Assembly (NCBI RefSeq): GCF_016650035.1
Contig: NZ_JAENWM010000013.1
Coordinates: 1-63,024 of the forward strand
DNA length: 63,024 nt
Source of the DNA: Clostridium sp.
Lineage (GTDB): Bacteria > Bacillota > Clostridia > Clostridiales > Clostridiaceae
Direction of reading: 5' to 3'
Shown: piece after piece, positions 1-63,024 of the stretch
How positions within the stretch are numbered: the first letter of the stretch is position 1
How the letters are laid out: every line of letters starts with the position of its first letter
The notes under the pieces: model-generated
Told to the model about the DNA's origin: nothing
The model's database searches: none
Seen by the model: only the letters and a program-made list of their open reading frames with translations
Made by a program: the position numbers and the translations under genes

Positions 1-141
1 ATTGATAAGTACATTATATATTATAATAATTATAGGTATCAATGGGACTTAAAAAAAATGACCCCTGTACAATACAGAAATCATCTCTTGTCTTGTTAAT
101 CTTCTTTTTTTAGAATGTCCTTGACATAGGTACCAGTTTAT
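1..141. repeat. Left terminal inverted repeat, probable IS end
   Basis: This segment is the reverse complement of 62884-63024 with one mismatch (position 12, C against T). Similarity stops abruptly at position 141 and the flanks are unrelated. The inner edge carries GGTACC followed outward by a TGTCAAGGACA-like motif, which resembles the ends of IS3-family elements; that family assignment is from memory and weak. No transposase is present because the element runs off the window. Confidence 0.85.
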
Positions 142-253
142 TTAAACTTGCTTTTTTCTTTATTTCTGTAAGCTTTTACTATGCAATAGGCTAATGAATA
201 GAATGGTTATTGTATAATATTATTATAAAATTAACATTTTAGATGTTATAATC

Positions 254-282
254 TTGACATTAGTATAAAAGTAATATAAAAT
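254..282 (+). promoter_or_regulatory. Sigma-A promoter for rny
   Basis: A perfect -35 TTGACA (254-259) and a -10 TAAAAT (277-282) are separated by 17 bp, about 120 bp before the rny start. Nothing else was recognised between the terminal repeat and this promoter (142-253). Confidence 0.7.
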
Positions 283-404
283 AAATACAAATACTGGTTT
301 AGTATATAAAAATTATTACAAATTGAATAAATATAACACCTTTTCTAGCTTTCGTATTTACTCTTAAATAAATTCGAAAATAAGTTAAGGAGGTGTTGAT
401 AATC

Positions 405-1961
405 ATGGGAGATATTACAACGGGAACAATTTTAGTAGCTTGTGCTATTTTGATTGTTATTGTGTTTGTTATTTTTGTTGCGATTTATTCTAGAAAAAAT
501 ATATCTCAAGCAAATATATCTGAAGCTGAAAAAGAAGCTAAAAAAATTATTGACGAAAGCGAAAAAGAAGCTGAAACCAAAAAGAAAGAAGCTATTTTAG
601 AAGCCAAAGAAGAAGTTCACAGACTTAGAACTGATTTAGAAAAAGAATCAAGAGAAAGACGTAATGAAGTTCAAAGGTTAGAAAGAAGAAATATCCAAAG
701 AGAAGAATCTTTAGATAAAAAAAGTGACGTGTTAGAGAGAAAAGAAGAAAATCTTAATAAAAAACAACAAGATGTTGAAATGTTAGAAGCTAGTATTAAA
801 GATTTACACACAAAGCAAAGGGAAGAATTAGAAAGATTATCAGGTTTAACATCTGATGAAGCAAAACAAGTTTTATTAGATCAAATTAAAAAAGAAATTA
901 AACATGATGCTGCAGTTATGATTAAAGAAATTGAAACTAAAGCAAAAGAAGAAGCAGATAAAAGAGCAAGGGAAATTATTACTTATGCTATTCAAAGATG
1001 TGCTGCTGACCATGTTGCAGAAACAACAGTTCATGTGGTTTCGCTTCCTAATGATGAGATGAAAGGAAGAATAATTGGCAGAGAGGGTAGAAATATTCGA
1101 ACTCTAGAAACACTTACAGGAGTGGATCTTATAATAGATGATACACCTGAAGCGGTAATCCTTTCAGCATTTGATCCGATAAGGCGTGAAGTTGCAAGAA
1201 TTGCACTTGAGAAGCTAATAGTGGATGGAAGAATTCATCCAGCAAGAATTGAGGAAATGGTAGAAAAAGCTAAAAAAGAAGTTGATAGCGATATTAAAGA
1301 AGAAGGAGAACAAGCAACTTTTGAAACAGGAGTACATGGTCTTCATTCAGAAATTGTTAGGCTACTTGGAAGACTTAAATACAGAACTAGTTATGGTCAA
1401 AATGTATTAAAGCATTCTATAGAAGTTTCATATTTAGCAGGACTTATGGCATCAGAACTTGGAATTGATCCAACACTTGCTAAAAGATGTGGATTACTAC
1501 ATGATATAGGTAAAGCCGTGGATCACGAAGTTGAAGGACCTCATGCACTTATAGGTGCTGAAATAGCCAAAAAACATCATGAATCAGCTAGTGTTGTAAA
1601 TGCTATTGCTGCACATCATGGTGATGTTGAGATACAATCTCTTGAAGCAATACTAGTTCAAGCAGCAGATGCTATATCAGCTGCAAGACCAGGTGCAAGA
1701 AGAGAGACTTTAGAAGCTTACATTAAAAGGTTAGAAAAATTAGAAGAAATTGCAAACTCCTATGAAGGTGTTGAAAAGTCATATGCTATTCAAGCTGGAA
1801 GAGAAGTTAGAATTATGATTAAACCAGATATAATTGATGATGCAGGAGCGGTTGAAATGGCCAGAAATCTAGTTAAGAGAATTGAAAATGAATTAGAATA
1901 TCCAGGCCAAATTAAAGTTAATGTAATCAGAGAAACAAGGGCTATTGATTATGCAAAATAA
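405..1961 (+). CDS. rny: Ribonuclease Y
   Basis: RNase Y is the membrane-anchored endoribonuclease that starts mRNA decay in many Firmicutes. The 518-residue product has one N-terminal transmembrane helix (about residues 5-25), a long charged Lys/Glu-rich coiled coil (about 30-190), a KH RNA-binding domain around [15 protein letters not shown], and an HD phosphohydrolase domain with the metal-binding HD in [12 protein letters not shown]. The start is ATG 405 behind AAGGAGGTG (387-395); upstream GTG and TTG codons in frame overlap that ribosome site. Length and domain order are normal. It has its own sigma-A promoter and a terminator, so it is probably monocistronic. Its usual clostridial upstream neighbour recA is not seen because the terminal repeat intervenes. 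Confidence 0.97.
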
Positions 1962-1975
1962 ACTAACATAATATT

Positions 1976-2023
1976 GAATCCTCCTAAATTTTAGGCAATT
2001 TCTGAAATTTAAGAGGATTTTTT
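1976..2023 (+). terminator. rny terminator
   Basis: AATCCTCCTAAATTT pairs with AAATTTAAGAGGATT (one mismatch) and is followed by a T run. The 3' arm overlaps the -35 element of the spoVS promoter. Confidence 0.8.
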
Positions 2024-2040
2024 CTATATTTGTAGAATAG
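2012..2040 (+). promoter_or_regulatory. Sigma-H promoter for spoVS
   Basis: AGAGGATTT (2012-2020), an 11-bp spacer, then GTAGAATAG (2032-2040). This fits the Bacillus sigma-H consensus RnAGGAwWW-N11/12-RnnGAATww with one mismatch. spoVS is a known sigma-H gene in Bacillus. The same -10 core TTTGTAGAATA occurs before spoIIAA at 55852-55862. Confidence 0.7.
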
Positions 2041-2084
2041 TATAAATATAGCATTTAATGTACTAATAGGGGGAATAATATATT

Positions 2085-2345
2085 ATGGAATTATTAAAAG
2101 TTTCAGCAAAATCAAGTCCAAATTCAGTAGCAGGAGCTCTAGCAGGTGTTATTAGAGAAAAGGGAACAGCAGAATTACAAGCAATAGGTGCTGGGGCAAT
2201 TAATCAAGCAGTAAAGGCTATTGCAATAGCGAGAGGGTTTGTTGCACCGATTGGTATCGATTTAGTTTGTATACCTGCATTCACGGATGTTATTATAGAA
2301 GGCGAAGAGAGAACGGCAATTAAGTTAATAATTCAATCTAGATAA
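2085..2345 (+). CDS. spoVS: Stage V sporulation protein S
   Basis: SpoVS is a small Alba-like protein, probably nucleic-acid binding, that is needed for spore coat assembly and core dehydration in Bacillus. The 86-residue product has the family's full length and hallmark segments: an N-terminal LLKVSAKSSPNSVAGALAG, a central AIGAGAINQAVKAIAIARG and a C-terminal TAIKLIIQSR. The ATG at 2085 follows a GGGGGAA-type ribosome site at about 2069. The gene sits alone between the rny terminator, which overlaps its sigma-H promoter, and its own terminator. Expression at the onset of sporulation is therefore expected. Confidence 0.97.
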   Translation: MELLKVSAKSSPNSVAGALAGVIREKGTAELQAIGAGAINQAVKAIAIARGFVAPIGIDLVCIPAFTDVIIEGEERTAIKLIIQSR

Positions 2346-2349
2346 TAAA

Positions 2350-2386
2350 TAAACAGAGAGCTTGAGTGATAAGCCCTCTGTTTTTT
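2350..2386 (+). terminator. spoVS terminator
   Basis: ACAGAGAGCTT pairs with AAGCCCTCTGT (one mismatch), followed by TTTTTT. Confidence 0.8.
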
Positions 2387-2421
2387 AATAGTAAATTGGA
2401 AACTGGGATAAATTCATTCTA

Positions 2422-2450
2422 TTTACATTACAAAAAAAAAATGATATATT
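2422..2450 (+). promoter_or_regulatory. Sigma-A-type promoter for the aminotransferase
   Basis: TTTACA (2422-2427), a 17-bp spacer and TATATT (2445-2450), 43 bp before the ATG at 2493. Confidence 0.5.
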
Positions 2451-2492
2451 TATATAGATCAAAAAAAATATGTGTTCATAGGGGGTAAAAAA

Positions 2493-3689
2493 ATGGTATT
2501 ATCTAAAAAAGCTAAAAGCATATCGTCATCTTTAACATTAGATATAACTGCAAAAGCGAAAAAAATGATGGCTGGTGGTATAGATGTTATAGGATTTGGT
2601 GCAGGTGAACCTGATTTTAATACGCCCCAAAATATAGGAGAAGCAGCTATAAAAGCAATTAATGAGGGAATGACAAAGTATACAGCTACATCAGGTATTA
2701 TAGAACTTAAGAATGCAATAATTCATAAATTTAAAACAGAAAACAACTTAACTTACGAAATAGATCAAATTATAGTTTCAAATGGTGCAAAACAATGCTT
2801 AGCTAATGTTTTTGGAGCTATTTTAAATCCAGGGGATGAGGTTTTAATAGGAGTTCCGTATTGGGTTAGTTACCCTGAATTAGTTAAATTAGCAGATGGA
2901 GTACCTGTCTATGTACCAACAGAAGAAAATAATAATTTTAAATTAACAATTGAAAATCTTATCAAAGTAATAACTTCTAAATCTAAAGCATTAATATTAA
3001 ATAGTCCCAATAACCCTACTGGAACAGTATATTCAAAGGCGGAACTTGTACAAATTGCTGATTTTGCAAAAAAAAATAATTTAATTATAATTTCAGATGA
3101 AATTTATGAAAAATTAATTTATGGAGATAATGAACATATTAGTATAGCTACTCTTTCAGAGGATGCATATGGCAGAACTATTGTAATAAATGGTGTATCT
3201 AAGGCTTATGCTATGACGGGATGGAGAATAGGTTATGCTGCTGGTAGTGCAGAAATAATAGCATTAATGGTAAACATTCAAAGCCATACTACTTCTAATC
3301 CGAATTCCATTGCACAACATGCATCAGTTGCAGCTTTAAGTGGACAACAAGAAGAAATAATAAAAATGGTTGAAGAATTTAGAATAAGAAGAGATTACAT
3401 GGTAGAAAAGATTAATAGCATAGATAATTTATCTTGCGTAAAACCAGAAGGTGCTTTTTACGTTATGGTCAATATATCTAATGTTTTAAATAAATTAGTC
3501 TACGGAAAAGTTATAAGTAATTCAATTCAGTTTTCAGATCTTTTGCTGGAAAAAGAGAAAGTTGCGGTTATACCGGGGATAGCATTTGGAGTTGATAATT
3601 TTGTTAGGATATCTTACGCTACTTCAATGGAAAATATAGAAAATGGACTCCGAAGAATAGCAAGGTTTGTTCATAATATTAAAAATTGA
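2493..3689 (+). CDS. Aspartate/aromatic-type aminotransferase (class I)
   Basis: A PLP-dependent fold-type I aminotransferase of 398 residues, most like bacterial aspartate aminotransferases of the AspC/AatA Ib group. Visible landmarks are the N-terminal FGAGEPDFNTP, LNSPNNPTGT, SDEIYEKLIYG and the PLP-lysine motif VSKAYAMTGWRIGY, with an arginine near the C-terminus (FVRISYATS) for the substrate carboxylate. The probable reaction is L-aspartate plus 2-oxoglutarate to oxaloacetate plus glutamate, but substrate range cannot be read from sequence. The ATG at 2493 is chosen because GGGGGT (2481-2486) precedes it; a GTG at 2472 would extend the protein by seven residues but would place the ribosome site inside the gene. 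Confidence 0.9.
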   Translation: MVLSKKAKSISSSLTLDITAKAKKMMAGGIDVIGFGAGEPDFNTPQNIGEAAIKAINEGMTKYTATSGIIELKNAIIHKFKTENNLTYEIDQIIVSNGAKQCLANVFGAILNPGDEVLIGVPYWVSYPELVKLADGVPVYVPTEENNNFKLTIENLIKVITSKSKALILNSPNNPTGTVYSKAELVQIADFAKKNNLIIISDEIYEKLIYGDNEHISIATLSEDAYGRTIVINGVSKAYAMTGWRIGYAAGSAEIIALMVNIQSHTTSNPNSIAQHASVAALSGQQEEIIKMVEEFRIRRDYMVEKINSIDNLSCVKPEGAFYVMVNISNVLNKLVYGKVISNSIQFSDLLLEKEKVAVIPGIAFGVDNFVRISYATSMENIENGLRRIARFVHNIKN

Positions 3690-3714
3690 TTTACATAATT
3701 TTTAATGATATTAT
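3686..3714 (+). promoter_or_regulatory. Promoter candidate for the HPr gene
   Basis: TTGATT (3686-3691), a 17-bp spacer and TATTAT (3709-3714). The -35 overlaps the stop codon of the preceding aminotransferase. In AT-rich DNA this is only suggestive. Confidence 0.4.
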
Positions 3715-3783
3715 TATAGTATGAATTAATATAAGCTGTTAAATATTAATTCATGCTATTATAAAAGATTGAGGTGAAGTGAA

Positions 3784-4044
3784 TTGGTAACAAAAGAAAT
3801 TATGGTTATTAATCCTAAGGGACTACATGCAAGACCAGCTACATTATTAGTAAGAAAAGCTTCTTCTTTTAAATCAGATATAAGTATAGAATATATGGGC
3901 AAAAGGGCTAATATTAAGAGCTTAATAGGTATTCTATCTTTAGGAGTTGGTCCTAATAACATTGTAAACGTTATAACTAATGGTGTTGATGAACAATTAG
4001 CATTAGAAGGGATAATAAATCTGATTAAAGAATTAAAGGAATAA
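3784..4044 (+). CDS. ptsH: HPr phosphocarrier protein of the PTS
   Basis: HPr carries phosphate from enzyme I to the sugar-specific EIIA proteins in the cytoplasm. This 86-residue protein has the catalytic His15 in GLHARPA and a serine exactly at position 46 in NIKSLIGIL, the site used by HPr kinase for catabolite control. It is therefore a genuine dual-phosphorylation HPr and not a Crh, which lacks His15. The start is TTG 3784 behind GAGGTGA (3771-3777). No ptsI lies next to it, which is common in clostridia where ptsH stands alone. A strong terminator follows at once. Confidence 0.93.
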   Translation: MVTKEIMVINPKGLHARPATLLVRKASSFKSDISIEYMGKRANIKSLIGILSLGVGPNNIVNVITNGVDEQLALEGIINLIKELKE

Positions 4045-4058
4045 TTATGGCCTGTACG

Positions 4059-4099
4059 TTTTAAAAAGCTGCTAACTTATTGTTTGCAGCTTTTTAAAA
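4059..4099 (+). terminator. ptsH terminator
   Basis: A perfect 14-bp stem: TTTTAAAAAGCTGC (4059-4072) pairs with GCAGCTTTTTAAAA (4086-4099), with a 13-nt loop. Confidence 0.8.
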
Positions 4100-4135
4100 T
4101 GTATACGTAGGAGCAGTTACTAAAGGAGAATATAT

Positions 4136-5113
4136 ATGTTAAATAAACTTATACAACCTACTCGTAATTCAGATGTAATTATAGATAACAAACACTTTAT
4201 ATGGTATTTTCTAGAGATTAAAGCCAGGAAAAGTGTTTACACTTCCAAGAGCTATGAACGTGATATAAAAGATTTCTTTTGCGTTCAATCTATTTGTGAT
4301 ATAACAATGGAAGATATTAAGAAAGTGTCGTTAATACATACACAGAATTTTATAATAGGATTAATAGATAAAAATATGTCATCGGCTACTATAAATAGAA
4401 AAATATCATCACTTAGTGCATTGTATAAGTGGATATTAAAGTATCAAGACAATTCTACAGGTGTATATATAATTAAATATAATCCATTCGGAAACCTGAA
4501 GGAAGAAAGACCGGTTATTAATAACGTGGAAACAGAGTTTCTAACAAAAGATGAGTGTAAAATTTTAATAAATAGTATAGATACATCTACTATATTAGGA
4601 CATAGAAATAAAACTATATTAGTACTGGCTTTAACCACTGCACTAAGAAAATCTGAGATTATAAATATTAAACTAAAGCATATTACTTCGCATACGAGTT
4701 ATGATGTAGTAAAAGTAATTAGAAAAGGGGGTAAAGAGGATATAGTAAAACTTCAAAAAAATGTTCTTGCTATGATTAATGAATATATTCTGCTTACTAA
4801 AAGAAATAAGATATCTAACGCTGAGGAGTATTTATTCATTGGTCACTCAACTAATGGAAAAAACAAAGAAAAATTAGATGCAAGTACATTAAATTACATG
4901 ATAAAAAAAGTATGTAGGAATGCTGGTATAGAAAAAAAATTGCGGGTTCATTCTACTAGACATACAGCTATTACACTAGCAATTTTAGCAGGGGCTACGG
5001 TAGAGAAAGTTAGAGATTTTGCTGCACATAAGAATTTAGCTACAACGAATAGATATATTCACTCGATAGATAAGTTGAAAAATAATGCTGGAGATTTGAT
5101 TGATCTATTTTGA
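4136..5113 (+). CDS. Tyrosine recombinase / phage-integrase family protein
   Basis: A 325-residue XerC/D-like site-specific recombinase. The N-terminal SAM-like core-binding domain (about residues 20-115) carries the typical TINRKISSLSALYKWI segment. The catalytic domain has the first Arg in TTALRKSEIINIKL, the HxxR box in VHSTRHTAITLAI, the second His in AAHKNLATTNRY and the nucleophilic Tyr in that last motif (about residue 310). All catalytic residues are present, so it is probably active. The ATG at 4136 follows AAGGAG (4123-4128). It has no dif site, excisionase or phage genes beside it. It could be a relic of a mobile element whose other genes are gone, or an orphan Xer-like housekeeping recombinase. 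Confidence 0.88.
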   Translation: MLNKLIQPTRNSDVIIDNKHFIWYFLEIKARKSVYTSKSYERDIKDFFCVQSICDITMEDIKKVSLIHTQNFIIGLIDKNMSSATINRKISSLSALYKWILKYQDNSTGVYIIKYNPFGNLKEERPVINNVETEFLTKDECKILINSIDTSTILGHRNKTILVLALTTALRKSEIINIKLKHITSHTSYDVVKVIRKGGKEDIVKLQKNVLAMINEYILLTKRNKISNAEEYLFIGHSTNGKNKEKLDASTLNYMIKKVCRNAGIEKKLRVHSTRHTAITLAILAGATVEKVRDFAAHKNLATTNRYIHSIDKLKNNAGDLIDLF

Positions 5114-5175
5114 AATGTTGAACAATATTGGTTTTAGAAGTAGAATTAACCTAAAGAAAAACATAGGAGGAAAAG

Positions 5176-6420
5176 ATGAAAATAGGATATGCATGTATAC
5201 CACTTACAACAAATGCAAGAACAAATAGAAGATTAATGCTCAAAAACTTTTCTGAAATTATGTTTTTAGAGGTATTAGAGCAAAACCTAATAGACTTAAG
5301 AGAAATATTAGAAAATAATGAGAAGTTCAATATAAAATTATTTAGAATAAGCTCGGATATAGTTCCCTTAGGGAGCCATAGTATTAATGAAATTCCATGG
5401 CATACGGTTTTTAAAAATGAATTGTGTGAAATAGGAGAATATATAAAAAAGTGTGGCATGAGGGTGTCTATGCATCCAGGCCAGTATACAGTACTTAATG
5501 CAGAAAAAGAAGATATTGTAGCAAAAGCAATTAAAGATTTGGAATATCATGCTAGATTTCTAGACTCCCTAGGTGTGGATGGGAGTAATAAGATAATACT
5601 GCATATTGGTGGTGCTTACGGTGATAAGGATGCTGCCATAAATAGGTTTGTTGAAAATTTTAAAAGATTGCCACTTTCAGTAAGAAATAGGCTTGTCATT
5701 GAAAATGATGATAGAATATTCAATATTGAAGACCTGATTTTTGTAAGTAATAAAATCAATATTCCAGTAATATTTGATAATCTTCACCATGAGTGTAATC
5801 ATGAAATAGAGTTGCCTATAAAAGAAATAATGAATAAGATAGCAAAAACATGGAATAAAAAAGATGGTAATATAAAAGTTCATTATAGTCAACAAAATTT
5901 GCAAAAACATTTAGGGGCTCATTCAACTTCTATAACAGGTAAGAAATTTCTGAGATACTATGAAGAGGTTAAAGATTTTAATATTGATATTATGCTGGAA
6001 GTAAAAGATAAGGATATTTCCGCTATAAAATGTAATCTTTTAGTTAGTAATATGAAAAGCAAATTAAAACATGTAACTATTGAAAAACAGTGGGCGAAAT
6101 ATAAATATCTACTGATGGAAAGAAATTATAAATATTATAAAGAGTGTAGCCGCATTGTAAAAGAAAATTGTAGTATTCAGGAATTTTACGAGTATATAGA
6201 TGAAATAATGAAACTTGATGTAGAGGATGGAAGTTTTATTAATACTGCAGAACACGTTTGGGGATATGTAAAAAATAATGCTTCTGAGAAAGAACAAATG
6301 CATTTCAAAAAAAATATTTCTGATATGGAACATAAAGGGAAAGTTAAGATTTATCTGAAAAAATTATGTGACAAGTATAATGCTGAATATATGATTGACT
6401 CGTATTACTTTTACTATTAA
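5176..6420 (+). CDS. uvsE: UV damage endonuclease (UVDE)
   Basis: UvsE/UVDE nicks DNA 5' of cyclobutane dimers, 6-4 photoproducts and abasic sites and starts alternative excision repair. The protein opens with MKIGYACIPLTTNARTNRR and carries family blocks such as MRVSMHPGQYTVLNA, KIILHIGGAYGDK, NRLVIENDDR, IPVIFDNLHHECNH and DIMLEVKDKDISA; these supply the His, Glu and Asp ligands of the TIM-barrel metal site. At 414 residues it is about 90 longer than the usual core of roughly 320, with an extra lysine-rich C-terminal region after residue 300 that I do not recognise. The start ATG follows AGGAGG. It lies in an accessory-looking block between an integrase and a broken hutD. Spore-formers often carry it. 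Confidence 0.93.
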   Translation: MKIGYACIPLTTNARTNRRLMLKNFSEIMFLEVLEQNLIDLREILENNEKFNIKLFRISSDIVPLGSHSINEIPWHTVFKNELCEIGEYIKKCGMRVSMHPGQYTVLNAEKEDIVAKAIKDLEYHARFLDSLGVDGSNKIILHIGGAYGDKDAAINRFVENFKRLPLSVRNRLVIENDDRIFNIEDLIFVSNKINIPVIFDNLHHECNHEIELPIKEIMNKIAKTWNKKDGNIKVHYSQQNLQKHLGAHSTSITGKKFLRYYEEVKDFNIDIMLEVKDKDISAIKCNLLVSNMKSKLKHVTIEKQWAKYKYLLMERNYKYYKECSRIVKENCSIQEFYEYIDEIMKLDVEDGSFINTAEHVWGYVKNNASEKEQMHFKKNISDMEHKGKVKIYLKKLCDKYNAEYMIDSYYFYY

Positions 6421-6442
6421 TACTAGCATGGGGGATTTAAAA

Positions 6443-6753
6443 ATGTTCTACAAAATAGAAAAAATTAGAAAAAATCCACATAAAACAAGTGTATGGTCAG
6501 GCGGTACAACAACTGAACTTTACATTCATCCAAAAGGTTCAATTTATAGTGAGCATGATTTTAATTGGAGGCTTAGTTCCGCAGTGGTTGAAGTAGAACG
6601 CTCTATATTTACACCTCTGCAAGGAATAACTAGGCTTGTTATGATTATGAAGGGGAAGTGCGTCTTTGCCATGAAGGCAACCATAAGGCTAATCTAAAAG
6701 CATATGAGAAGGATAACTTTAATGGAGAGTGGGCAACAAACAATATTTTATAA
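6443..6753 (+). pseudogene. hutD: hutD/Ves-family relic, frameshifted and truncated
   Basis: The first frame, ATG 6443 behind GGGGAT, encodes an N-terminal HutD segment with KTSVWSGGTTTELYIHPKG and FNWRLSSAVVEVERSIFT, reading up to MIMKG. It then falls out of frame and stops at 6697. Adding one G to the G4 run near 6652-6655 restores the expected continuation (EVRLCHEGNHKANLKAYEKD, then NFNGEW), which reads to a stop at 6753. The family is about 185-200 residues long, so the last 40-50% is missing as well. HutD is a cupin-like protein linked to histidine utilisation; a hut operon without hutD lies 43 kb away at 49312-53742. The call of frameshift plus 3' truncation rests on my recall of the family sequence. 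Confidence 0.8.
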
Positions 6754-6769
6754 ATAAAGGAGGAAAAGC

Positions 6770-7537
6770 ATGAAGAAATTGGATTGGCGTGTGAAATTTT
6801 CTGCATTATTAATATTTTCATCAATATTATTATATTCTTTTCACTATATTGTGTTTAAAGATGCTCATCATTTATTTATATTTTTAGTAGGTGAATTAGC
6901 GTTTATACCTATAGAGGTTTTATTGGTAACGTTAGTTATTGACAGAGTTATTAAAGAAAGAGAAATTGAGATCTTATTAGAAAAACTTAATTTAATAATA
7001 GGTGTATTTTTTAATGAAGTAGGAACTACTATTTTAAAAAGCTGTACATTAATTGATCCTCATGTAGATAAAATAGCGAATTTTTTAATAGTTGAGCCTA
7101 GTTGGGAAGAAAGGGATTTCAAAGAAGCATTAGAAAAATGTAAAAATTATGATTATCAAATTGAGTTTGATAAAGTAGATTTAGATAAAATCAGAGAATT
7201 TCTTTTATCTAAAAGGGAATTTTTAATGAAATTATTAGAAAATCCAAATCTACTTGAGCATGAAACTTTCACACATTTATTAACTGCAGTTTTTCATTTA
7301 GAAGATGAGCTATCTTCTAGAAATTTATCAGAACTACGGGATGATGAAAAAGAACATTTAGAAGTTGATATAAAAAGAGTATATGGAGCAATTGTAAGCC
7401 AATGGCTTTTGTATATGAAACATCTAAAAAACACTTTTCCATATTTATTTGTTACAGCGATGTCAAATAATCCTTTTGACAAAAGAAACAAAGAACAAAT
7501 AGAAAAATATATTAAGCTTACCTATTACAGTAAATAA
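6770..7537 (+). CDS. Conserved membrane protein of unknown function
   Basis: I do not recognise this 255-residue protein as a characterised family. It begins with a charged MKKLDWRVKFS and has two hydrophobic helices (about residues 11-28 and 34-60). A long soluble helical part follows, rich in Glu/Lys/Leu with spaced aromatic residues. The layout suggests an inner-membrane anchor with a cytoplasmic helical domain. The start follows an AAAGGAGG ribosome site at about 6756-6763. It stands alone, with no shared operon visible. Possible roles such as a sensor or a stress-linked membrane protein are speculation. Confidence 0.75.
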   Translation: MKKLDWRVKFSALLIFSSILLYSFHYIVFKDAHHLFIFLVGELAFIPIEVLLVTLVIDRVIKEREIEILLEKLNLIIGVFFNEVGTTILKSCTLIDPHVDKIANFLIVEPSWEERDFKEALEKCKNYDYQIEFDKVDLDKIREFLLSKREFLMKLLENPNLLEHETFTHLLTAVFHLEDELSSRNLSELRDDEKEHLEVDIKRVYGAIVSQWLLYMKHLKNTFPYLFVTAMSNNPFDKRNKEQIEKYIKLTYYSK

Positions 7538-7652
7538 ACTTTCATTTAAGAAATATCACGTTCCTAGACAAAATTCTGTACATTTGTTTGTATAAATTCT
7601 ACTTTTGTTGTCAATAATTTAAAAAAGTTATTAAACATAAAGGAGAGATATT

Positions 7653-7982
7653 ATGAATAATGTATCATTAATAGGAAGAATAACAAAAGATTTAGAACTT
7701 AAAGAGTATAACGAAGGTAAAGGGTTTTATACTAGATTCACATTGGCAATTGATAGAACACCACGTAAGGATTCGCAACCTGAAGCAGATTTTATAAGCG
7801 TTATGGTTTGGAATGCACTAGCTGAAACAATGTGCAAATATTTAGGTAAAGGAAGACAAATTGCTATAACCGGTAAACTTTGTAGCAGTAGCTACACAGA
7901 TAAAGAGGGAAACAAAAAATATAGTATGGAAGTTGTAGCTGAAGATTTTAAATTCTTAGATAAAAAGAAAGAAATAGTTTAA
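7653..7982 (+). CDS. ssb: Short single-stranded DNA-binding protein
   Basis: A 109-residue OB-fold SSB: MNNVSLIGRITKDLEL, FTLAID, DFISVMVWNALAETMCKYLGKGRQIAITGKL and the closing YSMEVVAEDFKFL segment are typical. It ends in FLDKKKEIV, so the flexible linker and the acidic C-terminal tip (DDDIPF type) that recruits repair and replication proteins are missing. That makes it a secondary, minimal SSB like Bacillus SsbB/YwpH and not the replicative one. Those paralogues act in competence or plasmid biology, which fits an accessory location; its role here is inferred. It has a clear AAAGGAGAG ribosome site and appears monocistronic. Confidence 0.92.
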   Translation: MNNVSLIGRITKDLELKEYNEGKGFYTRFTLAIDRTPRKDSQPEADFISVMVWNALAETMCKYLGKGRQIAITGKLCSSSYTDKEGNKKYSMEVVAEDFKFLDKKKEIV

Positions 7983-8064
7983 ATTATTTTATAGGATTAG
8001 ATAAAAAAGAATGCATTTGTAGTAATATATATATGTACTGATTTATATAATATGGAGGTGCATT

Positions 8065-8544
8065 ATGAAGAATATTGTTGTAGCAGGAGGATGTTTTTGG
8101 GGTGTGGAAGCTTACATGTCAAGAATAGAAGGCATCATTAAAACTGCGGTTGGGTATGCCAATGGTAAAGTTAAGGAGCCCACATATAATGAGGTTTGTG
8201 AAGGAAACACAGGTCATGCAGAAGCCTGCTTAATAAGTTATGATGAAGAAATAGTATCACTAGAAAAGATATTAAATAAGTTTTGGGGAATTATAGATCC
8301 TACGGTTTCTAATAGACAAGGGCCGGATATAGGTAGCCAATATAGAAGTGGTATTTATTATACTGATAAATTGGATTTAGACATTATATTAAAAACTAGA
8401 GATGAAGTCCAAAGCAGGCATAATAAGACAATAGTTACAGAGATACAACCTCTATCATGTTTTTATGATGCTGAAGATTATCATCAAAAGTATCTACAAA
8501 GAAATCCTGGAGGCTACTGTCACGTCAATCTAAATAATGATTAA
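8065..8544 (+). CDS. msrA: Peptide-methionine (S)-S-oxide reductase
   Basis: MsrA reduces methionine-S-sulfoxide in proteins and free form, using thioredoxin, to repair oxidative damage. The 159-residue protein has the catalytic Cys10 in the invariant [11 protein letters not shown] motif and the family blocks [19 protein letters not shown] and QYRSGIYY. It ends in [17 protein letters not shown] followed by a short tail. A further cysteine lies in [14 protein letters not shown]. There is no fused MsrB domain and no neighbouring msrB. The ATG follows TGGAGGTG. Confidence 0.96.
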
Positions 8545-8582
8545 GAATTAAGTTATAATAAAAATTTAATGATTTGAAGCTT

Positions 8583-8613
8583 GAAAACTCCTTGGTTATC
8601 CAAGGGGTTTTTT
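8583..8613 (+). terminator. msrA terminator
   Basis: AACTCCTTGG pairs with CCAAGGGGTT (one G-T type mismatch) around a TTAT loop, followed by a T run. Confidence 0.8.
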
Positions 8614-8632
8614 AAAAGTCAATTTAAACTAT

Positions 8633-8661
8633 TAGACAAAGTAAATAGTAGTAGGTATAAT
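8633..8661 (+). promoter_or_regulatory. Sigma-A promoter for the sigma-54 activator gene
   Basis: TAGACA (8633-8638), a 17-bp spacer and a perfect TATAAT (8656-8661), 42 bp before the TTG start. Confidence 0.65.
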
Positions 8662-8703
8662 TAAATAGAGTTACATTATAATTCTATTAAGGGGAGGATT
8701 TAT

Positions 8704-10698
8704 TTGCCAACTAAAAGATTGCTTGATAATGATGAAGAAATTATAAAAAAATGGAAATTATTTATTTCTGAAGATATTTTAAATAAAAATGGACTTCGAG
8801 ACATTATTTCAAAATCTTGGAAGAGAAGTAAATTATATGGTATAGATCCCTATGAAAACAATTTTTCTGTTGATATTACTGAAGATGATTTAAAAAAGAG
8901 GTATAAGGAATTCTTACCCCTACTAGAGACAGCAAAACCGTTAATGCAAACACTGTACAACTTGATTCAAAATTCGGATTTTATGATTAGATTAACAGAT
9001 AGAGACGGATATGTATTAGAACATATAGGAGAGGATAGCTTAATACGTCATCATAATTTTCAGGTATTACAAGATGGATATAATATAAGAGAAGAAGTAA
9101 TAGGGACTAACGCTATTGGACTTTCGTTAATAACGGGTGAACCAATGCAAGTGCTTGGTGGCGAACATTATTTACATAAGTATCATAATTGGACTTCGTC
9201 TGCATGTCCTATAAAGGATGAAGAGAGCAGAATTTTAGGTGTGCTAAGTATTACAGGTAACTTTGAATTTGTACATCCACATACTTTAGGTATGGTAGTA
9301 GCTGCAGCAAAAGCCATAGAAAAAGAAATGAAGCTTGAGAATTCCAATAAAAAATTGAAAATAGTTAATGAACAATTTTATCAAATTACGGAATCATTAT
9401 CAGAGGGTATTATTAGAATAGATAATCAAGGCGAAATAACTAGTATGAATAGATTTGCAAGGAAACTATTGGGATATAGTGCAAAAGATATACAGAATAT
9501 ACACATAAGTGATGTTTTATCTACTAAATGTAAAAAAGATATTCTAGGTGCTGTAAATAAGGGGAAAGGATATCAAGAGGAAGAAATTGATTTCACTACA
9601 AAATTGGGTGCCAATAAAATGTGTATAGTTAATGTTACGCCCATAAGACTTTTTAGATCTTCAGATTTAGGCGGTGGGGTAATTACTTTTAAAGAAAATA
9701 AAGCCGTTCTAAGTATGATTAATAAAATTGTTGGAGCGAATGCAAGATTTACATTTGATGATATATTTGGCAAGAGTGAAAATATAGCTCATTCAATCAA
9801 AATTGCAACAATAGCGTCTAAGAATGACGCTACTATACTACTTCAAGGTGAGAGTGGAACAGGAAAAGAAATGTTTGCACAAGCTATTCATAACGCTAGT
9901 AGAAGAAAAGATAGACCTTTTGTATTTTTAAATTGTGGTGCTATTCCTCGCGATCTAGTTTCTAGCGAACTGTTTGGTTATGTGGAAGGTGCGTTTACGG
10001 GAGCTAAAAGAGGGGGGCATCCAGGAAAATTTGAACTTGCGGATGGAGGAACAATATTTCTTGATGAAATAGGAGATATGCCCCTTGATGTTCAGGTAAG
10101 TTTACTTAGGGTTTTAGAAGAACGTAATGTAGTAAGAGTTGGGGGACATGATGTTATACCAATAAATGTTAGAGTTATTGCAGCCTCAAACAAAGATTTA
10201 AAAAAAGAAGTTGCCCTTGGAAAATTCCGAAGTGATTTCTTTTATAGAATAAATGTTATGCCTATTTATATAAATTCTCTTAGGGAAAGAAAAGAAGATA
10301 TTAAGATATTTATTGATTATTTTTATGAGAAATTCTGTGAGTCAAATGATAAGAATATAAAAAAGATTCATGAAAGCTTTTATGAAGGTATGATTAATTA
10401 TGATTGGCCAGGAAATGTTCGGGAACTACAGAATATTATGCAGCTCGTATTAAATATAGCTGAAAATAACAATGCACTTACAGGTGTTAACTTACCAAGT
10501 TATATAAGGGAGAAAGAAAATGTTGGAGAAACAAGTGGCATAAAACAACTACTTACATTAGAACAAATTGAAAAGAATACTATTATGCAAACATTAATAG
10601 ATGTAAATGATAATATGGCAGCAGCCTCTAGAATATTAGGTATAGGTAGAAGTACACTGTATAGGAAGATGGGAAAATATAAATTAGTTAATAGATAG
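8704..10698 (+). CDS. Sigma-54-dependent transcriptional activator (GAF-PAS-AAA-Fis)
   Basis: A 664-residue enhancer-binding protein of the AcoR-like type. The order is: an N-terminal helical region plus GAF-like sensor (about residues 60-215, with REEVIGTNAIGLSL), a PAS domain (about 220-335), the sigma-54-contacting AAA+ domain (about 350-580) and a Fis-type helix-turn-helix at the C-terminus (about 620-664). The AAA+ domain has Walker A GESGTGKE (near 382), the sigma-54 loop GAFTGA (near 429), Walker B GGTIFLDEIGD and the arginine-finger region FRSDFFYRINV. It therefore should be fully competent. The start is TTG 8704 after GGGGAGG (8691-8697). A perfect sigma-54 promoter lies 272 bp after its stop, before the antiporter operon, which is the obvious target. 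There is no receiver domain, so a small ligand sensed by GAF or PAS is likely. Confidence 0.93.
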   Translation: MPTKRLLDNDEEIIKKWKLFISEDILNKNGLRDIISKSWKRSKLYGIDPYENNFSVDITEDDLKKRYKEFLPLLETAKPLMQTLYNLIQNSDFMIRLTDRDGYVLEHIGEDSLIRHHNFQVLQDGYNIREEVIGTNAIGLSLITGEPMQVLGGEHYLHKYHNWTSSACPIKDEESRILGVLSITGNFEFVHPHTLGMVVAAAKAIEKEMKLENSNKKLKIVNEQFYQITESLSEGIIRIDNQGEITSMNRFARKLLGYSAKDIQNIHISDVLSTKCKKDILGAVNKGKGYQEEEIDFTTKLGANKMCIVNVTPIRLFRSSDLGGGVITFKENKAVLSMINKIVGANARFTFDDIFGKSENIAHSIKIATIASKNDATILLQGESGTGKEMFAQAIHNASRRKDRPFVFLNCGAIPRDLVSSELFGYVEGAFTGAKRGGHPGKFELADGGTIFLDEIGDMPLDVQVSLLRVLEERNVVRVGGHDVIPINVRVIAASNKDLKKEVALGKFRSDFFYRINVMPIYINSLRERKEDIKIFIDYFYEKFCESNDKNIKKIHESFYEGMINYDWPGNVRELQNIMQLVLNIAENNNALTGVNLPSYIREKENVGETSGIKQLLTLEQIEKNTIMQTLIDVNDNMAAASRILGIGRSTLYRKMGKYKLVNR

Positions 10699-10770
10699 AA
10701 AATTTTTTGACTTAAGTAATAGTTAACGTGAAATAAAGTATGCAATACTACTTTATGCAATTACGATATC

Positions 10771-10808
10771 TGTGTCGACATGATACATATGTATCAAAAT
10801 GGAACACA
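10771..10808. promoter_or_regulatory. Candidate upstream activator sites
   Basis: The segment contains TGTCGACA (10773-10780), directly followed by the perfect 16-bp palindrome TGATACATATGTATCA (10781-10796). It is bracketed by TGTGTC and GGAACACA in inverted orientation. The palindrome centre is about 205 bp upstream of the predicted sigma-54 start site, a normal distance for enhancer sites working by DNA looping. Confidence 0.5.
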
Positions 10809-10901
10809 AATTCATTGGTGATAGTGATTTAGTGTGTCAGTTTGAAACAGGTCGATGTAAACAGTTAGATTATATTGCAATTCACTATTTATAAAAATAA
10901 T

Positions 10902-10952
10902 AAAAAAAAGGTTGTAAACCGTTGGAAGCCAATGGTTTATAACCTTTTTTTT
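10902..10952 (+). terminator. Terminator after the activator gene
   Basis: A long stem of about 22 bp with two G-T pairs: AGGTTGTAAACCGTTGG pairs with CCAATGGTTTATAACCT around an AAG loop, with A run before and T run after. It can act in both directions. Confidence 0.85.
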
Positions 10953-10969
10953 ATTGAAATAGGGGATTA

Positions 10970-10985
10970 TGGCATGGTTATTGCT
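10970..10985 (+). promoter_or_regulatory. Sigma-54 (-24/-12) promoter of the antiporter operon
   Basis: TGGCATGGTTATTGCT matches the consensus TGGCAC-N5-TTGCW at all but one position. The invariant GG (10971-10972) and GC (10983-10984) are separated by exactly 10 bp. Transcription is predicted to start near 10996, giving a leader of about 65 nt before mnhE. A complete sigma-54 activator gene lies immediately upstream. Confidence 0.8.
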
Positions 10986-11060
10986 ACTTAGTTATTCAAG
11001 AATATAATGATAAAAAAATCGAAGAAAAGTAAGCTGAAAATGTATAGGAGGATTTCTAAC

Positions 11061-11537
11061 ATGTATTATGGGATTGTAGGTTTATACCTGTTATTTTGGA
11101 TAGTTATATCAGAAAATGCAAAAATTGAAACTATTTGTATTGGTATAATAATAAGTTTGTTAGTTGCAACTTTAAATAAAGATTTAATCTGTATTAACAG
11201 AAAATGGAAGTTTAGGAAAAATAGTATGTTGTGGATTTCCTACACAACCCTTATGTTAAAAGAAATATTAGTTTCCAATATTAATGTAGCAAAGATAGTT
11301 TTGAGCCCTAAAATGATTATATCACCACAGATGATAACAATTAAAACAAAGATAAAATCTGATTTTAATAAAACAATTTTTGCCAATACAATAACATTAA
11401 CTCCAGGAACCTTAACTATTTCAATGAATGAAGATGAAATAACTGTGCATTGTTTGAAAGGTGAGTATTCAAATGAATTAACTAATTCATCTTTTGAAAA
11501 AATAATACTGAAAGTTGAGGAAGGCATTTATGAGTAA
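11061..11537 (+). CDS. mnhE: Cation/proton antiporter subunit MrpE/MnhE
   Basis: First gene of a nine-gene Mrp/Mbh-type membrane complex that exchanges Na+ (or K+) for protons. MnhE is a small membrane subunit. The 158-residue protein has two close N-terminal transmembrane segments (YGIVGLYLLFWIVIS and the ICIGIIISLLVATL stretch), the family segment LMLKEILVSNINVAKIVL, and FANTITLTPGTLTISMNED, the best-conserved MnhE block. ATG 11061 is chosen because AGGAGG (11046-11051) precedes it; an upstream ATG at 11007 has no ribosome site. Its end overlaps mnhF by 8 bp, indicating translational coupling. Confidence 0.93.
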   Translation: MYYGIVGLYLLFWIVISENAKIETICIGIIISLLVATLNKDLICINRKWKFRKNSMLWISYTTLMLKEILVSNINVAKIVLSPKMIISPQMITIKTKIKSDFNKTIFANTITLTPGTLTISMNEDEITVHCLKGEYSNELTNSSFEKIILKVEEGIYE

Positions 11538-11799
11538 ACTATTAATTTTTTCTATTTTATTTTTATCAGTTACAATTTTTATATGTATGTTCAGAGCAAT
11601 CAAGGGACCGACTGCGGCAGATAGACTTATTGCTGTTAATGTAATAGGAACTAAAACTATTGTACTTATTCTCATAGTTTCATTTTTGCTTCATGAAACT
11701 TATTTTGTGGATGTAGCCATAGTATATGCTTTAATAAGTTTTTTATCGTCTATTGTAATAGCGAAAGTTATTGAAAATTCAGGAGGGAAAAATATATGA
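11530..11799 (+). CDS. mnhF: Cation/proton antiporter subunit MrpF/MnhF
   Basis: An 89-residue protein with three transmembrane helices and the MnhF signature RAIKGPTAADRLIAVNVIGTK, then the FVDVAIVYALISFLSSIVIAK segment. The ATG at 11530 lies inside the end of mnhE and has GAGGAAGG upstream. It overlaps the next gene by 4 bp. In Mrp it forms part of the small-subunit half of the complex. Confidence 0.94.
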   Translation: MSKLLIFSILFLSVTIFICMFRAIKGPTAADRLIAVNVIGTKTIVLILIVSFLLHETYFVDVAIVYALISFLSSIVIAKVIENSGGKNI

Positions 11800-12116
11800 A
11801 AGATATTATTGTAACAATCTTTCTCCTTGGGGGGTTATTCTTTTTCATGGTTGGCACCTTAGGAATCATAAGATTTCCAGATATATTTACAAGAGCTCAT
11901 AGTTCTTCTAAATGTGATACTTTAGGGGCTGTTCTATGCCTATCTTCATTAGTAGTACTGGAAGGGTTAGATATGGTTAGTTTTAAATTTATATTGATTC
12001 TTGTATTTGTGTGGATAGCAAATCCCACAGCTACACATTTAATTGCTAAGGCTGAACACATAAGGCAGGCTACCCTAGAAAAAACAAATGGGGTGAAAAA
12101 GCATGAAAATATTTAG
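11796..12116 (+). CDS. mnhG: Cation/proton antiporter subunit MrpG/MnhG
   Basis: A 106-residue protein with three transmembrane helices and the MnhG hallmark LGIIRFPDIFTRAHSSSKCDTLG, ending in a cytoplasmic tail after WIANPTATHLIAKAEH. It overlaps mnhF by 4 bp (ATGA) and the next gene by 14 bp. Function is structural within the antiporter; no catalytic role is assigned to this subunit. Confidence 0.94.
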   Translation: MKDIIVTIFLLGGLFFFMVGTLGIIRFPDIFTRAHSSSKCDTLGAVLCLSSLVVLEGLDMVSFKFILILVFVWIANPTATHLIAKAEHIRQATLEKTNGVKKHENI

Positions 12117-12342
12117 TGTTATAATGCTGGCGTTTTTAATAGGATCTGCTATAGCCGTTTCTACTATAAAAAGTTTACTTGGTGCAATAATAGTATTTAT
12201 GGTTTATAGCCTTATAATGACGATTCTATGGCAACAGCTAAATGCCCCAGATTTGGCAATAACTGAAGCGGCAGTAGGTGCGGGTATTACTACAATTTTA
12301 TTTGTACTTACACTAAAGCGAATTAAAGGAGTAACAAAATGA
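12103..12342 (+). CDS. MbhD-like subunit (DUF4040; MrpA C-terminal part 1)
   Basis: A 79-residue protein of two to three transmembrane helices with SLLGAIIVFMVYSLIMTILWQQLNAPDLAITEAAVGAGITT. It matches the stretch found inside the C-terminal part of large MrpA proteins and, as a free protein, as MbhD of archaeal membrane-bound hydrogenases. In the quinone-reductase family this corresponds to an NuoJ-like element; the acidic residue in the ITEAAVG segment is conserved. It overlaps both neighbours (14 and 4 bp). Confidence 0.88.
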   Translation: MKIFSVIMLAFLIGSAIAVSTIKSLLGAIIVFMVYSLIMTILWQQLNAPDLAITEAAVGAGITTILFVLTLKRIKGVTK

Positions 12343-13061
12343 AAAAACTTTTATCTATACTAATTACAATAAGTTTAATTATTATTTTACTCTTGGGGGT
12401 TAATGAACTTCCCGAATTTGGACAATATGATAACCCGGCCAATAATGAAGTTGCACAGTATTACATTGAGAACACAACAAAAGAAACTGGTGCAATGAAT
12501 ATTGTTACAGGAATTATTTTAGATTACCGTGCCTTTGATACTTTTGTTGAGGCGAGTGTACTATTTACTGCTTCAATTATAGTGTTATTGGTTCTTAAAA
12601 GAGAAAAAAGATCGGGAGATTTAGAAAATGAAGAAGTGATTATAGAAAGCACTATTTTAAAACAGGTAAGTAAAGTGCTAATACCTTGTATTCAAATTTT
12701 TGGAATATATATAATTTTCTATGGGCATTTAAGCCCAGGGGGAGGATTTGCAGGTGGAACTATTATAGGTACAAGTTTAATTTTGTATAGAATAATTTAT
12801 GGAAAAAAATTTACTGATAAAAAAATTCCGTACTCAAAATTAATAACTTATCTCTGCGGTGCTATTATTTTTTATGGATTACTAAAAGGGTATAGTTTTA
12901 TAACTGGTGGAAATCATTTAGAACTTCCACAACCAGGACTTGGAATTCCAGGCAATATACTCAGTGGTGGTTTTTTATTGCCATTAAACATATTAGTCGG
13001 ACTTATTGTGGCAATTACTATTTACTTTTTTTTTACTTTATTCGACGGAGGAGAAATTTAA
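12339..13061 (+). CDS. mnhB: MbhE-MnhB fusion subunit
   Basis: A 240-residue protein that joins two modules. The N-terminal part (about residues 1-90) with TGIILDYRAFDTFVEASVLFTAS is like MbhE, the last piece of MrpA. The C-terminal part (about 100-240) is MnhB with the signature IIFYGHLSPGGGFAGGTIIG. In archaeal Mbh these are separate (MbhE and MbhF); in Mrp the first is part of MrpA. It overlaps the preceding gene by 4 bp, and the next ribosome site lies inside its end. Confidence 0.9.
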   Translation: MKKLLSILITISLIIILLLGVNELPEFGQYDNPANNEVAQYYIENTTKETGAMNIVTGIILDYRAFDTFVEASVLFTASIIVLLVLKREKRSGDLENEEVIIESTILKQVSKVLIPCIQIFGIYIIFYGHLSPGGGFAGGTIIGTSLILYRIIYGKKFTDKKIPYSKLITYLCGAIIFYGLLKGYSFITGGNHLELPQPGLGIPGNILSGGFLLPLNILVGLIVAITIYFFFTLFDGGEI

Positions 13062-13062
13062 T

Positions 13063-13425
13063 ATGGAAGGCTTAATAAGCAATTATTATGAAACTGGCGC
13101 GATTATACTGTTTGGAATTGGATTTGCAATACTATTATTACACAATAATTTAATAAAAAAAATTATTGGCATGAATATAATGGATACAGCAATTTTCTTG
13201 TTTTTTATAGCGAAAGGATATGTTTTAGGCCTAGATGCACCTATTATTATAGGGGCACATAAGGGAGTTCAATGTTATATCAATCCTGTTCCTTCTGCTT
13301 TAATGCTTACTGGTATAGTTGTAGCAGTTAGTACAACAGCATTTGCCCTTGCTCTAACAGTAAAACTATATGAAGGATACGGTAGTATTGAATTAGATGA
13401 AATTATGAAAATGAGGAGTGAATAA
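13063..13425 (+). CDS. mnhC: Cation/proton antiporter subunit MrpC/MnhC (NuoK-like)
   Basis: A 120-residue NuoK-like protein with three transmembrane helices. GFAILLLHNNLIKKIIGMNIMD is the conserved first-loop region, and NPVPSALMLTGIVVAVSTTAFALAL is the family's last-helix block. The start ATG 13063 follows GGAGGAG. An upstream ATG in frame would put the start inside mnhB and lacks a ribosome site. The next gene starts one base after its stop codon. Confidence 0.93.
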   Translation: MEGLISNYYETGAIILFGIGFAILLLHNNLIKKIIGMNIMDTAIFLFFIAKGYVLGLDAPIIIGAHKGVQCYINPVPSALMLTGIVVAVSTTAFALALTVKLYEGYGSIELDEIMKMRSE

Positions 13426-13426
13426 A

Positions 13427-14899
13427 ATGAGCTTAATTGAAAGTTTTCCACTTACTATTATATTAATTTTGTTTGTTACGGCGTTTATAATGCCACTTAT
13501 TAAAAAGAAAAAGATTGTCAAGATGATCAGTTTAGTATCAATGACAATAGTTATGATTTTAGCAATGTTAAATTTAAAGTTTGTTATTAAAAATGGAGAG
13601 TATTTGTATAGAATTGGACATTTTAATGCTCCCTATGGAATTGAATTTCGAATTGGAATCATTGAGGCTATGATGGGACTCCTTTTTACCTTTGTTGCAC
13701 TTATGATAGTTTGGTATTCAACCTATAGTATAGAAAAAGAAATTAAAGAGTCAAAGATAGGTTTATATTATTTACTTATTAATATTTTAATAGGGTCCCT
13801 CCTTGGAGTAGTATATTCTAATGATTTATTTAACTGTTTTGTATTTATAGAAGTAGGAACACTTGCATCCTGTGGAATTATTATTGTTAAAGACAAAAAA
13901 GAAAATATAAGAGCTACATTAAAATATTTAATAATGAGTTGTCTGGGATCTGGCCTTGTACTTATGGGAATTGCTTATTTGTACTCAATGACTGGACATT
14001 TAAATATTAACTACATCCATGAAGAATTAATAAAATCCTATTTAAATTATCCCAATGCAGTATTAATATCTATAGTTTTATTTATTATTGGTCTCGGAGT
14101 AAAGAGTGCAATGTTCCCGCTGCACAATTGGCTTCCAGATGCACATTCAAACGCACCGTCATCCTCAAGTGCTATTCTATCTTCGCTAGTTTTAAAGGCT
14201 TTTGTCTTACTTTTGATAAAGATATTATATAGACTTTATGGAATGGAGATACTGCACCATTATTCAGTTCTAAATATTATTTTAATACTAGGTAGTTTAG
14301 GAATGATAATGGGCTCGGTATTTGCTATCTTTCAAAAGAATATAAAAAGAGTTATAGCATATTCTACCGTGGCACAAATGGGGTATATATTTTTAGGTGT
14401 TGGGCTAGGAACAGATATAGGGGTTTCCATTGCTATATTTCATATTATCGGCCATGCCTTAACTAAATCAGCACTGTTTTTATTAGTTGGAGCAATGATA
14501 GAACAAACAGGGCACAAGACCTTAGAACATCTAAGGGGAATAGGTAGAGAAATGCCATTAACCTTGGGACTATTTTCCGTAGCTGCACTATCTATGATAG
14601 GAATTCCTATGTTGCCTGGGTTTATAAGTAAGTGGTATTTATCTTTAGCCACTATTGCAGCTGGAGAAACAATTTTAATTGTAGTTATCTTGCTTAGTAG
14701 TTTACTCAATGCAGTTTATTACTCTCCAATTGTTATAAATGGATTTTTTGGAGAAGAAAATTTAAAAGGTAAAGTATATAAATCCAAAAGTAAGCCTATA
14801 AAAGAAATGATTCCTGTAATCTTTTTAGTGGGTTCAATGATTTACGTAGGAATAGCATCTAGAGGAATTATAAATTTAATTACTCTGGGACTTAAATAG
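13427..14899 (+). CDS. Proton-conducting antiporter subunit MrpD-like (first copy)
   Basis: A 490-residue NuoL/M/N-type antiporter subunit with about 14 transmembrane helices. The key ion-path residues are present: Glu in NCFVFIEVGTLASCG (helix 5) and Lys in LGVKSAMFPLHNWLPDAHSNAPSSSSA (helix 7), with a further lysine/histidine region in FHIIGHALTKSALFLLVGA. The ATG follows GAGGAG. In Mrp systems MrpD is one of two such subunits; here three follow in a row. The SSSS in place of the usual TPVSA in helix 8 is worth noting, since it is also seen in MrpD-like proteins. Confidence 0.92.
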   Translation: MSLIESFPLTIILILFVTAFIMPLIKKKKIVKMISLVSMTIVMILAMLNLKFVIKNGEYLYRIGHFNAPYGIEFRIGIIEAMMGLLFTFVALMIVWYSTYSIEKEIKESKIGLYYLLINILIGSLLGVVYSNDLFNCFVFIEVGTLASCGIIIVKDKKENIRATLKYLIMSCLGSGLVLMGIAYLYSMTGHLNINYIHEELIKSYLNYPNAVLISIVLFIIGLGVKSAMFPLHNWLPDAHSNAPSSSSAILSSLVLKAFVLLLIKILYRLYGMEILHHYSVLNIILILGSLGMIMGSVFAIFQKNIKRVIAYSTVAQMGYIFLGVGLGTDIGVSIAIFHIIGHALTKSALFLLVGAMIEQTGHKTLEHLRGIGREMPLTLGLFSVAALSMIGIPMLPGFISKWYLSLATIAAGETILIVVILLSSLLNAVYYSPIVINGFFGEENLKGKVYKSKSKPIKEMIPVIFLVGSMIYVGIASRGIINLITLGLK

Positions 14900-14915
14900 A
14901 GGAGGGAATTATAAA

Positions 14916-16361
14916 GTGAATAGTAGCATAATAATACTTCCCATTATATTTCCATTTATATTAGCAATAATTATGGCAACTATAAAATTTGATGAGAAGA
15001 AAAGGAATGTTTTTGTAAGCATAGGTGTTATATTGAATTTTGTTTTTCTAGTTGCTATATTTTATAAGTTTGGGGAAAGCAACTTTCATCTACTCAAATT
15101 GAATGAATTTCTGGATGTTTACTTTAGAATAGATAAGTTAAGCATACTATTTTCACTATTGGTTTCGATTTTATGGGTTTTTACTGCTTTTTATGCAATG
15201 CAATATATGAAGCATGAGGGAAAAGAAAGAAAGTTTTTCAGTTTTTTTCTTGCAACCCTTGGGGTAACCATTGGAATTGCTTTTGCAGGGAATCTTATAA
15301 CACTTTACGCCTTTTATGAGTTTCTAACACTGTCAACTTTTCCACTTGTAATACATACAGAGTCAAAACAAGCTCTAAAAAGTGGAAAGAAATATCTAAT
15401 ATATTCTTTTTCAGGAGCAGCACTAGTTTTACTTGGAATGCTTTTATTATTCAGTATTACTAGTGATTTGACATTTGCTTCGCATGGTATTTTATCACCA
15501 CTAACAAATGATAATAGGACCCTATATATAATAAGCTATGTTGCTATGTTTTTAGGTTTTGGAGTTAAAGCAGCCCTTGTACCATTTCATTCATGGCTAC
15601 CTGCTGCAATGATTGCACCAACACCAGTTAGTGCACTTCTTCATGCAGTTGCAGTTGTGAAATCAGGGATTTTTGCTATTGTTAGAATGACATATTTTAT
15701 CTTTGGAGCAGAAATTGTTAAGGCACTTCATGTAAACATATTTTTGAGCATTCTTGTAGTACTTTCAATTTTGATGGGCTCATTCTTAGCGCTGCATCAA
15801 GAAAATTTAAAGAAGAGATTAGCATACTCAACCATTAGTCAACTGGGATATATTTTACTCGGAATAGTTCTTCTAAATGAAGATGCATTTGTTGGAAGTC
15901 TCCTTCATTTAATTAACCATGCAGTAATTAAGATTGTTCTTTTCTTCTGTGTAGGAGCGATAATGTACACTACTGGAAAAACGGATATTAGCCAGATTAG
16001 AGGTATTGGAAAACAAATGCCAATAACAATGTGCTGTTTTGGTATAGCTTCTATATCATTAATCGGAATTCCACCTACAAACGGATTTGTTAGTAAGTGG
16101 TATCTAGCTCAAGGTGGACTTGCAGAGGGGAAAATGATTTTCCCTGCAATACTCCTTATTAGTGCACTGTTAACTGCACTATATCTTCTTCCAGTTATAA
16201 CTGAAGCTTTTTTCAAAAAAGGGGAAGACGCTATAGTTAAAGAGGCCCCAAAGAAAATGTTAATCCCTATAGTTATGATTACTATCATTGTTGTTTTACT
16301 TGGGTTATTTCCTAATATGATTATCTCATTTATACAAGAAATTGCCAGTGAGGTACTTTAA
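14916..16361 (+). CDS. Proton-conducting antiporter subunit (second copy)
   Basis: A 481-residue NuoL/M/N-family membrane protein. It carries Glu in LYAFYEFLTLSTFPLV, Lys in GFGVKAALVPFHSWLPAAM and the helix-8 APTPVSALLHAVAVVKSG block, which is closer to NuoM/NuoL than the first copy. A third conserved region is LINHAVIKIVLFFCVGA. The start is GTG 14916 behind GGAGGG. All charged residues of a working proton half-channel seem present. Spacing of 16 bp from the previous gene supports co-transcription. Confidence 0.91.
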   Translation: MNSSIIILPIIFPFILAIIMATIKFDEKKRNVFVSIGVILNFVFLVAIFYKFGESNFHLLKLNEFLDVYFRIDKLSILFSLLVSILWVFTAFYAMQYMKHEGKERKFFSFFLATLGVTIGIAFAGNLITLYAFYEFLTLSTFPLVIHTESKQALKSGKKYLIYSFSGAALVLLGMLLLFSITSDLTFASHGILSPLTNDNRTLYIISYVAMFLGFGVKAALVPFHSWLPAAMIAPTPVSALLHAVAVVKSGIFAIVRMTYFIFGAEIVKALHVNIFLSILVVLSILMGSFLALHQENLKKRLAYSTISQLGYILLGIVLLNEDAFVGSLLHLINHAVIKIVLFFCVGAIMYTTGKTDISQIRGIGKQMPITMCCFGIASISLIGIPPTNGFVSKWYLAQGGLAEGKMIFPAILLISALLTALYLLPVITEAFFKKGEDAIVKEAPKKMLIPIVMITIIVVLLGLFPNMIISFIQEIASEVL

Positions 16362-16378
16362 GAAAGGAGAATATTATA

Positions 16379-18391
16379 TTGAAATCTACTATGTATTTAC
16401 TATTTATTTTGCTATTTCCATTTGTTTGTTCTTTTATTGGTTACGCTATAGGCAGAAAAAGTGAAAAATATAGGGACATTTTTAATACTATAATGACAGC
16501 CATTGTACTTTTGGTTACCACTATGTTATACAAATATGTTGTAATACAACCTATAGAATTATCTGTTCCATATATTATGGGTACAGGTCTTCATTTAAAA
16601 TTAGATATGTTTAGATATGTTTTTGTTTGGCTTACAGTTATGATATGGTTTTTAACTACACTGTATTCAACGCATTATTTAATGAGCCATAGAAACAGAA
16701 ATAGATATTATTTATTTTTTATGCTAACATTAGCAAGCACTATTGGAATTTTCATATCAGAAAACTTTTTAAACTTGTTCACCTTTTTTGAAATGATGTC
16801 ATTTACATCTTATGCATTAATAATTAACGATGAAGATGATTATTCTCATGAAGCCGGCAATACTTATATTATAATGGCAGTTACTGGTGGTCTCATTTTG
16901 CTTATGGGATTGTTTTTACTATATAATTATACTCAGACATTAGATATAGGTGAACTTAGTGTGGCTGTAAGTGGGCTTGGAAGTGTAAAGTATCTTATCG
17001 TAGCCCTAATAATTATAGGATTTGGAGTGAAAGCTGGGATGGTGCCACTACACATATGGCTGCCTAAGGCGTATCCTGCAGCGCCAACACCTGCAACCAT
17101 AGTTTTATCAGCAGTTTTAGCTAAAACAGGTATATTTGGAATTATATTAACAATTGAAGTAATTATGAGTGGAGATTTTATTATTTCTATTATTATTCTA
17201 GTGATAGGATTTCTAAATATGTTCATTGGTGGAATCCTCGCCATGATGCAAAGAAACATTAAAAGAATTCTTGCGTATAGCAGCATGAGCCAAATTGGCT
17301 ATATTCTAGTTGGAATAGGACTTATAGGAGTTTTGAAAGATCATAGGACTATAGCTGTTTATGGTACCTTGTATCATGTTATAAACCATGGAATATTTAA
17401 AGGGTTGCTATTTATGGTGACAGGTACTATATATATGGTGCTAAATGAGGTTAGCATAAATAAAATTGGAGGATTTGGAATCAAAAAACCTTTATTGAAA
17501 ATAATATTTTTTATAGGGGTCCTATCAATTATAGGAATGCCTGGCTTTAATGGTTTCACTAGTAAAACTATGTTGCATGAGGCACTTATTGAAGCTCAGC
17601 ATATGTATAGTGGAGTATTCTTTAAGATATGTGAAATTGTATTTATAATAAGTAGTGGTTTTACTGTAGCCTATTCATTAAAAATATTTGTAGCTGTATT
17701 TATAGAAAAAAGTAATCATGAAATTGAAAAGGTAAAGGCAAAATTAAGTAAAAGGGTGCTTTTACCAATGATTATATTGTGTTTAATGAGTATTTATATT
17801 GGACTTAATCCTAGTGCCATTTTACATGTGTTAGATAAAGCATTGAAACCCTTTGGAAATGCAGAGCCGCTAGCAGTAAGTTTATACACTTATAATAATA
17901 TTAAAAGTTCTTTTATTATAATAGTAATTGGTATCATAGTTTATATGGGATTTGTAAGAAAAGTGTTGAAAAAAGGTGAAGGGACTAATTGGTATTATGT
18001 GAACCCAACTTTAAATTGGATAAGTTTAGAGAAGAATATATATAAGCCACTAGGTAAATGCATTATTATTGTTAGTATGTTTATTTTTAACATCATTGAC
18101 CGATCGGTAGTTAATAGTGTCGCTTTTGTAGGTAATGGTATTGATTCAATTACTAAAATTGAAATTGATAATGGAAAATCTATTATAAGAGTAGTTAAAA
18201 GTAAATTTATTAATTTATTTGTTACTAAAGATGTTAACAAATGTAAAAATGATATTGAAAGAGAAAAGTCAGGAATAATAAATATTAAAGAGAAAATTGA
18301 GGAAATAGGATATAATATGAATGGTTTAACTTGCTCACTATTTATTTTCGGAATTGTGCTTATAATGTGTTTATTATTTTTAATGTCCTAA
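16379..18391 (+). CDS. Proton-conducting antiporter subunit, long form (third copy)
   Basis: A 670-residue NuoL-type subunit. The antiporter core (about residues 1-440) has Glu in LFTFFEMMSFTSYAL, Lys in GFGVKAGMVPLHIWLPKAY and APTPATIVLSAVLAKTG. An added C-terminal part follows (about 440-670) with more transmembrane helices at about 510-530, 560-580 and at the extreme end. Between them lies a lysine-rich stretch, which may be a lateral arm like that of NuoL or MrpA. Start is TTG 16379 behind GAAAGGAG. It is the last gene of the operon. No hydrogenase or ferredoxin-linked electron-input subunit follows it. Confidence 0.9.
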   Translation: MKSTMYLLFILLFPFVCSFIGYAIGRKSEKYRDIFNTIMTAIVLLVTTMLYKYVVIQPIELSVPYIMGTGLHLKLDMFRYVFVWLTVMIWFLTTLYSTHYLMSHRNRNRYYLFFMLTLASTIGIFISENFLNLFTFFEMMSFTSYALIINDEDDYSHEAGNTYIIMAVTGGLILLMGLFLLYNYTQTLDIGELSVAVSGLGSVKYLIVALIIIGFGVKAGMVPLHIWLPKAYPAAPTPATIVLSAVLAKTGIFGIILTIEVIMSGDFIISIIILVIGFLNMFIGGILAMMQRNIKRILAYSSMSQIGYILVGIGLIGVLKDHRTIAVYGTLYHVINHGIFKGLLFMVTGTIYMVLNEVSINKIGGFGIKKPLLKIIFFIGVLSIIGMPGFNGFTSKTMLHEALIEAQHMYSGVFFKICEIVFIISSGFTVAYSLKIFVAVFIEKSNHEIEKVKAKLSKRVLLPMIILCLMSIYIGLNPSAILHVLDKALKPFGNAEPLAVSLYTYNNIKSSFIIIVIGIIVYMGFVRKVLKKGEGTNWYYVNPTLNWISLEKNIYKPLGKCIIIVSMFIFNIIDRSVVNSVAFVGNGIDSITKIEIDNGKSIIRVVKSKFINLFVTKDVNKCKNDIEREKSGIINIKEKIEEIGYNMNGLTCSLFIFGIVLIMCLLFLMS

Positions 18392-18421
18392 AAAAACGAA
18401 AAAAATTGATTTTTTAGCTAG

Positions 18422-18463
18422 ATACTTATATAATTCATCGTGAAGGTTATATATAAGTATAAG
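18422..18463. repeat. AT-only inverted repeat after the antiporter operon
   Basis: ATACTTATATAA pairs with TTATATATAAGTAT-like sequence across the spacer TTCATCGTGAAGG, which itself forms a small TTCA-TGAA stem. It has no T run, so it is a poor intrinsic terminator, but it is the only candidate end signal for the operon. Confidence 0.4.
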
Positions 18464-18491
18464 AAATTAAATTTTAATTAGGAGTGGTATA

Positions 18492-19202
18492 GTGGAAGAG
18501 CGTTTGCAAAAATTCATGGCAAGATGTGGAGTTGCTTCACGAAGAAAATGTGAGGAAATAATTGTTAGTGGAAGAGTTAAAGTAAATAATATTTTAATTG
18601 TAGAACTTGGTAATAAGGTTAACCCTGACATCGACGTGGTGCACGTAGATAATACAATTATTAAATTAGAAGAACATAAAGTGTATATTGCGTTAAATAA
18701 ACCCGAAGGCATAGTATCCACAGTGAATGATGAAAAAGGTAGAAAAACTATTTTAGATTTAATAGAAGTAAAAGAAAGAATATATCCCATAGGACGTTTA
18801 GATTATGATACATCAGGACTTATTATATTAACCAATGATGGAGATATATATAATAAGGTAATACATCCAAGACAAGCAATTAATAAAGTTTATATAGCTT
18901 TATTAGAATGTTACCCAACAGAGGAAGAAATCCATAAATTTTGTAACGGGGTAGATATTGATGGATACATAACAGCTAAGGCAGATTTTGAGGTGTTAAA
19001 TAAGTTTGGAGTAAACTGTAATGTTAAAATTACTATACACGAGGGGAAAAACCGTCAAATAAGAAAAATGTGTGAGGTTATCGATCATCCTGTTATTAAC
19101 CTGAAAAGAGTTTCTGTTGGTAAAATATCTTTAGGAGATTTAGGAAAAGGGGAATGGAGAAATCTAACTAACAGTGAAGTAGAATATTTGAAGAATTTAT
19201 AA
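18492..19202 (+). CDS. rluB: rRNA pseudouridine synthase (RsuA/RluB family)
   Basis: A 236-residue RsuA/RluB/E/F-family enzyme that isomerises uridine to pseudouridine in rRNA. It has an N-terminal S4 RNA-binding domain (MEERLQKFMARCGVASRRKCEEII) and a catalytic domain with the nucleophilic Asp in GRLDYDTSGLIILTNDG and the C-terminal HEGKNRQIRKMCE motif. In Firmicutes this family member usually modifies 23S rRNA helix 89 (RluB, near position 2605 in E. coli numbering), which is why I use rluB, but 16S specificity (RsuA) is not excluded. The start is GTG 18492 after TAGGAGTGG. Confidence 0.88.
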   Translation: MEERLQKFMARCGVASRRKCEEIIVSGRVKVNNILIVELGNKVNPDIDVVHVDNTIIKLEEHKVYIALNKPEGIVSTVNDEKGRKTILDLIEVKERIYPIGRLDYDTSGLIILTNDGDIYNKVIHPRQAINKVYIALLECYPTEEEIHKFCNGVDIDGYITAKADFEVLNKFGVNCNVKITIHEGKNRQIRKMCEVIDHPVINLKRVSVGKISLGDLGKGEWRNLTNSEVEYLKNL

Positions 19203-19296
19203 TAAGGATTATTCATATTCTATTTTATTAATAGGACGAATAAGTCACCTATGTTATTAATAATTTAAAAAATGAATAAATCATTGAAAATTTCTT

Positions 19297-19342
19297 CAAT
19301 AAATGATAAAATGAAATATATATTTCATTTTACCGTTTATTG
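19297..19342. promoter_or_regulatory. Palindromic operator candidate of the RpiR gene
   Basis: A perfect 24-bp palindrome (19308-19331, core TGAAATATATATTTCA) is flanked by outer arms CAATAAA and TTTATTG that also pair. A second inverted repeat, ATTGAA-N6-TTCAAT, lies just upstream (19283-19300). It is 53 bp before the regulator's start and is a natural autoregulatory site. Confidence 0.5.
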
Positions 19343-19394
19343 AATTTTTTTAATTCATTTATCTTAAATTAACATAGGAAGGATTGAGTTTATT

Positions 19395-20267
19395 ATGGAG
19401 AATAACAAACAAGATTTAATGAGGTCTATTCAAGTTAAGTTTCCGCGGTTGAGCAAAGGGCAAAAATTAATAGCGGAATTTATTTTAAAGCATTACGATA
19501 AGGCTGCATTTATGACGGCAGCAAAATTAGGAATTAGTGTAGGAGTAAGCGAGTCAACAGTTGTAAGGTTTGCTAATGAGTTAGGTTTTAGTGGGTATCC
19601 AAAACTACAGAAAGCTCTTCAAGAATTAATTAAAAATAAATTGACTACTGTACAAAGGATTGAGTTATCTAATGATTTCATTACTCAAGAAAATGCACTG
19701 AAAGGCGTACTAAAAGCTGATATGGAAAATATCAGAGCTACTCTTGAAAAGATTAATCATAAAACTTTTGAGGATGTTGTGAATTCATTATTTAAAGCTA
19801 AAAAAATATATATAATAGGACTTCGAAGCTCATCTGCATTAGCAGAATTTGCAGGATTTTATTTAAATCTTATTTTAGATAATGTTAAAGTTGTTGCCTA
19901 TGGTGTTAGTGATATATTTGAGCAAATGATTAATCTCTCTGAAGATGATGTGGTAATTGGAATAGGGTTTCCGCGATATGCTAAAAGAACAATTGAAGCA
20001 CTAGCTTTTGCTAAAAGTAGGAATGCCGATGTTGTAGCAATTACAGATAGTTTATTATCTCCACTTGCAGCTAGAGCCGACTATACACTAATAGCTCAGA
20101 GTAATATGGCATCCTTTGTTGATTCTTTAGTAGCGCCACTTAGTCTAATAAATGCATTAATAATTGCGGTAGGACTTCGGGAAAAAGAAAAAATATCCAA
20201 CACATTTGCAACTTTAGAGAATATATGGGAAGAATATCAAGTCTATTCTTATAAAGATAAGGATTAA
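19395..20267 (+). CDS. MurR/RpiR-family transcriptional regulator
   Basis: A 290-residue regulator with the two family domains. The N-terminal RpiR helix-turn-helix (about residues 1-80) has RLSKGQKLIAEFIL and LGISVGVSESTVVRFANELGFSGYPKLQKAL. The C-terminal SIS sugar-phosphate-binding domain (about 125-255) has KKIYIIGLRSSSALAEF and VAITDSLLSPLAARADYTL. Such proteins sense phosphosugars and mostly repress sugar-catabolic genes. No sugar gene is adjacent; the next gene is glutamate dehydrogenase, so its target is open. AAAA-rich palindromes upstream suggest autoregulation. Start ATG 19395 follows GGAAGGA at slightly long spacing. Confidence 0.92.
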   Translation: MENNKQDLMRSIQVKFPRLSKGQKLIAEFILKHYDKAAFMTAAKLGISVGVSESTVVRFANELGFSGYPKLQKALQELIKNKLTTVQRIELSNDFITQENALKGVLKADMENIRATLEKINHKTFEDVVNSLFKAKKIYIIGLRSSSALAEFAGFYLNLILDNVKVVAYGVSDIFEQMINLSEDDVVIGIGFPRYAKRTIEALAFAKSRNADVVAITDSLLSPLAARADYTLIAQSNMASFVDSLVAPLSLINALIIAVGLREKEKISNTFATLENIWEEYQVYSYKDKD

Positions 20268-20397
20268 AGAGCATTTTTTAAAAATAAAACGATGTAAATG
20301 TTTACTCTTAATTTTAAAAAATAAAAAACTTTCGAAAATAAGAAGGATTAATGTAAACGATATAGAATATAGTAAAAGTAAAGCAATTTAGTGTGCA

Positions 20398-20437
20398 CGT
20401 AAATATTAAAACATATTAAAACATATTAAATTGAAAT
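20398..20437 (+). repeat. Short direct repeats upstream of gdh
   Basis: The decamer ATTAAAACAT recurs two to three times in tandem within TAAATATTAAAACATATT-like sequence, 30-70 bp before the glutamate dehydrogenase start. Function is unknown; it may simply be AT-rich slippage. Confidence 0.4.
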
Positions 20438-20467
20438 AAAACATTTATTTATAGGAGGGATTAAGTT

Positions 20468-21820
20468 ATGGATACAAAGACTTACATTCAACAAGTACTA
20501 GAAAATGTTAATAAGAGAAATTCTAATGAACCTGAATTTTTACAAACAGTTGAAGAGGTGCTAGGATCTTTAGGACCAGTTCTAGATAAGCACCCAGAAT
20601 ACATTGAAGCAAACCTTTTAGAAAGATTCTGTGAGCCTGAAAGACAAATTATGTTTAGGGTGCCATGGATAGATGATGCAGGTGTTACACATGTTAATCG
20701 TGGTTTTAGAGTGCAATTTAATGGAGCTATAGGACCATTTAAAGGTGGTTTAAGATTGCATCCTTCAGTTTACATAGGAATTATTAAATTCCTAGGATTT
20801 GAACAAACATTAAAGAATTCTTTAACTGGACTTCCAATGGGCGGAGGTAAAGGTGGTTCTGATTTCGATCCTAAAGGAAAATCAGATAATGAGGTAATGA
20901 GATTCTGCCAAAGCTTTATGACTGAACTTTACAGACACATAGGACCAGATGTTGACGTTCCAGCTGGGGATATTGGTGTTGGTGGAAGAGAAATTGGTTA
21001 TTTATTTGGACAATATAGAAGAATAAAAGGAAATTTTGAAAATGGAGTTCTTACAGGAAAAGGTAGATCATATGGTGGAAGTATTGGAAGACCAAGTGCT
21101 ACAGGTTTCGGTATAGCTTATTTCTGTGAACAAATGCTTATGCATGAGGGAACAGATTTTAAAGGCAAAACAGTAGCTACTTCAGGTTTTGGTAATGTTG
21201 CTTGGGGTCTTTGTACAAAAGTTGCTGAGCTTGGTGGTAAAGTAGTAACACTTTCTGGTCCAGACGGATACATATATGATCCTGAAGGAGTAACAGGAGA
21301 AAAAATAGATTATATGGTTGAAATGTTAAGTGCAAACAAAGGAGCAAGAGTTAAGGACTATGCTGACAAATTTGGTTGTGAATTCTACGCTGGACAAAAA
21401 CCATGGGGCGTAAAAGTTGATGTAGTAATACCATGTGCTACTCAAAACGATATTCATATAGAGCATGCTAAACAAATAGTTGCAAATGGAATAACTATGG
21501 TTTGTGAAGGTGCTAATATGCCTTGTACTAACGAAGCTGTTGATTACTTCATAGAAATGGGACTAAAAGTAGGACCATCTAAGGCTGCAAACGCAGGCGG
21601 AGTTGCTACATCAGGTCTTGAAATGAGTCAAAATAGCATGAGATTATCATGGACTGCAGAAGAAGTAGACCAAAAATTACATGCAATTATGATAGATATA
21701 TATAATAATTGTAAAGATGCTTCAGAAGAATTTGGATTTGGTTATAATCTAGTTAAAGGTGCAAACATTGCTGGATTTGTTAAAGTCGCAGATGCTATGT
21801 TCTCACAAGGTAATTATTAA
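20468..21820 (+). CDS. gdhA: Glutamate dehydrogenase, hexameric
   Basis: Catalyses the reversible oxidative deamination of L-glutamate to 2-oxoglutarate and ammonia. The 450-residue protein has exactly the length of clostridial hexameric enzymes and their motifs. These include GAIGPFKGGLRLHPSV, LPMGGGKGGSDFDPKGKSD (catalytic lysine region), DVDVPAGDIGVGGREIGYLFGQYRR, a Rossmann-fold TSGFGNVAWG and NAGGVATSGLEMSQNS near the end. Close relatives in anaerobes are NAD-dependent and serve amino-acid fermentation, but cofactor choice (NAD or NADP) cannot be settled by eye. It follows an RpiR regulator, has an AGGAGGG ribosome site and a strong terminator. It could process the glutamate released by the hut operon further along. 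Confidence 0.95.
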   Translation: MDTKTYIQQVLENVNKRNSNEPEFLQTVEEVLGSLGPVLDKHPEYIEANLLERFCEPERQIMFRVPWIDDAGVTHVNRGFRVQFNGAIGPFKGGLRLHPSVYIGIIKFLGFEQTLKNSLTGLPMGGGKGGSDFDPKGKSDNEVMRFCQSFMTELYRHIGPDVDVPAGDIGVGGREIGYLFGQYRRIKGNFENGVLTGKGRSYGGSIGRPSATGFGIAYFCEQMLMHEGTDFKGKTVATSGFGNVAWGLCTKVAELGGKVVTLSGPDGYIYDPEGVTGEKIDYMVEMLSANKGARVKDYADKFGCEFYAGQKPWGVKVDVVIPCATQNDIHIEHAKQIVANGITMVCEGANMPCTNEAVDYFIEMGLKVGPSKAANAGGVATSGLEMSQNSMRLSWTAEEVDQKLHAIMIDIYNNCKDASEEFGFGYNLVKGANIAGFVKVADAMFSQGNY

Positions 21821-21837
21821 TACACAAATTAATATTT

Positions 21838-21872
21838 AAGAGAATCCTTTTATTAGGATTCTCTTTTGTTTT
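21838..21872 (+). terminator. gdhA terminator
   Basis: AGAGAATCC pairs with GGATTCTCT across an 8-nt loop, followed by TTTTGTTTTTT. Confidence 0.85.
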
Positions 21873-21983
21873 TTGCGTTTTTATGAATGTTTAAGGTGAA
21901 ATTATAGAAAAATATGTGTTTTTAACACGATTATATTATTATTTATTAAATAAGCTTGAATAAATTAATCTATTATATTAAAT

Positions 21984-22018
21984 TATAATAGTATGTATTA
22001 TAATAGTATGTATTATAA
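21984..22018 (+). repeat. 15-bp tandem repeat upstream of a flavoprotein gene
   Basis: The unit TATAATAGTATGTAT occurs at 21984-21998 and 21999-22013, with a partial third copy up to 22018. Each unit starts with a perfect -10-like TATAAT, so the duplication may multiply a promoter element. It ends at the ribosome site GGGAGTG. Confidence 0.75.
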
Positions 22019-22030
22019 GGGAGTGATTTG

Positions 22031-23257
22031 GTGTCAAAAATAATTATTATTGGAGGCGGACCAGCAGGCATGATGGCAGCTGTTACAGCTTCATCAAAAC
22101 ATGATGTGATCGTCATTGAAAAAAATGAAAAATTAGGAAGAAAACTTTATATAACAGGGAAAGGAAGATGTAATATTACAAATGCCAAGGATATTGGTGA
22201 TTTTTTTGAGCATATACCATGTAATCCTCATTTTTTATATAGTTCACTATATTCCTTTACCAATGAAGATACAATAAATTTCTTCAAAGAATTGGGAGTA
22301 CCTCTTAAAGTTGAAAGAGGTGATAGAGTATTTCCTGAATCAGATAAATCTTCTGATATTATAAAAGCTTTTAACACAGCATTAAAAAACAAAAAGGTTA
22401 AAGTGATGTTAAACTCAAAAGTGAAAAGTCTAACTCGAGATAATCAGAAGATTGTTTCGGTTGAACTTGCAGATGGGACCAATATATATGGCGATTATTT
22501 TATATTATGTACAGGTGGACTATCATATCCACAAACAGGTTCATCTGGTGAAGGGTTAACATTCAGTCGTTTTTTAGGACATAATATAATTAAACCTAAA
22601 GCATCACTCGTACCAATTGAGGTTGATGAAACATGGGTTTCAGATTTACAGGGCCTTTCTTTAAAAAATGTGGAACTGAAAATAACTGATACTAAAAATA
22701 AGAGTTTATATAAGGAATTTGGGGAAATGCTTTTTACTCATTATGGTATTTCTGGACCGATTGTTTTAAGTGCCAGCAGTTTTATTAAACAAGGGAAAAA
22801 ATTCAAGGTGGTAATTAATTTGAAACCAGCATTAAGTGAAATTGAGCTTGATAAACGAGTTCAGAATGATTTTTTGAAATATGCAAACAAAGATTTTAAA
22901 AATGCATTAGATGATTTACTTCCTAGAAAACTAATCAACACAATAATTAAGTTATCTAATATTGATGAGAATAAAAAAGTGAATTCTGTTACTAAAGAAG
23001 AAAGAAAAACTGTAGTCAATTTACTTCAAAATTTGACGTTTAGCATTAAGTGCCTTCGTCCAATAGAAGAGGCAATAATAACTAGTGGAGGGGTAGATAC
23101 TTTAGAAATAGATGCATCTACTATGAAATCAAAAAAAATTGATAATCTTTATTTTGCAGGTGAAATTATAGATGTGGATGCATATACAGGTGGATATAAC
23201 CTTCAAATAGCATTATCTACAGGATATTTAGCTGGAAGTAATGCGGGAGTAAATTAA
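22031..23257 (+). CDS. FAD-dependent oxidoreductase, HI0933/BaiN family
   Basis: A 408-residue flavoprotein of the HI0933-like family (NAD(P)/FAD-dependent oxidoreductase, BaiN-like). The N-terminal dinucleotide-binding fold reads IIIIGGGPAGMMAAV, followed by NEKLGRKLYITGKGRCNITNA, the family signature. TGGLSYPQTGSSGEG and the C-terminal LYFAGEIIDVDAYTGGYNLQIALSTG complete the FAD site. The physiological substrate is not established for most members; one member takes part in gut bile-acid dehydroxylation, which is not implied here. It commonly stands before cmk and ispH in clostridia, as here. GTG 22031 or the adjacent TTG 22028 may be the start. Confidence 0.9.
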   Translation: MSKIIIIGGGPAGMMAAVTASSKHDVIVIEKNEKLGRKLYITGKGRCNITNAKDIGDFFEHIPCNPHFLYSSLYSFTNEDTINFFKELGVPLKVERGDRVFPESDKSSDIIKAFNTALKNKKVKVMLNSKVKSLTRDNQKIVSVELADGTNIYGDYFILCTGGLSYPQTGSSGEGLTFSRFLGHNIIKPKASLVPIEVDETWVSDLQGLSLKNVELKITDTKNKSLYKEFGEMLFTHYGISGPIVLSASSFIKQGKKFKVVINLKPALSEIELDKRVQNDFLKYANKDFKNALDDLLPRKLINTIIKLSNIDENKKVNSVTKEERKTVVNLLQNLTFSIKCLRPIEEAIITSGGVDTLEIDASTMKSKKIDNLYFAGEIIDVDAYTGGYNLQIALSTGYLAGSNAGVN

Positions 23258-23308
23258 TACTATATAGATTATATAAATAGCAGTTATACAAAGAAAGGAT
23301 GAAGAATA

Positions 23309-23971
23309 ATGGAATTTTCTGTTGCCATCGATGGCCCTGCAGGTGCAGGCAAGAGTACGATAGCTAAAATAATAGGCGAAAGATTTAACCTTATGTATAT
23401 TAATACAGGAGCAATGTATAGAGCGGTTACGCTTAAGGCTATGAATGCAAATATCACAGAAAATAATGTGGATGATCTAGTTAAAATGGTAGAATCATTA
23501 GAAATGCATTTTGAAAAGGAGCGTTTATTTGTGGGTAATGAAGATCTGACAGACATGATAAATATGCCTGTTATAAGTAATAATGTTTCTAGATATGCAG
23601 CTGTTCCTGAAATCAGACAAATTCTTGTGAAGTTACAACAAAATATAGCTAAAAAATTCGATGTAATTATGGATGGAAGAGATATTGGGACAGTAGTACT
23701 TAAGGATGCTACATTCAAATTTTACTTAACTGCTAGCTGTGAAGAAAGAGCAAAAAGAAGATATGATGAATTAATGTTTAAGAATATAGAAGTTCATTAT
23801 CATGTTATTTTAGAGGAAATTATAAAAAGGGATTATAATGATACTCATAGAGAGGTTAGCCCACTTACAAAAGCCAAGGATGCTATAGAAATTGATTCTT
23901 CTGAATTAGACATAAATGGAGTAGTTGAAAAAATAGTGGATTATATTAATTCAAAGATTAAAAAAAATTAG
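23309..23971 (+). CDS. cmk: Cytidylate kinase
   Basis: Phosphorylates CMP and dCMP with ATP. The 220-residue protein has the P-loop IDGPAGAGKST, the NMP-binding region YINTGAMYRAVTLKA and the conserved VIMDGRDIGTVVLKDATFKFYLTAS, then RRYDEL and REVSPLTKAKDAIEID. The ATG at 23309 follows GAAAGGATGA. It is 40 bp upstream of ispH, a pairing typical of clostridia. Confidence 0.96.
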   Translation: MEFSVAIDGPAGAGKSTIAKIIGERFNLMYINTGAMYRAVTLKAMNANITENNVDDLVKMVESLEMHFEKERLFVGNEDLTDMINMPVISNNVSRYAAVPEIRQILVKLQQNIAKKFDVIMDGRDIGTVVLKDATFKFYLTASCEERAKRRYDELMFKNIEVHYHVILEEIIKRDYNDTHREVSPLTKAKDAIEIDSSELDINGVVEKIVDYINSKIKKN

Positions 23972-24011
23972 CTTAGCAACTTTTAAGAGCCTTATATAAG
24001 GAGATGTCAGA

Positions 24012-24863
24012 ATGAAAAAAATAATGCTTGCAGATTCAGCTGGTTTTTGTTTTGGAGTTAAAAGAGCTGTAGATAAGGCTTTAAATGTTAAAGAAAAGTA
24101 CAATTGCAAAATCTATACACTGGGGCCACTTATTCATAATAATGATGTTGTAAATTATTTAAAAGAAAAGTCGATTTTCCCAATAGAAATCCATAATATA
24201 TCTAGCTTAAAAGAAAATGATATTATAATTATTAGGTCACATGGAGTGTCTGAAGAAACATTAAACATCCTAAAGGAAAATAAACTTAATATAATAGATG
24301 CAACTTGTCCTTACGTAGAAAGTATTCATAAGAAGGTAAAAAAATACTACGATTTAGGATATAGTATAATTATAGTAGGAGATGAAAATCATCCTGAAGT
24401 CATTGGAATTAATGGATGGTGTAATAATTCAGCCGTAATTGTCAAAAGTGGAGGAGAGGTCCACAATATATCTAATAAAGTATGCGTGGTATCTCAGACA
24501 ACTGAAAGGCAAGCTACTTGGGAGGACGTATTAACTGTGATTATAAAGTGTAGCAAGGAAATAGTTGCATTCAATACTATTTGCAGTGCAACAGAAGTGC
24601 GTCAAAAGTCAGCTGAAGAGCTTTCGCAGAAAGTTGATGCCATGCTTGTTATTGGTGGATTTAATAGTTCGAATACTACGAAACTTTATGAAATATGTAA
24701 GAAAAATTGTAAAAATACAGTACACGTAGAAAATTTATTAGGTATTCCAGATGAATTCATAAAAGATAAAAACATTAAAAGCATAGGGGTTACAGCAGGT
24801 GCTTCAACGCCAGACTTTATTATTAAAGAAGCAATTTTAAAAATGAATGATAATACATTTTAA
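24012..24863 (+). CDS. ispH: 4-hydroxy-3-methylbut-2-enyl diphosphate reductase
   Basis: IspH (LytB) is the last enzyme of the MEP isoprenoid pathway; it reduces HMBPP to IPP and DMAPP using an iron-sulfur cluster. Cluster cysteines are visible in SAGFCFGVKRAV (near residue 13), IDATCPYVESIH and FNTICSATEVRQKSAEELS. The substrate-site histidines occur in LGPLIHNNDVV and ENHPEVIG, and GASTPDFII closes the domain. At 283 residues it is a stand-alone enzyme. Many clostridia instead have IspH fused to, or followed by, ribosomal protein S1 domains; none is here, and a strong terminator follows. Confidence 0.96.
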   Translation: MKKIMLADSAGFCFGVKRAVDKALNVKEKYNCKIYTLGPLIHNNDVVNYLKEKSIFPIEIHNISSLKENDIIIIRSHGVSEETLNILKENKLNIIDATCPYVESIHKKVKKYYDLGYSIIIVGDENHPEVIGINGWCNNSAVIVKSGGEVHNISNKVCVVSQTTERQATWEDVLTVIIKCSKEIVAFNTICSATEVRQKSAEELSQKVDAMLVIGGFNSSNTTKLYEICKKNCKNTVHVENLLGIPDEFIKDKNIKSIGVTAGASTPDFIIKEAILKMNDNTF

Positions 24864-24886
24864 TGTAATTGTTAGAATCACATAGA

Positions 24887-24928
24887 AACGTGCATGCATA
24901 AAATTAATTATGCGTGCACGTTTTTTTA
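24887..24928 (+). terminator. ispH terminator
   Basis: ACGTGCATGCATAA pairs with TTATGCGTGCACGT (one mismatch), followed by TTTTTTT. Confidence 0.88.
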
Positions 24929-25025
24929 TATTTAAGAGTTATTAGCTTTTTTTACGAATTATTGAATACTAAATAAAATTAGTTAATATAATTTAATAGC
25001 ACTATTATGGGGAGTGAAGAAAAAT

Positions 25026-26081
25026 ATGGGTAAGAAAAGATCACTGGAGCACATTAAAACTATTACTGATAAAGAAACGAAAATATTAACTACTGTAATG
25101 TACAAGTATAATTTCCAGTTAATAAGTGCTGAAAAAGTTAAAAATGCATATAAAATTGTAACAGACAAGGGTGATTTTTGTTTAAAGAGAAATAAGCATG
25201 GAAGAGACAAGGCTAAAAATGGATGTGTGTTAACAGAGGAGCTACGTTTAAATAACTTTTTCAACACAGTTAAATATTTTAGAACAAAAGATGGAGCTTT
25301 TTATGTAAGTTATAAAAAGAATATATTTTATTTAACACAGTGGTTAGGGGGGGCCGAATGTGATTTGGGAAATATAGATGAAGTTATAAATTGTACAAAG
25401 ACTTTAGCAAAATTTCATAAGGCCTCAACCGAAATTGATCATGATGAAGTTCATATAAGGAATAATGCAATGAACTTACCAAGAACTTTTACTAGGGATA
25501 TAAATGATATTGAAAAATTCAAAAGGATAATTGTGGGTAAAAGGGTGAAAAATGAATTCGATATACTTTTCCTGGAAAATACTGAGAACTTTTATGATAG
25601 GGGTATGTGTGCCCTTAACATGCTAATGAAATCAGAATATTATAAAGTAGCAAAAGCCGCAAAAGATAAGCAGATAATATGTTACAATAACATATATTAT
25701 AAGAACATAATTAAAGTTGATGGAGAGTATTTCATAACAGATATGGACAGTATTATAATAGATTTAGAAATAAGTGATTTAGGTAAACTTATTAGGAAAT
25801 TAATGTTCAAAAAAGCTTATGGCTGGGACTTTAATGTTGCTAAAGTTTTAATTGAAGCATATAATTCCATAAATAGGATAAGTAAAGAAGATTTAGAAAT
25901 AATGCTTGCTTTAATAATCTTTCCACAGAAATTTTTGGAGTTAGGAGAGAAAAGATTTACTAAACGAAAAAAATGGTCAGAGACTAAATATTTGCATAAA
26001 CTTAACAAAATAATAAGATTTGCTGAAACAGAGGATTTGTTTTTACGTGACTATTTAATTTATTTAGAAGAATATATTTAA
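25026..26081 (+). CDS. CotS-like spore coat / kinase-fold protein
   Basis: A 351-residue protein resembling the CotS/YutH family of spore-coat proteins with an aminoglycoside-phosphotransferase-like kinase fold. Visible hints are a KTITDKETKILTTVMYKYNFQLISAEKV start, a beta-strand region GDFCLKRNK with a candidate ATP-binding lysine, YLTQWLGGAECDLGN, and later YFITDMDSIIIDLEISDLGKLIRK, the position of the catalytic metal-binding Asp. The usual catalytic HxD is replaced around ICYNNIYYKNIIKV, so catalytic activity is uncertain. ATG 25026 is preferred over GTG 25014 because GGAGTGA (25011-25017) serves as its ribosome site. Mother-cell expression is expected from the family. Confidence 0.72.
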   Translation: MGKKRSLEHIKTITDKETKILTTVMYKYNFQLISAEKVKNAYKIVTDKGDFCLKRNKHGRDKAKNGCVLTEELRLNNFFNTVKYFRTKDGAFYVSYKKNIFYLTQWLGGAECDLGNIDEVINCTKTLAKFHKASTEIDHDEVHIRNNAMNLPRTFTRDINDIEKFKRIIVGKRVKNEFDILFLENTENFYDRGMCALNMLMKSEYYKVAKAAKDKQIICYNNIYYKNIIKVDGEYFITDMDSIIIDLEISDLGKLIRKLMFKKAYGWDFNVAKVLIEAYNSINRISKEDLEIMLALIIFPQKFLELGEKRFTKRKKWSETKYLHKLNKIIRFAETEDLFLRDYLIYLEEYI

Positions 26082-26202
26082 ATCATAATAAATTTATTGT
26101 AAAGCTATTGTAAAAGTATTGTTATAAATTTATAATTGTTAATAGATTTGAATTTTAAAATAAAGATTTGTTCAAAAATAAAAAATAATGGAGTAAAGCT
26201 GA

Positions 26203-27072
26203 ATGGATAAGTCAATAAATCTAACTTTAAAAAACATTAATATTTTTAGGGAAATAAATAAGTTTAATAGTAACTTTAGTTTGTCAAACAAAGATTTTTT
26301 TCAGGAATATGATAATAGTAACGTTATTCAAAAATTATTTTTAAGGAAAAATGTAAATTTGCTAATAGAAGAAAATAAATATATAGGATATATATGGTTC
26401 GAGAGACATAATAAAAACTATAGTTCAATTAATTCAATAAATGTAATAGGGGATAATAATTTAAATTATTACAAAACGTTAATTAAACCACTTGAGAATA
26501 ATAGTTTAATAACTTACGAATCTGAAGATAATGAGATTAATATGGAAATACTAAGTAGACTAGGATTTAAAAAGGATAAGGGCTTTGTAGAACTGGAAAA
26601 AAAGTGTACAGAGCAATATAATATCGTAGAGTCTAATAATATTAAATTTTCCATAGTAGTAAAGGATAAAGATGAAAAATCGCGTTGTTTATTACAAAAT
26701 GAAATATTCAAAAATAATGATAGGATTCCAATAAATATAGAAGATATTTATTATGATGAAGCACAGGAGTATTATTTTGACAAAGGGGCAATATTTATTG
26801 AACTTAACAATGTACCCATTGGATATGGTCAAATTATAATTGAAGACAATATGGCTATATTGGTAAATTTCGGAATTGTAGAAAAATTTAGAAAAGAGGG
26901 ATATGGGAAGTTATTTTTAAGTTATTTGATTAATTTAGCTATTGATAATGACTTTTCTAGTATTTCACTAAAGGTAGATTCTAATAATGAGAGTGCTCTT
27001 AAGTTATATCACTCTCAAGGATTCAATACTAAAAGAACATTGTATACTTGGCAAAAGACTAAAATATTATAA
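26203..27072 (+). CDS. GNAT-family N-acetyltransferase
   Basis: A 289-residue protein with a clear C-terminal GNAT domain (about residues 190-285). The acetyl-CoA-binding motif reads VEKFRKEGYGKLFLSYLINLA, followed by SISLKVDSNNESALKLYHSQGF. The N-terminal half looks like a second, degenerate GNAT fold without a recognisable CoA motif. The acceptor substrate cannot be told. Very AT-rich with frequent Asn. It sits alone between a CotS-like gene and a terminator. Confidence 0.85.
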   Translation: MDKSINLTLKNINIFREINKFNSNFSLSNKDFFQEYDNSNVIQKLFLRKNVNLLIEENKYIGYIWFERHNKNYSSINSINVIGDNNLNYYKTLIKPLENNSLITYESEDNEINMEILSRLGFKKDKGFVELEKKCTEQYNIVESNNIKFSIVVKDKDEKSRCLLQNEIFKNNDRIPINIEDIYYDEAQEYYFDKGAIFIELNNVPIGYGQIIIEDNMAILVNFGIVEKFRKEGYGKLFLSYLINLAIDNDFSSISLKVDSNNESALKLYHSQGFNTKRTLYTWQKTKIL

Positions 27073-27073
27073 T

Positions 27074-27118
27074 ATAAAAGGAGATAGATGGTAATTCATC
27101 CATCTCCTTTTATATTTA
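27074..27118. terminator. Hairpin terminator after the GNAT gene
   Basis: AAAAGGAGATAGATG pairs with CATCCATCTCCTTTT around TAATT (one mismatch); flanking A and T runs let it work in either direction. Confidence 0.75.
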
Positions 27119-27461
27119 TATATCTAATTATGATAACTTAGGGCATCTTAACAAGATATCAGTTATTCCCATTCTAGTTCAAATAACTGAAATCTCATGA
27201 AATACCACATATATCGATTATTTATAACAAATTTTTATTAAAGTTGCATAAAAAAAAGTGAAATGAACATGAATTGATGTTAAAATGATATTATATATGC
27301 TTCAATTTTAAAATTACATTTCTATTCTAGAGAAAGACTTGTTTCGAAAGTAAAGTGAGTGTAGAAATATTATTGAAACATATGTATGTAAAAAAACATA
27401 CAAGATATATAAAGGAATATATCTTGTAAATTAAAATTTTTTTTGATAAGGAGTTTTAACA
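27119..27461 (+). other. Long leader region before an aminotransferase gene
   Basis: This gene-free stretch shows no recognised riboswitch or T-box signature. Near its 3' end are two overlapping hairpins: TGTATGT/ACATACA (27383-27402) and a perfect 12-bp stem TACAAGATATAT/ATATATCTTGTA (27399-27428). They share 27399-27402, so they exclude each other. The second is followed nine bases later by eight Ts (27437-27444), just before the ribosome site. An attenuation device is possible but the spacing to the T run is not canonical. Confidence 0.4.
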
Positions 27462-28778
27462 ATGAGTAAACCAATTCTATCAGCTCACTTCCAATCAAGG
27501 ACACCTTCAGGAGTTCGATTGGCACAAATGAAATATGAGGAGCGTAAAGTTAAACCTGAAGCTGTAATTAATGTAGGCATCGGCAATGTTTCACTTCCAA
27601 CAAATCCTGCTATGCAGAAAAGGATGTTTGCACTTGGTGCACCTGAAAGTCCCTTTGCAAATGGTGTTGTAAGATATTCAACTACTGCTGGTACAAAAGA
27701 GTGTCAAGATGCATTTAAAAACATCTTTAAGTGCGAAGGTTTCGATACAAGCAAAATGTTCGTTCAAATAACTGATGGCGGATCTAGTGCTATGGAATTG
27801 CTGTTAATCGGTGTTTGTGGAGCTGCGGGTACTAGTGACAAGCCTCTTATGATGATCGATCCGGCATATACCAATTATATTTCTTTTGCACAAAGAATCG
27901 GACGTAAAATGGTTACAGTAACGCGTAACTTAGACGAAAACGGCAAGTTCAGCCTTCCAGAAATTAATAAACTCGAAGAAGAGATTAAAATAAATAATCC
28001 TGGAGCACTTCTTGTCATACCTTATGACAATCCTACAGGACAGTTCTACGATTACAAAACGCTTAAAGAATTAGCTAAATTGTGCGTGAAATACAACATG
28101 TGGATGATCAGCGATGAAGCTTATCGTGAACTCTTCTATGAAGAAGGTAGCGAACTTGTGAGCATCTGGGGAATCACTGACGCAGATGTACCTGGTATAG
28201 AAGGCAGAAGAATAAGTATAGAGACTGCATCAAAGGTATGGAATGCTTGCGGTTTAAGAATTGGTGCTTTGATTACGGACAATGCGCAGTTCAACAACCG
28301 TTCTATAGCTGAATATACTGCAAACCTTTGCGCTAATGTAATTGGCCAGTATATATTCGGCGCATTAGCGCATGAAAGCAAGGAACAAATTGACGGGTGG
28401 TGCAAGAATATTCGAGAATACTACAAAGAATTAATATTCAATGTATATAATGGTCTGAGGGAGCAGGAGCCAGGTTTAATTGTTTCCAGTCCTGACGCAT
28501 CCATATACTTAATAATTGATGTTAGAAATGTAGTAAAACCTGGATTTAATGGAACAGACTTTGTTTTGTACTGTGCACAGGAAGGATCTGTTAACATAGG
28601 CGGGGTTGAAACAACCCTTCTGGCAGCACCGATGAAGGGATTCTATAATATTAATGAAGGTGAGAAAAATCCTGGAAACACACAATTTAGAATTTCATTC
28701 GTAGAAACTCCTGAAAATATGGCAAAGGTTCCTGAATTATTTGTTGAACTTTTAAGAAAGTTTGAAGCAAAAAGATAG
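27462..28778 (+). CDS. PLP-dependent class I/II aminotransferase
   Basis: A 438-residue fold-type I PLP enzyme. Landmarks are VINVGIGNVSLPTNPAMQKRM, YDNPTGQFYDY, MISDEAYRELFYEEG, the PLP-lysine in ETASKVWNACGLRIGAL and a late arginine in TQFRISFVETPEN. The substrate is unknown. Codon usage differs from the neighbours: many CGT, GGC, ATC, GAC and AAC codons, and visibly higher GC. It also has its own terminator made wholly of G and C pairs, whereas other terminators in the window are AT-rich. This suggests acquisition of gene plus terminator from a less AT-biased donor. ATG 27462 follows AAGGAG. Confidence 0.88.
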   Translation: MSKPILSAHFQSRTPSGVRLAQMKYEERKVKPEAVINVGIGNVSLPTNPAMQKRMFALGAPESPFANGVVRYSTTAGTKECQDAFKNIFKCEGFDTSKMFVQITDGGSSAMELLLIGVCGAAGTSDKPLMMIDPAYTNYISFAQRIGRKMVTVTRNLDENGKFSLPEINKLEEEIKINNPGALLVIPYDNPTGQFYDYKTLKELAKLCVKYNMWMISDEAYRELFYEEGSELVSIWGITDADVPGIEGRRISIETASKVWNACGLRIGALITDNAQFNNRSIAEYTANLCANVIGQYIFGALAHESKEQIDGWCKNIREYYKELIFNVYNGLREQEPGLIVSSPDASIYLIIDVRNVVKPGFNGTDFVLYCAQEGSVNIGGVETTLLAAPMKGFYNINEGEKNPGNTQFRISFVETPENMAKVPELFVELLRKFEAKR

Positions 28779-28811
28779 GAAAGAGAACATACAGTCCAAT
28801 TTTGAATCATG

Positions 28812-28838
28812 ACCGCCGGCTAGCCGGCGGTTTGCTTT
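28812..28838 (+). terminator. GC-rich terminator of the aminotransferase gene
   Basis: A perfect 20-bp palindrome, ACCGCCGGCTAGCCGGCGGT (28812-28831), followed by TTGCTTTTG. Its composition is strikingly unlike the surrounding DNA. Confidence 0.82.
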
Positions 28839-28996
28839 TGTGTTGTCATTTGTAACACTACTCCCCTAATTTTATTTTCACATCCCTAAATAAAATGATT
28901 AAATATATTCGATTAGTAAAAATAACTTTAAAAAAAGTTGCACATTATATATAATAGAAGGCAGTAATATTTTTTTTATGAAGGAGAAATGTACTA

Positions 28997-30322
28997 ATGA
29001 ATGAAATGCTTAAATATTATACAAAAACATGGGGTTGTCAAATGAATGAAGAGGACTCTGAAAAACTATCCGGTATGCTAAAACCTATGGGATATAAAAA
29101 AGCCGTTGCTAAGGAAGAGGCTGACATAATTATATTCAATACTTGTTGTGTTAGAGAGAATGCAGAGCAAAAGGTTGATGGGAATATAGGGGCATTAAAG
29201 ACTATGAAACAGCAAAATCCGAACCTCATAATAGCGGTGACTGGATGCATGATGCAACAAGAGGGTATGGCTAAACATATAATAACTAAATTTCCATTCG
29301 TAGATATTATCATTGGAACACATAATGCATATAAATTTCCAGAATACCTAAAAAGAATACAAGGTGGGGAACCTGCTATTGTTGAAATTTGGGATAAAGA
29401 AGAAAATATCATAGAAGGAATCCCAATAGATAGACAAAGTAAGATAAAAGGCTTTGTTACTATTATGTATGGTTGCAATAATTTTTGCACTTATTGTATA
29501 GTACCTTATGTAAGAGGAAGAGAGAGAAGTAGAAAACCGGAAGATATTATAAATGAAATAAAAGATATGGTTAAGCAAGGTTACAAAGAAATAACTGTGC
29601 TTGGTCAAAATGTTAACTCTTACGGCACGGGACTGGAACCTGAAATAAATTTTGCAGAACTTCTTAGAAGAATTAACAAAATTGAGAATTTAGATAGAGT
29701 AAGATTTATGACATCTCATCCAAAGGATTTGTCTCAAGAGGTAATAGAAGTTATTTCTAAAGCGGACAAAATCTGTGAACAAGTTCATTTGCCAGCACAA
29801 TCTGGTTCAAGTATTCTTCTGAAAAAAATGAATAGACATTATGATAGGCAACAATATTTGAATCTTGTTAAAAACATTAAAAGTGCAATGCCAAATGTAG
29901 GATTAAGTACAGATATTATAGTTGGTTTTCCAGGAGAAACAGATGATGATTTTGAAGAGACCTTAAGTTTGATGGAAGAGGTAAAATTTGATTCAGCATA
30001 TATGTATCTTTATTCTAAAAGAAAAGGAACACCAGCAGATGAAATGCTAGACCAAATACCAGATAACGTTAAGCATGCAAGATTTAATAGATTAATGGAA
30101 GTTGTTAATAGAACTTCTGCAGAAAAAAACACACAATATGAAGGTAAAATAGTAGAAGTGCTTGTTGAAGGCTATAGCAAAAATGATGAAAGTAAATTAA
30201 CTGGAAGAACTAGAACTGGAAAATTAGTGAACTTTGAAGGTAATTATAGAACCATTGGAGGTTTGGTATCAGTTCAAATAACGAAGGCACATTCTTTTTC
30301 ACTTATTGGTGAAGAAATATAA
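28997..30322 (+). CDS. miaB: tRNA-2-methylthio-N6-dimethylallyladenosine synthase
   Basis: MiaB is a radical-SAM methylthiotransferase that adds a methylthio group to i6A37 of tRNAs reading UNN codons. The 441-residue protein has the UPF0004 domain with its three cluster cysteines ([30 protein letters not shown]), the radical-SAM CxxxCxxC in [21 protein letters not shown], and a C-terminal TRAM domain (VLVEGYSK to [10 protein letters not shown]). It heads the conserved clostridial cluster with mutS, mutL and miaA, and miaA makes its substrate. AAGGAG precedes ATG 28997 at 10 bp; a second ATG at 29006 is possible. Confidence 0.96.
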
Positions 30323-30361
30323 AAGCTATCTATTTTTAATCAAGACAAGGAGGCAATACAA

Positions 30362-33007
30362 GTGGCATTAACTCCAATGATGGTACAATATTTTGAAATA
30401 AAAGATACATGTAAGGATTGCATTTTGTTTTTTAGATTAGGTGATTTTTATGAAATGTTCTTTACAGATGCAGAGCTTGCAGCAAAAGAATTAGAGCTTG
30501 TGCTTACAGGCCGTGATTGTGGACTAGAAAAAAGAGCACCTATGTGTGGAATTCCATATCATGCTGCAAATACATATATAGGAAGATTAATTGATAAAGG
30601 ATTTAAGGTGGCTATATGTGAGCAAGTGGAAGATCCGACACTAGCAAAGGGAATAGTTAAAAGAGCTATTATTAAAATAGTTACCCCAGGAACTTACACT
30701 GATTCTAATTTTTTAGAAGAGAGTAAAAACAATTATATTATGAGTATTTATGTTGACAAAAAGACTAATTTTTGTGGTCTTTGTTTTTGTGATGTATCAA
30801 CTGGTGAATTCAGTTGTACTGATACTAAATTCAGTCTTGTTACCATATTAGATGAAATTTCAAAGTTCAACCCAAAAGAAATTATAGTATCAGAAGATGT
30901 TACAGAGGAGATACTTTTATCATTAAAAGAAAAATTTAATGTGTCCTATTCATCTTTCCCAAATAATTATTTTATTACAGAGGACTATACACTAATAAAA
31001 AATCAATTTCATGATTTTTGTGAGGATACACTATCTGAAACGTTACTTATTAGTATTTCAGGACTCTTAACGTATATTATAGATACACAAAAGAACTCAC
31101 TGTCTCACATAGACACTATAGAGTATTATGACATTTTAGATTATGTGTGTTTAGATGAAAATTCTAGGAGAAACTTAGAGCTAACGGAAACTTTAAGAGA
31201 TAAAACAAAAAAAGGATCACTGCTTTGGGTATTAGATAGAACCAATACTGCTATGGGAGCAAGAAGGCTTCGCAAATGGTTAGATCAACCACTAATAAAT
31301 AAGAAGTCCATAGAAGAAAGATTAGAGGCTGTAGAGGAACTTAAAGATAATGTTTCCTTTCACGAAGATCTAAAAGATGTGCTAGTGGATATTTATGATG
31401 TAGAAAGACTTGTAGGGAAAATATCATCCAAAAATGTTAATGCGAAGGAAATGATATCTCTTAAAAATTCTATAGAGAAAATACCAAAGGTTAAATCCAT
31501 TTTAGCTCTATTAAATAGCAAACTTATGAAAAAAATATATAGTGGTTTAGACGATTTGCAAGATATATATGATATCTTAGATAAGTCAATTATTGAAAGT
31601 CCAGCTATTTCAATAAAAGACGGAAATATAATTAAAGACGGCTTTAATAGAGAAATAGATGAACTAAGACTTGCTAAGACGAGCGGTAAGCAGTGGATTG
31701 CTACCTTAGAAAATGATGAGAAAATAGCAACTGGAATTAAATCCTTAAAAATAGGATATAACAGAGTATTTGGTTATTATATTGAAATTACAAAATCAAA
31801 TATTGCAGCAATTCCTGAGGGACGCTATATAAGAAAACAAACACTGTCTAATGCGGAGCGTTATATTACTCCTGAACTAAAGGACATGGAAGAAAAGATT
31901 TTAGGTGCACAAGAAAAATTAGTTCAAATTGAATACAATATATTTACTGGTATACGAGAAGACGTTGAAAAGCACATAGAAAGAATGAAAGCTACTGCAA
32001 AGCAAATATCAGAAATAGATTGTTTAAGCTCTTTAAGTACTATCGCTCTTGAAAATAATTATATTAAGCCTAAAATAAATACAAAAGGCAAATTTAATAT
32101 TAAAGGGGGGAGACATCCTGTAGTTGAGAAAATGATGCCTACAAATACTTTCATTGAAAATGACACATACATGGATACTGTAGATAATCAATTATTATTA
32201 ATAACAGGACCTAATATGGCGGGTAAATCCACCTATATGCGTCAAGTTGCACTAATAACTATTATGGCTCAAATAGGAAGTTTTGTTCCAAGTGCTTCTG
32301 CAGATATATCTATATGTGATAAGATATTTACAAGAATAGGTGCGTCAGATGATCTTGCTGCTGGCAAAAGTACCTTTATGGTAGAGATGTGGGAAGTGTC
32401 CAATATATTAGAGAATGCAACAAATAAAAGTCTAGTTTTACTTGATGAGGTAGGCAGAGGTACTAGTACATACGATGGACTAAGTATTGCTTGGTCTGTA
32501 ATTGAGTATATTTGTAAGAATTCTAATTTAAGGAGTAAAACCTTATTTGCTACCCATTATCATGAGTTAACAAAACTTGAGGGTATAATTAAAGGTGTTA
32601 AAAACTATTCTGTAGACGTTAAGAAAATTGATAATGAAATAGTATTCCTAAGAAAAATTGTACCTGGTGGAGCAGATAAATCCTATGGAATAGAAGTTGC
32701 AAAGCTGGCAGGACTACCAAAGGATGTAATAAACAGGGCAAATGAAATATTAGAGGAACTAGAGACTTTTAATAATACCACTGAACTTGACTTATTGAGC
32801 GAGAAGTCGGTTAATTATACAAAGGCTGAAGTGGCTATAACAAGTGAGAATAGAGTGGCGGAAGATGAAGTAACTCAAATTAGTTTTACAGACATAGAAG
32901 TGAATAATATGCTAAAGGAAATCAAAAATATAGATGTACTTAATTTAACCCCTATGGACGGGTTTAACAAGCTATATGAGTTAGTTAAAAAAGCAAAGCT
33001 TCTATAA
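30362..33007 (+). CDS. mutS: DNA mismatch repair protein MutS
   Basis: Recognises base mismatches and small loops. The 881-residue protein has the full MutS domain set: the mismatch-binding domain I with the Phe-x-Glu motif region ([10 protein letters not shown]), connector, lever and clamp domains, and the ATPase domain with Walker [17 protein letters not shown] (near residue 617), SRFMVEM-type loop [14 protein letters not shown], Walker [22 protein letters not shown] and [12 protein letters not shown] start at 30362 behind AAGGAGG. It lies 39 bp after miaB and 24 bp before mutL. Confidence 0.97.
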
Positions 33008-33031
33008 AAATGGCAAAGGATGTGACTTGTC

Positions 33032-34909
33032 GTGAGAATTAATATATTAGAAGTTGAAACTTCCAATAAAATTGCTGCAGGCGAGGTAGTAGAAAGGCCT
33101 TCTTCAGTTGTAAAGGAATTAGTAGAAAACAGCATAGATGCTGGTTCTAAAAATATTATAATAGAGATTTCTGAAGGTGGTCAAAAAAGCATTAAGGTAA
33201 TTGATGACGGTGATGGAATACATTTAGATGATATAGAAAAAGCTTTTATGCCTCATGCTACGAGTAAAATAAAAAATGTTGAAGATATTTATAAAATACA
33301 CACATTAGGATTTAGAGGAGAAGCGCTTCCTAGTATTGCTTCAGTATCTAAAACTACGCTTAGCAGTAGAACAAGTGAATCCTCCTTTGGTAAAGAGATA
33401 TCCCAATCCTCAGGGGATATACTCTATGTTAAAGATATAGGATGTAATGTTGGTACAACAATAGAAGTTGTGGATCTTTTTTTTAATGTGCCTGCAAGAC
33501 AAAAATTTTTAAAAACTCCTCAAAGAGAGGCTGCACTAATATCAGATATTATAAGTAGACTAGCACTGGCTAATAATGAAATTTCTTTTAAATTATTAAA
33601 TAATGATAAAAAGGTTTTGGCAACCTATAGCTCTACAAATAAATGCGATACTATTAGATATATTTATGGTAAAGAGGTTGTAGATAACATTACAAGTTTT
33701 GAGAATTACAACGATATAATGTCTGTTCATGGATTTATTGGTAATGCAGAAATAAGTAGAGGAAGCAGAAACAGGCAAAGTATTTTTGTTAATAAAAGAT
33801 ATATTAAAAGTGCTCTAATTACTGCAGCAGTTGAAAATGCATTTAAATCATTTTTAACTGTTCACAAATTCCCTTTCTTTGTTATATTTCTAGACATTTT
33901 TCCTGAGTATATAGATATAAATGTTCATCCACAAAAGACTGAAATTAAATTTCAGCAAGATAAATTAGTATTCAAGCTAGTTTTTGATGCAGTACATACT
34001 GCAATTGCTGATAGTTTAAGAGGCAATTTTAATATACCAGAAGAGAATAATGAAAATGATAGGGCAGAAGAAACTAGAGAAAAAACACTAAGAAGTGAAA
34101 TTTATGGTTTTAACAGAATGGTTATAGATGAAAAAGATAAAGAAGAACTAGAAAAGAGAGTTCAAATACCCATAGATTTTAATTATAAAGAAGTTGAAAA
34201 TGAAAGAGATGGTTACAATGAAACTACTAATATATTACCAAATGACAATGTAACTGAAAATGTTAAAGAAAGTTATGATATTAATTATGATAAAGTTACA
34301 TCATTAAATGAAATATCCAAGATTTCAAAGTTTCCAGAGCTTAGGCTTATAGGTCAATTTAATAAAACATATATCATAGGTGAGGCCTATAATGAGCTTT
34401 ATTTAATTGACCAACATGCAGCACATGAAAAAGTGATATTCGAGAAATATAAAAGAGATATTATAAACGCAGAGGTATTATCCCAGATCTTACTTATACC
34501 ACTAGTAATAGAGCTTAAACATGAGGACTATGCATACTATATTGAAAATGAGGCGGTTTTCAAAAATACGGGGTTTGATATTATAGAATTTGGTGAAAAT
34601 ACAATAAGTATAAGGGAAGTTCCTATAATACTTGGTAAACCAGACATTAAATATCTCTTTAATGACATATTAGATAATTTAAAAAATATGGGTACAGGTG
34701 GAACTGCAGAAATTAAATATAATAAGATAGCATCCATTGCCTGTAAAGCTGCTGTAAAAGCAAATAATCAGTTATCTGAACCCGAAATGAATAAATTGAT
34801 TAGTGATTTAAGATATATTGAGGAGCCTTTTACTTGCCCTCATGGTAGACCTACAATAATAAAGATGACACTTAATGAATTAGAAAAAAGATTTAAAAGA
34901 ATACAATAG
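33032..34909 (+). CDS. mutL: DNA mismatch repair protein MutL with endonuclease motif
   Basis: A 625-residue GHKL ATPase that links MutS to strand removal. The N-terminal domain has [24 protein letters not shown] and [14 protein letters not shown]. After a poorly conserved acidic linker (about 340-430) the C-terminal domain has [12 protein letters not shown], fitting the DQHA-x2-E-x4-E metal-binding endonuclease motif, plus ACKAAVKAN and CPHGRPT. It is therefore the nicking type found in bacteria without MutH. GTG start at 33032. The gene is 14 bp before miaA. Confidence 0.97.
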
Positions 34910-34923
34910 AAAAAGGTGAAAAT

Positions 34924-35862
34924 ATGAAAGACCTATTTATTTTAGCAGGCCCCACAGCCGTAGGCAAAACAGAAATTTCTATTAAACTTGCGCAGAGGCT
35001 AAATGGAGAAATTATATCAGCTGATTCAATGCAAATATACAAGGGCATGGATGTTGGCTCAGCTAAGATTACAAAAGAGGAGATGCAGGGAGTCCCCCAT
35101 CATCTAGTAGATATAATATATCCAAGTGTTGACTTTAGTGTGGCAGAATTTAAAGAAAGAGCTGAAAGTGCTATTGAAAACATATCAAGTAAAAACAAGC
35201 TCCCAATGTTAGTTGGAGGAACTGGATTCTACATAAATTCACTAATATATAATTATAGTTTTGCGGACACCAATAAGGATGAAGAGTACAGAGAGTATCT
35301 TACGAAACTTGCAGAAACTAAAGGTAATGAATATGTACATAGCTTACTTAAAGGCATTGACACTCATTCTTACAACAAACTATACCCTAATGATTTAAAA
35401 AGAGTTATTAGAGCTTTAGAGGTATATAAAGTAAGTGGTAAACCCATGAGTGAATTTTCTGCAGAGCAAGACACCTTAGATATTCCTTATAACGTACATT
35501 ATTTTGTGTTAAATATGGAACGACAAAAATTATATAATAGAATAAATCTTCGCGTAGATATAATGATGAATAATAATTTGATCCATGAAGTGATAAAATT
35601 AAAAGAAATGGGCTATAATTCTGATATGCAATCAATGAAGGGCATAGGATATAAGGAGATATTATACTATTTAAACAATAAAATATCATTAGTTGAAGCT
35701 ATAGAAATGATTAAAAAAGGTAGCAGAAATTATGCTAAAAGGCAACTTACTTGGTTTAGAAAAGACCCAAGGGTAAATCGGATTAATAAAGATGATTTTA
35801 AAGATGATGATGAAATTGTAGAATATATTGTAGACCTGCTATCTTCTATGAAAAAATTATAA
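34924..35862 (+). CDS. miaA: tRNA dimethylallyltransferase
   Basis: MiaA transfers a dimethylallyl group from DMAPP to A37 of UNN-decoding tRNAs, giving i6A, the substrate of MiaB. The 312-residue protein has the P-loop [30 protein letters not shown], the HHLVDI motif, [11 protein letters not shown] and the C-terminal [14 protein letters not shown]. It follows mutL closely and is 80 bp before hfq. DMAPP supply links it to ispH elsewhere in the window. Confidence 0.97.
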
Positions 35863-35942
35863 ATTACAGTATTTTCATATATTAAAAGGATTTTAAAGAT
35901 ATTTATAGAATATTCTAATAATAGGTCTTATGGAGGTGCATT

Positions 35943-36206
35943 ATGAATAAATCTACTAACAATTTACAAGATATAATTTTGAATGGTGCAAGGAAAAATA
36001 AAATACCAATTATTTTATATTTGACAAATGGTTTTCAGTTAAAGGGTAATGTAACAGGATTTGATAGCTTCACAGTAGTATTAAACTGCGATGGAAAACA
36101 AATGATGATATACAAGCATGCTATATCTACCATAACACCATTAAAATCAATAATATTTAATGAGATTTCAGAAGAGGGTCCTTCACTTTTACAATCAGGA
36201 GTTTAA
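35943..36206 (+). CDS. hfq: RNA chaperone Hfq
   Basis: Hfq is a hexameric Sm-like protein binding small RNAs and mRNAs. The 87-residue protein has the Sm1 region ([36 protein letters not shown]-type sequence) and the Sm2 motif, here [10 protein letters not shown] in place of the usual [10 protein letters not shown]. Start ATG 35943 follows GGAGGTG. It ends the miaB-mutS-mutL-miaA-hfq cluster with a strong terminator. Confidence 0.96.
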
Positions 36207-36272
36207 GCACCACCTACGTGGAGTGTTGTTGGAATTTAACAAGTTGAAAATATAGGTTCGATAATTTAAAAA

Positions 36273-36312
36273 GACACCAAAAACTTTGTAATAAGGTTTT
36301 TGGTGTTTTTTG
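36273..36312 (+). terminator. hfq terminator
   Basis: ACACCAAAAAC pairs with GTTTTTGGTGT (within 36273-36305), followed by TTTTTT. Confidence 0.85.
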
Positions 36313-36386
36313 TAGTGTATTGATTGAAAGCTAGGAATGATGAAAGGAAGCTGGAGTAATCACTATAGTCGCTTTAGCAGGTTGAA

Positions 36387-36414
36387 TTGACAAAAAAAAT
36401 TCATGTATTATACT
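36387..36414 (+). promoter_or_regulatory. Sigma-A promoter for ptb
   Basis: A perfect TTGACA (36387-36392), a 16-bp spacer and TATACT (36409-36414), 60 bp before the ATG at 36475. Confidence 0.65.
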
Positions 36415-36474
36415 GAAATCAGAAGATTAAAAAAATATGAACTTAATATATGATAATAGAAAGGGAGTTAGATT

Positions 36475-37371
36475 ATGGTTAAAAGACTTGATGAATTAAT
36501 AGAACTTGCCACTAAAAAAGATAAAAAAACATTAGCAGTAGCAGTAGCACAAGATAGTGTTGTTTTAAAGGCGGTAGTAGAAGCAGTTAAACTACAAATT
36601 ATTGATGCAATATTAGTTGGTGATGAGAAGAAAATAGTAGAAATTGCACTTGATGAAAATTTATCTCTTCAAAACATTAGGATCATAAATGAGGAAAACA
36701 TACTAGCGGCAGCAGCAAAGGCAGTAGAACTGGTATCTAATGGAGAGGCTCATTTCATTATGAAAGGGATGCTTGGTACTTCTGATTTGTTAAAGGCAGT
36801 TCTCAGTAAAGAAGCTGGATTAAGGGGCAAAGGACTCCTATCACACGTAATGATTTACGATGTACCTACTTACCATAAATTATTATTTTTAACTGATGGA
36901 GGAATGGTTACGTACCCTGAACTTAAAGAAAAAATTGAGATAATTAATAATGCAGTAGTAGTAGCACATGCACTGCAAATAAATGTTCCGAAGGTTGCTC
37001 CAATTTGTGCTGTGGAAGTTGTAAGTATTTCAATGCAAGCAACGGTAGACGCTGCAGTACTAACACAAATGAATAAAAGAGGACAAATAAAGGGATGTAT
37101 AATAGACGGACCACTTGGACTAGATAATGCTATTTCAAAGGAGGCTGCTGAGCATAAAGGGATTATAAGTGATGTAGCTGGTGATAGTGATATATTGCTT
37201 GTACCAAATATAGAGGCTGGAAATTTTTTAGGGAAATCGCTTACGTACTTTGCCAAAGCCTGCAGTGCGGGGATTATAGTAGGAGCAAAATGTCCGGTAG
37301 TATTGGTTTCTAGGGCTGATAGTGCAAAATCAAAATTATATTCTATAGCTCTTGGAGCGGTAGTAGTTTAA
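36475..37371 (+). CDS. ptb: Phosphate butyryltransferase
   Basis: Converts butyryl-CoA and phosphate to butyryl-phosphate in the clostridial butyrate pathway. The 298-residue protein belongs to the PTA/PTB family: AHFIMKGMLGTSDLLKAVL, the LTDGGMVTYPELKEKIEII stretch, CIIDGPLGLDNAISKEAAEHK, and the C-terminal LVPNIEAGNFLGKSLTYFAKA with CPVVLVSRADSAKSKLYSIAL. The size fits Ptb better than the longer Pta. The partner butyrate kinase (buk), usually immediately downstream, is absent; the next gene is on the other strand. The kinase may be elsewhere, or this copy may serve another acyl-CoA such as a branched-chain one. Confidence 0.9.
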   Translation: MVKRLDELIELATKKDKKTLAVAVAQDSVVLKAVVEAVKLQIIDAILVGDEKKIVEIALDENLSLQNIRIINEENILAAAAKAVELVSNGEAHFIMKGMLGTSDLLKAVLSKEAGLRGKGLLSHVMIYDVPTYHKLLFLTDGGMVTYPELKEKIEIINNAVVVAHALQINVPKVAPICAVEVVSISMQATVDAAVLTQMNKRGQIKGCIIDGPLGLDNAISKEAAEHKGIISDVAGDSDILLVPNIEAGNFLGKSLTYFAKACSAGIIVGAKCPVVLVSRADSAKSKLYSIALGAVVV

Positions 37372-37409
37372 AAATTATTAAATTTTATAATGATTATAGA
37401 GTAAACTTA

Positions 37410-37461
37410 AATAGAAGTAAAAAGAACTCCTAATTTCTTAGGAGTTCTTTTTACTTCTATT
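37410..37461. terminator. Bidirectional terminator between ptb and speA
   Basis: A perfect 24-bp stem (37410-37433 with 37438-37461) and a 4-nt loop TTTC; the core is AAAGAACTCCTAA. It has A and T runs on both strands and includes the speA stop codon, so it serves both converging genes. Confidence 0.92.
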
Positions 37462-38947
37462 CAACAGTTATATAAATTGCGTCTTCTTCCCTAACAACTT
37501 TTATATATTCAACTTCAGGGTCTTCAGTTCCTTGAACATATAATCCAGTTGCTTTTAATTTTTCAACATAATCTATAATTTCTTGAGTTATTCTCTCACC
37601 TGGGCAAAGTATTGGAATACCAGGTGGATATGCCATTAAGAATTCTCCGCTAATCATACCAACACTCTTTTTAATTTCTACAGCAGTATTTATACTGTTG
37701 AAAGCTTCACGAGGAATTTGAACTTGTTCTGGAATACTAGGTATATCAATAAAATCAGCTTTTTTCATACCTTTGCCATAGTAATCATTACTTATTTCTC
37801 TTAAAGCCTTAAGTAATTGCTCCATACCCTCTTCTGTATCTCCATAAGAACCTACTGCTAATATGTTATAAAGATCAGATAACTCCATTTGTATATGATA
37901 TTTGTTTGAAAGAATCATATCTAAGTCATAACCTGTTATACCTAAATCTCTACAAGTTATTGTGATTTTAGTTGGATCAAAAGCGTAAGCACCAAAACCA
38001 TCTAAAACCTCTTCGCCAAAACAATAAAACCCGGGGATTTTATTTACTTCACTTCTCACATAATTAGATAAATCAATAGTTCTTTCTAAAAGCTCTGTGC
38101 CTTTTAATGCAATTTGTCGTCTTGCGCAATCTAGTGATGCCATTAATATGTAGGAAGGTGACGTTGTGTGCATTAGGTTTATTAGTTGCTTAACTCTAGC
38201 AGGGTTAATACGCCTTGAATTAACATGTAGCATAGACCCTTGAGTTAATGCACCTATAATTTTATGAGTGCTTTGACAACAGATATCTGCACCTGCTTCC
38301 ATTGCAGACATTGGTAGTCTATCATTAAAATTAAGGTGAGGTCCATGAGCTTCATCAACTATAAAAGGAATATCGTATTCATGGACAAGATCTGCAATTT
38401 TCTTAATATCAGTAGAAACCCCGTAATATGTAGGGTTAATTATAAGTACAGCTTTTGCATCGGGATTTTCCTTTAAGGATGCTTCAACTACTTCGGGGGA
38501 TACTCCATGAGCAACACCGATTTTTTTATCTAATTCAGGTTGCATATAAACTGGGGTAGCACCGGATAATATAATACCACCGGTTATTGATTTATGAACA
38601 TTTCTTGGTACAATAATTTTATCGCCAGTACCAACTACAGACATAATCATAGCTTGAATAGCACCAGAAGTTCCATGAACTGAGAAAAATGATGCATCAG
38701 CACCATAAGCATCTGCTGCTAATTCTTGTGCTTTTTTGATAGCGCCAGTTGGGTGATGAAAACTATCAACAAGTTTGAAAACTGTAACATCAATTTTAAA
38801 AGGGTTTTCTCCCATAAAATTTCTAAATTGTTCATCAGCGCCTATTCCTTTTTTATGCCCTGGTACGTGAAGAGGCAAGGTTTCTCTATCTACATATTCC
38901 ATTAAAACATCAAATAACGGAGTCTCATTTTGATTTAATCTATACAA
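37457..38947 (-). CDS. speA: Arginine/lysine/ornithine decarboxylase (SpeA-like)
   Basis: A 496-residue PLP decarboxylase of the small Orn/Lys/Arg group III type found in Bacillus (SpeA), where it makes agmatine from arginine for polyamines. Visible are PLHVPGHKKGIGADEQF at the N-terminus, SVHGTSGAIQAMIM, VDEAHGPHLNF, the PLP lysine in STHKIIGALTQGSML and the C-terminal FLMAYPPGIPILCPGERIT. Arginine is the likely substrate, but lysine is not excluded. A TTG at 38945-38947 is taken as the start because AAAGGGGTG lies just upstream. No speB or speE is adjacent. It is transcribed against ptb and shares a terminator. Confidence 0.88.
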   Translation of the reverse strand: MYRLNQNETPLFDVLMEYVDRETLPLHVPGHKKGIGADEQFRNFMGENPFKIDVTVFKLVDSFHHPTGAIKKAQELAADAYGADASFFSVHGTSGAIQAMIMSVVGTGDKIIVPRNVHKSITGGIILSGATPVYMQPELDKKIGVAHGVSPEVVEASLKENPDAKAVLIINPTYYGVSTDIKKIADLVHEYDIPFIVDEAHGPHLNFNDRLPMSAMEAGADICCQSTHKIIGALTQGSMLHVNSRRINPARVKQLINLMHTTSPSYILMASLDCARRQIALKGTELLERTIDLSNYVRSEVNKIPGFYCFGEEVLDGFGAYAFDPTKITITCRDLGITGYDLDMILSNKYHIQMELSDLYNILAVGSYGDTEEGMEQLLKALREISNDYYGKGMKKADFIDIPSIPEQVQIPREAFNSINTAVEIKKSVGMISGEFLMAYPPGIPILCPGERITQEIIDYVEKLKATGLYVQGTEDPEVEYIKVVREEDAIYITVE

Positions 38948-39261
38948 TTTATACACCCCTTTCAAAAGAATTTATATTGTGGTATTTTTTAAAAAAAATT
39001 ATGCGGTACGCAAGTATATTCTTTTTAGATGTCTTATTATTAAATAAGTTACTTAGATTATATTCATTCAACCAATTAATAATTATAGAGTATAAGATAT
39101 ACAATTGCAATAATAATTTGAAATTTGCAATTGTATATTGATAAATTTGGAAACTATAATGGAATACAAACAAAAATGTCTTTTATTTGTATTGGGTTGA
39201 TAGTATAATATGATAGACTAAAGGTAGATTAAAGACAATCGCAAGGGGGATATGCATATTT
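38948..39261. promoter_or_regulatory. Divergent promoter region between speA and pgm
   Basis: No gene is seen in these 314 bp. A 13-bp perfect inverted repeat TATACAATTGCAA (39098-39110) pairs with 39125-39137 across 14 bp, and could be an operator or an RNA hairpin. A TATAAT at 39204-39209 is a candidate -10 for the rightward pgm gene, without a good -35. Confidence 0.45.
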
Positions 39262-40995
39262 ATGTCATATAAAGAGAAATATAAAAGTTGGATTAATTCT
39301 AATTCAATAAATTTGGAATTAAAGCGCGAACTTATGCAGTTAACAGATGAAAAAGAAATTGAAGATAGATTTTATAAGGATTTAGAGTTTGGTACAGGTG
39401 GACTAAGAGGTGTGATTGGTGCTGGAACAAACAGAATGAATATACATACTATAGGTAAAGCTACGCAAGGGTTAGCAGACTATTTAAATTCTAAATATAA
39501 GGAAGCTATCTCAGTTAGTATAGCATATGATTCAAGAAATATGTCGAAGGAATTTGCAGAGGCTACTGCAGAAACTCTTTGCGGCAATGGGATTACTGTT
39601 AATTTGTTCGAAGAATTAGCACCAACCCCAGTTTTGTCTTATGCTGTTCGTGAGCTAAAGAGTAAAGCAGGTATTGTTATTACTGCATCACATAATCCCA
39701 AGCAGTATAATGGATATAAGGTCTATAGTGAAGATGGTGGACAGGTTACTGATGAAGCTGCAAAAGAAATTATTACCTGTGCAGGGAACATACTGGATTT
39801 TTCTAAAGTGAAAACTATGGAGCTTTCTAAAGCAAAAAAAGATGGAATGCTAAAAATCATTGGAGAAAACATTTATTTATCATATATGGACAAGACTAAA
39901 AGGTTAACTTTGAGAAAAGAGTTAGTTCAGGAAAAGGCCAAGGATTTAAAAATAATTTATACGCCTATTCATGGTTCTGGAAATATACCTGTGAGAAGAG
40001 TATTACGTGAACTAGGATATGACAATGTATTTGTTGTAAAGGAACAGGAAAAGCCAGATGGAAACTTTCCAACAGCTCCATACCCTAATCCAGAAGACCC
40101 AAAGGTGTTTGCGTTGGCACTTGAAATGGCAAAAAATATTAACCCAGACATTATTTTTGGTACAGACCCAGACTGTGATAGGATTGGAGTAGTAGTCAAA
40201 GACAAAGAAGGAGAGTATAAGGTTCTTACAGGAAACCAGACAGGTGTTTTGTTGTGTAATTATATCTTGAGTTCATTAAATGAGACGAGGGGACTTTCTA
40301 AAAATGCTGTAGTAATTAAAACCATTGTCACTACAGATATGGTAGAAGGTATTGCAAAAAAATATAATGTTGAAGTGTTAGATGTACTTACTGGATTTAA
40401 ATATATTGGAGAAAAAATCAAGGAATTTGAACAGGATGGTAAAAAAGAATTTGTATTTGGTTTTGAAGAAAGCTTTGGTTATTTAGCAGGAAATTTTGTA
40501 AGGGATAAAGATGCAGTTATAGCAGCAATGCTAATTTGCGAAATGACACTTTATTATAAAAATAAAGGAATGAGTCTTTATGATGCATTAATGAATGTTT
40601 ATAAAGAACATGGTTATTATAAAGAATCTCTAGTTTCCATAGAACTTAAAGGAAAAGATGGTGCTGAAAAAATAGCTAATATATTAGAAGGTTTAAGGTG
40701 TTCACTTAAAGGACTAATAGGAAATAAAAAAATTATTAAAAAAATGGATTATAAAATTGGACTAGAAGAGGATTTAATAAATAATAAGAAAAAATCAATG
40801 GAACTACCAAAATCAAATGTACTAAAGTTTGTTTTAGAGGATGGTTCTTGGTTTGTGGTTAGACCTTCTGGAACTGAACCAAAAATGAAAATTTATTTAT
40901 CGGTTAGAGGTAATTCACTTGAAGATGCATCTCAAAAAAAAATTGAGTTAAAAGAAAATGTTATGTTAATAATGGATGCAGCATGCATAAATTAA
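39262..40995 (+). CDS. pgm: Phosphoglucomutase / phosphomannomutase (phosphohexose mutase)
   Basis: Interconverts glucose-1-phosphate and glucose-6-phosphate. The 577-residue protein is an alpha-D-phosphohexomutase of the PgcA length class. It has FGTGGLRGVIGAGTNRMN, the phosphoserine loop TASHNPKQYNGYK (near residue 142), the metal-binding loop GTDPDCDRIG, the sugar loop FGFEESFGY and the phosphate-binding RPSGTEPKMKIY. With galU 2 kb downstream it can supply UDP-glucose for the polysaccharide genes. Ribosome site AAGGGGG. Confidence 0.95.
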   Translation: MSYKEKYKSWINSNSINLELKRELMQLTDEKEIEDRFYKDLEFGTGGLRGVIGAGTNRMNIHTIGKATQGLADYLNSKYKEAISVSIAYDSRNMSKEFAEATAETLCGNGITVNLFEELAPTPVLSYAVRELKSKAGIVITASHNPKQYNGYKVYSEDGGQVTDEAAKEIITCAGNILDFSKVKTMELSKAKKDGMLKIIGENIYLSYMDKTKRLTLRKELVQEKAKDLKIIYTPIHGSGNIPVRRVLRELGYDNVFVVKEQEKPDGNFPTAPYPNPEDPKVFALALEMAKNINPDIIFGTDPDCDRIGVVVKDKEGEYKVLTGNQTGVLLCNYILSSLNETRGLSKNAVVIKTIVTTDMVEGIAKKYNVEVLDVLTGFKYIGEKIKEFEQDGKKEFVFGFEESFGYLAGNFVRDKDAVIAAMLICEMTLYYKNKGMSLYDALMNVYKEHGYYKESLVSIELKGKDGAEKIANILEGLRCSLKGLIGNKKIIKKMDYKIGLEEDLINNKKKSMELPKSNVLKFVLEDGSWFVVRPSGTEPKMKIYLSVRGNSLEDASQKKIELKENVMLIMDAACIN

Positions 40996-41119
40996 AAATA
41001 GTATTAAATTATAATCTTTAGGACTAAAACTTTGTATGGTTTACAAATTATATTTAGTATACTATGATTAATAGTAGACTAAATATATATACATTTAAGA
41101 TTAGTAGGAAGGGGTAAGC

Positions 41120-42190
41120 ATGGATATTAAAACATATTTTTCAGAGAAATTATCAGAACTTCTTTTTTTAGAAATTAAAAGAAATAGCAAAATTAATGAT
41201 TATGTAATTTTGGAGGACATATATTTTCCTGTGCGAACTAATGAAGTAATTCAAAAGGTTAAGCAAAAGGAAGACTTTGATAATATACCAGTTAATTTAT
41301 TTATTGAAGGAATGTTCTATGTTTTAGGAGCAGATGAATACTTTAGATATAATGAGGAATATAAAAAAATTATAAATACTACATCAAACTCAATAGGGTT
41401 TATTAAGGGTGTTATCTTTAAAGAAATTAAAAATGAAAATTATGAAGAAGCCTATATTATATTAAAAGGACTATTAGCTATTGAAGATAATAAAGAGAAT
41501 TATGACAAAATATTTCTTGTAGTAGATAAATTAAGATCTACTAATATTATGTTCAAGGATGAACAACTAGGGCTTGTAGAAAAAGCTAAAAAAATAACCG
41601 ATTATAGTACCCCTTATTTATATGAAGCTTTAGTTCGTAATGATGAGAGTAAATATGACTTAGCATTAATAGCTTTAAATAATTATTTTACAAATGGCGG
41701 CGAACAATCAGTAGAAATTATGCAACTTAAAAACACTTTGGAAACTATAACAAATTATGAAAGGGCAAAAGAATTGGTTCCAAGTAATCCTACAGAAGCA
41801 CTCCGAATTTTGATCCCGTTAATGGATCAATTAGGAGATAAACCAGATATATATTACCACAGCGCTATAGCTTATCGGCTACTTCAAAATTATGAAAAGG
41901 CTATATATTATTTAAACGAAGCGGAGGCAATTGATACAGATTTAATTGAGGTAGTAAATGAATTTGGTATTAATTATGCTCTTCTTGAAAACCACGAGAT
42001 GGCTATTAAGTACTTTAGAAAAGCATTCCAGGTTACAAAATCTATAGAGATATGTACAAACCTTGTTATGTGTTATATAAACACTAAAAATTTTGATGAT
42101 GCAAGGTTGCATTTAGACATAGCTAGAAAAATAGATCCAGAGGATGAAATAGTACTTAAGTTAGAAAATATATTGACGGAGCATAAATAA
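41120..42190 (+). CDS. TPR-repeat protein of unknown function
   Basis: A 356-residue soluble helical protein. The C-terminal half holds tetratricopeptide repeats, best seen from about residue 240 (DIYYHSAIAYRLLQNYEKAIYYLNEA-like and two further copies with EFGINYALLENHEMAIKYFRKA and NLVMCYINTKNFDDARLHLDIA types). The N-terminal half is helical with no domain that I recognise. No signal peptide. TPR proteins act as binding scaffolds. It precedes the envelope polysaccharide genes but any link is by position only. Confidence 0.8.
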   Translation: MDIKTYFSEKLSELLFLEIKRNSKINDYVILEDIYFPVRTNEVIQKVKQKEDFDNIPVNLFIEGMFYVLGADEYFRYNEEYKKIINTTSNSIGFIKGVIFKEIKNENYEEAYIILKGLLAIEDNKENYDKIFLVVDKLRSTNIMFKDEQLGLVEKAKKITDYSTPYLYEALVRNDESKYDLALIALNNYFTNGGEQSVEIMQLKNTLETITNYERAKELVPSNPTEALRILIPLMDQLGDKPDIYYHSAIAYRLLQNYEKAIYYLNEAEAIDTDLIEVVNEFGINYALLENHEMAIKYFRKAFQVTKSIEICTNLVMCYINTKNFDDARLHLDIARKIDPEDEIVLKLENILTEHK

Positions 42191-42254
42191 TGTAGCTTAT
42201 AGAATACTTTGCTGTTATGAAAATGAAGAATAAAAGTTTAGAAGGTGTAAGTTT

Positions 42255-43025
42255 ATGATAGATTTTCACAGCCATATAATTAATGGAATTGATGATGGCG
42301 CAAAAACCTTGGACATGTCTCTTCAGATGTTAAGAAATGCAGAGAGTGAAGGTGTAGAATATATTTGTGCTACTCCTCATTTTATAACTGAAGAATTTGA
42401 AATTAGCAGTGAAAAATATACTGAAAAACTAGATGAGTTAATTTTAGCATCAAGAGAAAAAAAATTTAGTATAAAAATTTTATCTGGCCTAGAAATTTAT
42501 ATGCACCCAAGTTTACCAAAACTCTATAAAGAAAAAAAAATTTGGGGAATTAATGGTTCTGAGTATTTATTAATTGAACTTCCTATGGGGCAATTTCCTA
42601 TGTATACTGAAGATATATTTTATGAATTAATGTTACTTGGAGCTAAACCTATTTTAGCTCATCCAGAGAGAAATCATAAAATTATGCAAAATCATGATTT
42701 GGCTATTAATTTGATAAAACAAGGTGTGCTTATGCAAACAAATGTTGGAAGTTTATTAGGCGATTATGGTAAAGAAATTAAAAAGACAGCGCAAGACTTT
42801 GTAAAAGGGAATATGATACATATTTTGGGTAGTGATGGACATAATATTACAAGCAGAAAGACAACACTAAAGGATGGTTACGAAATAATAAAGAAAAGTA
42901 ATGAAGCTTTGCATCACTGGATTTTGCAAAATGAAACTAATATTATTAATAATATTGCATTGATTGATTTTTTAGAATTAAACCTTAAAAAAGGGAAATT
43001 TTCATTTTTCAATATTTTTAAATAA
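42255..43025 (+). CDS. ywqE: Protein-tyrosine phosphatase, PHP family (YwqE/CpsB)
   Basis: A 256-residue PHP-domain phosphatase of the CpsB/CapC/YwqE type, which dephosphorylates bacterial tyrosine kinases that control polysaccharide synthesis. Metal ligands are visible in DFHSHIINGIDDGAKTLDMSLQM, ATPHFI, LAHPERNHK and LGSDGHN. The usual partner kinase and modulator (capA/capB, ywqC/ywqD) are not adjacent; galU and polymer genes follow. ATG 42255 follows AGAAGGTG. Confidence 0.92.
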   Translation: MIDFHSHIINGIDDGAKTLDMSLQMLRNAESEGVEYICATPHFITEEFEISSEKYTEKLDELILASREKKFSIKILSGLEIYMHPSLPKLYKEKKIWGINGSEYLLIELPMGQFPMYTEDIFYELMLLGAKPILAHPERNHKIMQNHDLAINLIKQGVLMQTNVGSLLGDYGKEIKKTAQDFVKGNMIHILGSDGHNITSRKTTLKDGYEIIKKSNEALHHWILQNETNIINNIALIDFLELNLKKGKFSFFNIFK

Positions 43026-43028
43026 GTT

Positions 43029-43134
43029 TAATGACATTTCAGAAGGAAAGTCTTCAACTTCTATAAGTGGGAGTTACATGCTATAATAAATAAAAAACTT
43101 CAGTGGAAGTCTAAATCTCCTTCTGAAGTCGTTA
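43029..43134. repeat. 106-bp nested inverted repeat, MITE- or IS605-like remnant
   Basis: The outer arms TTCAGAAGGA (43038-43047) and TCCTTCTGAA (43118-43127) pair perfectly, and the pairing continues outward (TAATGAC against GTCGTTA). Inside are two small hairpins, ACTTCTATAAGT and ACTTCAGTGGAAGT. This looks like a mobile-element end cluster rather than a terminator, as there is no T run. Multi-copy status cannot be tested here. Confidence 0.45.
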
Positions 43135-43196
43135 ATATTGCAGCATCGCAGATGATGATTTAATCTAGAATTATGCTATTTGAGGGGAGAATAAAT

Positions 43197-44108
43197 ATGA
43201 GAGTTAAAAAAGCTATAATACCAGCAGCAGGACTTGGTACAAGATTTTTACCGGCTACAAAGTCTCAACCTAAAGAGATGTTACCAATTGTGGATAAACC
43301 AACAATACAGTATATTATAGAAGAAGCGGTTGCATCTGGAATTGAGGAAATATTAATTATCACAGGAAGAAATAAAAGAGCAATAGAAGACCATTTTGAT
43401 AAGTCCATTGAACTTGAATTACAATTAGAGCAAACTGGTAAAGACGAAGTCTTAAAAATGGTTAGAGATATATCTAATATGGCAAATATCTATTACATAA
43501 GGCAGAAAGAACCTAAAGGACTTGGCCATGCTATAAACTGTGCTAAAACTTTTGTTGGCAATGAACCTTTTGCTGTAATGTTGGGTGACGACGTAGTAGA
43601 TAGTGAAGTGCCTTGCCTAAAACAACTTATGAATTGTTATGAAGAACATAAAACTTCAGTTTTAGGAGTTCAAAAGGTACCATTAAACCAGGTTTCTAAA
43701 TACGGTATAGTAGATGGAACACTTATAGCGGATAGAGTTTATAAAGTTAATGATGTTATCGAAAAGCCCAAGGAGAGTGAAGCACCATCGAATATAGCTA
43801 TTTTAGGGAGATATATCATAACACCTAGGATATTCAATATTTTAGCAAATACAAAGCCTGGTAAGGGTGGAGAAATACAACTTACGGATGCTTTAAAGAC
43901 TTTAATATCAGAAGAAGATATGTACGCTTATAATTTTGAGGGTAGAAGATATGATGCAGGAGATAAAGAAGGCTTTTTAGAAGCAACTGTGGAATATGCA
44001 CTTAAAAGGGATGACCTAAAGGAAACTTTTATGAAGTATCTTTTAACTATTAAGGATAATGATAAGTTTAAAGAAATTTATAACAAATGCAATAAAAATC
44101 AAGATTAG
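43197..44108 (+). CDS. galU: UTP-glucose-1-phosphate uridylyltransferase
   Basis: Makes UDP-glucose from UTP and glucose-1-phosphate for glycolipids and wall polymers. The 303-residue protein has the nucleotide-binding AIIPAAGLGTRFLPATKSQPKEMLPIVDKP, EILIITGRNKRAIEDHFD, the PKGLGHAINCAKTFVG motif, the LGDDVVDS metal site and the GKGGEIQLTDAL block. The start is ATG 43197 behind GAGGGGAG; an earlier in-frame ATG at 43173 has no ribosome site. Confidence 0.96.
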   Translation: MRVKKAIIPAAGLGTRFLPATKSQPKEMLPIVDKPTIQYIIEEAVASGIEEILIITGRNKRAIEDHFDKSIELELQLEQTGKDEVLKMVRDISNMANIYYIRQKEPKGLGHAINCAKTFVGNEPFAVMLGDDVVDSEVPCLKQLMNCYEEHKTSVLGVQKVPLNQVSKYGIVDGTLIADRVYKVNDVIEKPKESEAPSNIAILGRYIITPRIFNILANTKPGKGGEIQLTDALKTLISEEDMYAYNFEGRRYDAGDKEGFLEATVEYALKRDDLKETFMKYLLTIKDNDKFKEIYNKCNKNQD

Positions 44109-44125
44109 AATTGCTATGATAGATA

Positions 44126-44160
44126 AAGATGCTTAACAATTATTAATTGTTGAGCATCTT
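44126..44160 (+). terminator. galU terminator
   Basis: AAGATGCTTAACAATT pairs with AATTGTTGAGCATCTT (one mismatch) and is followed by TTAAATT. Confidence 0.75.
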
Positions 44161-44238
44161 TAAATTATACAAATATCAAGATTTAGGATATAATAATATA
44201 TGCTGAGATATAGAAGAAAAAATATTGGAGGTGTGTGT

Positions 44239-45480
44239 GTGAATTTTTATCGGAGGATATTATTTTTAGTAACATGTGTTTATATTACTTTATTGCCTTT
44301 AGTTCCACAATCAATAAAATTAAAAGGAATACCATATACTGATTTAATTTTAGCATTAGTTATTCTTGCATATTTAATTAATTTAGTAATGTCTAAAAAA
44401 GTCAGAGAAAATTTTGTTGTGGGTATTATTGATTTCTTCACAGAAAAAATGAGTATATTTATGGTGATATTACTTGCTATAATGTTTGCATCTGCTATTT
44501 ATGCATTCAATAAAAAATTAGCATTAACTGAAAGTGTAAGATTTGCAACTTATATATTTATGTATTTTATTATAAAATATGAACTTAATAATAAGAAGCA
44601 AATAAACATTTTGCTTAAATGTTATATAGTAACTTCTTTTGTTTTGTGCTCTGTAGGAATTATGCAATATTTTACAGGGTTTGCATTGGAGGGACAGTTT
44701 TTAGTAATCTATGAAACTGGTAAAAACGTAAAGATAGCTGCTACACTATATAACCCTAATTCTTATGGTGCTTATTTAATATTAATAATATTTCCTGTAA
44801 TTATGTTAGGTTTTTATGAAAAAAATAAATATAGGAAAATAATATATATATTACTTTCAGCATTAATACTTACTAATTTACTTATGACATATTCCAGAAA
44901 TGCATTATTAGGCTTTGTACTCGGATTATTAGTACTTACGGTAATTTATAGCTATAAATTGATTTTTGCCCTTGGCGGCTTTGGTGTTTTAATTTGCTTT
45001 ATTCCTTCTGTTTTTCAAAGAATTAAAAGTATTACTAATATGTCTGGAAACGTAATAAGAATTAAGCTTTGGAAAACAGCTTTAATGATGATAAAGGAAC
45101 ATCCGATTTTAGGTGTTGGTAATGGAAATTACGTTGCGAGATATAATGAATATATATTTAAGTATAAGGATCTTAGGTATTTTTCATATCGAAATTTTCC
45201 TACCCATAATTCATATTTAAAAGTACAAAGTGAACTCGGCATAATTGGAATAGGTTCTTTCTTAGGAGTAGTGATAACGGCACTTTTTAGAATTAGAAAA
45301 TTTTATAGAACAACGGAAGATAAGTTTCATAAACCATTTTATATGGGCGTAATGGCCAGTATGGTTGCTTTTCTATTTATGAATTTATCAGATAATTTAT
45401 TTTTTGTTCCTAAAGCAACAACTTATTTTTGGTTTTTATTAGCTACTGCAGAAGCATTATTAAACCATCAGAATGTTTGA
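44239..45480 (+). CDS. O-antigen ligase / polymerase-like membrane protein
   Basis: A 413-residue polytopic protein with about 10-12 transmembrane helices and the Wzy_C/O-antigen-ligase type signature. The conserved loop is HPILGVGNGNYVARYNEYI, followed by a histidine in FPTHNSYLKVQSELGIIGIGSF. Such proteins polymerise or ligate surface polysaccharides outside the membrane, as proposed for TuaE in teichuronic acid synthesis. GTG 44239 is chosen because GGAGGT (44227-44232) precedes it. Followed by tagA and a glycosyltransferase in one likely transcription unit. Confidence 0.85.
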   Translation: MNFYRRILFLVTCVYITLLPLVPQSIKLKGIPYTDLILALVILAYLINLVMSKKVRENFVVGIIDFFTEKMSIFMVILLAIMFASAIYAFNKKLALTESVRFATYIFMYFIIKYELNNKKQINILLKCYIVTSFVLCSVGIMQYFTGFALEGQFLVIYETGKNVKIAATLYNPNSYGAYLILIIFPVIMLGFYEKNKYRKIIYILLSALILTNLLMTYSRNALLGFVLGLLVLTVIYSYKLIFALGGFGVLICFIPSVFQRIKSITNMSGNVIRIKLWKTALMMIKEHPILGVGNGNYVARYNEYIFKYKDLRYFSYRNFPTHNSYLKVQSELGIIGIGSFLGVVITALFRIRKFYRTTEDKFHKPFYMGVMASMVAFLFMNLSDNLFFVPKATTYFWFLLATAEALLNHQNV

Positions 45481-45525
45481 TTTTATAGGAATAGCTGCAT
45501 AAAGTAGTTTACGTGGAGGGGTTTT

Positions 45526-46251
45526 ATGACGACAAAAATTTTTCAGTATCAAATTTTCGATAATAATATGGAAGAATTACTTAAAACTATAGGTGATTTT
45601 GAAAAAGTACATATTGTCTCAGGAAATCCAGAAGTGCTTCTGAATGGACTTCAAAATAATGTATTGTTAGATAATTTAACTAGTAAAAATTCAATCATCA
45701 TTCCAGACGGAATCAGTACAGTAATATGTTCAAAAATTGTAGGTAAGCCGGTGCAAGAAAAGATAGCTGGTGTAGAACTCATGGAACGTATAGTAAAAAA
45801 GTGTGAAAAAGAAAACCAAGGAATATATTTGTTAGGAGCTACAAAAGAAACTGTGGATATGTGTAATATTAATTTACGAACTAAATATCGAAAATTAGAT
45901 ATTTTAGGTAGCCATGATGGATATTTCGAAATTGATAATTGTGAAGAAATATTAAAGGAAATAGAAAATGTTAACCCAAAAGTGCTATTTGTTGCAATGG
46001 GATGTCCTAGACAAGAAATATTTATAGCTAAATATATGGACAGACTTCCTTGTAGTGTATTTATGGGGGTTGGAGGTAGTTTTGATATTATAGCTGGTAA
46101 TCTTAAACGTGCACCAAAATGGATGATAAATATAGGGATGGAATGGTTATATAGAGTTGCTAAAGAACCATTTAGAATTAAAAGACTATCATCTATACCT
46201 AAATTTATTTTAATGGTTATAAAGGACAAATATTTTTCGAGTTCACATTAA
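45526..46251 (+). CDS. tagA: WecG/TagA/CpsF-family glycosyltransferase
   Basis: A 241-residue GT26-family enzyme; in Bacillus TagA adds N-acetylmannosamine to lipid-linked GlcNAc in wall teichoic acid. It has VHIVSGNPEVLLNG, IIPDGISTVICSK, the catalytic region ELMERIVKKCEKENQGIYLLGATKETV, NPKVLFVAMGCPRQEIFIAKY, GVGGSFDIIAGNLKRAPKW and the C-terminal GMEWLYRVAKEPFRIKRL. All family motifs are present. Donor sugar cannot be assigned by eye. The ATG follows GGAGGGG. Confidence 0.92.
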   Translation: MTTKIFQYQIFDNNMEELLKTIGDFEKVHIVSGNPEVLLNGLQNNVLLDNLTSKNSIIIPDGISTVICSKIVGKPVQEKIAGVELMERIVKKCEKENQGIYLLGATKETVDMCNINLRTKYRKLDILGSHDGYFEIDNCEEILKEIENVNPKVLFVAMGCPRQEIFIAKYMDRLPCSVFMGVGGSFDIIAGNLKRAPKWMINIGMEWLYRVAKEPFRIKRLSSIPKFILMVIKDKYFSSSH

Positions 46252-46297
46252 GGCGGCATTTTAATGAATAAGATGATAAAAAAGAAGGTGTTTAGGT

Positions 46298-47422
46298 ATG
46301 AGATATTTTATGCAGTATCTTAAAACTTCAAATGTTAACTTAATTAAAGATATGGGTATGATACCATATTTGCTTCATAAGAAATATGGATACGATTCAA
46401 CCGTGGTCACTTATAAAAATGGGGAGTATAAATATTTACAAGATGAAGTAAAAGGATTAAAATTAAAATTTGTTAAAAAAATATTTAATAGTTATTCTCT
46501 AGATGGAGCATTACACTTATTAAAACATGGCAAAAATATGGATGTAATGCAGGTTTTTCATGTAACCTTAAGTTCTGTAGTTTATGTTTATAGTTATAAA
46601 TTCAAGAATAAAGCAGGAAAAGTGTATTTAAAGTTAGATTGCAGCCATAAGTTGCTGGAGAGAATTAAAGAACTGAATAAAATCCAATTATATTTTTTAA
46701 ATAAATTTTTTAATAAGGTAGATTTAATTAGTATAGAGCAAGAAGAATTATATTATAGACTAAAAAAAATACTTGGAAAACATGAGAGCAAAATAATTAA
46801 TATTCCTAATGGCATAGATTTTGAAGTACTTAAAAGCAAAGGATTGTGCTATGACTTTTCTAAAAAAGAAAATGTTATATTAAATGTAGCTAGAATAGGT
46901 ACTGAGGAAAAAAATACGCCTATGCTTCTTGAGGCTTTTGCAAATATTAAGAATATAGAAAATCTTGGTTGGAAATTAAAGTTAGTTGGAACAGTAGAAG
47001 AGGAATTCAAACCCTATATCGAGCAATATTTTAAAAGATATCCAAAATTAATTGATAATGTGATTTTTTTAGGAGAAATGTCGGATAGAAATGAAATTTT
47101 TCATGAGTATTGTAAAGCAAAGATTTTTTCTTTAACATCTAAATTTGAGAGTTTTGGAATTGTCTTTATTGAAGCAGCAGCAATGGGGAATGTTATTGTA
47201 TCAACAGATGTAGGTATAGCTAAAGAACTTATAAGTGATGAGAATGGTAAGCTAGTAAATCCAGGGGATGTTGATGAATTAACTAAGGGATTTGAAAAGT
47301 ATATTAATGAAAATAATTTGCAAAAATATGCGGATGAAACTTATAATATATGCAAACGAAGATTTGATTGGAATATTATAATAGAAATGCTTAATGATAA
47401 TATTATAAAAATCATGAAATAG
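46298..47422 (+). CDS. Glycosyltransferase, GT4-like
   Basis: A 374-residue GT-B fold enzyme. The C-terminal nucleotide-sugar domain has NVILNVARIGTEEKNTPMLLEAFAN, VIFLGEMSDRNEIFHEYCKAKIFSLTS and the E-x7-E motif ESFGIVFIEAAAMGNVIVSTDVG. The N-terminal domain is more divergent. It probably adds a sugar to the surface polymer handled by the neighbouring ligase-like protein and TagA. Ribosome site AGAAGGTG. Confidence 0.88.
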   Translation: MRYFMQYLKTSNVNLIKDMGMIPYLLHKKYGYDSTVVTYKNGEYKYLQDEVKGLKLKFVKKIFNSYSLDGALHLLKHGKNMDVMQVFHVTLSSVVYVYSYKFKNKAGKVYLKLDCSHKLLERIKELNKIQLYFLNKFFNKVDLISIEQEELYYRLKKILGKHESKIINIPNGIDFEVLKSKGLCYDFSKKENVILNVARIGTEEKNTPMLLEAFANIKNIENLGWKLKLVGTVEEEFKPYIEQYFKRYPKLIDNVIFLGEMSDRNEIFHEYCKAKIFSLTSKFESFGIVFIEAAAMGNVIVSTDVGIAKELISDENGKLVNPGDVDELTKGFEKYINENNLQKYADETYNICKRRFDWNIIIEMLNDNIIKIMK

Positions 47423-47541
47423 GATAAGGTACATGAAAAAATATAGTAACAGATGATTTTATTTTACCACAATATATATTTAAAATAGCTACATTATTTA
47501 TGTAATAAATAGACATACTATAATTAAAGGAGTGTGATTAT

Positions 47542-48090
47542 ATGGATTTTTATGATGTAGTCAAAACAAGAAAAAGTATTAAAAAATTTAAAAATACCCC
47601 CGTAGATACAAATAAATTAGATAGAATGGTTACTGCAGCTATGATGTCCCCTTCATGGAAAAATAATACTTCTTACAAATTTATTCTAGTCAATGATAAA
47701 ACAAAATTAGAGCAAATATCTAAAGCAATAAACAACAAGGATAATTCAGCAGCACAGTCAATACTAGAAGCACCAATGACTGCTATTGTAGTGGCAGATC
47801 CAGAATCTTCTGGAGAAGTAGAAAACAAAGATTACTATTTAGTGGATAGTGCCATAGCTATGGAACATTTTATTTTATCAGCTACCAATGAGGGCTATGG
47901 AACATGTTGGATTGCTGCACTTGATGAAGATATTATTAAAAACACATTGTCCATTCCACAAAATTATAAAATAGTTGCATTAACTCCTATTGGAGAAATT
48001 TCTGAGAGCAAAGAACATAATGAAAAAAAAGATGTAAGAGATTTTGTGTTTTCGAATGCTTGGAATAATGCTTATACTGAAAAAAAATAA
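47542..48090 (+). CDS. Nitroreductase-family FMN protein
   Basis: A 182-residue nitroreductase-fold protein. FMN-binding signs are DVVKTRKSIKKFKNTPVD at the N-terminus, MMSPSWKNNTSYKF, SAIAMEHFILSATNEGYGTCWIAALDE and IVALTPIGE. These flavin enzymes reduce nitro compounds, quinones or act as dehydrogenases; the true substrate is not readable. Monocistronic, with a strong terminator. Confidence 0.9.
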   Translation: MDFYDVVKTRKSIKKFKNTPVDTNKLDRMVTAAMMSPSWKNNTSYKFILVNDKTKLEQISKAINNKDNSAAQSILEAPMTAIVVADPESSGEVENKDYYLVDSAIAMEHFILSATNEGYGTCWIAALDEDIIKNTLSIPQNYKIVALTPIGEISESKEHNEKKDVRDFVFSNAWNNAYTEKK

Positions 48091-48105
48091 CAAAATTGCT
48101 ATAGA

Positions 48106-48152
48106 TAAATTTAAAAACCCTAGGTTTGCATGTGCAGACTTAGGGTTTTTAC
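48106..48152 (+). terminator. Nitroreductase terminator
   Basis: TAAAAACCCTA pairs with TAGGGTTTTTA (loop of about 18 nt that can pair partly, GTTTGCA and TGCAGAC), followed by CTTTATT. Confidence 0.8.
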
Positions 48153-48280
48153 TTTATTATAAATTGATTTATATTTACTAATTTCATAAGTTGAATTTAT
48201 ATGATGATAAATTAACATAAAGATGGTACAATTTTAGTAGCTACTTATTTTTCGTTTTTTATTTAAACAGGGGGACTAAC

Positions 48281-49141
48281 ATGAAAAAAATAAAAGGAAT
48301 CTTATATATTGTTTTATCCACTATTGCTTTTGGTATTATGCCAATACTTGCAAAATTATCTTATAGAGGAGGGGCAAACACTTATACTACATTATTTCTT
48401 AGATTCTTTTTTGCAGCGATTATGGTTTTTCTTTATTTGAAATCTAAAGGTATATCACTTAAATTAACTAAAAAACAATTGTTCATAGTACTTATAATAG
48501 GAGTGCTAGGGTATACACTTACGTCAACTACTTTATTTATGTCCTATAATTATATAAGTATTGGAATGGCAACAATGATTTTATATACATACCCTGTTAT
48601 CGTTACTTTACTTTCCTATGTGTTTTATAAAGAAAAGATGTACCCTAGAAAAATCCTTTCACTTTTTATATCTTTAATAGGTATTTACATATTAATCGAT
48701 AAAGGAAGCCAAAGTTTTAATTTAAAAGGACTAATACTCGCTGGTATGGCAGCAATACTATTTTCATTATATGTGCTAGGCACATCCCTAAAAGAAATTA
48801 AAGATATAAATAGTTATGTTTTAACTTTTTATATCTCGTGTGCATCTGCTGCAGTGATGTTTCTTGCAGCAATAATGACTAAGAATTTAAATCTGAACAT
48901 TCATTTTTATGCGCTTGTGGCAATTTTATTATTAGCTTTTATATCTACAGTGGTGGCTTTAACTGCATTTTTAGAAGGTGTTAGAATAATAGGTCCGTCC
49001 AAGGCTTCGATTTTTAATACTCTTGAACCTATTGTTGCACTTCTACTAGGAATACTAATTTTAGGCGAGCCTGTTTCAGCTAGAATTATAATTGGAAGTA
49101 TAACTATAGTGGCTTCTATAGTAATATTAACAAAAGCTTAA
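48281..49141 (+). CDS. EamA/DMT-superfamily transporter
   Basis: A 286-residue integral membrane protein with ten predicted transmembrane helices in two EamA repeats. The first repeat begins KGILYIVLSTIAFGIMPILAKLSY, and the second begins KGLILAGMAAILFSLYVLGTSL. The family motif LEPIVALLLGILILGEPVSARIIIGS sits near the end. Members export amino acids, metabolites or drugs; the substrate is unknown. Its location before the hut operon is suggestive but there is a 170-bp gap. Confidence 0.9.
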   Translation: MKKIKGILYIVLSTIAFGIMPILAKLSYRGGANTYTTLFLRFFFAAIMVFLYLKSKGISLKLTKKQLFIVLIIGVLGYTLTSTTLFMSYNYISIGMATMILYTYPVIVTLLSYVFYKEKMYPRKILSLFISLIGIYILIDKGSQSFNLKGLILAGMAAILFSLYVLGTSLKEIKDINSYVLTFYISCASAAVMFLAAIMTKNLNLNIHFYALVAILLLAFISTVVALTAFLEGVRIIGPSKASIFNTLEPIVALLLGILILGEPVSARIIIGSITIVASIVILTKA

Positions 49142-49311
49142 TCAAATTATAAACCAAGTGTGCATAGGATTTTAAATAGTTTACTTTAGTAATGTATTAA
49201 CGAATTAATAATATTAATACCATTGTGTATTGATTTTAAAGAGGATTATTGTGGGGTTATAAAGAATATTAGTACTGATAACAAAATACCTAGCACTAGG
49301 GAGGATAACTT

Positions 49312-50835
49312 ATGACAATTATACAAATTAACGGGAATAAGCTTACTTTAGATGAAATAGTGAAAGTTGCAAGAAAAGGTTATAAGGTAGAATTAACTGT
49401 GGAAGCAGAAGAAAGAGTTATTAAATCTAGAAGTATTGTAGATGAAATAGTAGATAATAATAGAGTGATTTATGGTATTACTACAGGTTTTGGTAAATTT
49501 AGTGATGTAACAATATCAGGAGAGGATTGTAAACAGTTACAAAGGAATCTGATAATTTCTCATGCTTGTGGTACCGGAAAATCTTTTTCTAATGAGATTG
49601 TTAAAACTATAATGTTATTAAGGGCAAATGCCCTTGCAAAAGGATACTCTGGAATAAGACTAAGTACACTTAAAACATTAATTCAAATGATAAACAGCGG
49701 AGTAAATCCAATAATACCTGAAAAGGGGTCACTTGGAGCATCAGGGGATTTAGCACCATTAGCTCATATGGTGCTTCCAATGATTGGGAATGGAGAAGCT
49801 GAATTTAATGGTGAAATATTAAAAGGTAAAGAGGCTATGAAAAAGGCAGGCATAGAAATTATAGAACTTACAGCTAAAGAAGGATTAGCACTAATAAATG
49901 GTACGCAAGTTATGACTGCCGTAGGTGCATTAGCAGTGTATGATAGTATAAACCTACTTAAGATAAGTGATATTGCAGCAGCATTAAGCTTAGAAGCTTT
50001 AAGAGGTGTAAAAGATGCCTTTGATCCAAGAACACATAGTATAAGACCACACAAAGGTCAAATACAAACTGCTAAAAACATATTGAATCTAACAGAAGGA
50101 AGCACATTCATAACCTCTCAAGGGGAGATTAGAGTGCAAGATGCGTATTCATTAAGATGTATACCTCAAGTTCATGGTGCAAGTAAAGACGCAGTGGAGT
50201 ACATTAAAAGCAAGGTTGACATTGAAATTAACTCCGTTACAGATAATCCAATAGTTACAGAAGAGGGGGATGTTATTTCAGGAGGAAATTTTCATGGGCA
50301 ACCTATGGCAATAAGCTTTGACTTTTTAGGAATAGCAATGGCTGAAGTGGCTAGTATTTCAGAAAGAAGACTAGAAAGACTTATTAATTATCAATTAAAT
50401 GATTTACCAGCTTTTTTAGTAAAAGAAGGTGGGTTAAATTCAGGGTTTATGATAACTCAATATGCAGCTGCGGCCTTAGTATCTGAGAATAAAATTTTAG
50501 CACATCCGGCTTCCGTTGATTCTATTCCTTCTTCTGCAAATCAAGAAGATCATGTAAGTATGGGAACTATAGCAGCTAGAAAAGGCAGAGATATTATTGA
50601 AAATGTTCAAAGAGTCTTAGCTACTGAGATTATGGCAGCTTGTCAAGCTATAGATTTTAGAGTAGGATATACTTTAGGAGTAGGTACAAAGCAGGCTTAT
50701 GAAGTTGTACGAGAAAATATAAAGTTTATTGAAAAAGATGTGATTATGTATGTTGAATTAGATAAGGTTACTAAGTTAATTCAGGATGGAGATATACTTA
50801 AAAGAGTGGAACAAAAGATAAAGGTATTAGTTTAA
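49312..50835 (+). CDS. hutH: Histidine ammonia-lyase
   Basis: Deaminates L-histidine to urocanate, the first step of histidine degradation. The 507-residue protein has the Ala-Ser-Gly triad that forms the MIO cofactor in GSLGASGDLAPLAHM (residues 143-145), YGITTGFGKFSD at the N-terminus, NGTQVMTAVGAL, DAYSLRCIPQVHG, TDNPIV and SSANQEDHVSMG. Length is typical. It leads hutH-ftcD-hutI-fchA; the gaps are 23-63 bp. Ribosome site GGGAGGA. Urocanase (hutU), the second enzyme, is missing from the operon. Confidence 0.96.
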   Translation: MTIIQINGNKLTLDEIVKVARKGYKVELTVEAEERVIKSRSIVDEIVDNNRVIYGITTGFGKFSDVTISGEDCKQLQRNLIISHACGTGKSFSNEIVKTIMLLRANALAKGYSGIRLSTLKTLIQMINSGVNPIIPEKGSLGASGDLAPLAHMVLPMIGNGEAEFNGEILKGKEAMKKAGIEIIELTAKEGLALINGTQVMTAVGALAVYDSINLLKISDIAAALSLEALRGVKDAFDPRTHSIRPHKGQIQTAKNILNLTEGSTFITSQGEIRVQDAYSLRCIPQVHGASKDAVEYIKSKVDIEINSVTDNPIVTEEGDVISGGNFHGQPMAISFDFLGIAMAEVASISERRLERLINYQLNDLPAFLVKEGGLNSGFMITQYAAAALVSENKILAHPASVDSIPSSANQEDHVSMGTIAARKGRDIIENVQRVLATEIMAACQAIDFRVGYTLGVGTKQAYEVVRENIKFIEKDVIMYVELDKVTKLIQDGDILKRVEQKIKVLV

Positions 50836-50878
50836 ATTACAATAACCCGTAAATAATAAACTTTAGGAGTGAAATAAA

Positions 50879-51775
50879 ATGGCTAGAATAGTTGAATGTA
50901 TACCTAATTTTAGTGAAGGAAGAAATAAAGTGGTAATTGAAAAAATAATTGATGCAGTTAGAAATACCGAAGGAATTAAATTATTAGATTACTCATCAGA
51001 CAGTGACCATAATAGAACAGTGGTTACTTTTTTTGGAACACCAGAGAGAGTAGAAAAAGCTATTTTAGACATGGCAGCAAGAGTGTATGAGAATATTGAT
51101 ATGACCTCGCAAACAGGTGCACATCCTAGAATGGGAGCTTTAGACGTAGTACCATTTGTTCCTATTAGCGAAGTAACTATGGAGGAGTGTGTTGCTTTAG
51201 CTAAAAGGGTAGGCAGTGAAATAGCAAATAGATTCAATATACCAGTATATTTATATGAAAAAGCTGCTTCCGCCGCTCATAGAGAAAATTTAGCTACAGT
51301 AAGAAAAGGCCAATATGAAGGATTTTTTGAAAAGATTAAAGAAAACAAATGGGTACCGGATTACGGTATAGCTGAGGTTAATGTTAAAGGTGGTTGCGTT
51401 GCAATAGGCGCAAGAGTACCTCTAGTAGCTTTTAATGTGAATTTAGGAACGGATAACCTTAAAATTGCTGATAAAATAGCTAAAACTGTTAGAAATCTCG
51501 GTGGTGGTTTAAGATTTGTAAAAGCTATGGGAGTAAAACTGGAAGAAAGAAATATAACACAAGTATCTATGAATCTAGTTAATTATGAGAAAACAGCAGT
51601 ATATAGAGCTTTCGAAATGGTCAAGATGGAGGCAAAACGCTACGGAGTTCCAGTAGTTGGAAGTGAAGTTATTGGATTACTACCAATGGAAGCGTTAATT
51701 CAATGTGCAGAATATTATTTGCAAATAGAGGAATTTTCAATGAATCAAGTTTTAGAAAAGAGAATTTGGGAATAG
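50879..51775 (+). CDS. ftcD: Glutamate formimidoyltransferase
   Basis: Transfers the formimino group from N-formimino-L-glutamate to tetrahydrofolate, releasing glutamate. The 298-residue protein is the transferase part only, with ARIVECIPNFSEGRNK, LLDYSSDSDHNRTVVTFFG, TGAHPRMGALDVVPFVPI and VPVVGSEVIGLLPMEAL. In mammals this is fused to the cyclodeaminase; here that domain is the separate fchA gene. Ribosome site TAGGAGTG. Confidence 0.95.
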   Translation: MARIVECIPNFSEGRNKVVIEKIIDAVRNTEGIKLLDYSSDSDHNRTVVTFFGTPERVEKAILDMAARVYENIDMTSQTGAHPRMGALDVVPFVPISEVTMEECVALAKRVGSEIANRFNIPVYLYEKAASAAHRENLATVRKGQYEGFFEKIKENKWVPDYGIAEVNVKGGCVAIGARVPLVAFNVNLGTDNLKIADKIAKTVRNLGGGLRFVKAMGVKLEERNITQVSMNLVNYEKTAVYRAFEMVKMEAKRYGVPVVGSEVIGLLPMEALIQCAEYYLQIEEFSMNQVLEKRIWE

Positions 51776-51838
51776 AATGTTGAAATTGACTAAAGATAAA
51801 TTATAATAATATTATTTGTTGGATTGGAGGAAAGCATC

Positions 51839-53083
51839 TTGTCTATTATAGTAAAGAATATTGATTGCTTAGTCACTTGCAACGGAAGTTACGGAAAAAA
51901 ACGTGAAGCGATGAAGGATGCCCAAATTATAGAAAATGGTTATATAGTCATTGAAAATGACAAAATAAAAGATGTAGGGAAAGGCGATGGTTATAAAGAC
52001 TACATAAAAAGCGATTCCGTAGTTATTAACGGATCGGGTAGGACTGTTACACCGGGCCTTATAGATCCGCATACCCATGTTGTGTATGCGGGCTCGAGAG
52101 AAAAGGAACTGCCTCTAAAACTTAATGAGGTGGGATATATTGAAATATTAAATAGTGGCGGAGGAATACTAAGCACAGTTCAAAATACTAGAAGTATTAA
52201 AGTAGAGAAGCTTATAGAAGAAAGCAGAAAAAGGCTAGACATAATGCTTAAACATGGTACTACGACTGTCGAAAGTAAATCAGGATATGGACTTGATCTT
52301 CAAACAGAGGTTAAAATTCTTAAGGTTAATAAAACTTTAAACGACACCCATGCTATAGATGTGATATCCACATTTATGGGTGCACATGCGTTGCCGAAGG
52401 AATACAAAGATAATCGAGAAGGTTACATTGAAAACATAAATAATAATATGATTCCATATATTAGCGAGAATAAACTTGCAGAATTTATCGATTGTTTTTG
52501 TGAGGAAGGTGTGTTTTCTGTAGAAGAGTGCAGACACATTTTAAAAGCTGGTAAAAAGTTTGGGTTAAATATAAAAATTCATGCAGATGAAGTTAAAACA
52601 GTTGAGGGTGCTGAACTTGCAGGTGAGCTAAAAGCTACATCGGCAGAACATTTAGTTGCAGCTTCAGATGCAGGAATAAAGGCACTAGCTGAAAATGATG
52701 TGGTGGCTGTATTATTACCATCAACCTCGTTTTATTTAATGTTAAACAATTTTGCTAGAGCTAGAAAAATGATAGAGCAAGGAGTTACAGTAGCTTTAGC
52801 TACTGATTGTAATCCCGGCACATCTCCTACAGAATCGTTACAAACGGTTATGACTTTTGCATGTTTTGGTATGAAAATGTTCCCAGAGGAGATTATCAAT
52901 GCAATGACAATAAATGCGGCATGTGCTATAAATCGTGAAAAGGAGATTGGAAGCATTGAAGTTGGGAAGAAAGCAGATATTGTTGTCTTTAATAGTAAAA
53001 ATTTAAATTATTTAATATATCATTTTGGAGCAAATGCTGTAGACATAGTGATAAAAAACGGTAAAATTGTTGTGCAAAATTAA
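51839..53083 (+). CDS. hutI: Imidazolonepropionase
   Basis: Hydrolyses imidazolone-5-propionate to N-formimino-L-glutamate. The 414-residue amidohydrolase has metal ligands in TPGLIDPHTHVVYAGSREKEL, IKIHADEVKTVEG and ALATDCNPGTSPTESLQ, plus TTVESKSGYGLD. The start is taken as TTG 51839 because TTGGAGGA (51824-51831) is the ribosome site; an in-frame TTG at 51824 overlaps that site. It needs the product of urocanase, which is not encoded here. Confidence 0.95.
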   Translation: MSIIVKNIDCLVTCNGSYGKKREAMKDAQIIENGYIVIENDKIKDVGKGDGYKDYIKSDSVVINGSGRTVTPGLIDPHTHVVYAGSREKELPLKLNEVGYIEILNSGGGILSTVQNTRSIKVEKLIEESRKRLDIMLKHGTTTVESKSGYGLDLQTEVKILKVNKTLNDTHAIDVISTFMGAHALPKEYKDNREGYIENINNNMIPYISENKLAEFIDCFCEEGVFSVEECRHILKAGKKFGLNIKIHADEVKTVEGAELAGELKATSAEHLVAASDAGIKALAENDVVAVLLPSTSFYLMLNNFARARKMIEQGVTVALATDCNPGTSPTESLQTVMTFACFGMKMFPEEIINAMTINAACAINREKEIGSIEVGKKADIVVFNSKNLNYLIYHFGANAVDIVIKNGKIVVQN

Positions 53084-53106
53084 ATTATCATAAAGGAGAT
53101 TACAAT

Positions 53107-53742
53107 ATGTTAGACCAAAAGACTGTTAGAGAATTTATTAAGGAACTCGGATCAAATTTCCCTGCACCTGGAGGAGGTAGTGTTGCGGCCTTAGGTTCAT
53201 CGTTAGCTAGTGCCTTATGTGCAATGGTGTTTAATTTAACTGTAGATAAAAAGACATACAACGAATACAGTGAAGAAAATAAAATGATTGTTGACAAAAA
53301 CTTAGCGCAATGTGTCAATCATAAGGAAGAATTTTTAGATCTAATGAACAGTGATGCAGAGGTTTTTTTAAGTCTGATGTCAACTTTTAAACTTTCTAAA
53401 CAAAGCGACGAAGAAAAGAAATTAAGAAGCCAAAAAATTCAAGAAGGATATAAAGCAGCTTTAGAAATTCCTATGAAGGTTGCAGAAGAATCATATAAAA
53501 TTTATATGCATGTTAAAATAGCAGCAGAACTGGGAAACAAAAATGCACTATCTGATGCTGGAGTGGCAGCTTTAATGCTTCAAGCATCTATTGAAAGTGC
53601 TGTTTTAAATGTTAAAATAAATCTTTCTAGTATTAAAGATGAAACATATAAAGAAGAAATTACTTCAAAATGCGAAAAATTAATAAAATGTGGAAGAAAA
53701 AAGCGAGATGAAGTATTAGCAATTGTTAATGAAAGTATATAG
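53107..53742 (+). CDS. fchA: Formiminotetrahydrofolate cyclodeaminase
   Basis: Converts 5-formimino-THF to 5,10-methenyl-THF and ammonia. The 211-residue, all-helical FTCD_C-type protein has FPAPGGGSVAALGSSLASALCAMV near its N-terminus, the folate-binding signature, and NKNALSDAGVAALMLQASIESAVLNVKINL in the second half. Some annotators call such proteins methenyl-THF cyclohydrolase; with ftcD next to it the cyclodeaminase role is preferred. Last gene of the operon, ended by a long hairpin. Confidence 0.93.
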   Translation: MLDQKTVREFIKELGSNFPAPGGGSVAALGSSLASALCAMVFNLTVDKKTYNEYSEENKMIVDKNLAQCVNHKEEFLDLMNSDAEVFLSLMSTFKLSKQSDEEKKLRSQKIQEGYKAALEIPMKVAEESYKIYMHVKIAAELGNKNALSDAGVAALMLQASIESAVLNVKINLSSIKDETYKEEITSKCEKLIKCGRKKRDEVLAIVNESI

Positions 53743-53776
53743 TTCAACATATTAAGTATTTATCATATACTTTTAA

Positions 53777-53822
53777 ATATAAGCTACATACTAACTATGC
53801 ATAGTTTGTATGTAGCTTATAT
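53777..53822. terminator. Hairpin between the hut operon and the methyltransferase gene
   Basis: ATATAAGCTACATACTAAC pairs with the 3' arm ending TGTAGCTTATAT (one mismatch over about 22 bp). It lacks a long T run, so termination is probable but not certain. Confidence 0.65.
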
Positions 53823-53884
53823 TATATAAATCTGCGTACAACAAAGTAAAGTTAAGCTGTAGTTAAATAGATAGGGGATAATAA

Positions 53885-55639
53885 ATGTTAGATGTGTTTA
53901 AACAGAAAATATGTGAATTATATAATATTATTCTAAGTCCAATAGACGATATGTTTAAAATAGTTGCCTTAGAAAACTATAAAAATGAAATAGATGCGTC
54001 ACTGAAAAAGTGCTTTGGTGAAATTTATTATGAGTTTATCAAAAATAATAAAGAAAAAGGTACAGTTTACACTCCAGAGCCTATAGCCTCTTATATGATT
54101 GAGAATACCATAAAGTCGGAGCAAATAATAGACAACCCATATATAAAAATTGTGGATCCCGCTTGTGGTACAGGCAATTTACTAATTCCTTGTTTCAAAT
54201 TTCTTAGAAATCTATATGAAGAAAATTTAACTGAAATTAATGAGAAAAATGGTTTGAAAATAAAGTTCAAATGCATTAGTGAACATATAATAAAACATAA
54301 TCTATACGGATTTGATATTGACCATATAGCCATAAAAATACTTGTTATAGATTTATATGATTTAAGCCAGGGGAATATATGTAGCAATATTTTTAATGAA
54401 GATTTTTTATTATATGAGAAGGTCCATAAATATGACATTTTCATAGGAAATCCACCATATGTGGGTAAAAAATCTATAGACAAAGAATATGCATCATATT
54501 TAAAAATTAGATACAGTGAAGTGTATAGAGATAAAGGTGATTTATCATATTGTTTTTTTAAGAAGTCATTAGAAGGCCTTAATAAGATAGGAAAACTTAC
54601 TTTTATAACTTCTAGATATTTTTTAGAATCACCTAGTGGAAAGGATTTGCGAAAAGTTTTAAAAGAATTATGCAACATAGACAGAATTATTGACTTTTAC
54701 GGAATAAGGCCATTTAAAAATGTGGGAATAGACCCTGTAATTATGTTTATTACAAATCATCAAAAAGATCAAAATGAAATTGAAATTATAAAACCAATAA
54801 ATATTAATGGTAAAAATAATAGAGAGTTTTACAACAGTTTGTTTTTAAAGATGGGCAATGAGTATAATAAATTTTATATTAATAAAAATGAACTAAATAA
54901 CAAGGGCTGGATTTTAAGGGACGAAAAACAGAGGAATATAATAAATAAAATAGAACAGAGGAGCTTTACCAATCTAAGTAATATATGTAATAGTTATCAA
55001 GGGATAATAACTGGTTGTGATAAAGCTTTTGTACTGACAGATGATACTTCTAAAAGAGAAAACATAGAAAAAAGCATAATAAAGCCTTGGATTAAGAGTA
55101 GTTTCATAGGGAAAAATGTAGTCTTAAGAAAAGATAGTTACATAATATATTCGGATTTAATCCATAACTCAAAAGAGTATCCAAGTGCCATAGCGTATAT
55201 TGGAAAGCAAAAGGAAAAGCTATTAAAAAGAAGAGAATGCGTCAAAGGTATTAGAAAATGGTATGAACTTCAATGGGGCAGAAATCAAAATATATTTGAA
55301 GGAGAAAAGATAATTTTTCCATTCAAAGCCAGTAATAATAGATTCGCTCTTGACAAGGGAAGTTACTTTAGTGCAGATGTATATGCACTAATATTAAAAG
55401 AAGATGTGCCTTTTACTTACGATTTTTTATTGTATTTATTAAATAGTAAAATATACGAATTTTATTTTAAGACCTTTGCAAAAAAACTAGGCGAAGATGC
55501 TTATGAATACTATCCAAATAATTTAATGAAACTATGTATGCCAACTATGATAGATTTTAATTACAAAGACGATAATTATCTTTATGATTTTTTTCAATTT
55601 GATGAAGAGGAGAAAAATATTATACTTGGAGAAGTATAA
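53885..55639 (+). CDS. camA: CamA-like N6-adenine DNA methyltransferase
   Basis: A 584-residue class I, gamma-type N6-adenine methyltransferase. Motif I is VDPACGTGNLL (near residue 90) for S-adenosylmethionine, motif IV is GNPPYVGKK (NPPY at about 189), preceded by KGTVYTPEPIASYMIE, a typical motif X. From memory it shares long blocks with CamA of Clostridioides difficile (about 577 residues, target CAAAAA). These are KYSEVY..KADL-like IRYSEVYRDKGDLSYCFFKK, RYFLESPSGKDLRK, YQGIITGCDKAFVL, KRRECVKGIRKWYELQWGR and KASNNRFALDKGSYFSADVYA, in the same order. The last blocks lie in the target-recognition part, so the same target is likely. No restriction gene is next to it. It sits between the hut operon and spoIIA. 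C. difficile CamA supports sporulation. Confidence 0.88.
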   Translation: MLDVFKQKICELYNIILSPIDDMFKIVALENYKNEIDASLKKCFGEIYYEFIKNNKEKGTVYTPEPIASYMIENTIKSEQIIDNPYIKIVDPACGTGNLLIPCFKFLRNLYEENLTEINEKNGLKIKFKCISEHIIKHNLYGFDIDHIAIKILVIDLYDLSQGNICSNIFNEDFLLYEKVHKYDIFIGNPPYVGKKSIDKEYASYLKIRYSEVYRDKGDLSYCFFKKSLEGLNKIGKLTFITSRYFLESPSGKDLRKVLKELCNIDRIIDFYGIRPFKNVGIDPVIMFITNHQKDQNEIEIIKPININGKNNREFYNSLFLKMGNEYNKFYINKNELNNKGWILRDEKQRNIINKIEQRSFTNLSNICNSYQGIITGCDKAFVLTDDTSKRENIEKSIIKPWIKSSFIGKNVVLRKDSYIIYSDLIHNSKEYPSAIAYIGKQKEKLLKRRECVKGIRKWYELQWGRNQNIFEGEKIIFPFKASNNRFALDKGSYFSADVYALILKEDVPFTYDFLLYLLNSKIYEFYFKTFAKKLGEDAYEYYPNNLMKLCMPTMIDFNYKDDNYLYDFFQFDEEEKNIILGEV

Positions 55640-55925
55640 TATTTTCTTTTTTTTTTGAATATTTACATAAATAATTACAAAAATTAATTAAAATAACTAA
55701 AACTAAAACAAAAGTGTAACAATCACTTTATTATAATAAAATAGTTATAAAAAATCTAAATAAGTATTTATAATGTATTAAAACTAACAAAAATGACTAT
55801 AATATTAAAAAATTGAATAAATATTACAAAAAAAGAAGGGAAATTATGTAATTTGTAGAATATAGAAAATAGGAATAATATTTATTGAAAATTATTTTAA
55901 TTTCAAATTATTTGGGGGGAAGAAA
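55640..55925 (+). promoter_or_regulatory. spoIIA promoter region with CAAAAA sites
   Basis: These 286 bp contain no gene. They hold CAAAAA on the plus strand at 55678-55683, 55798-55803 and 55827-55832, and on the minus strand at 55652-55657. The sigma-H promoter follows at 55835-55863. I find no clear Spo0A box (TGTCGAA). Confidence 0.65.
55835..55863 (+). promoter_or_regulatory. Sigma-H promoter of the spoIIA operon
   Basis: GAAGGGAAA (55835-55843), an 11-bp spacer and GTAGAATAT (55855-55863) match RnAGGAwWW-N11/12-RnnGAATww with one mismatch in the -35. spoIIA is transcribed by sigma-H in Bacillus. The spacing and -10 are nearly the same as in the spoVS promoter in this window. Start predicted near 55870. 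Confidence 0.68.
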
Positions 55926-56261
55926 ATGCATTTAAATTTTGAAAATAGCCAAGATAAATTGATAGTTTACATGTCTGGAGAATTAGATCATCATAGTGCT
56001 GAAGAAGTAAGGAATATTATTGATGATCGTTTAGACAGGGATAGATTCAACAAGCTAATCATGGACTTTAATGGTGTGTCCTTCATGGACAGTTCTGGTA
56101 TTGGAGTAGTTATTGGAAGATACAGAAAGTTACATATGAGAAACGGAGAAGTATGTGTAACTAATATTAAATCTTCAGTGAAAAGAGTGTTCGAGTTGTC
56201 AGGAATGTTTAAGATTATAATGTCATATGATGACGTTGAACAAGCTATAAAGAATATTTAG
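55926..56261 (+). CDS. spoIIAA: Anti-sigma F factor antagonist SpoIIAA
   Basis: A 111-residue STAS-domain protein that, when unphosphorylated, binds SpoIIAB and frees sigma-F in the forespore. The phosphorylated serine is Ser57 in [18 protein letters not shown], matching Ser58 of Bacillus. [15 protein letters not shown] is the conserved first part. The ATG at 55926 follows TGGGGGGA. First gene of spoIIAA-spoIIAB-sigF. Confidence 0.97.
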
Positions 56262-56274
56262 TGGGGGGATTAAA

Positions 56275-56703
56275 ATGTGTCACAATAAAATAAAAATTGA
56301 ATTTTTAAGTAAATCCCAGAATGAAGGTTTTGCAAGAGTAGCAGTAGCAGCATTTGCTACTCAATTAGATCCTACAATTGAAGAGATTAACGACGTTAAA
56401 ACAGCGGTATCAGAGGCAGTTACAAATGCAATTATTCATGGATATGATAGTGAAGAGGAAATAATAACTATCGAAGCTATTATTGATGGAAATGAATTAA
56501 CAGTGATAGTAAACGACGTAGGAAAAGGAATAGATAATTTAGAGGAAGCTCTTCAACCATTATACACATCACGCCCAGATTTAGAGAGATCAGGTATGGG
56601 TTTTACTGTAATGGATACTTTTATGGATAGCTTAGAAGTAAAGTCTGATAAAGGTAGGGGAACAAGTATAATCATGAAAAAACTATTTACTCCTTTAAAT
56701 TAG
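56275..56703 (+). CDS. spoIIAB: Anti-sigma F factor and kinase SpoIIAB
   Basis: A 142-residue GHKL protein kinase that holds sigma-F inactive and phosphorylates SpoIIAA. ATP-binding boxes are visible: [15 protein letters not shown] (N box), [12 protein letters not shown] (G1) and [17 protein letters not shown] (G2), closing with [13 protein letters not shown]. It is 13 bp after spoIIAA behind a GGGGGGA ribosome site. Confidence 0.97.
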
Positions 56704-56713
56704 GTGGAATATT

Positions 56714-57466
56714 ATGGATCAAAAAATAGTGAGAAAAAACAATTATAATTATGATGATAATGTGCATCTCATTGAAATGGCTAAAATTGGAGAGCCTGGT
56801 GCACTGGATAGGTTAGTAGAAATGAATTTACCGTTAGCTGCTTCAATAAGTAAAAAGTTTCTTAATAGAGGATATGAGTATGATGATATTTTCCAAATTG
56901 GGTGTATTGGGCTTGTAAAATCAATTAAAAATTTTGATACTAAATATAATGTAAAATTTTCTACATACGCAGTACCTATGATAATAGGAGAAATCAAAAG
57001 GTTTCTTAGGGATGACGGAATTATAAAAGTAAGTAGAAGCGTTAAAAATACTGCTCGAAAATTACATTATGATAAAGATACTCTAACAAAAGAATTGGGT
57101 AGAGACCCAACGATTGAAGAACTATCGGTATTTTCAGGAGTACCAAAGGAAGATATAGTATATGCACTAGAATCTGCTAGTAACATGCAGTATTTATTTG
57201 ATACTATACACCAAGAGGATGGTGCACCGGTTCTACTAATAGATAAATTAAGTGAAAAGTACGAAGAAGATAATGAGGTTTTAGATAAAATAGCCCTTAA
57301 AGAAGCACTTAGAAAACTTGATGCAAAATCAAGGCAAATAATTATGCTTAGATATTTTAAAGATAATACCCAAATTCAAGTGGCAAAGATGATGGGGATT
57401 AGTCAAGTACAGGTATCAAGAATAGAAAAGAAAGTTTTGAAAATAATGAAAGAAAAGTTGAGTTGA
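56714..57466 (+). CDS. sigF: RNA polymerase sigma-F factor
   Basis: The first forespore-specific sigma factor. The 250-residue protein has region 2 (RLVEMNLPLAASISKKFLNRGYEYDDIFQIGCIGLVKSI with KFSTYAVPMIIGEIKRFLRDDG), region 3 with RSVKNTARKL, and region 4 with MLRYFKDNTQIQVAKMMGISQVQVSRIEKK. It follows spoIIAB by 10 bp (GGTGGAATATT). A terminator separates it from spoVAC. Confidence 0.97.
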   Translation: MDQKIVRKNNYNYDDNVHLIEMAKIGEPGALDRLVEMNLPLAASISKKFLNRGYEYDDIFQIGCIGLVKSIKNFDTKYNVKFSTYAVPMIIGEIKRFLRDDGIIKVSRSVKNTARKLHYDKDTLTKELGRDPTIEELSVFSGVPKEDIVYALESASNMQYLFDTIHQEDGAPVLLIDKLSEKYEEDNEVLDKIALKEALRKLDAKSRQIIMLRYFKDNTQIQVAKMMGISQVQVSRIEKKVLKIMKEKLS

Positions 57467-57481
57467 TAAGATGAAAATTAG

Positions 57482-57520
57482 ATAAACAACTTCAATAGGT
57501 GAATTTGAAGTTGTTTATTT
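57482..57520 (+). terminator. spoIIA operon terminator
   Basis: ATAAACAACTTCAA pairs with TTGAAGTTGTTTAT around TAGGTGAAT; a T-rich stretch follows. Confidence 0.75.
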
Positions 57521-57611
57521 ATAAAGTAATCTTATTTTTTTTGACTAAAATTTATATTAATGTAAACAATAACAAAGAGACTACCTTAGATAACTACAAG
57601 GAGGCCATTTA

Positions 57612-58064
57612 ATGAAAGTAGATGAAAAAACAATAAGAAAAAAATTTGATAGCCTTAATTCTAATAAAAATCCTAAACCTAATTTAGTTCTGCACTGTTT
57701 TAATGCATTTTGGGTTGGAGGAACAATATGTGTAATTGGTCAATTAGTTAGCGATATTTTCTCTAATATGGGTGTTCCTAAAGATGAACTAGGGACTTAC
57801 GTTTCCATAGTTATGATATTTTTAGGAGCTATACTTACTGGCATAGGTATCTATGATAAACTTGGTGATTTTGCAGGAGCAGGATCTGTTGTTCCAATTA
57901 CTGGCTTTGCAAACTCCATTGTTGCACCCGCAATGGAATTTAAGAAAGAGGGCTTTGTTTTTGGGGTAGCAGCCAAAATGTTTATTATTGCAGGGCCAGT
58001 TTTGGTTTATGGTATTGGTTCATCTGTAATTGTTGGAATTTTATATTATTTTTTTAGGTGGTGA
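57612..58064 (+). CDS. spoVAC: Stage V sporulation protein AC
   Basis: A 150-residue membrane protein of the SpoVA channel that carries dipicolinic acid across the forespore inner membrane; SpoVAC acts as a mechanosensitive channel in Bacillus. Four hydrophobic stretches are visible, with NPKPNLVLHCFNAFWVGGTICVIGQ, the MIFLGAILTGIGIYDKLGDFAGAGS segment and VPITGFANSIVAPAMEFKKEG. Ribosome site AAGGAGG. A weak forespore-type promoter (GTAAACAATA at 57562-57571) precedes it; as a forespore operon it should depend on sigma-G. Confidence 0.96.
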   Translation: MKVDEKTIRKKFDSLNSNKNPKPNLVLHCFNAFWVGGTICVIGQLVSDIFSNMGVPKDELGTYVSIVMIFLGAILTGIGIYDKLGDFAGAGSVVPITGFANSIVAPAMEFKKEGFVFGVAAKMFIIAGPVLVYGIGSSVIVGILYYFFRW

Positions 58065-58070
58065 CTTTAA

Positions 58071-59087
58071 ATGGGTAGAAGAATCGGTGATCAGACAGTA
58101 GAAATTGAGAGTAAACCTAGAATTATCAGTACTTATAATATAGTTGGTCCGAAGGAGGGTCAGGGACCACTGGCGGAGTATTTTGATAGGATTTTAGAAG
58201 ATGATCTTAACGGAACAGAAAGTTTTGAAAAAGCTGAAACAAGTCTTATGTATACTGCGATATCAGAGAGTATAAAAAAAGCAAAATTAAAAGAAACTGA
58301 TATAAATTATTTACTAGCAGGGGATTTATTAAATCAGTTATTCTCTTCAACTTTTGCAGCTAGAGATTTAAACATACCATTCTTAGGACTTTATGGAGCG
58401 TGTTCAACCATGGCAGAGTCTTTGAGTGTAGGGGCAATGATAATGGAAGGAGGTATGGCTAATTACATTGTAGCGGCTACCTCGTCGCATTTTTCTGCTG
58501 CTGAAAGGCAATATAGGTTGCCACTGGAAATGGGAAGTCAGAGAGCACCGACATCGCAATGGACAGTTACAGGTTCAGGTGCAATGGTTTTAGGCAAAAA
58601 GGGCAACTTTCCTTATGTCACATATGTTACTACTGGAAAAGTTAAAGATTATGGAATAACAGATGTAAATAACATGGGAGTTTCTATGGCACCTGCAGCT
58701 GTAGATACCATTAAACAACACTTTATTGACACGGGCAGAAAGCCATCTTACTATGATATTATTGCTACGGGTGATCTGGGTATTATAGGAAGGCAATTTA
58801 CTGAAGAACTGCTCCTAGAATATAAGTATGATATGAGAGGTCATTATATTGATTGTGGTGAGCAAATTTTTGATGCACAAAAGCAAGGAACTAATGCTGG
58901 AGGAAGTGGTTGTGGTTGCTCAGCCGTGGTTGCAACAGGTTATCTATATAAAAATTTGCTGAAAGGGAAATTCAAAAAAGTACTATTAGTTTCCACAGGA
59001 GCCCTTCTCAGTCCAACTTCCGCTTTACAGGGTGAAACAATACCAGGCATAGCGCATGCTGTTTCAATAGAGTTTGGAGGTGAGTAA
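58071..59087 (+). CDS. spoVAD: Stage V sporulation protein AD
   Basis: A 338-residue soluble protein with a thiolase-like fold that binds dipicolinic acid in Bacillus. The signatures are VGPKEGQGPLAEYFDRI, YLLAGDLLNQLFSSTFAARDLNIPFLGLYGACSTMAES, TGSGAMVLGKKG and NAGGSGCGCSAVV. It lies 6 bp after spoVAC and ends directly at spoVAE. Confidence 0.97.
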   Translation: MGRRIGDQTVEIESKPRIISTYNIVGPKEGQGPLAEYFDRILEDDLNGTESFEKAETSLMYTAISESIKKAKLKETDINYLLAGDLLNQLFSSTFAARDLNIPFLGLYGACSTMAESLSVGAMIMEGGMANYIVAATSSHFSAAERQYRLPLEMGSQRAPTSQWTVTGSGAMVLGKKGNFPYVTYVTTGKVKDYGITDVNNMGVSMAPAAVDTIKQHFIDTGRKPSYYDIIATGDLGIIGRQFTEELLLEYKYDMRGHYIDCGEQIFDAQKQGTNAGGSGCGCSAVVATGYLYKNLLKGKFKKVLLVSTGALLSPTSALQGETIPGIAHAVSIEFGGE

Positions 59088-59447
59088 ATGAACAATTATA
59101 TTATGTCCTTTATAGTTGGAGGTATAATTTGTGTAATAGGTCAAATACTTATGGACACCACTAAATTAACCCCAGCACGTATATTAGTTTTGTTTGTAAC
59201 TGCCGGAGTAATATTAGGTGCACTAAATATATATGACGTGGTGATAGAATATGGGAAAGCGGGGGCGAGTATACCTCTTCCAGGGTTTGGATTTAGTTTG
59301 GCTAAAAGCGTAATGAAGGAAGTGGATGAAGTTGGTCTTGTAGGGGCTTTTACTGGTGGAATTAAGGGCACAGCTGGCGGAATTACTGCTGCAATTTTTT
59401 TTGGTTATGTTATGGCATTAATATTCACTTCTAAATCTAAAGGATAA
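59088..59447 (+). CDS. spoVAE: Stage V sporulation protein AE
   Basis: A 119-residue membrane protein (SpoVAEb type) homologous to SpoVAC. It has SFIVGGIICVIGQILMDTTKLTPARILVLFVTAGVILG, then YGKAGASIPLPGFGFSLAKSVMKEVDE and GLVGAFTGGIKGTAGGITAAIFFGY. Its start abuts the spoVAD stop, so the two are coupled. As in other clostridia the operon stops at AE; no spoVAF or spoVAA/AB is present. Confidence 0.96.
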   Translation: MNNYIMSFIVGGIICVIGQILMDTTKLTPARILVLFVTAGVILGALNIYDVVIEYGKAGASIPLPGFGFSLAKSVMKEVDEVGLVGAFTGGIKGTAGGITAAIFFGYVMALIFTSKSKG

Positions 59448-59490
59448 AAAAACTGCTATCAAATACAAATTGTATTTGATAGCAGTTTTT
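59446..59490. terminator. Bidirectional terminator between spoVAE and the PBP gene
   Basis: AAAAACTGCTATCAAATACA pairs perfectly with the following arm ending GATAGCAGTTTTT, centred at 59469, with A and T runs on both sides. Confidence 0.9.
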
Positions 59491-59497
59491 ATTTTTA

Positions 59498-61999
59498 TTA
59501 AGGGCTAGTAGTAGTATCGCCTTTATTTTTACCTGGTTTATCAAGTGGAGGGTCAATAACTGGAGGTTCCTCCACCGGTGGTTCATCAACTGGTGGTTCA
59601 TCAACTGGTGGTTCAATAACTGGTGGTTCAACTGGAGGAATTATAATTTCCTTTGAAAAGGTATCAACTGCTGTTGGTAATACATAAGCAGCATCTCTTA
59701 ACGTTACTTTAGGTTTATAGTCTCTCCTTATAAAAACTCTTGTTTCAACCAGTTCAGGTGGCGAAAATTCTGATGCTAGGACATATTTGCCACTAGAAGG
59801 ATCCTTTATAACTTTAGCCTCAACATGAATGCTATCTATTGTTTTTGGTTGAGTTCCATCAATAAATAGTTCGGAGTAAATTCTGTTTCCTCTTGGATCT
59901 TTATTAGTTAAATCTGAAGGTATATTTCCTGAATCCTTTGATACAGAATAGGATGATATACCAGAAGGCTTTTCTATGTCCTTCGCTGGAAGTGAGGCAT
60001 GTGCAGATTTCATAACTTTTGACCATACTCCAGCTGCATCGTTACTATAAATTCCTGTTATTGCCTTTTCTTTATCTGTTCCGATCCAAACTGCTGCAGA
60101 GTAATATGGAGTTAATCCAACAAACCATAAGTTTTTTGAATCTGTTGAAGTCCCCGTTTTACCTCTAACAGGCATGTCGCCAAAACCAGCATTTGTTCCA
60201 GTACCACCATAAGTTACAGGGCCTTTTAATAAATCGTACATTATATAAGCACTTTGAGGGGATAAAACAGGTTTTGGGTCATATGTTGTTTGCAGTAATA
60301 CTTTGCCAGTTCTATCAATTACCTCAGTGTATAACCTTGGATCAGAACGCATTCCGTTGTTACCAAAGACACCGTATGCTGCTGCCATAGTGAGTGGATT
60401 TGTTCCTGCATAATCACCATCATCTAATTGACCAAGGGACATAGCAGAAATACTGCTTTTATCCTTAGAATCCAGTTGTAATCCGAATTTTTCACCATAA
60501 GCTATACTAGTTTTTATATCAATCTTATCCACAATTTTAACAGCTGCCACATTAATAGAATGTTTCAAACAATCTCTTAGAGTAGTATATCCTCTATAAT
60601 AATTCGGTGAATTTGTAGGATTCCATGGGTTGCCATTACTACCAAGCTCTTTCGCAAGCTCATCGGTCAAAGGTGAATCTTCGATAATGGTAGAGGCTGT
60701 AGCGAGTTTTGTATCTATAGCTGGTCCGTATACTGTTAACGGCTTAATTGATGACCCAGGTGCCTTTAGGAAGGGTGAGAAGCCATTAAGTGCCGCTCTG
60801 TTAAAAGACATAGGGGCCATATCACTACTTCCACCTATAATAGTTTTAACTTCACCTGTATGATAGTCCATTACAACAGTGGAAGCTTGGATTTCTAGGT
60901 TGTTTTTTTTCTTTGGATCGTCCTTAGCATCATCAACTATTGATTTTATAGTTTCATCAATTAACTTCTGTGATTTATTTTGCATATCGGTATTCATGGT
61001 TGCGTGAATTTCTAAACCATCGTACATAAGCCTTGATTGTGCTTCTTCTTTGCTTATACTATATTTACTCATTAAATCTTCGGTAACCTGAAAAATTACA
61101 GGTCTAGAAAAATACTCATAGTTCATTTTATTTGCATTTGTTGTTGCAAAACTAAACTTTAATTCTTCTGCCATAGCTAAGTCTAATTGACTCTTATTAA
61201 TTTTTCCGTACTTGAACATGTTCGCAAGAACAGCGTTTGTTCTAGCTGACGTGAACACCTTTTTATCCTTATTTGCATTATAAGTCAAAGTATATGAAAG
61301 ACTAGGATTTTGTGCAGCACTGGCAATAAAAGCACTTTGCTTTAGGGACAAATCTTTAATAGATACGCCAAAATATTGCTGTGAAGCAGCTTCTATACCG
61401 TGAGCTTTTCCTCCAAAAGGAATAGTATTTAAATAAGTCTCTAAAATTTTATCCTTACTCAAAACTTTCTCAAGCTGAAGTGATAATGTAATTTCTTGGA
61501 TTTTCCTTTTTATGCTAGTTCTGTTATTCAAAGAATCCTCTAAAAACATTCGGTATTTTACCAACTGTTGAGTTATAGTCGAAGCCCCTTGGAGGCTATC
61601 ATCGCTGCCCGTTATTTTTATTTTTATATCATTAAAGATGGCACCACCTAGTCTTTTTACATCAATTCCAGGGTGGGTTGCAAATCTAAAATCTTCGATA
61701 CTTATAAATGCATCCTTAAGATTATTTGGTACATTCTCAATAGATATATTAACTCTTCTTTCTGATGTGATATATTCATCAATCTTTTTATCAGCATCGT
61801 CAAGTATTATTGAGGGTTCATCTAATTTTAAAAATTCATCAATATCTAAACTAGGAGCTGTTTTCACCATAGCAAGGACTACTCCACCTACAGCTACACT
61901 AATTATTAAGGATATAAAAAAAACAGCAAAAACAATGGTTTTAAATATTTTCCACCCTTTTACATTTTTTTTCTTCTCAGCAGTTTTATTTTTTTCCAT
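59498..61999 (-). CDS. pbpA: Class A penicillin-binding protein 1A
   Basis: A bifunctional peptidoglycan synthase of 833 residues. It has a short Lys-rich cytoplasmic start, one transmembrane anchor (about residues 18-48) and the GT51 glycosyltransferase domain with SIEDFRFATHPGIDVKRLGGA, QGASTITQQLVKYRMF and KDKILETYLNTIPFGGKAHG. The transpeptidase domain carries SxxK in KAPGSSIKPLTVYGPA, SxN in CLKHSINVAAV and KTG in VRGKTGTSTDSKN. The C-terminus is a Pro-Val-Glu-rich tail of about 40 residues, encoded by a 15-bp repeat. It faces the spoVA operon and shares its terminator. Confidence 0.95.
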   Translation of the reverse strand: MEKNKTAEKKKNVKGWKIFKTIVFAVFFISLIISVAVGGVVLAMVKTAPSLDIDEFLKLDEPSIILDDADKKIDEYITSERRVNISIENVPNNLKDAFISIEDFRFATHPGIDVKRLGGAIFNDIKIKITGSDDSLQGASTITQQLVKYRMFLEDSLNNRTSIKRKIQEITLSLQLEKVLSKDKILETYLNTIPFGGKAHGIEAASQQYFGVSIKDLSLKQSAFIASAAQNPSLSYTLTYNANKDKKVFTSARTNAVLANMFKYGKINKSQLDLAMAEELKFSFATTNANKMNYEYFSRPVIFQVTEDLMSKYSISKEEAQSRLMYDGLEIHATMNTDMQNKSQKLIDETIKSIVDDAKDDPKKKNNLEIQASTVVMDYHTGEVKTIIGGSSDMAPMSFNRAALNGFSPFLKAPGSSIKPLTVYGPAIDTKLATASTIIEDSPLTDELAKELGSNGNPWNPTNSPNYYRGYTTLRDCLKHSINVAAVKIVDKIDIKTSIAYGEKFGLQLDSKDKSSISAMSLGQLDDGDYAGTNPLTMAAAYGVFGNNGMRSDPRLYTEVIDRTGKVLLQTTYDPKPVLSPQSAYIMYDLLKGPVTYGGTGTNAGFGDMPVRGKTGTSTDSKNLWFVGLTPYYSAAVWIGTDKEKAITGIYSNDAAGVWSKVMKSAHASLPAKDIEKPSGISSYSVSKDSGNIPSDLTNKDPRGNRIYSELFIDGTQPKTIDSIHVEAKVIKDPSSGKYVLASEFSPPELVETRVFIRRDYKPKVTLRDAAYVLPTAVDTFSKEIIIPPVEPPVIEPPVDEPPVDEPPVEEPPVIDPPLDKPGKNKGDTTTSP
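59551..59638 (-). repeat. 15-bp minisatellite coding the PBP tail
   Basis: The unit ACTGGTGGTTCATCA (plus-strand reading) recurs in tandem with variants (TCAATA in place of TCATCA; CACCGGTGG), coding EPPV-D/I/E repeats at the C-terminus of the penicillin-binding protein. Being in frame multiples of 15 bp, copy number can change without frameshift. Confidence 0.85.
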
Positions 62000-62182
62000 T
62001 AAGTCTCCTCCTTATATGCTTCTGAAGCAGATGATATTTATAAATTGTTATCTTTTGGCATATAAATTAACATTATTAAACTATGATTAGCTTTTAATAT
62101 TATAACATATAAAATATTTAATTTGGTATTCTATTTAATTCTTTACTTTAAAAGTAGTACATATAATAAAGTATAACCTTAA

Positions 62183-62860
62183 ATGGAGGTGATAATTATT
62201 AAAAATAAAGTCAAATCTAAGATACTAATAATTATATTTATATTTATGATAAATTTTACTGTTTTCATATATATTTTTGATAAAACTGTAATGCCAACAG
62301 TGATGGTAGTAGCGGATGCAGAAATGAGGTCAAAAGCTACAGAGATTGTTAATAGAGCAATTATAAAGGAGTATTCCAAACAATTTAACTATGACGAGAT
62401 TATAAGAGTAGATAAAGATTTGGAAGGCAATATTGTAATGCTTAAAGCAGATACTTTAAAAATGAATAAAATAGCCAGTGATGTGGCGTTGGAATCCCAA
62501 AAACAATTAAAGGAATTAGGTGTAGTAGGTATCAAACTTCCAATAGGTTATATAACACGAAATAATATTCTATCTTATTATGGACCTAATATAACCGTAA
62601 AAATGCAGCCTATAGGACATGTCGAAACTAAATACTCTTCCGAGTTTGAGAGTGCAGGTATAAATCAAACTAGGCATAAAATCTATGTTAAAGTAAGGAC
62701 TACTATTAGGATAATTATTCCATTGAGGAGCAATACTATTGAAGTAGCTCACGAAATACCAATTGCTGAAACTATTATAGTGGGGAAAATACCGAGTACT
62801 GCAATTCAATTAGATTTAAAGGGGACAGGTTTTAATTTAGGTAATGGTGGTAGTGATTAA
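62183..62860 (+). CDS. yunB: Sporulation protein YunB
   Basis: YunB is a mother-cell sporulation protein of unknown biochemical role, under sigma-E control in Bacillus. The product has one N-terminal transmembrane helix (IIIFIFMINFTVFIYIF), then an external domain with PTVMVVADAEMRSKATEIVNRAI, IKLPIGYITRNNILSYYGPNITVKMQPIGHVETKYSSEFESAGINQTRHKIYVKV and IPIAETIIVGKIPSTAI, all typical of the family. The reported ATG 62183 overlaps a perfect ribosome site GGAGGTGAT (62185-62193). An ATT at 62198 at correct spacing may be the real start, giving 220 residues. Confidence 0.93.
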   Translation: MEVIIIKNKVKSKILIIIFIFMINFTVFIYIFDKTVMPTVMVVADAEMRSKATEIVNRAIIKEYSKQFNYDEIIRVDKDLEGNIVMLKADTLKMNKIASDVALESQKQLKELGVVGIKLPIGYITRNNILSYYGPNITVKMQPIGHVETKYSSEFESAGINQTRHKIYVKVRTTIRIIIPLRSNTIEVAHEIPIAETIIVGKIPSTAIQLDLKGTGFNLGNGGSD

Positions 62861-62883
62861 AATAAAAATAAAGTACGCTATTC

Positions 62884-63024
62884 ATAAACTGGTACCTATG
62901 TCAAGGACATTCTAAAAAAAGAAGATTAACAAGACAAGAGATGATTTCTGTATTGTACAGGGGTCATTTTTTTTAAGTCCCATTGATACCTATAATTATT
63001 ATAATATATAATATACTTATCAAT
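62884..63024. repeat. Right terminal inverted repeat, probable IS end
   Basis: Reverse complement of 1-141 with a single mismatch. Read rightwards it begins ATAAACTGGTACCTATGTCA and continues outward, so both window ends show the same terminus of one element type in opposite orientation. Confidence 0.85.

Follow-up and report, generated by a model that had tools for sequence, protein, structure and literature searches.

Does the position of an adenine methyltransferase gene directly before the sigF operon of a Clostridium genome couple a DNA mark to sporulation, or does it reflect inherited gene order? The locus lies in a 63,024-nucleotide stretch of contig NZ_JAENWM010000013.1 (the window), for which a first-pass annotation had proposed a CamA-like enzyme without a restriction partner, a previously undescribed linkage to spoIIAA-spoIIAB-sigF, and co-evolution or co-regulation of the mark and the sporulation switch. 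The founding paper on CamA, the C. difficile enzyme used for comparison, is that of Oliveira et al. 2020.

Identity of the methyltransferase

53885..55639, + strand: CamA-family N6-adenine DNA methyltransferase, orphan as far as tested, 584 aa (P0001; ORF, PDB, Pfam, PADLOC)
54449..54460, + strand: catalytic NPPY motif, residues 189-192 (alignment)
54917..55636, + strand: target-recognition domain, about residues 345-584 (alignment to the CamA contacts given in the available text of PMC8187626)

P0001 is confirmed by sequence comparison as a new member of the CamA family. Its best PDB matches are two CamA sequences (360 bits, E 2.3e-106), aligned over residues 54-562 of P0001 and 23-538 of CamA, which makes CamA the nearest solved relative; M.BseCI, the next one, reaches 84 bits. 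The blocks RYFLESPSGKDLR, YQGIITGCDKAF, RRECVKGIRKWYELQWGR and NRFALDKGSYFSADVYA, on which the first-pass annotation had based the likeness to CamA, are all found in P0001 and align with their counterparts in the CamA crystal sequence. Pfam domains in P0001 comprise Eco57I, N6_Mtase, MmeI_Mtase, TaqI_C and UPF0020, and the protein thus combines the N6_Mtase/Eco57I catalytic domain with a TaqI_C-type recognition domain and NPPY, as the CamA family requires. NPPY is unchanged across an alignment of 28 rows, and the PADLOC MTase_II model (577 positions) matches P0001 at E 2.3e-108. The annotation had placed the feature at 53885-55925; its start agrees with that of the gene, whereas the ORF ends at 55639 and the remaining 286 bp are intergenic before spoIIAA.

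It is highly improbable that P0001 once served as the methylase of a restriction-modification or type IIG/BREX-like defence system and was orphaned later. Type IIG and PglX models do occur among its weaker PADLOC and NCBIfam matches, and its Eco57I/TaqI-like architecture would suit such an origin. M.BseCI, which belongs to a restriction-modification pair, and other Eco57I/TaqI_C-type methylases share the catalytic motif and are related in sequence. However, the six NCBIfam matches lie far under their cut-offs, short of type IIG or BREX PglX membership. Pfam detected no nuclease domain in the 584 aa, and among 17 other proteins of the window (7 + 10), a subset of the ORFs in the 63 kb, PADLOC identified no restriction enzyme; as far as tested, the methyltransferase is an orphan, as had been proposed. 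The gene is also under purifying selection (dN/dS 0.10-0.15 against 12 congeners), and its distances follow those of SigF. In domain architecture, NPPY, ten core base contacts and the lack of a visible restriction partner, CamA (M.Cdi25 / CD630_27580) resembles P0001. A role in sporulation has been shown for the C. difficile enzyme, whereas the window gene is known here from its sequence.

Base contacts and predicted target

The available text of PMC8187626 lists 15 residues that read the bases of CAAAAA in the CamA crystal structure, of which 11 are identical in P0001. Residues Q372, I375, R450, Q463, W464, R466, K481, S496, A497 and Y543 of P0001 correspond to Q346, I349, R425, Q438, W439, R441, K456, S472, A473 and Y521 of CamA, and the contacts to C1 and A2, together with the major-groove contacts to A3, are the same in both enzymes. 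Four of the fifteen contacts differ, H171, Y455, S514 and I517 of CamA being replaced by K, F, G and A. All ten core contacts are kept in 118 of 120 full-length homologues, and the two exceptions (L076 and L106) are both changed at Q438. These 120 were drawn from 129 aligned proteins by excluding seven shorter than 550 aa as well as L108 and L110, whose contacts are intact. Mean agreement with the reference L167 across the 120 homologues is 0.84 at the contacts and 0.42 elsewhere in the recognition domain; of 20,000 randomly drawn position sets, not one was as conserved as the contacts. L167 is a C. difficile-type protein of 577 aa that stands in for C. difficile CamA; it aligns end to end and without gaps to the CamA PDB sequence (1130 bits), to which it is not identical, and shares about 39% identity with P0001.

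Glycine at CamA position 514 is common to P0001 and the loci that we take to be those of A. woodii (L165, genome G301), C. pasteurianum (G147 / L025) and C. acetobutylicum (L062), for all of which CAAAAAR has been published, while C. difficile (CAAAAA) has serine. The species identity of genome G159 is presumed in the same way as those of G301 and G147. The contrast at position 514 is a weak one because serine is rare there, being present in about 6% of the 120 homologues. Together with kinship it provides the only grounds for preferring CAAAAAR over CAAAAA for P0001.

According to the available parts of the published methylomes, CAAAAAR carries m6A in several Clostridia. The lone M gene CP6013_1459 accompanies the mark in C. 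pasteurianum (PMC5027557), and in A. woodii the motif was assigned to Awo_c14460 by expressing the single enzyme (PMC6700114). Further reports concern E. limosum, C. ljungdahlii, C. autoethanogenum, C. acetobutylicum, C. botulinum, C. sporogenes and C. tetani. Methylation is partial in some strains: two studies of C. pasteurianum give 24% and 97%, and the figure for C. ljungdahlii is 10.7%. From the contacts and these methylomes of relatives, the target of P0001 is predicted to be CAAAAAR. The spread of the motif is not new, since the available text of PMC10745947 already proposes that such motifs may share the function of CamA.

A family member with a target other than that of CamA, for example CRAAAAR, would be conceivable on account of the changes H171K, Y455F, S514G and I517A, and CRAAAAR is known from C. 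cadaveris and C. carboxidivorans in the published reports available in part. This alternative is unlikely, however, given that the contacts to C1, A2 and the A3 major groove are those of CamA, that L025, L062 and L165 also deviate at two or three of the four positions in species published as CAAAAAR, and that the CRAAAAR of C. carboxidivorans has been assigned, in the text available, to a restriction-modification fusion protein.

Distribution and descent of the family

The family gene occurs in all 17 genomes of the window's genus and was matched in 98/206 genomes of its family and 117/225 genomes of its order (42 of 56 genera). In the class sample it was matched in 50/393 genomes, three of these matches being weak (E above 1e-60: G444, G486 and G496), and in the phylum sample, under a different threshold, in 3/398 (two Clostridiaceae; one match an ORF of 1105 aa). 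It was not found in the 20 listed members of genus g3 in the family sample, and the matches in G186-G188 (E about 1e-59 to 1e-62) may be other enzymes. A scan of genome contigs confirmed 402 relatives, the best 80 of which include proteins of C. psychrophilum, C. frigoris, C. bowmanii and C. algoriphilum with 74-80% identity. In the portions available, CamA is called rare in other bacteria by PMC8187626 (2021), and C. difficile-specific and a promising antimicrobial target by PMC13395437 (2026). The counts, 117/225 in the order, disagree with both "rare" and "C. difficile-specific".

Distances of the methylase and of SigF correlate (Mantel r 0.72; 0/999 permutations as high, the best reaching 0.40) in 59 of 75 loci, the other 16 being without full SigF or SpoIIAB. 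In a tree of 55 rows, a single clade (SH-aLRT 99) unites 25 of the 26 Clostridiaceae rows. The one outside it, L108 (795 aa), groups with other orders, is not linked to spoIIA and looks horizontally acquired; L110 (707 aa) is, like L108, a longer family member in Clostridiaceae. A second family forms a group of its own (SH-aLRT 91), and the C. difficile-type row adjoins two rows of its own family. L087, the single row of a third family, is spoIIA-linked yet falls among other orders (87), a placement that argues against simple vertical descent across the whole order. The tree comes from a quick search, is weakly supported at 17 of its 52 inner branches and does not recover the outgroup as a unit; at best, it supports vertical descent within Clostridiaceae. 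The relation of P0001 to C. difficile CamA is one of common family membership, short of settled orthology.

Interrupted or truncated copies of the gene were observed in G097, G129, G136, G152, G175, G214, G221, G327 and G365, and five of these (G097, G129, G152, G175 and G214) still stand beside spoIIA. The copy in a C. ljungdahlii contig (L238), the species with published CAAAAAR methylation of 10.7%, also looks interrupted.

Gene neighbourhood and linkage to spoIIA

49312..53742, + strand: hutH, ftcD, hutI and fchA (histidine degradation), upstream of the methyltransferase (homology, synteny)
55926..56261, + strand: spoIIAA (STAS domain, gene order)
56275..56703, + strand: spoIIAB (HATPase_c_2, gene order)
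56714..57466, + strand: sigF (sigma-70 regions 2 and 4; matched in 17/17 genomes of the genus)

In the window the methyltransferase stands directly before spoIIAA-spoIIAB-sigF on the same strand, as the first-pass annotation had read it. A survey of gene neighbourhoods found a downstream spoIIAA, in the same orientation and no more than 7 kb away, in 82 of 98 determinable genomes, which belong to 32 genera (hand count) and three families (69, 12 and 1 genomes) and count as related genomes rather than independent events. Flanks were examined in 110 of the 117 order genomes with a match (left out: G183, G186, G187, G188, G204, G221 and G223). The distance to spoIIAA is below 520 bp, on the same strand, in 36/110 and 0.5-7 kb in 46/110. 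The operon gene is not within roughly 7 kb in 12/110, all of them of the window's genus, and is missing from a flank of 10-11.6 kb in 4/110 (G001, G098, G133 and G168); the remaining 12/110 are undeterminable because of a contig end or short flank. A speE-like spermidine synthase gene intervenes in 39 of the 46 linked non-adjacent genomes; it is oppositely oriented in 34 of these and co-oriented in 5. Neither spoIIAA nor spoIIAB was seen in 20 loci from other orders, in two of which (L157 and L166) the sequence stops about 0.3 kb past the gene.

Sister strains of the window present a mixed picture, spoIIA being not within about 7 kb of the methyltransferase in 12 of 16 congeners. In nine of these 12, sigF lies 13-24 kb downstream on the same contig and strand, and in three it is on another contig. 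The gap starts, in five inspected congeners, with acyl-CoA ligase-, LuxE- and LuxC-like genes (named from sequence). The cluster between methyltransferase and spoIIA in L114, L117, L120, L121 and L124 also has a PAS/sigma-54 regulator and, in two, a MaoC-like protein.

Among relatives whose methylation has been studied, the C. difficile-type locus L167 is unlike the window in that its flanks, about 8 kb on each side, contain no spoIIA. L165, taken as the locus of Awo_c14460, resembles P0001 in its intact core contacts and G at position 514, whereas spoIIA does not adjoin it and its genome has no spoIIE match. In G147, taken as C. pasteurianum, the family gene lies upstream of spoIIA with speE between, and this gene is presumably CP6013_1459. 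Like P0001, CP6013_1459 is a lone methylase, and the available text of PMC5027557 does not mention a linkage to spoIIA.

At least one hut or fchA homologue occurs upstream on the same strand in 68/110 genomes, a lower bound given upstream flanks of unequal length. The synteny thus extends beyond sporulation genes, and the presence of histidine-degradation genes in it points to inherited gene order. The methyltransferase has also been lost beside an intact spoIIA operon: in G153, fchA lies directly upstream of spoIIAA where genus relatives have the methylase between them, and G132 retains a remnant of 43 residues beside spoIIA. The linkage is far beyond chance, real and old. The chromosomal position is best read as inheritance of an ancestral synteny, and functional coupling lacks support. 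No description of the linkage was found in the literature searched, which agrees with the earlier claim of novelty; the linkage itself is wider and older than that claim supposed.

Further upstream in the window, positions 39262-47422 hold surface polysaccharide genes (phosphomannomutase, CpsB/CapC, nucleotidyltransferase, O-antigen ligase-like, WecG/TagA and glycosyltransferase), and an Orn/Lys/Arg decarboxylase gene occupies 37460-38965 on the minus strand.

Transcription units

55609..55657, + strand: AT-rich hairpin with U-tract overlapping the methyltransferase gene end, read as an intrinsic terminator
55678..55832, + strand: three CAAAAA sites in the intergenic region (starts 55678, 55788 and 55827)
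55837..55861, + strand: sigma-H-like promoter of spoIIAA, AGGGAAATT...GTAGAAT

The hairpin at the end of the methyltransferase gene has a predicted energy of -14.6 kcal/mol (z -3.9), and none of 200 shuffles was as stable; a terminator scan requiring at least three G-C pairs found none at the gene end. Of 34 directly adjacent loci, 19 have a hairpin of -6 kcal/mol or below with a U-tract after the gene, compared with 0 of 34 mononucleotide shuffles, and in the other 15 no hairpin was found; two of the 36 adjacent loci, being gene fragments, were left out. A pattern based on the sigma-H consensus was found upstream of spoIIAA in 59/105 genomes, against 2.4 expected from mononucleotide shuffles; 54 of these are among the 77 genomes that bear the gene and 5 among the 28 that lack it. 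Read-through from the methyltransferase into spoIIAA was rejected on the basis of the terminator-like hairpin and the separate spoIIAA promoter.

The gene-lacking loci L330-L357, largely of genus g3, often have a same-strand ORF before spoIIAA that by its look encodes a Lon-type protease. The sigma-H-like site is mostly missing near their spoIIAA start, three of the five matches include a GGAGGTGAA stretch, and their spoIIA operon may start further upstream.

Relation to sporulation

Co-regulation of the methylase and the sigF operon, through read-through or methylation of the spoIIA promoter, would allow the enzyme to tune sigma-F, as CamA does through spoIIE. In C. difficile, CamA acts on sigma-F via one site in PspoIIE (available text of PMC13395437), and a linkage found in 82 of 98 determinable genomes and 32 genera, with fewer than 520 bp between in 36, would suit such a coupling. 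One CAAAAA site in the window also lies 10 bp upstream of the spoIIA -35-like box, another lies at -109 of the spoIIE promoter of the same species, just upstream of a conserved TGTC element, and the 47 CAAAAA sites above spoIIAA in 77 gene-bearing genomes slightly exceed the 39.2 expected. Nevertheless, we regard this reading as quite unlikely. The hairpin and the spoIIAA promoter separate the two units, speE intervenes in most linked non-adjacent genomes, mainly on the opposite strand, and RT-qPCR in C. difficile found the sigF operon transcribed similarly with and without camA (PMC13395437, in the portion available).

The promoters, moreover, are not clearly enriched in the motif over shuffles. 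CAAAAAR occurs 18 times above spoIIAA in the 77 gene-bearing genomes, against 21.0 expected (five of the 82 linked genomes, with an interrupted methyltransferase, were left out), and the 28 gene-lacking genomes have 14 CAAAAA (12.4 expected) and 9 CAAAAAR (6.7 expected). In the 250 bp above spoIIE, CAAAAA is not enriched in 30 gene-bearing genomes (19 against 18.7 expected), whereas 28 gene-lacking genomes contain 21 (15.5 expected). Of the 30 gene-lacking genomes searched, two were without usable spoIIE and two without a spoIIAB match; the spoIIE of L327 was kept in the set though below the family cut-off.

The individual sites fare no better. A conserved CamA site above the spoIIA -35 box was rejected, since no more than 7 of the 17 genomes in the genus retain it (4 by pattern and 3 by eye). 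Among four congeners, one has a CAAAAA site in the spoIIE promoter, at -96, and the other three have none within 250 bp. Conserved CAAAAA in spoIIE promoters was likewise rejected: a site 18-19 bp above TGTC occurs in 4 of 30 (L272, L285, L287 and L291), three of them from one genus, and constitutes a post hoc lead. Much of the family shares a strongly conserved spoIIE promoter region from about -110 to -30 (L270-L326), with a TGTCCTAAAAAA-like and a TTATGACATTTATTTCCA-like element and TATAAT, which offers a good set for defining clostridial Spo0A boxes.

Occurrence of the gene does not follow sporulation either. A spoIIE match at 1e-60, a cut-off that would miss weaker homologues, was counted by hand in 33 of 50 gene-bearing and 252 of 343 other genomes of the class sample (32 of 47 gene-bearing genomes without the three weak methyltransferase matches), which indicates no positive association of the gene with sporulation in the class. 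Of the 17 gene-bearing genomes without a spoIIE match, six were examined (G301, G361, G393, G425, G538 and G564), and all ten core contacts are intact in their homologues. Co-regulation or co-evolution of the mark and the sporulation switch, as suggested by the first-pass annotation, is not supported: besides the promoter evidence and the intervening speE, the gene has been lost beside intact spoIIA, contact-intact relatives are without a spoIIE match, 12 of 16 congeners lack the close linkage, and hut genes share the synteny.

A further possibility is that CAAAAA(R) methylation is an ancestral epigenetic layer of Clostridia and that selection has held the gene beside spoIIAB-sigF in Clostridiales through late entry into the forespore. 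A strong and old linkage could have been held by selection, and this is compatible with the synteny data. In B. subtilis, genes at this chromosomal position are late to enter the forespore. Were this so here, forespore and mother cell would be unequal in methylating capacity, as in SpoIIAB, immediately after the polar division; methylation of a motif on a single strand already leaves the sister chromosomes in different states once they have replicated. We consider this very unlikely; late gene entry is argued, in the available text of PMC13395437, to be weaker in C. difficile.

It is probable, in our judgement, that P0001 is a CamA-family orphan CAAAAAR methylase of largely vertical descent, retained in an ancestral synteny as its own transcription unit and acting as a global tuner. 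The enzyme would place m6A on the last A of CAAAAAR (a purine after CAAAAA) on one strand, genome-wide. The gene would have been inherited largely vertically in Clostridiaceae from an order ancestor in which it stood between the histidine-degradation cluster and spoIIAA-spoIIAB-sigF, an arrangement whose compact form the window appears to keep. It would be transcribed separately and end at the terminator-like hairpin, with a separate sigma-H promoter serving spoIIA. Most likely the enzyme is a global epigenetic tuner, a role established for CamA in C. difficile, and any effect on sporulation would arise through particular CAAAAAR sites rather than chromosomal position.

Implications

A methyltransferase family with the same base-reading residues as CamA is common in Clostridiales and also present elsewhere in the class, and the selectivity argument for CamA as an antimicrobial target therefore needs revisiting. 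The biology of the mark is consequently open to study in harmless species, such as C. acetobutylicum. The old synteny with spoIIA, undescribed as far as the literature searched shows, offers together with natural losses of the gene ready comparisons for judging the importance of the mark to sporulation in species other than C. difficile.
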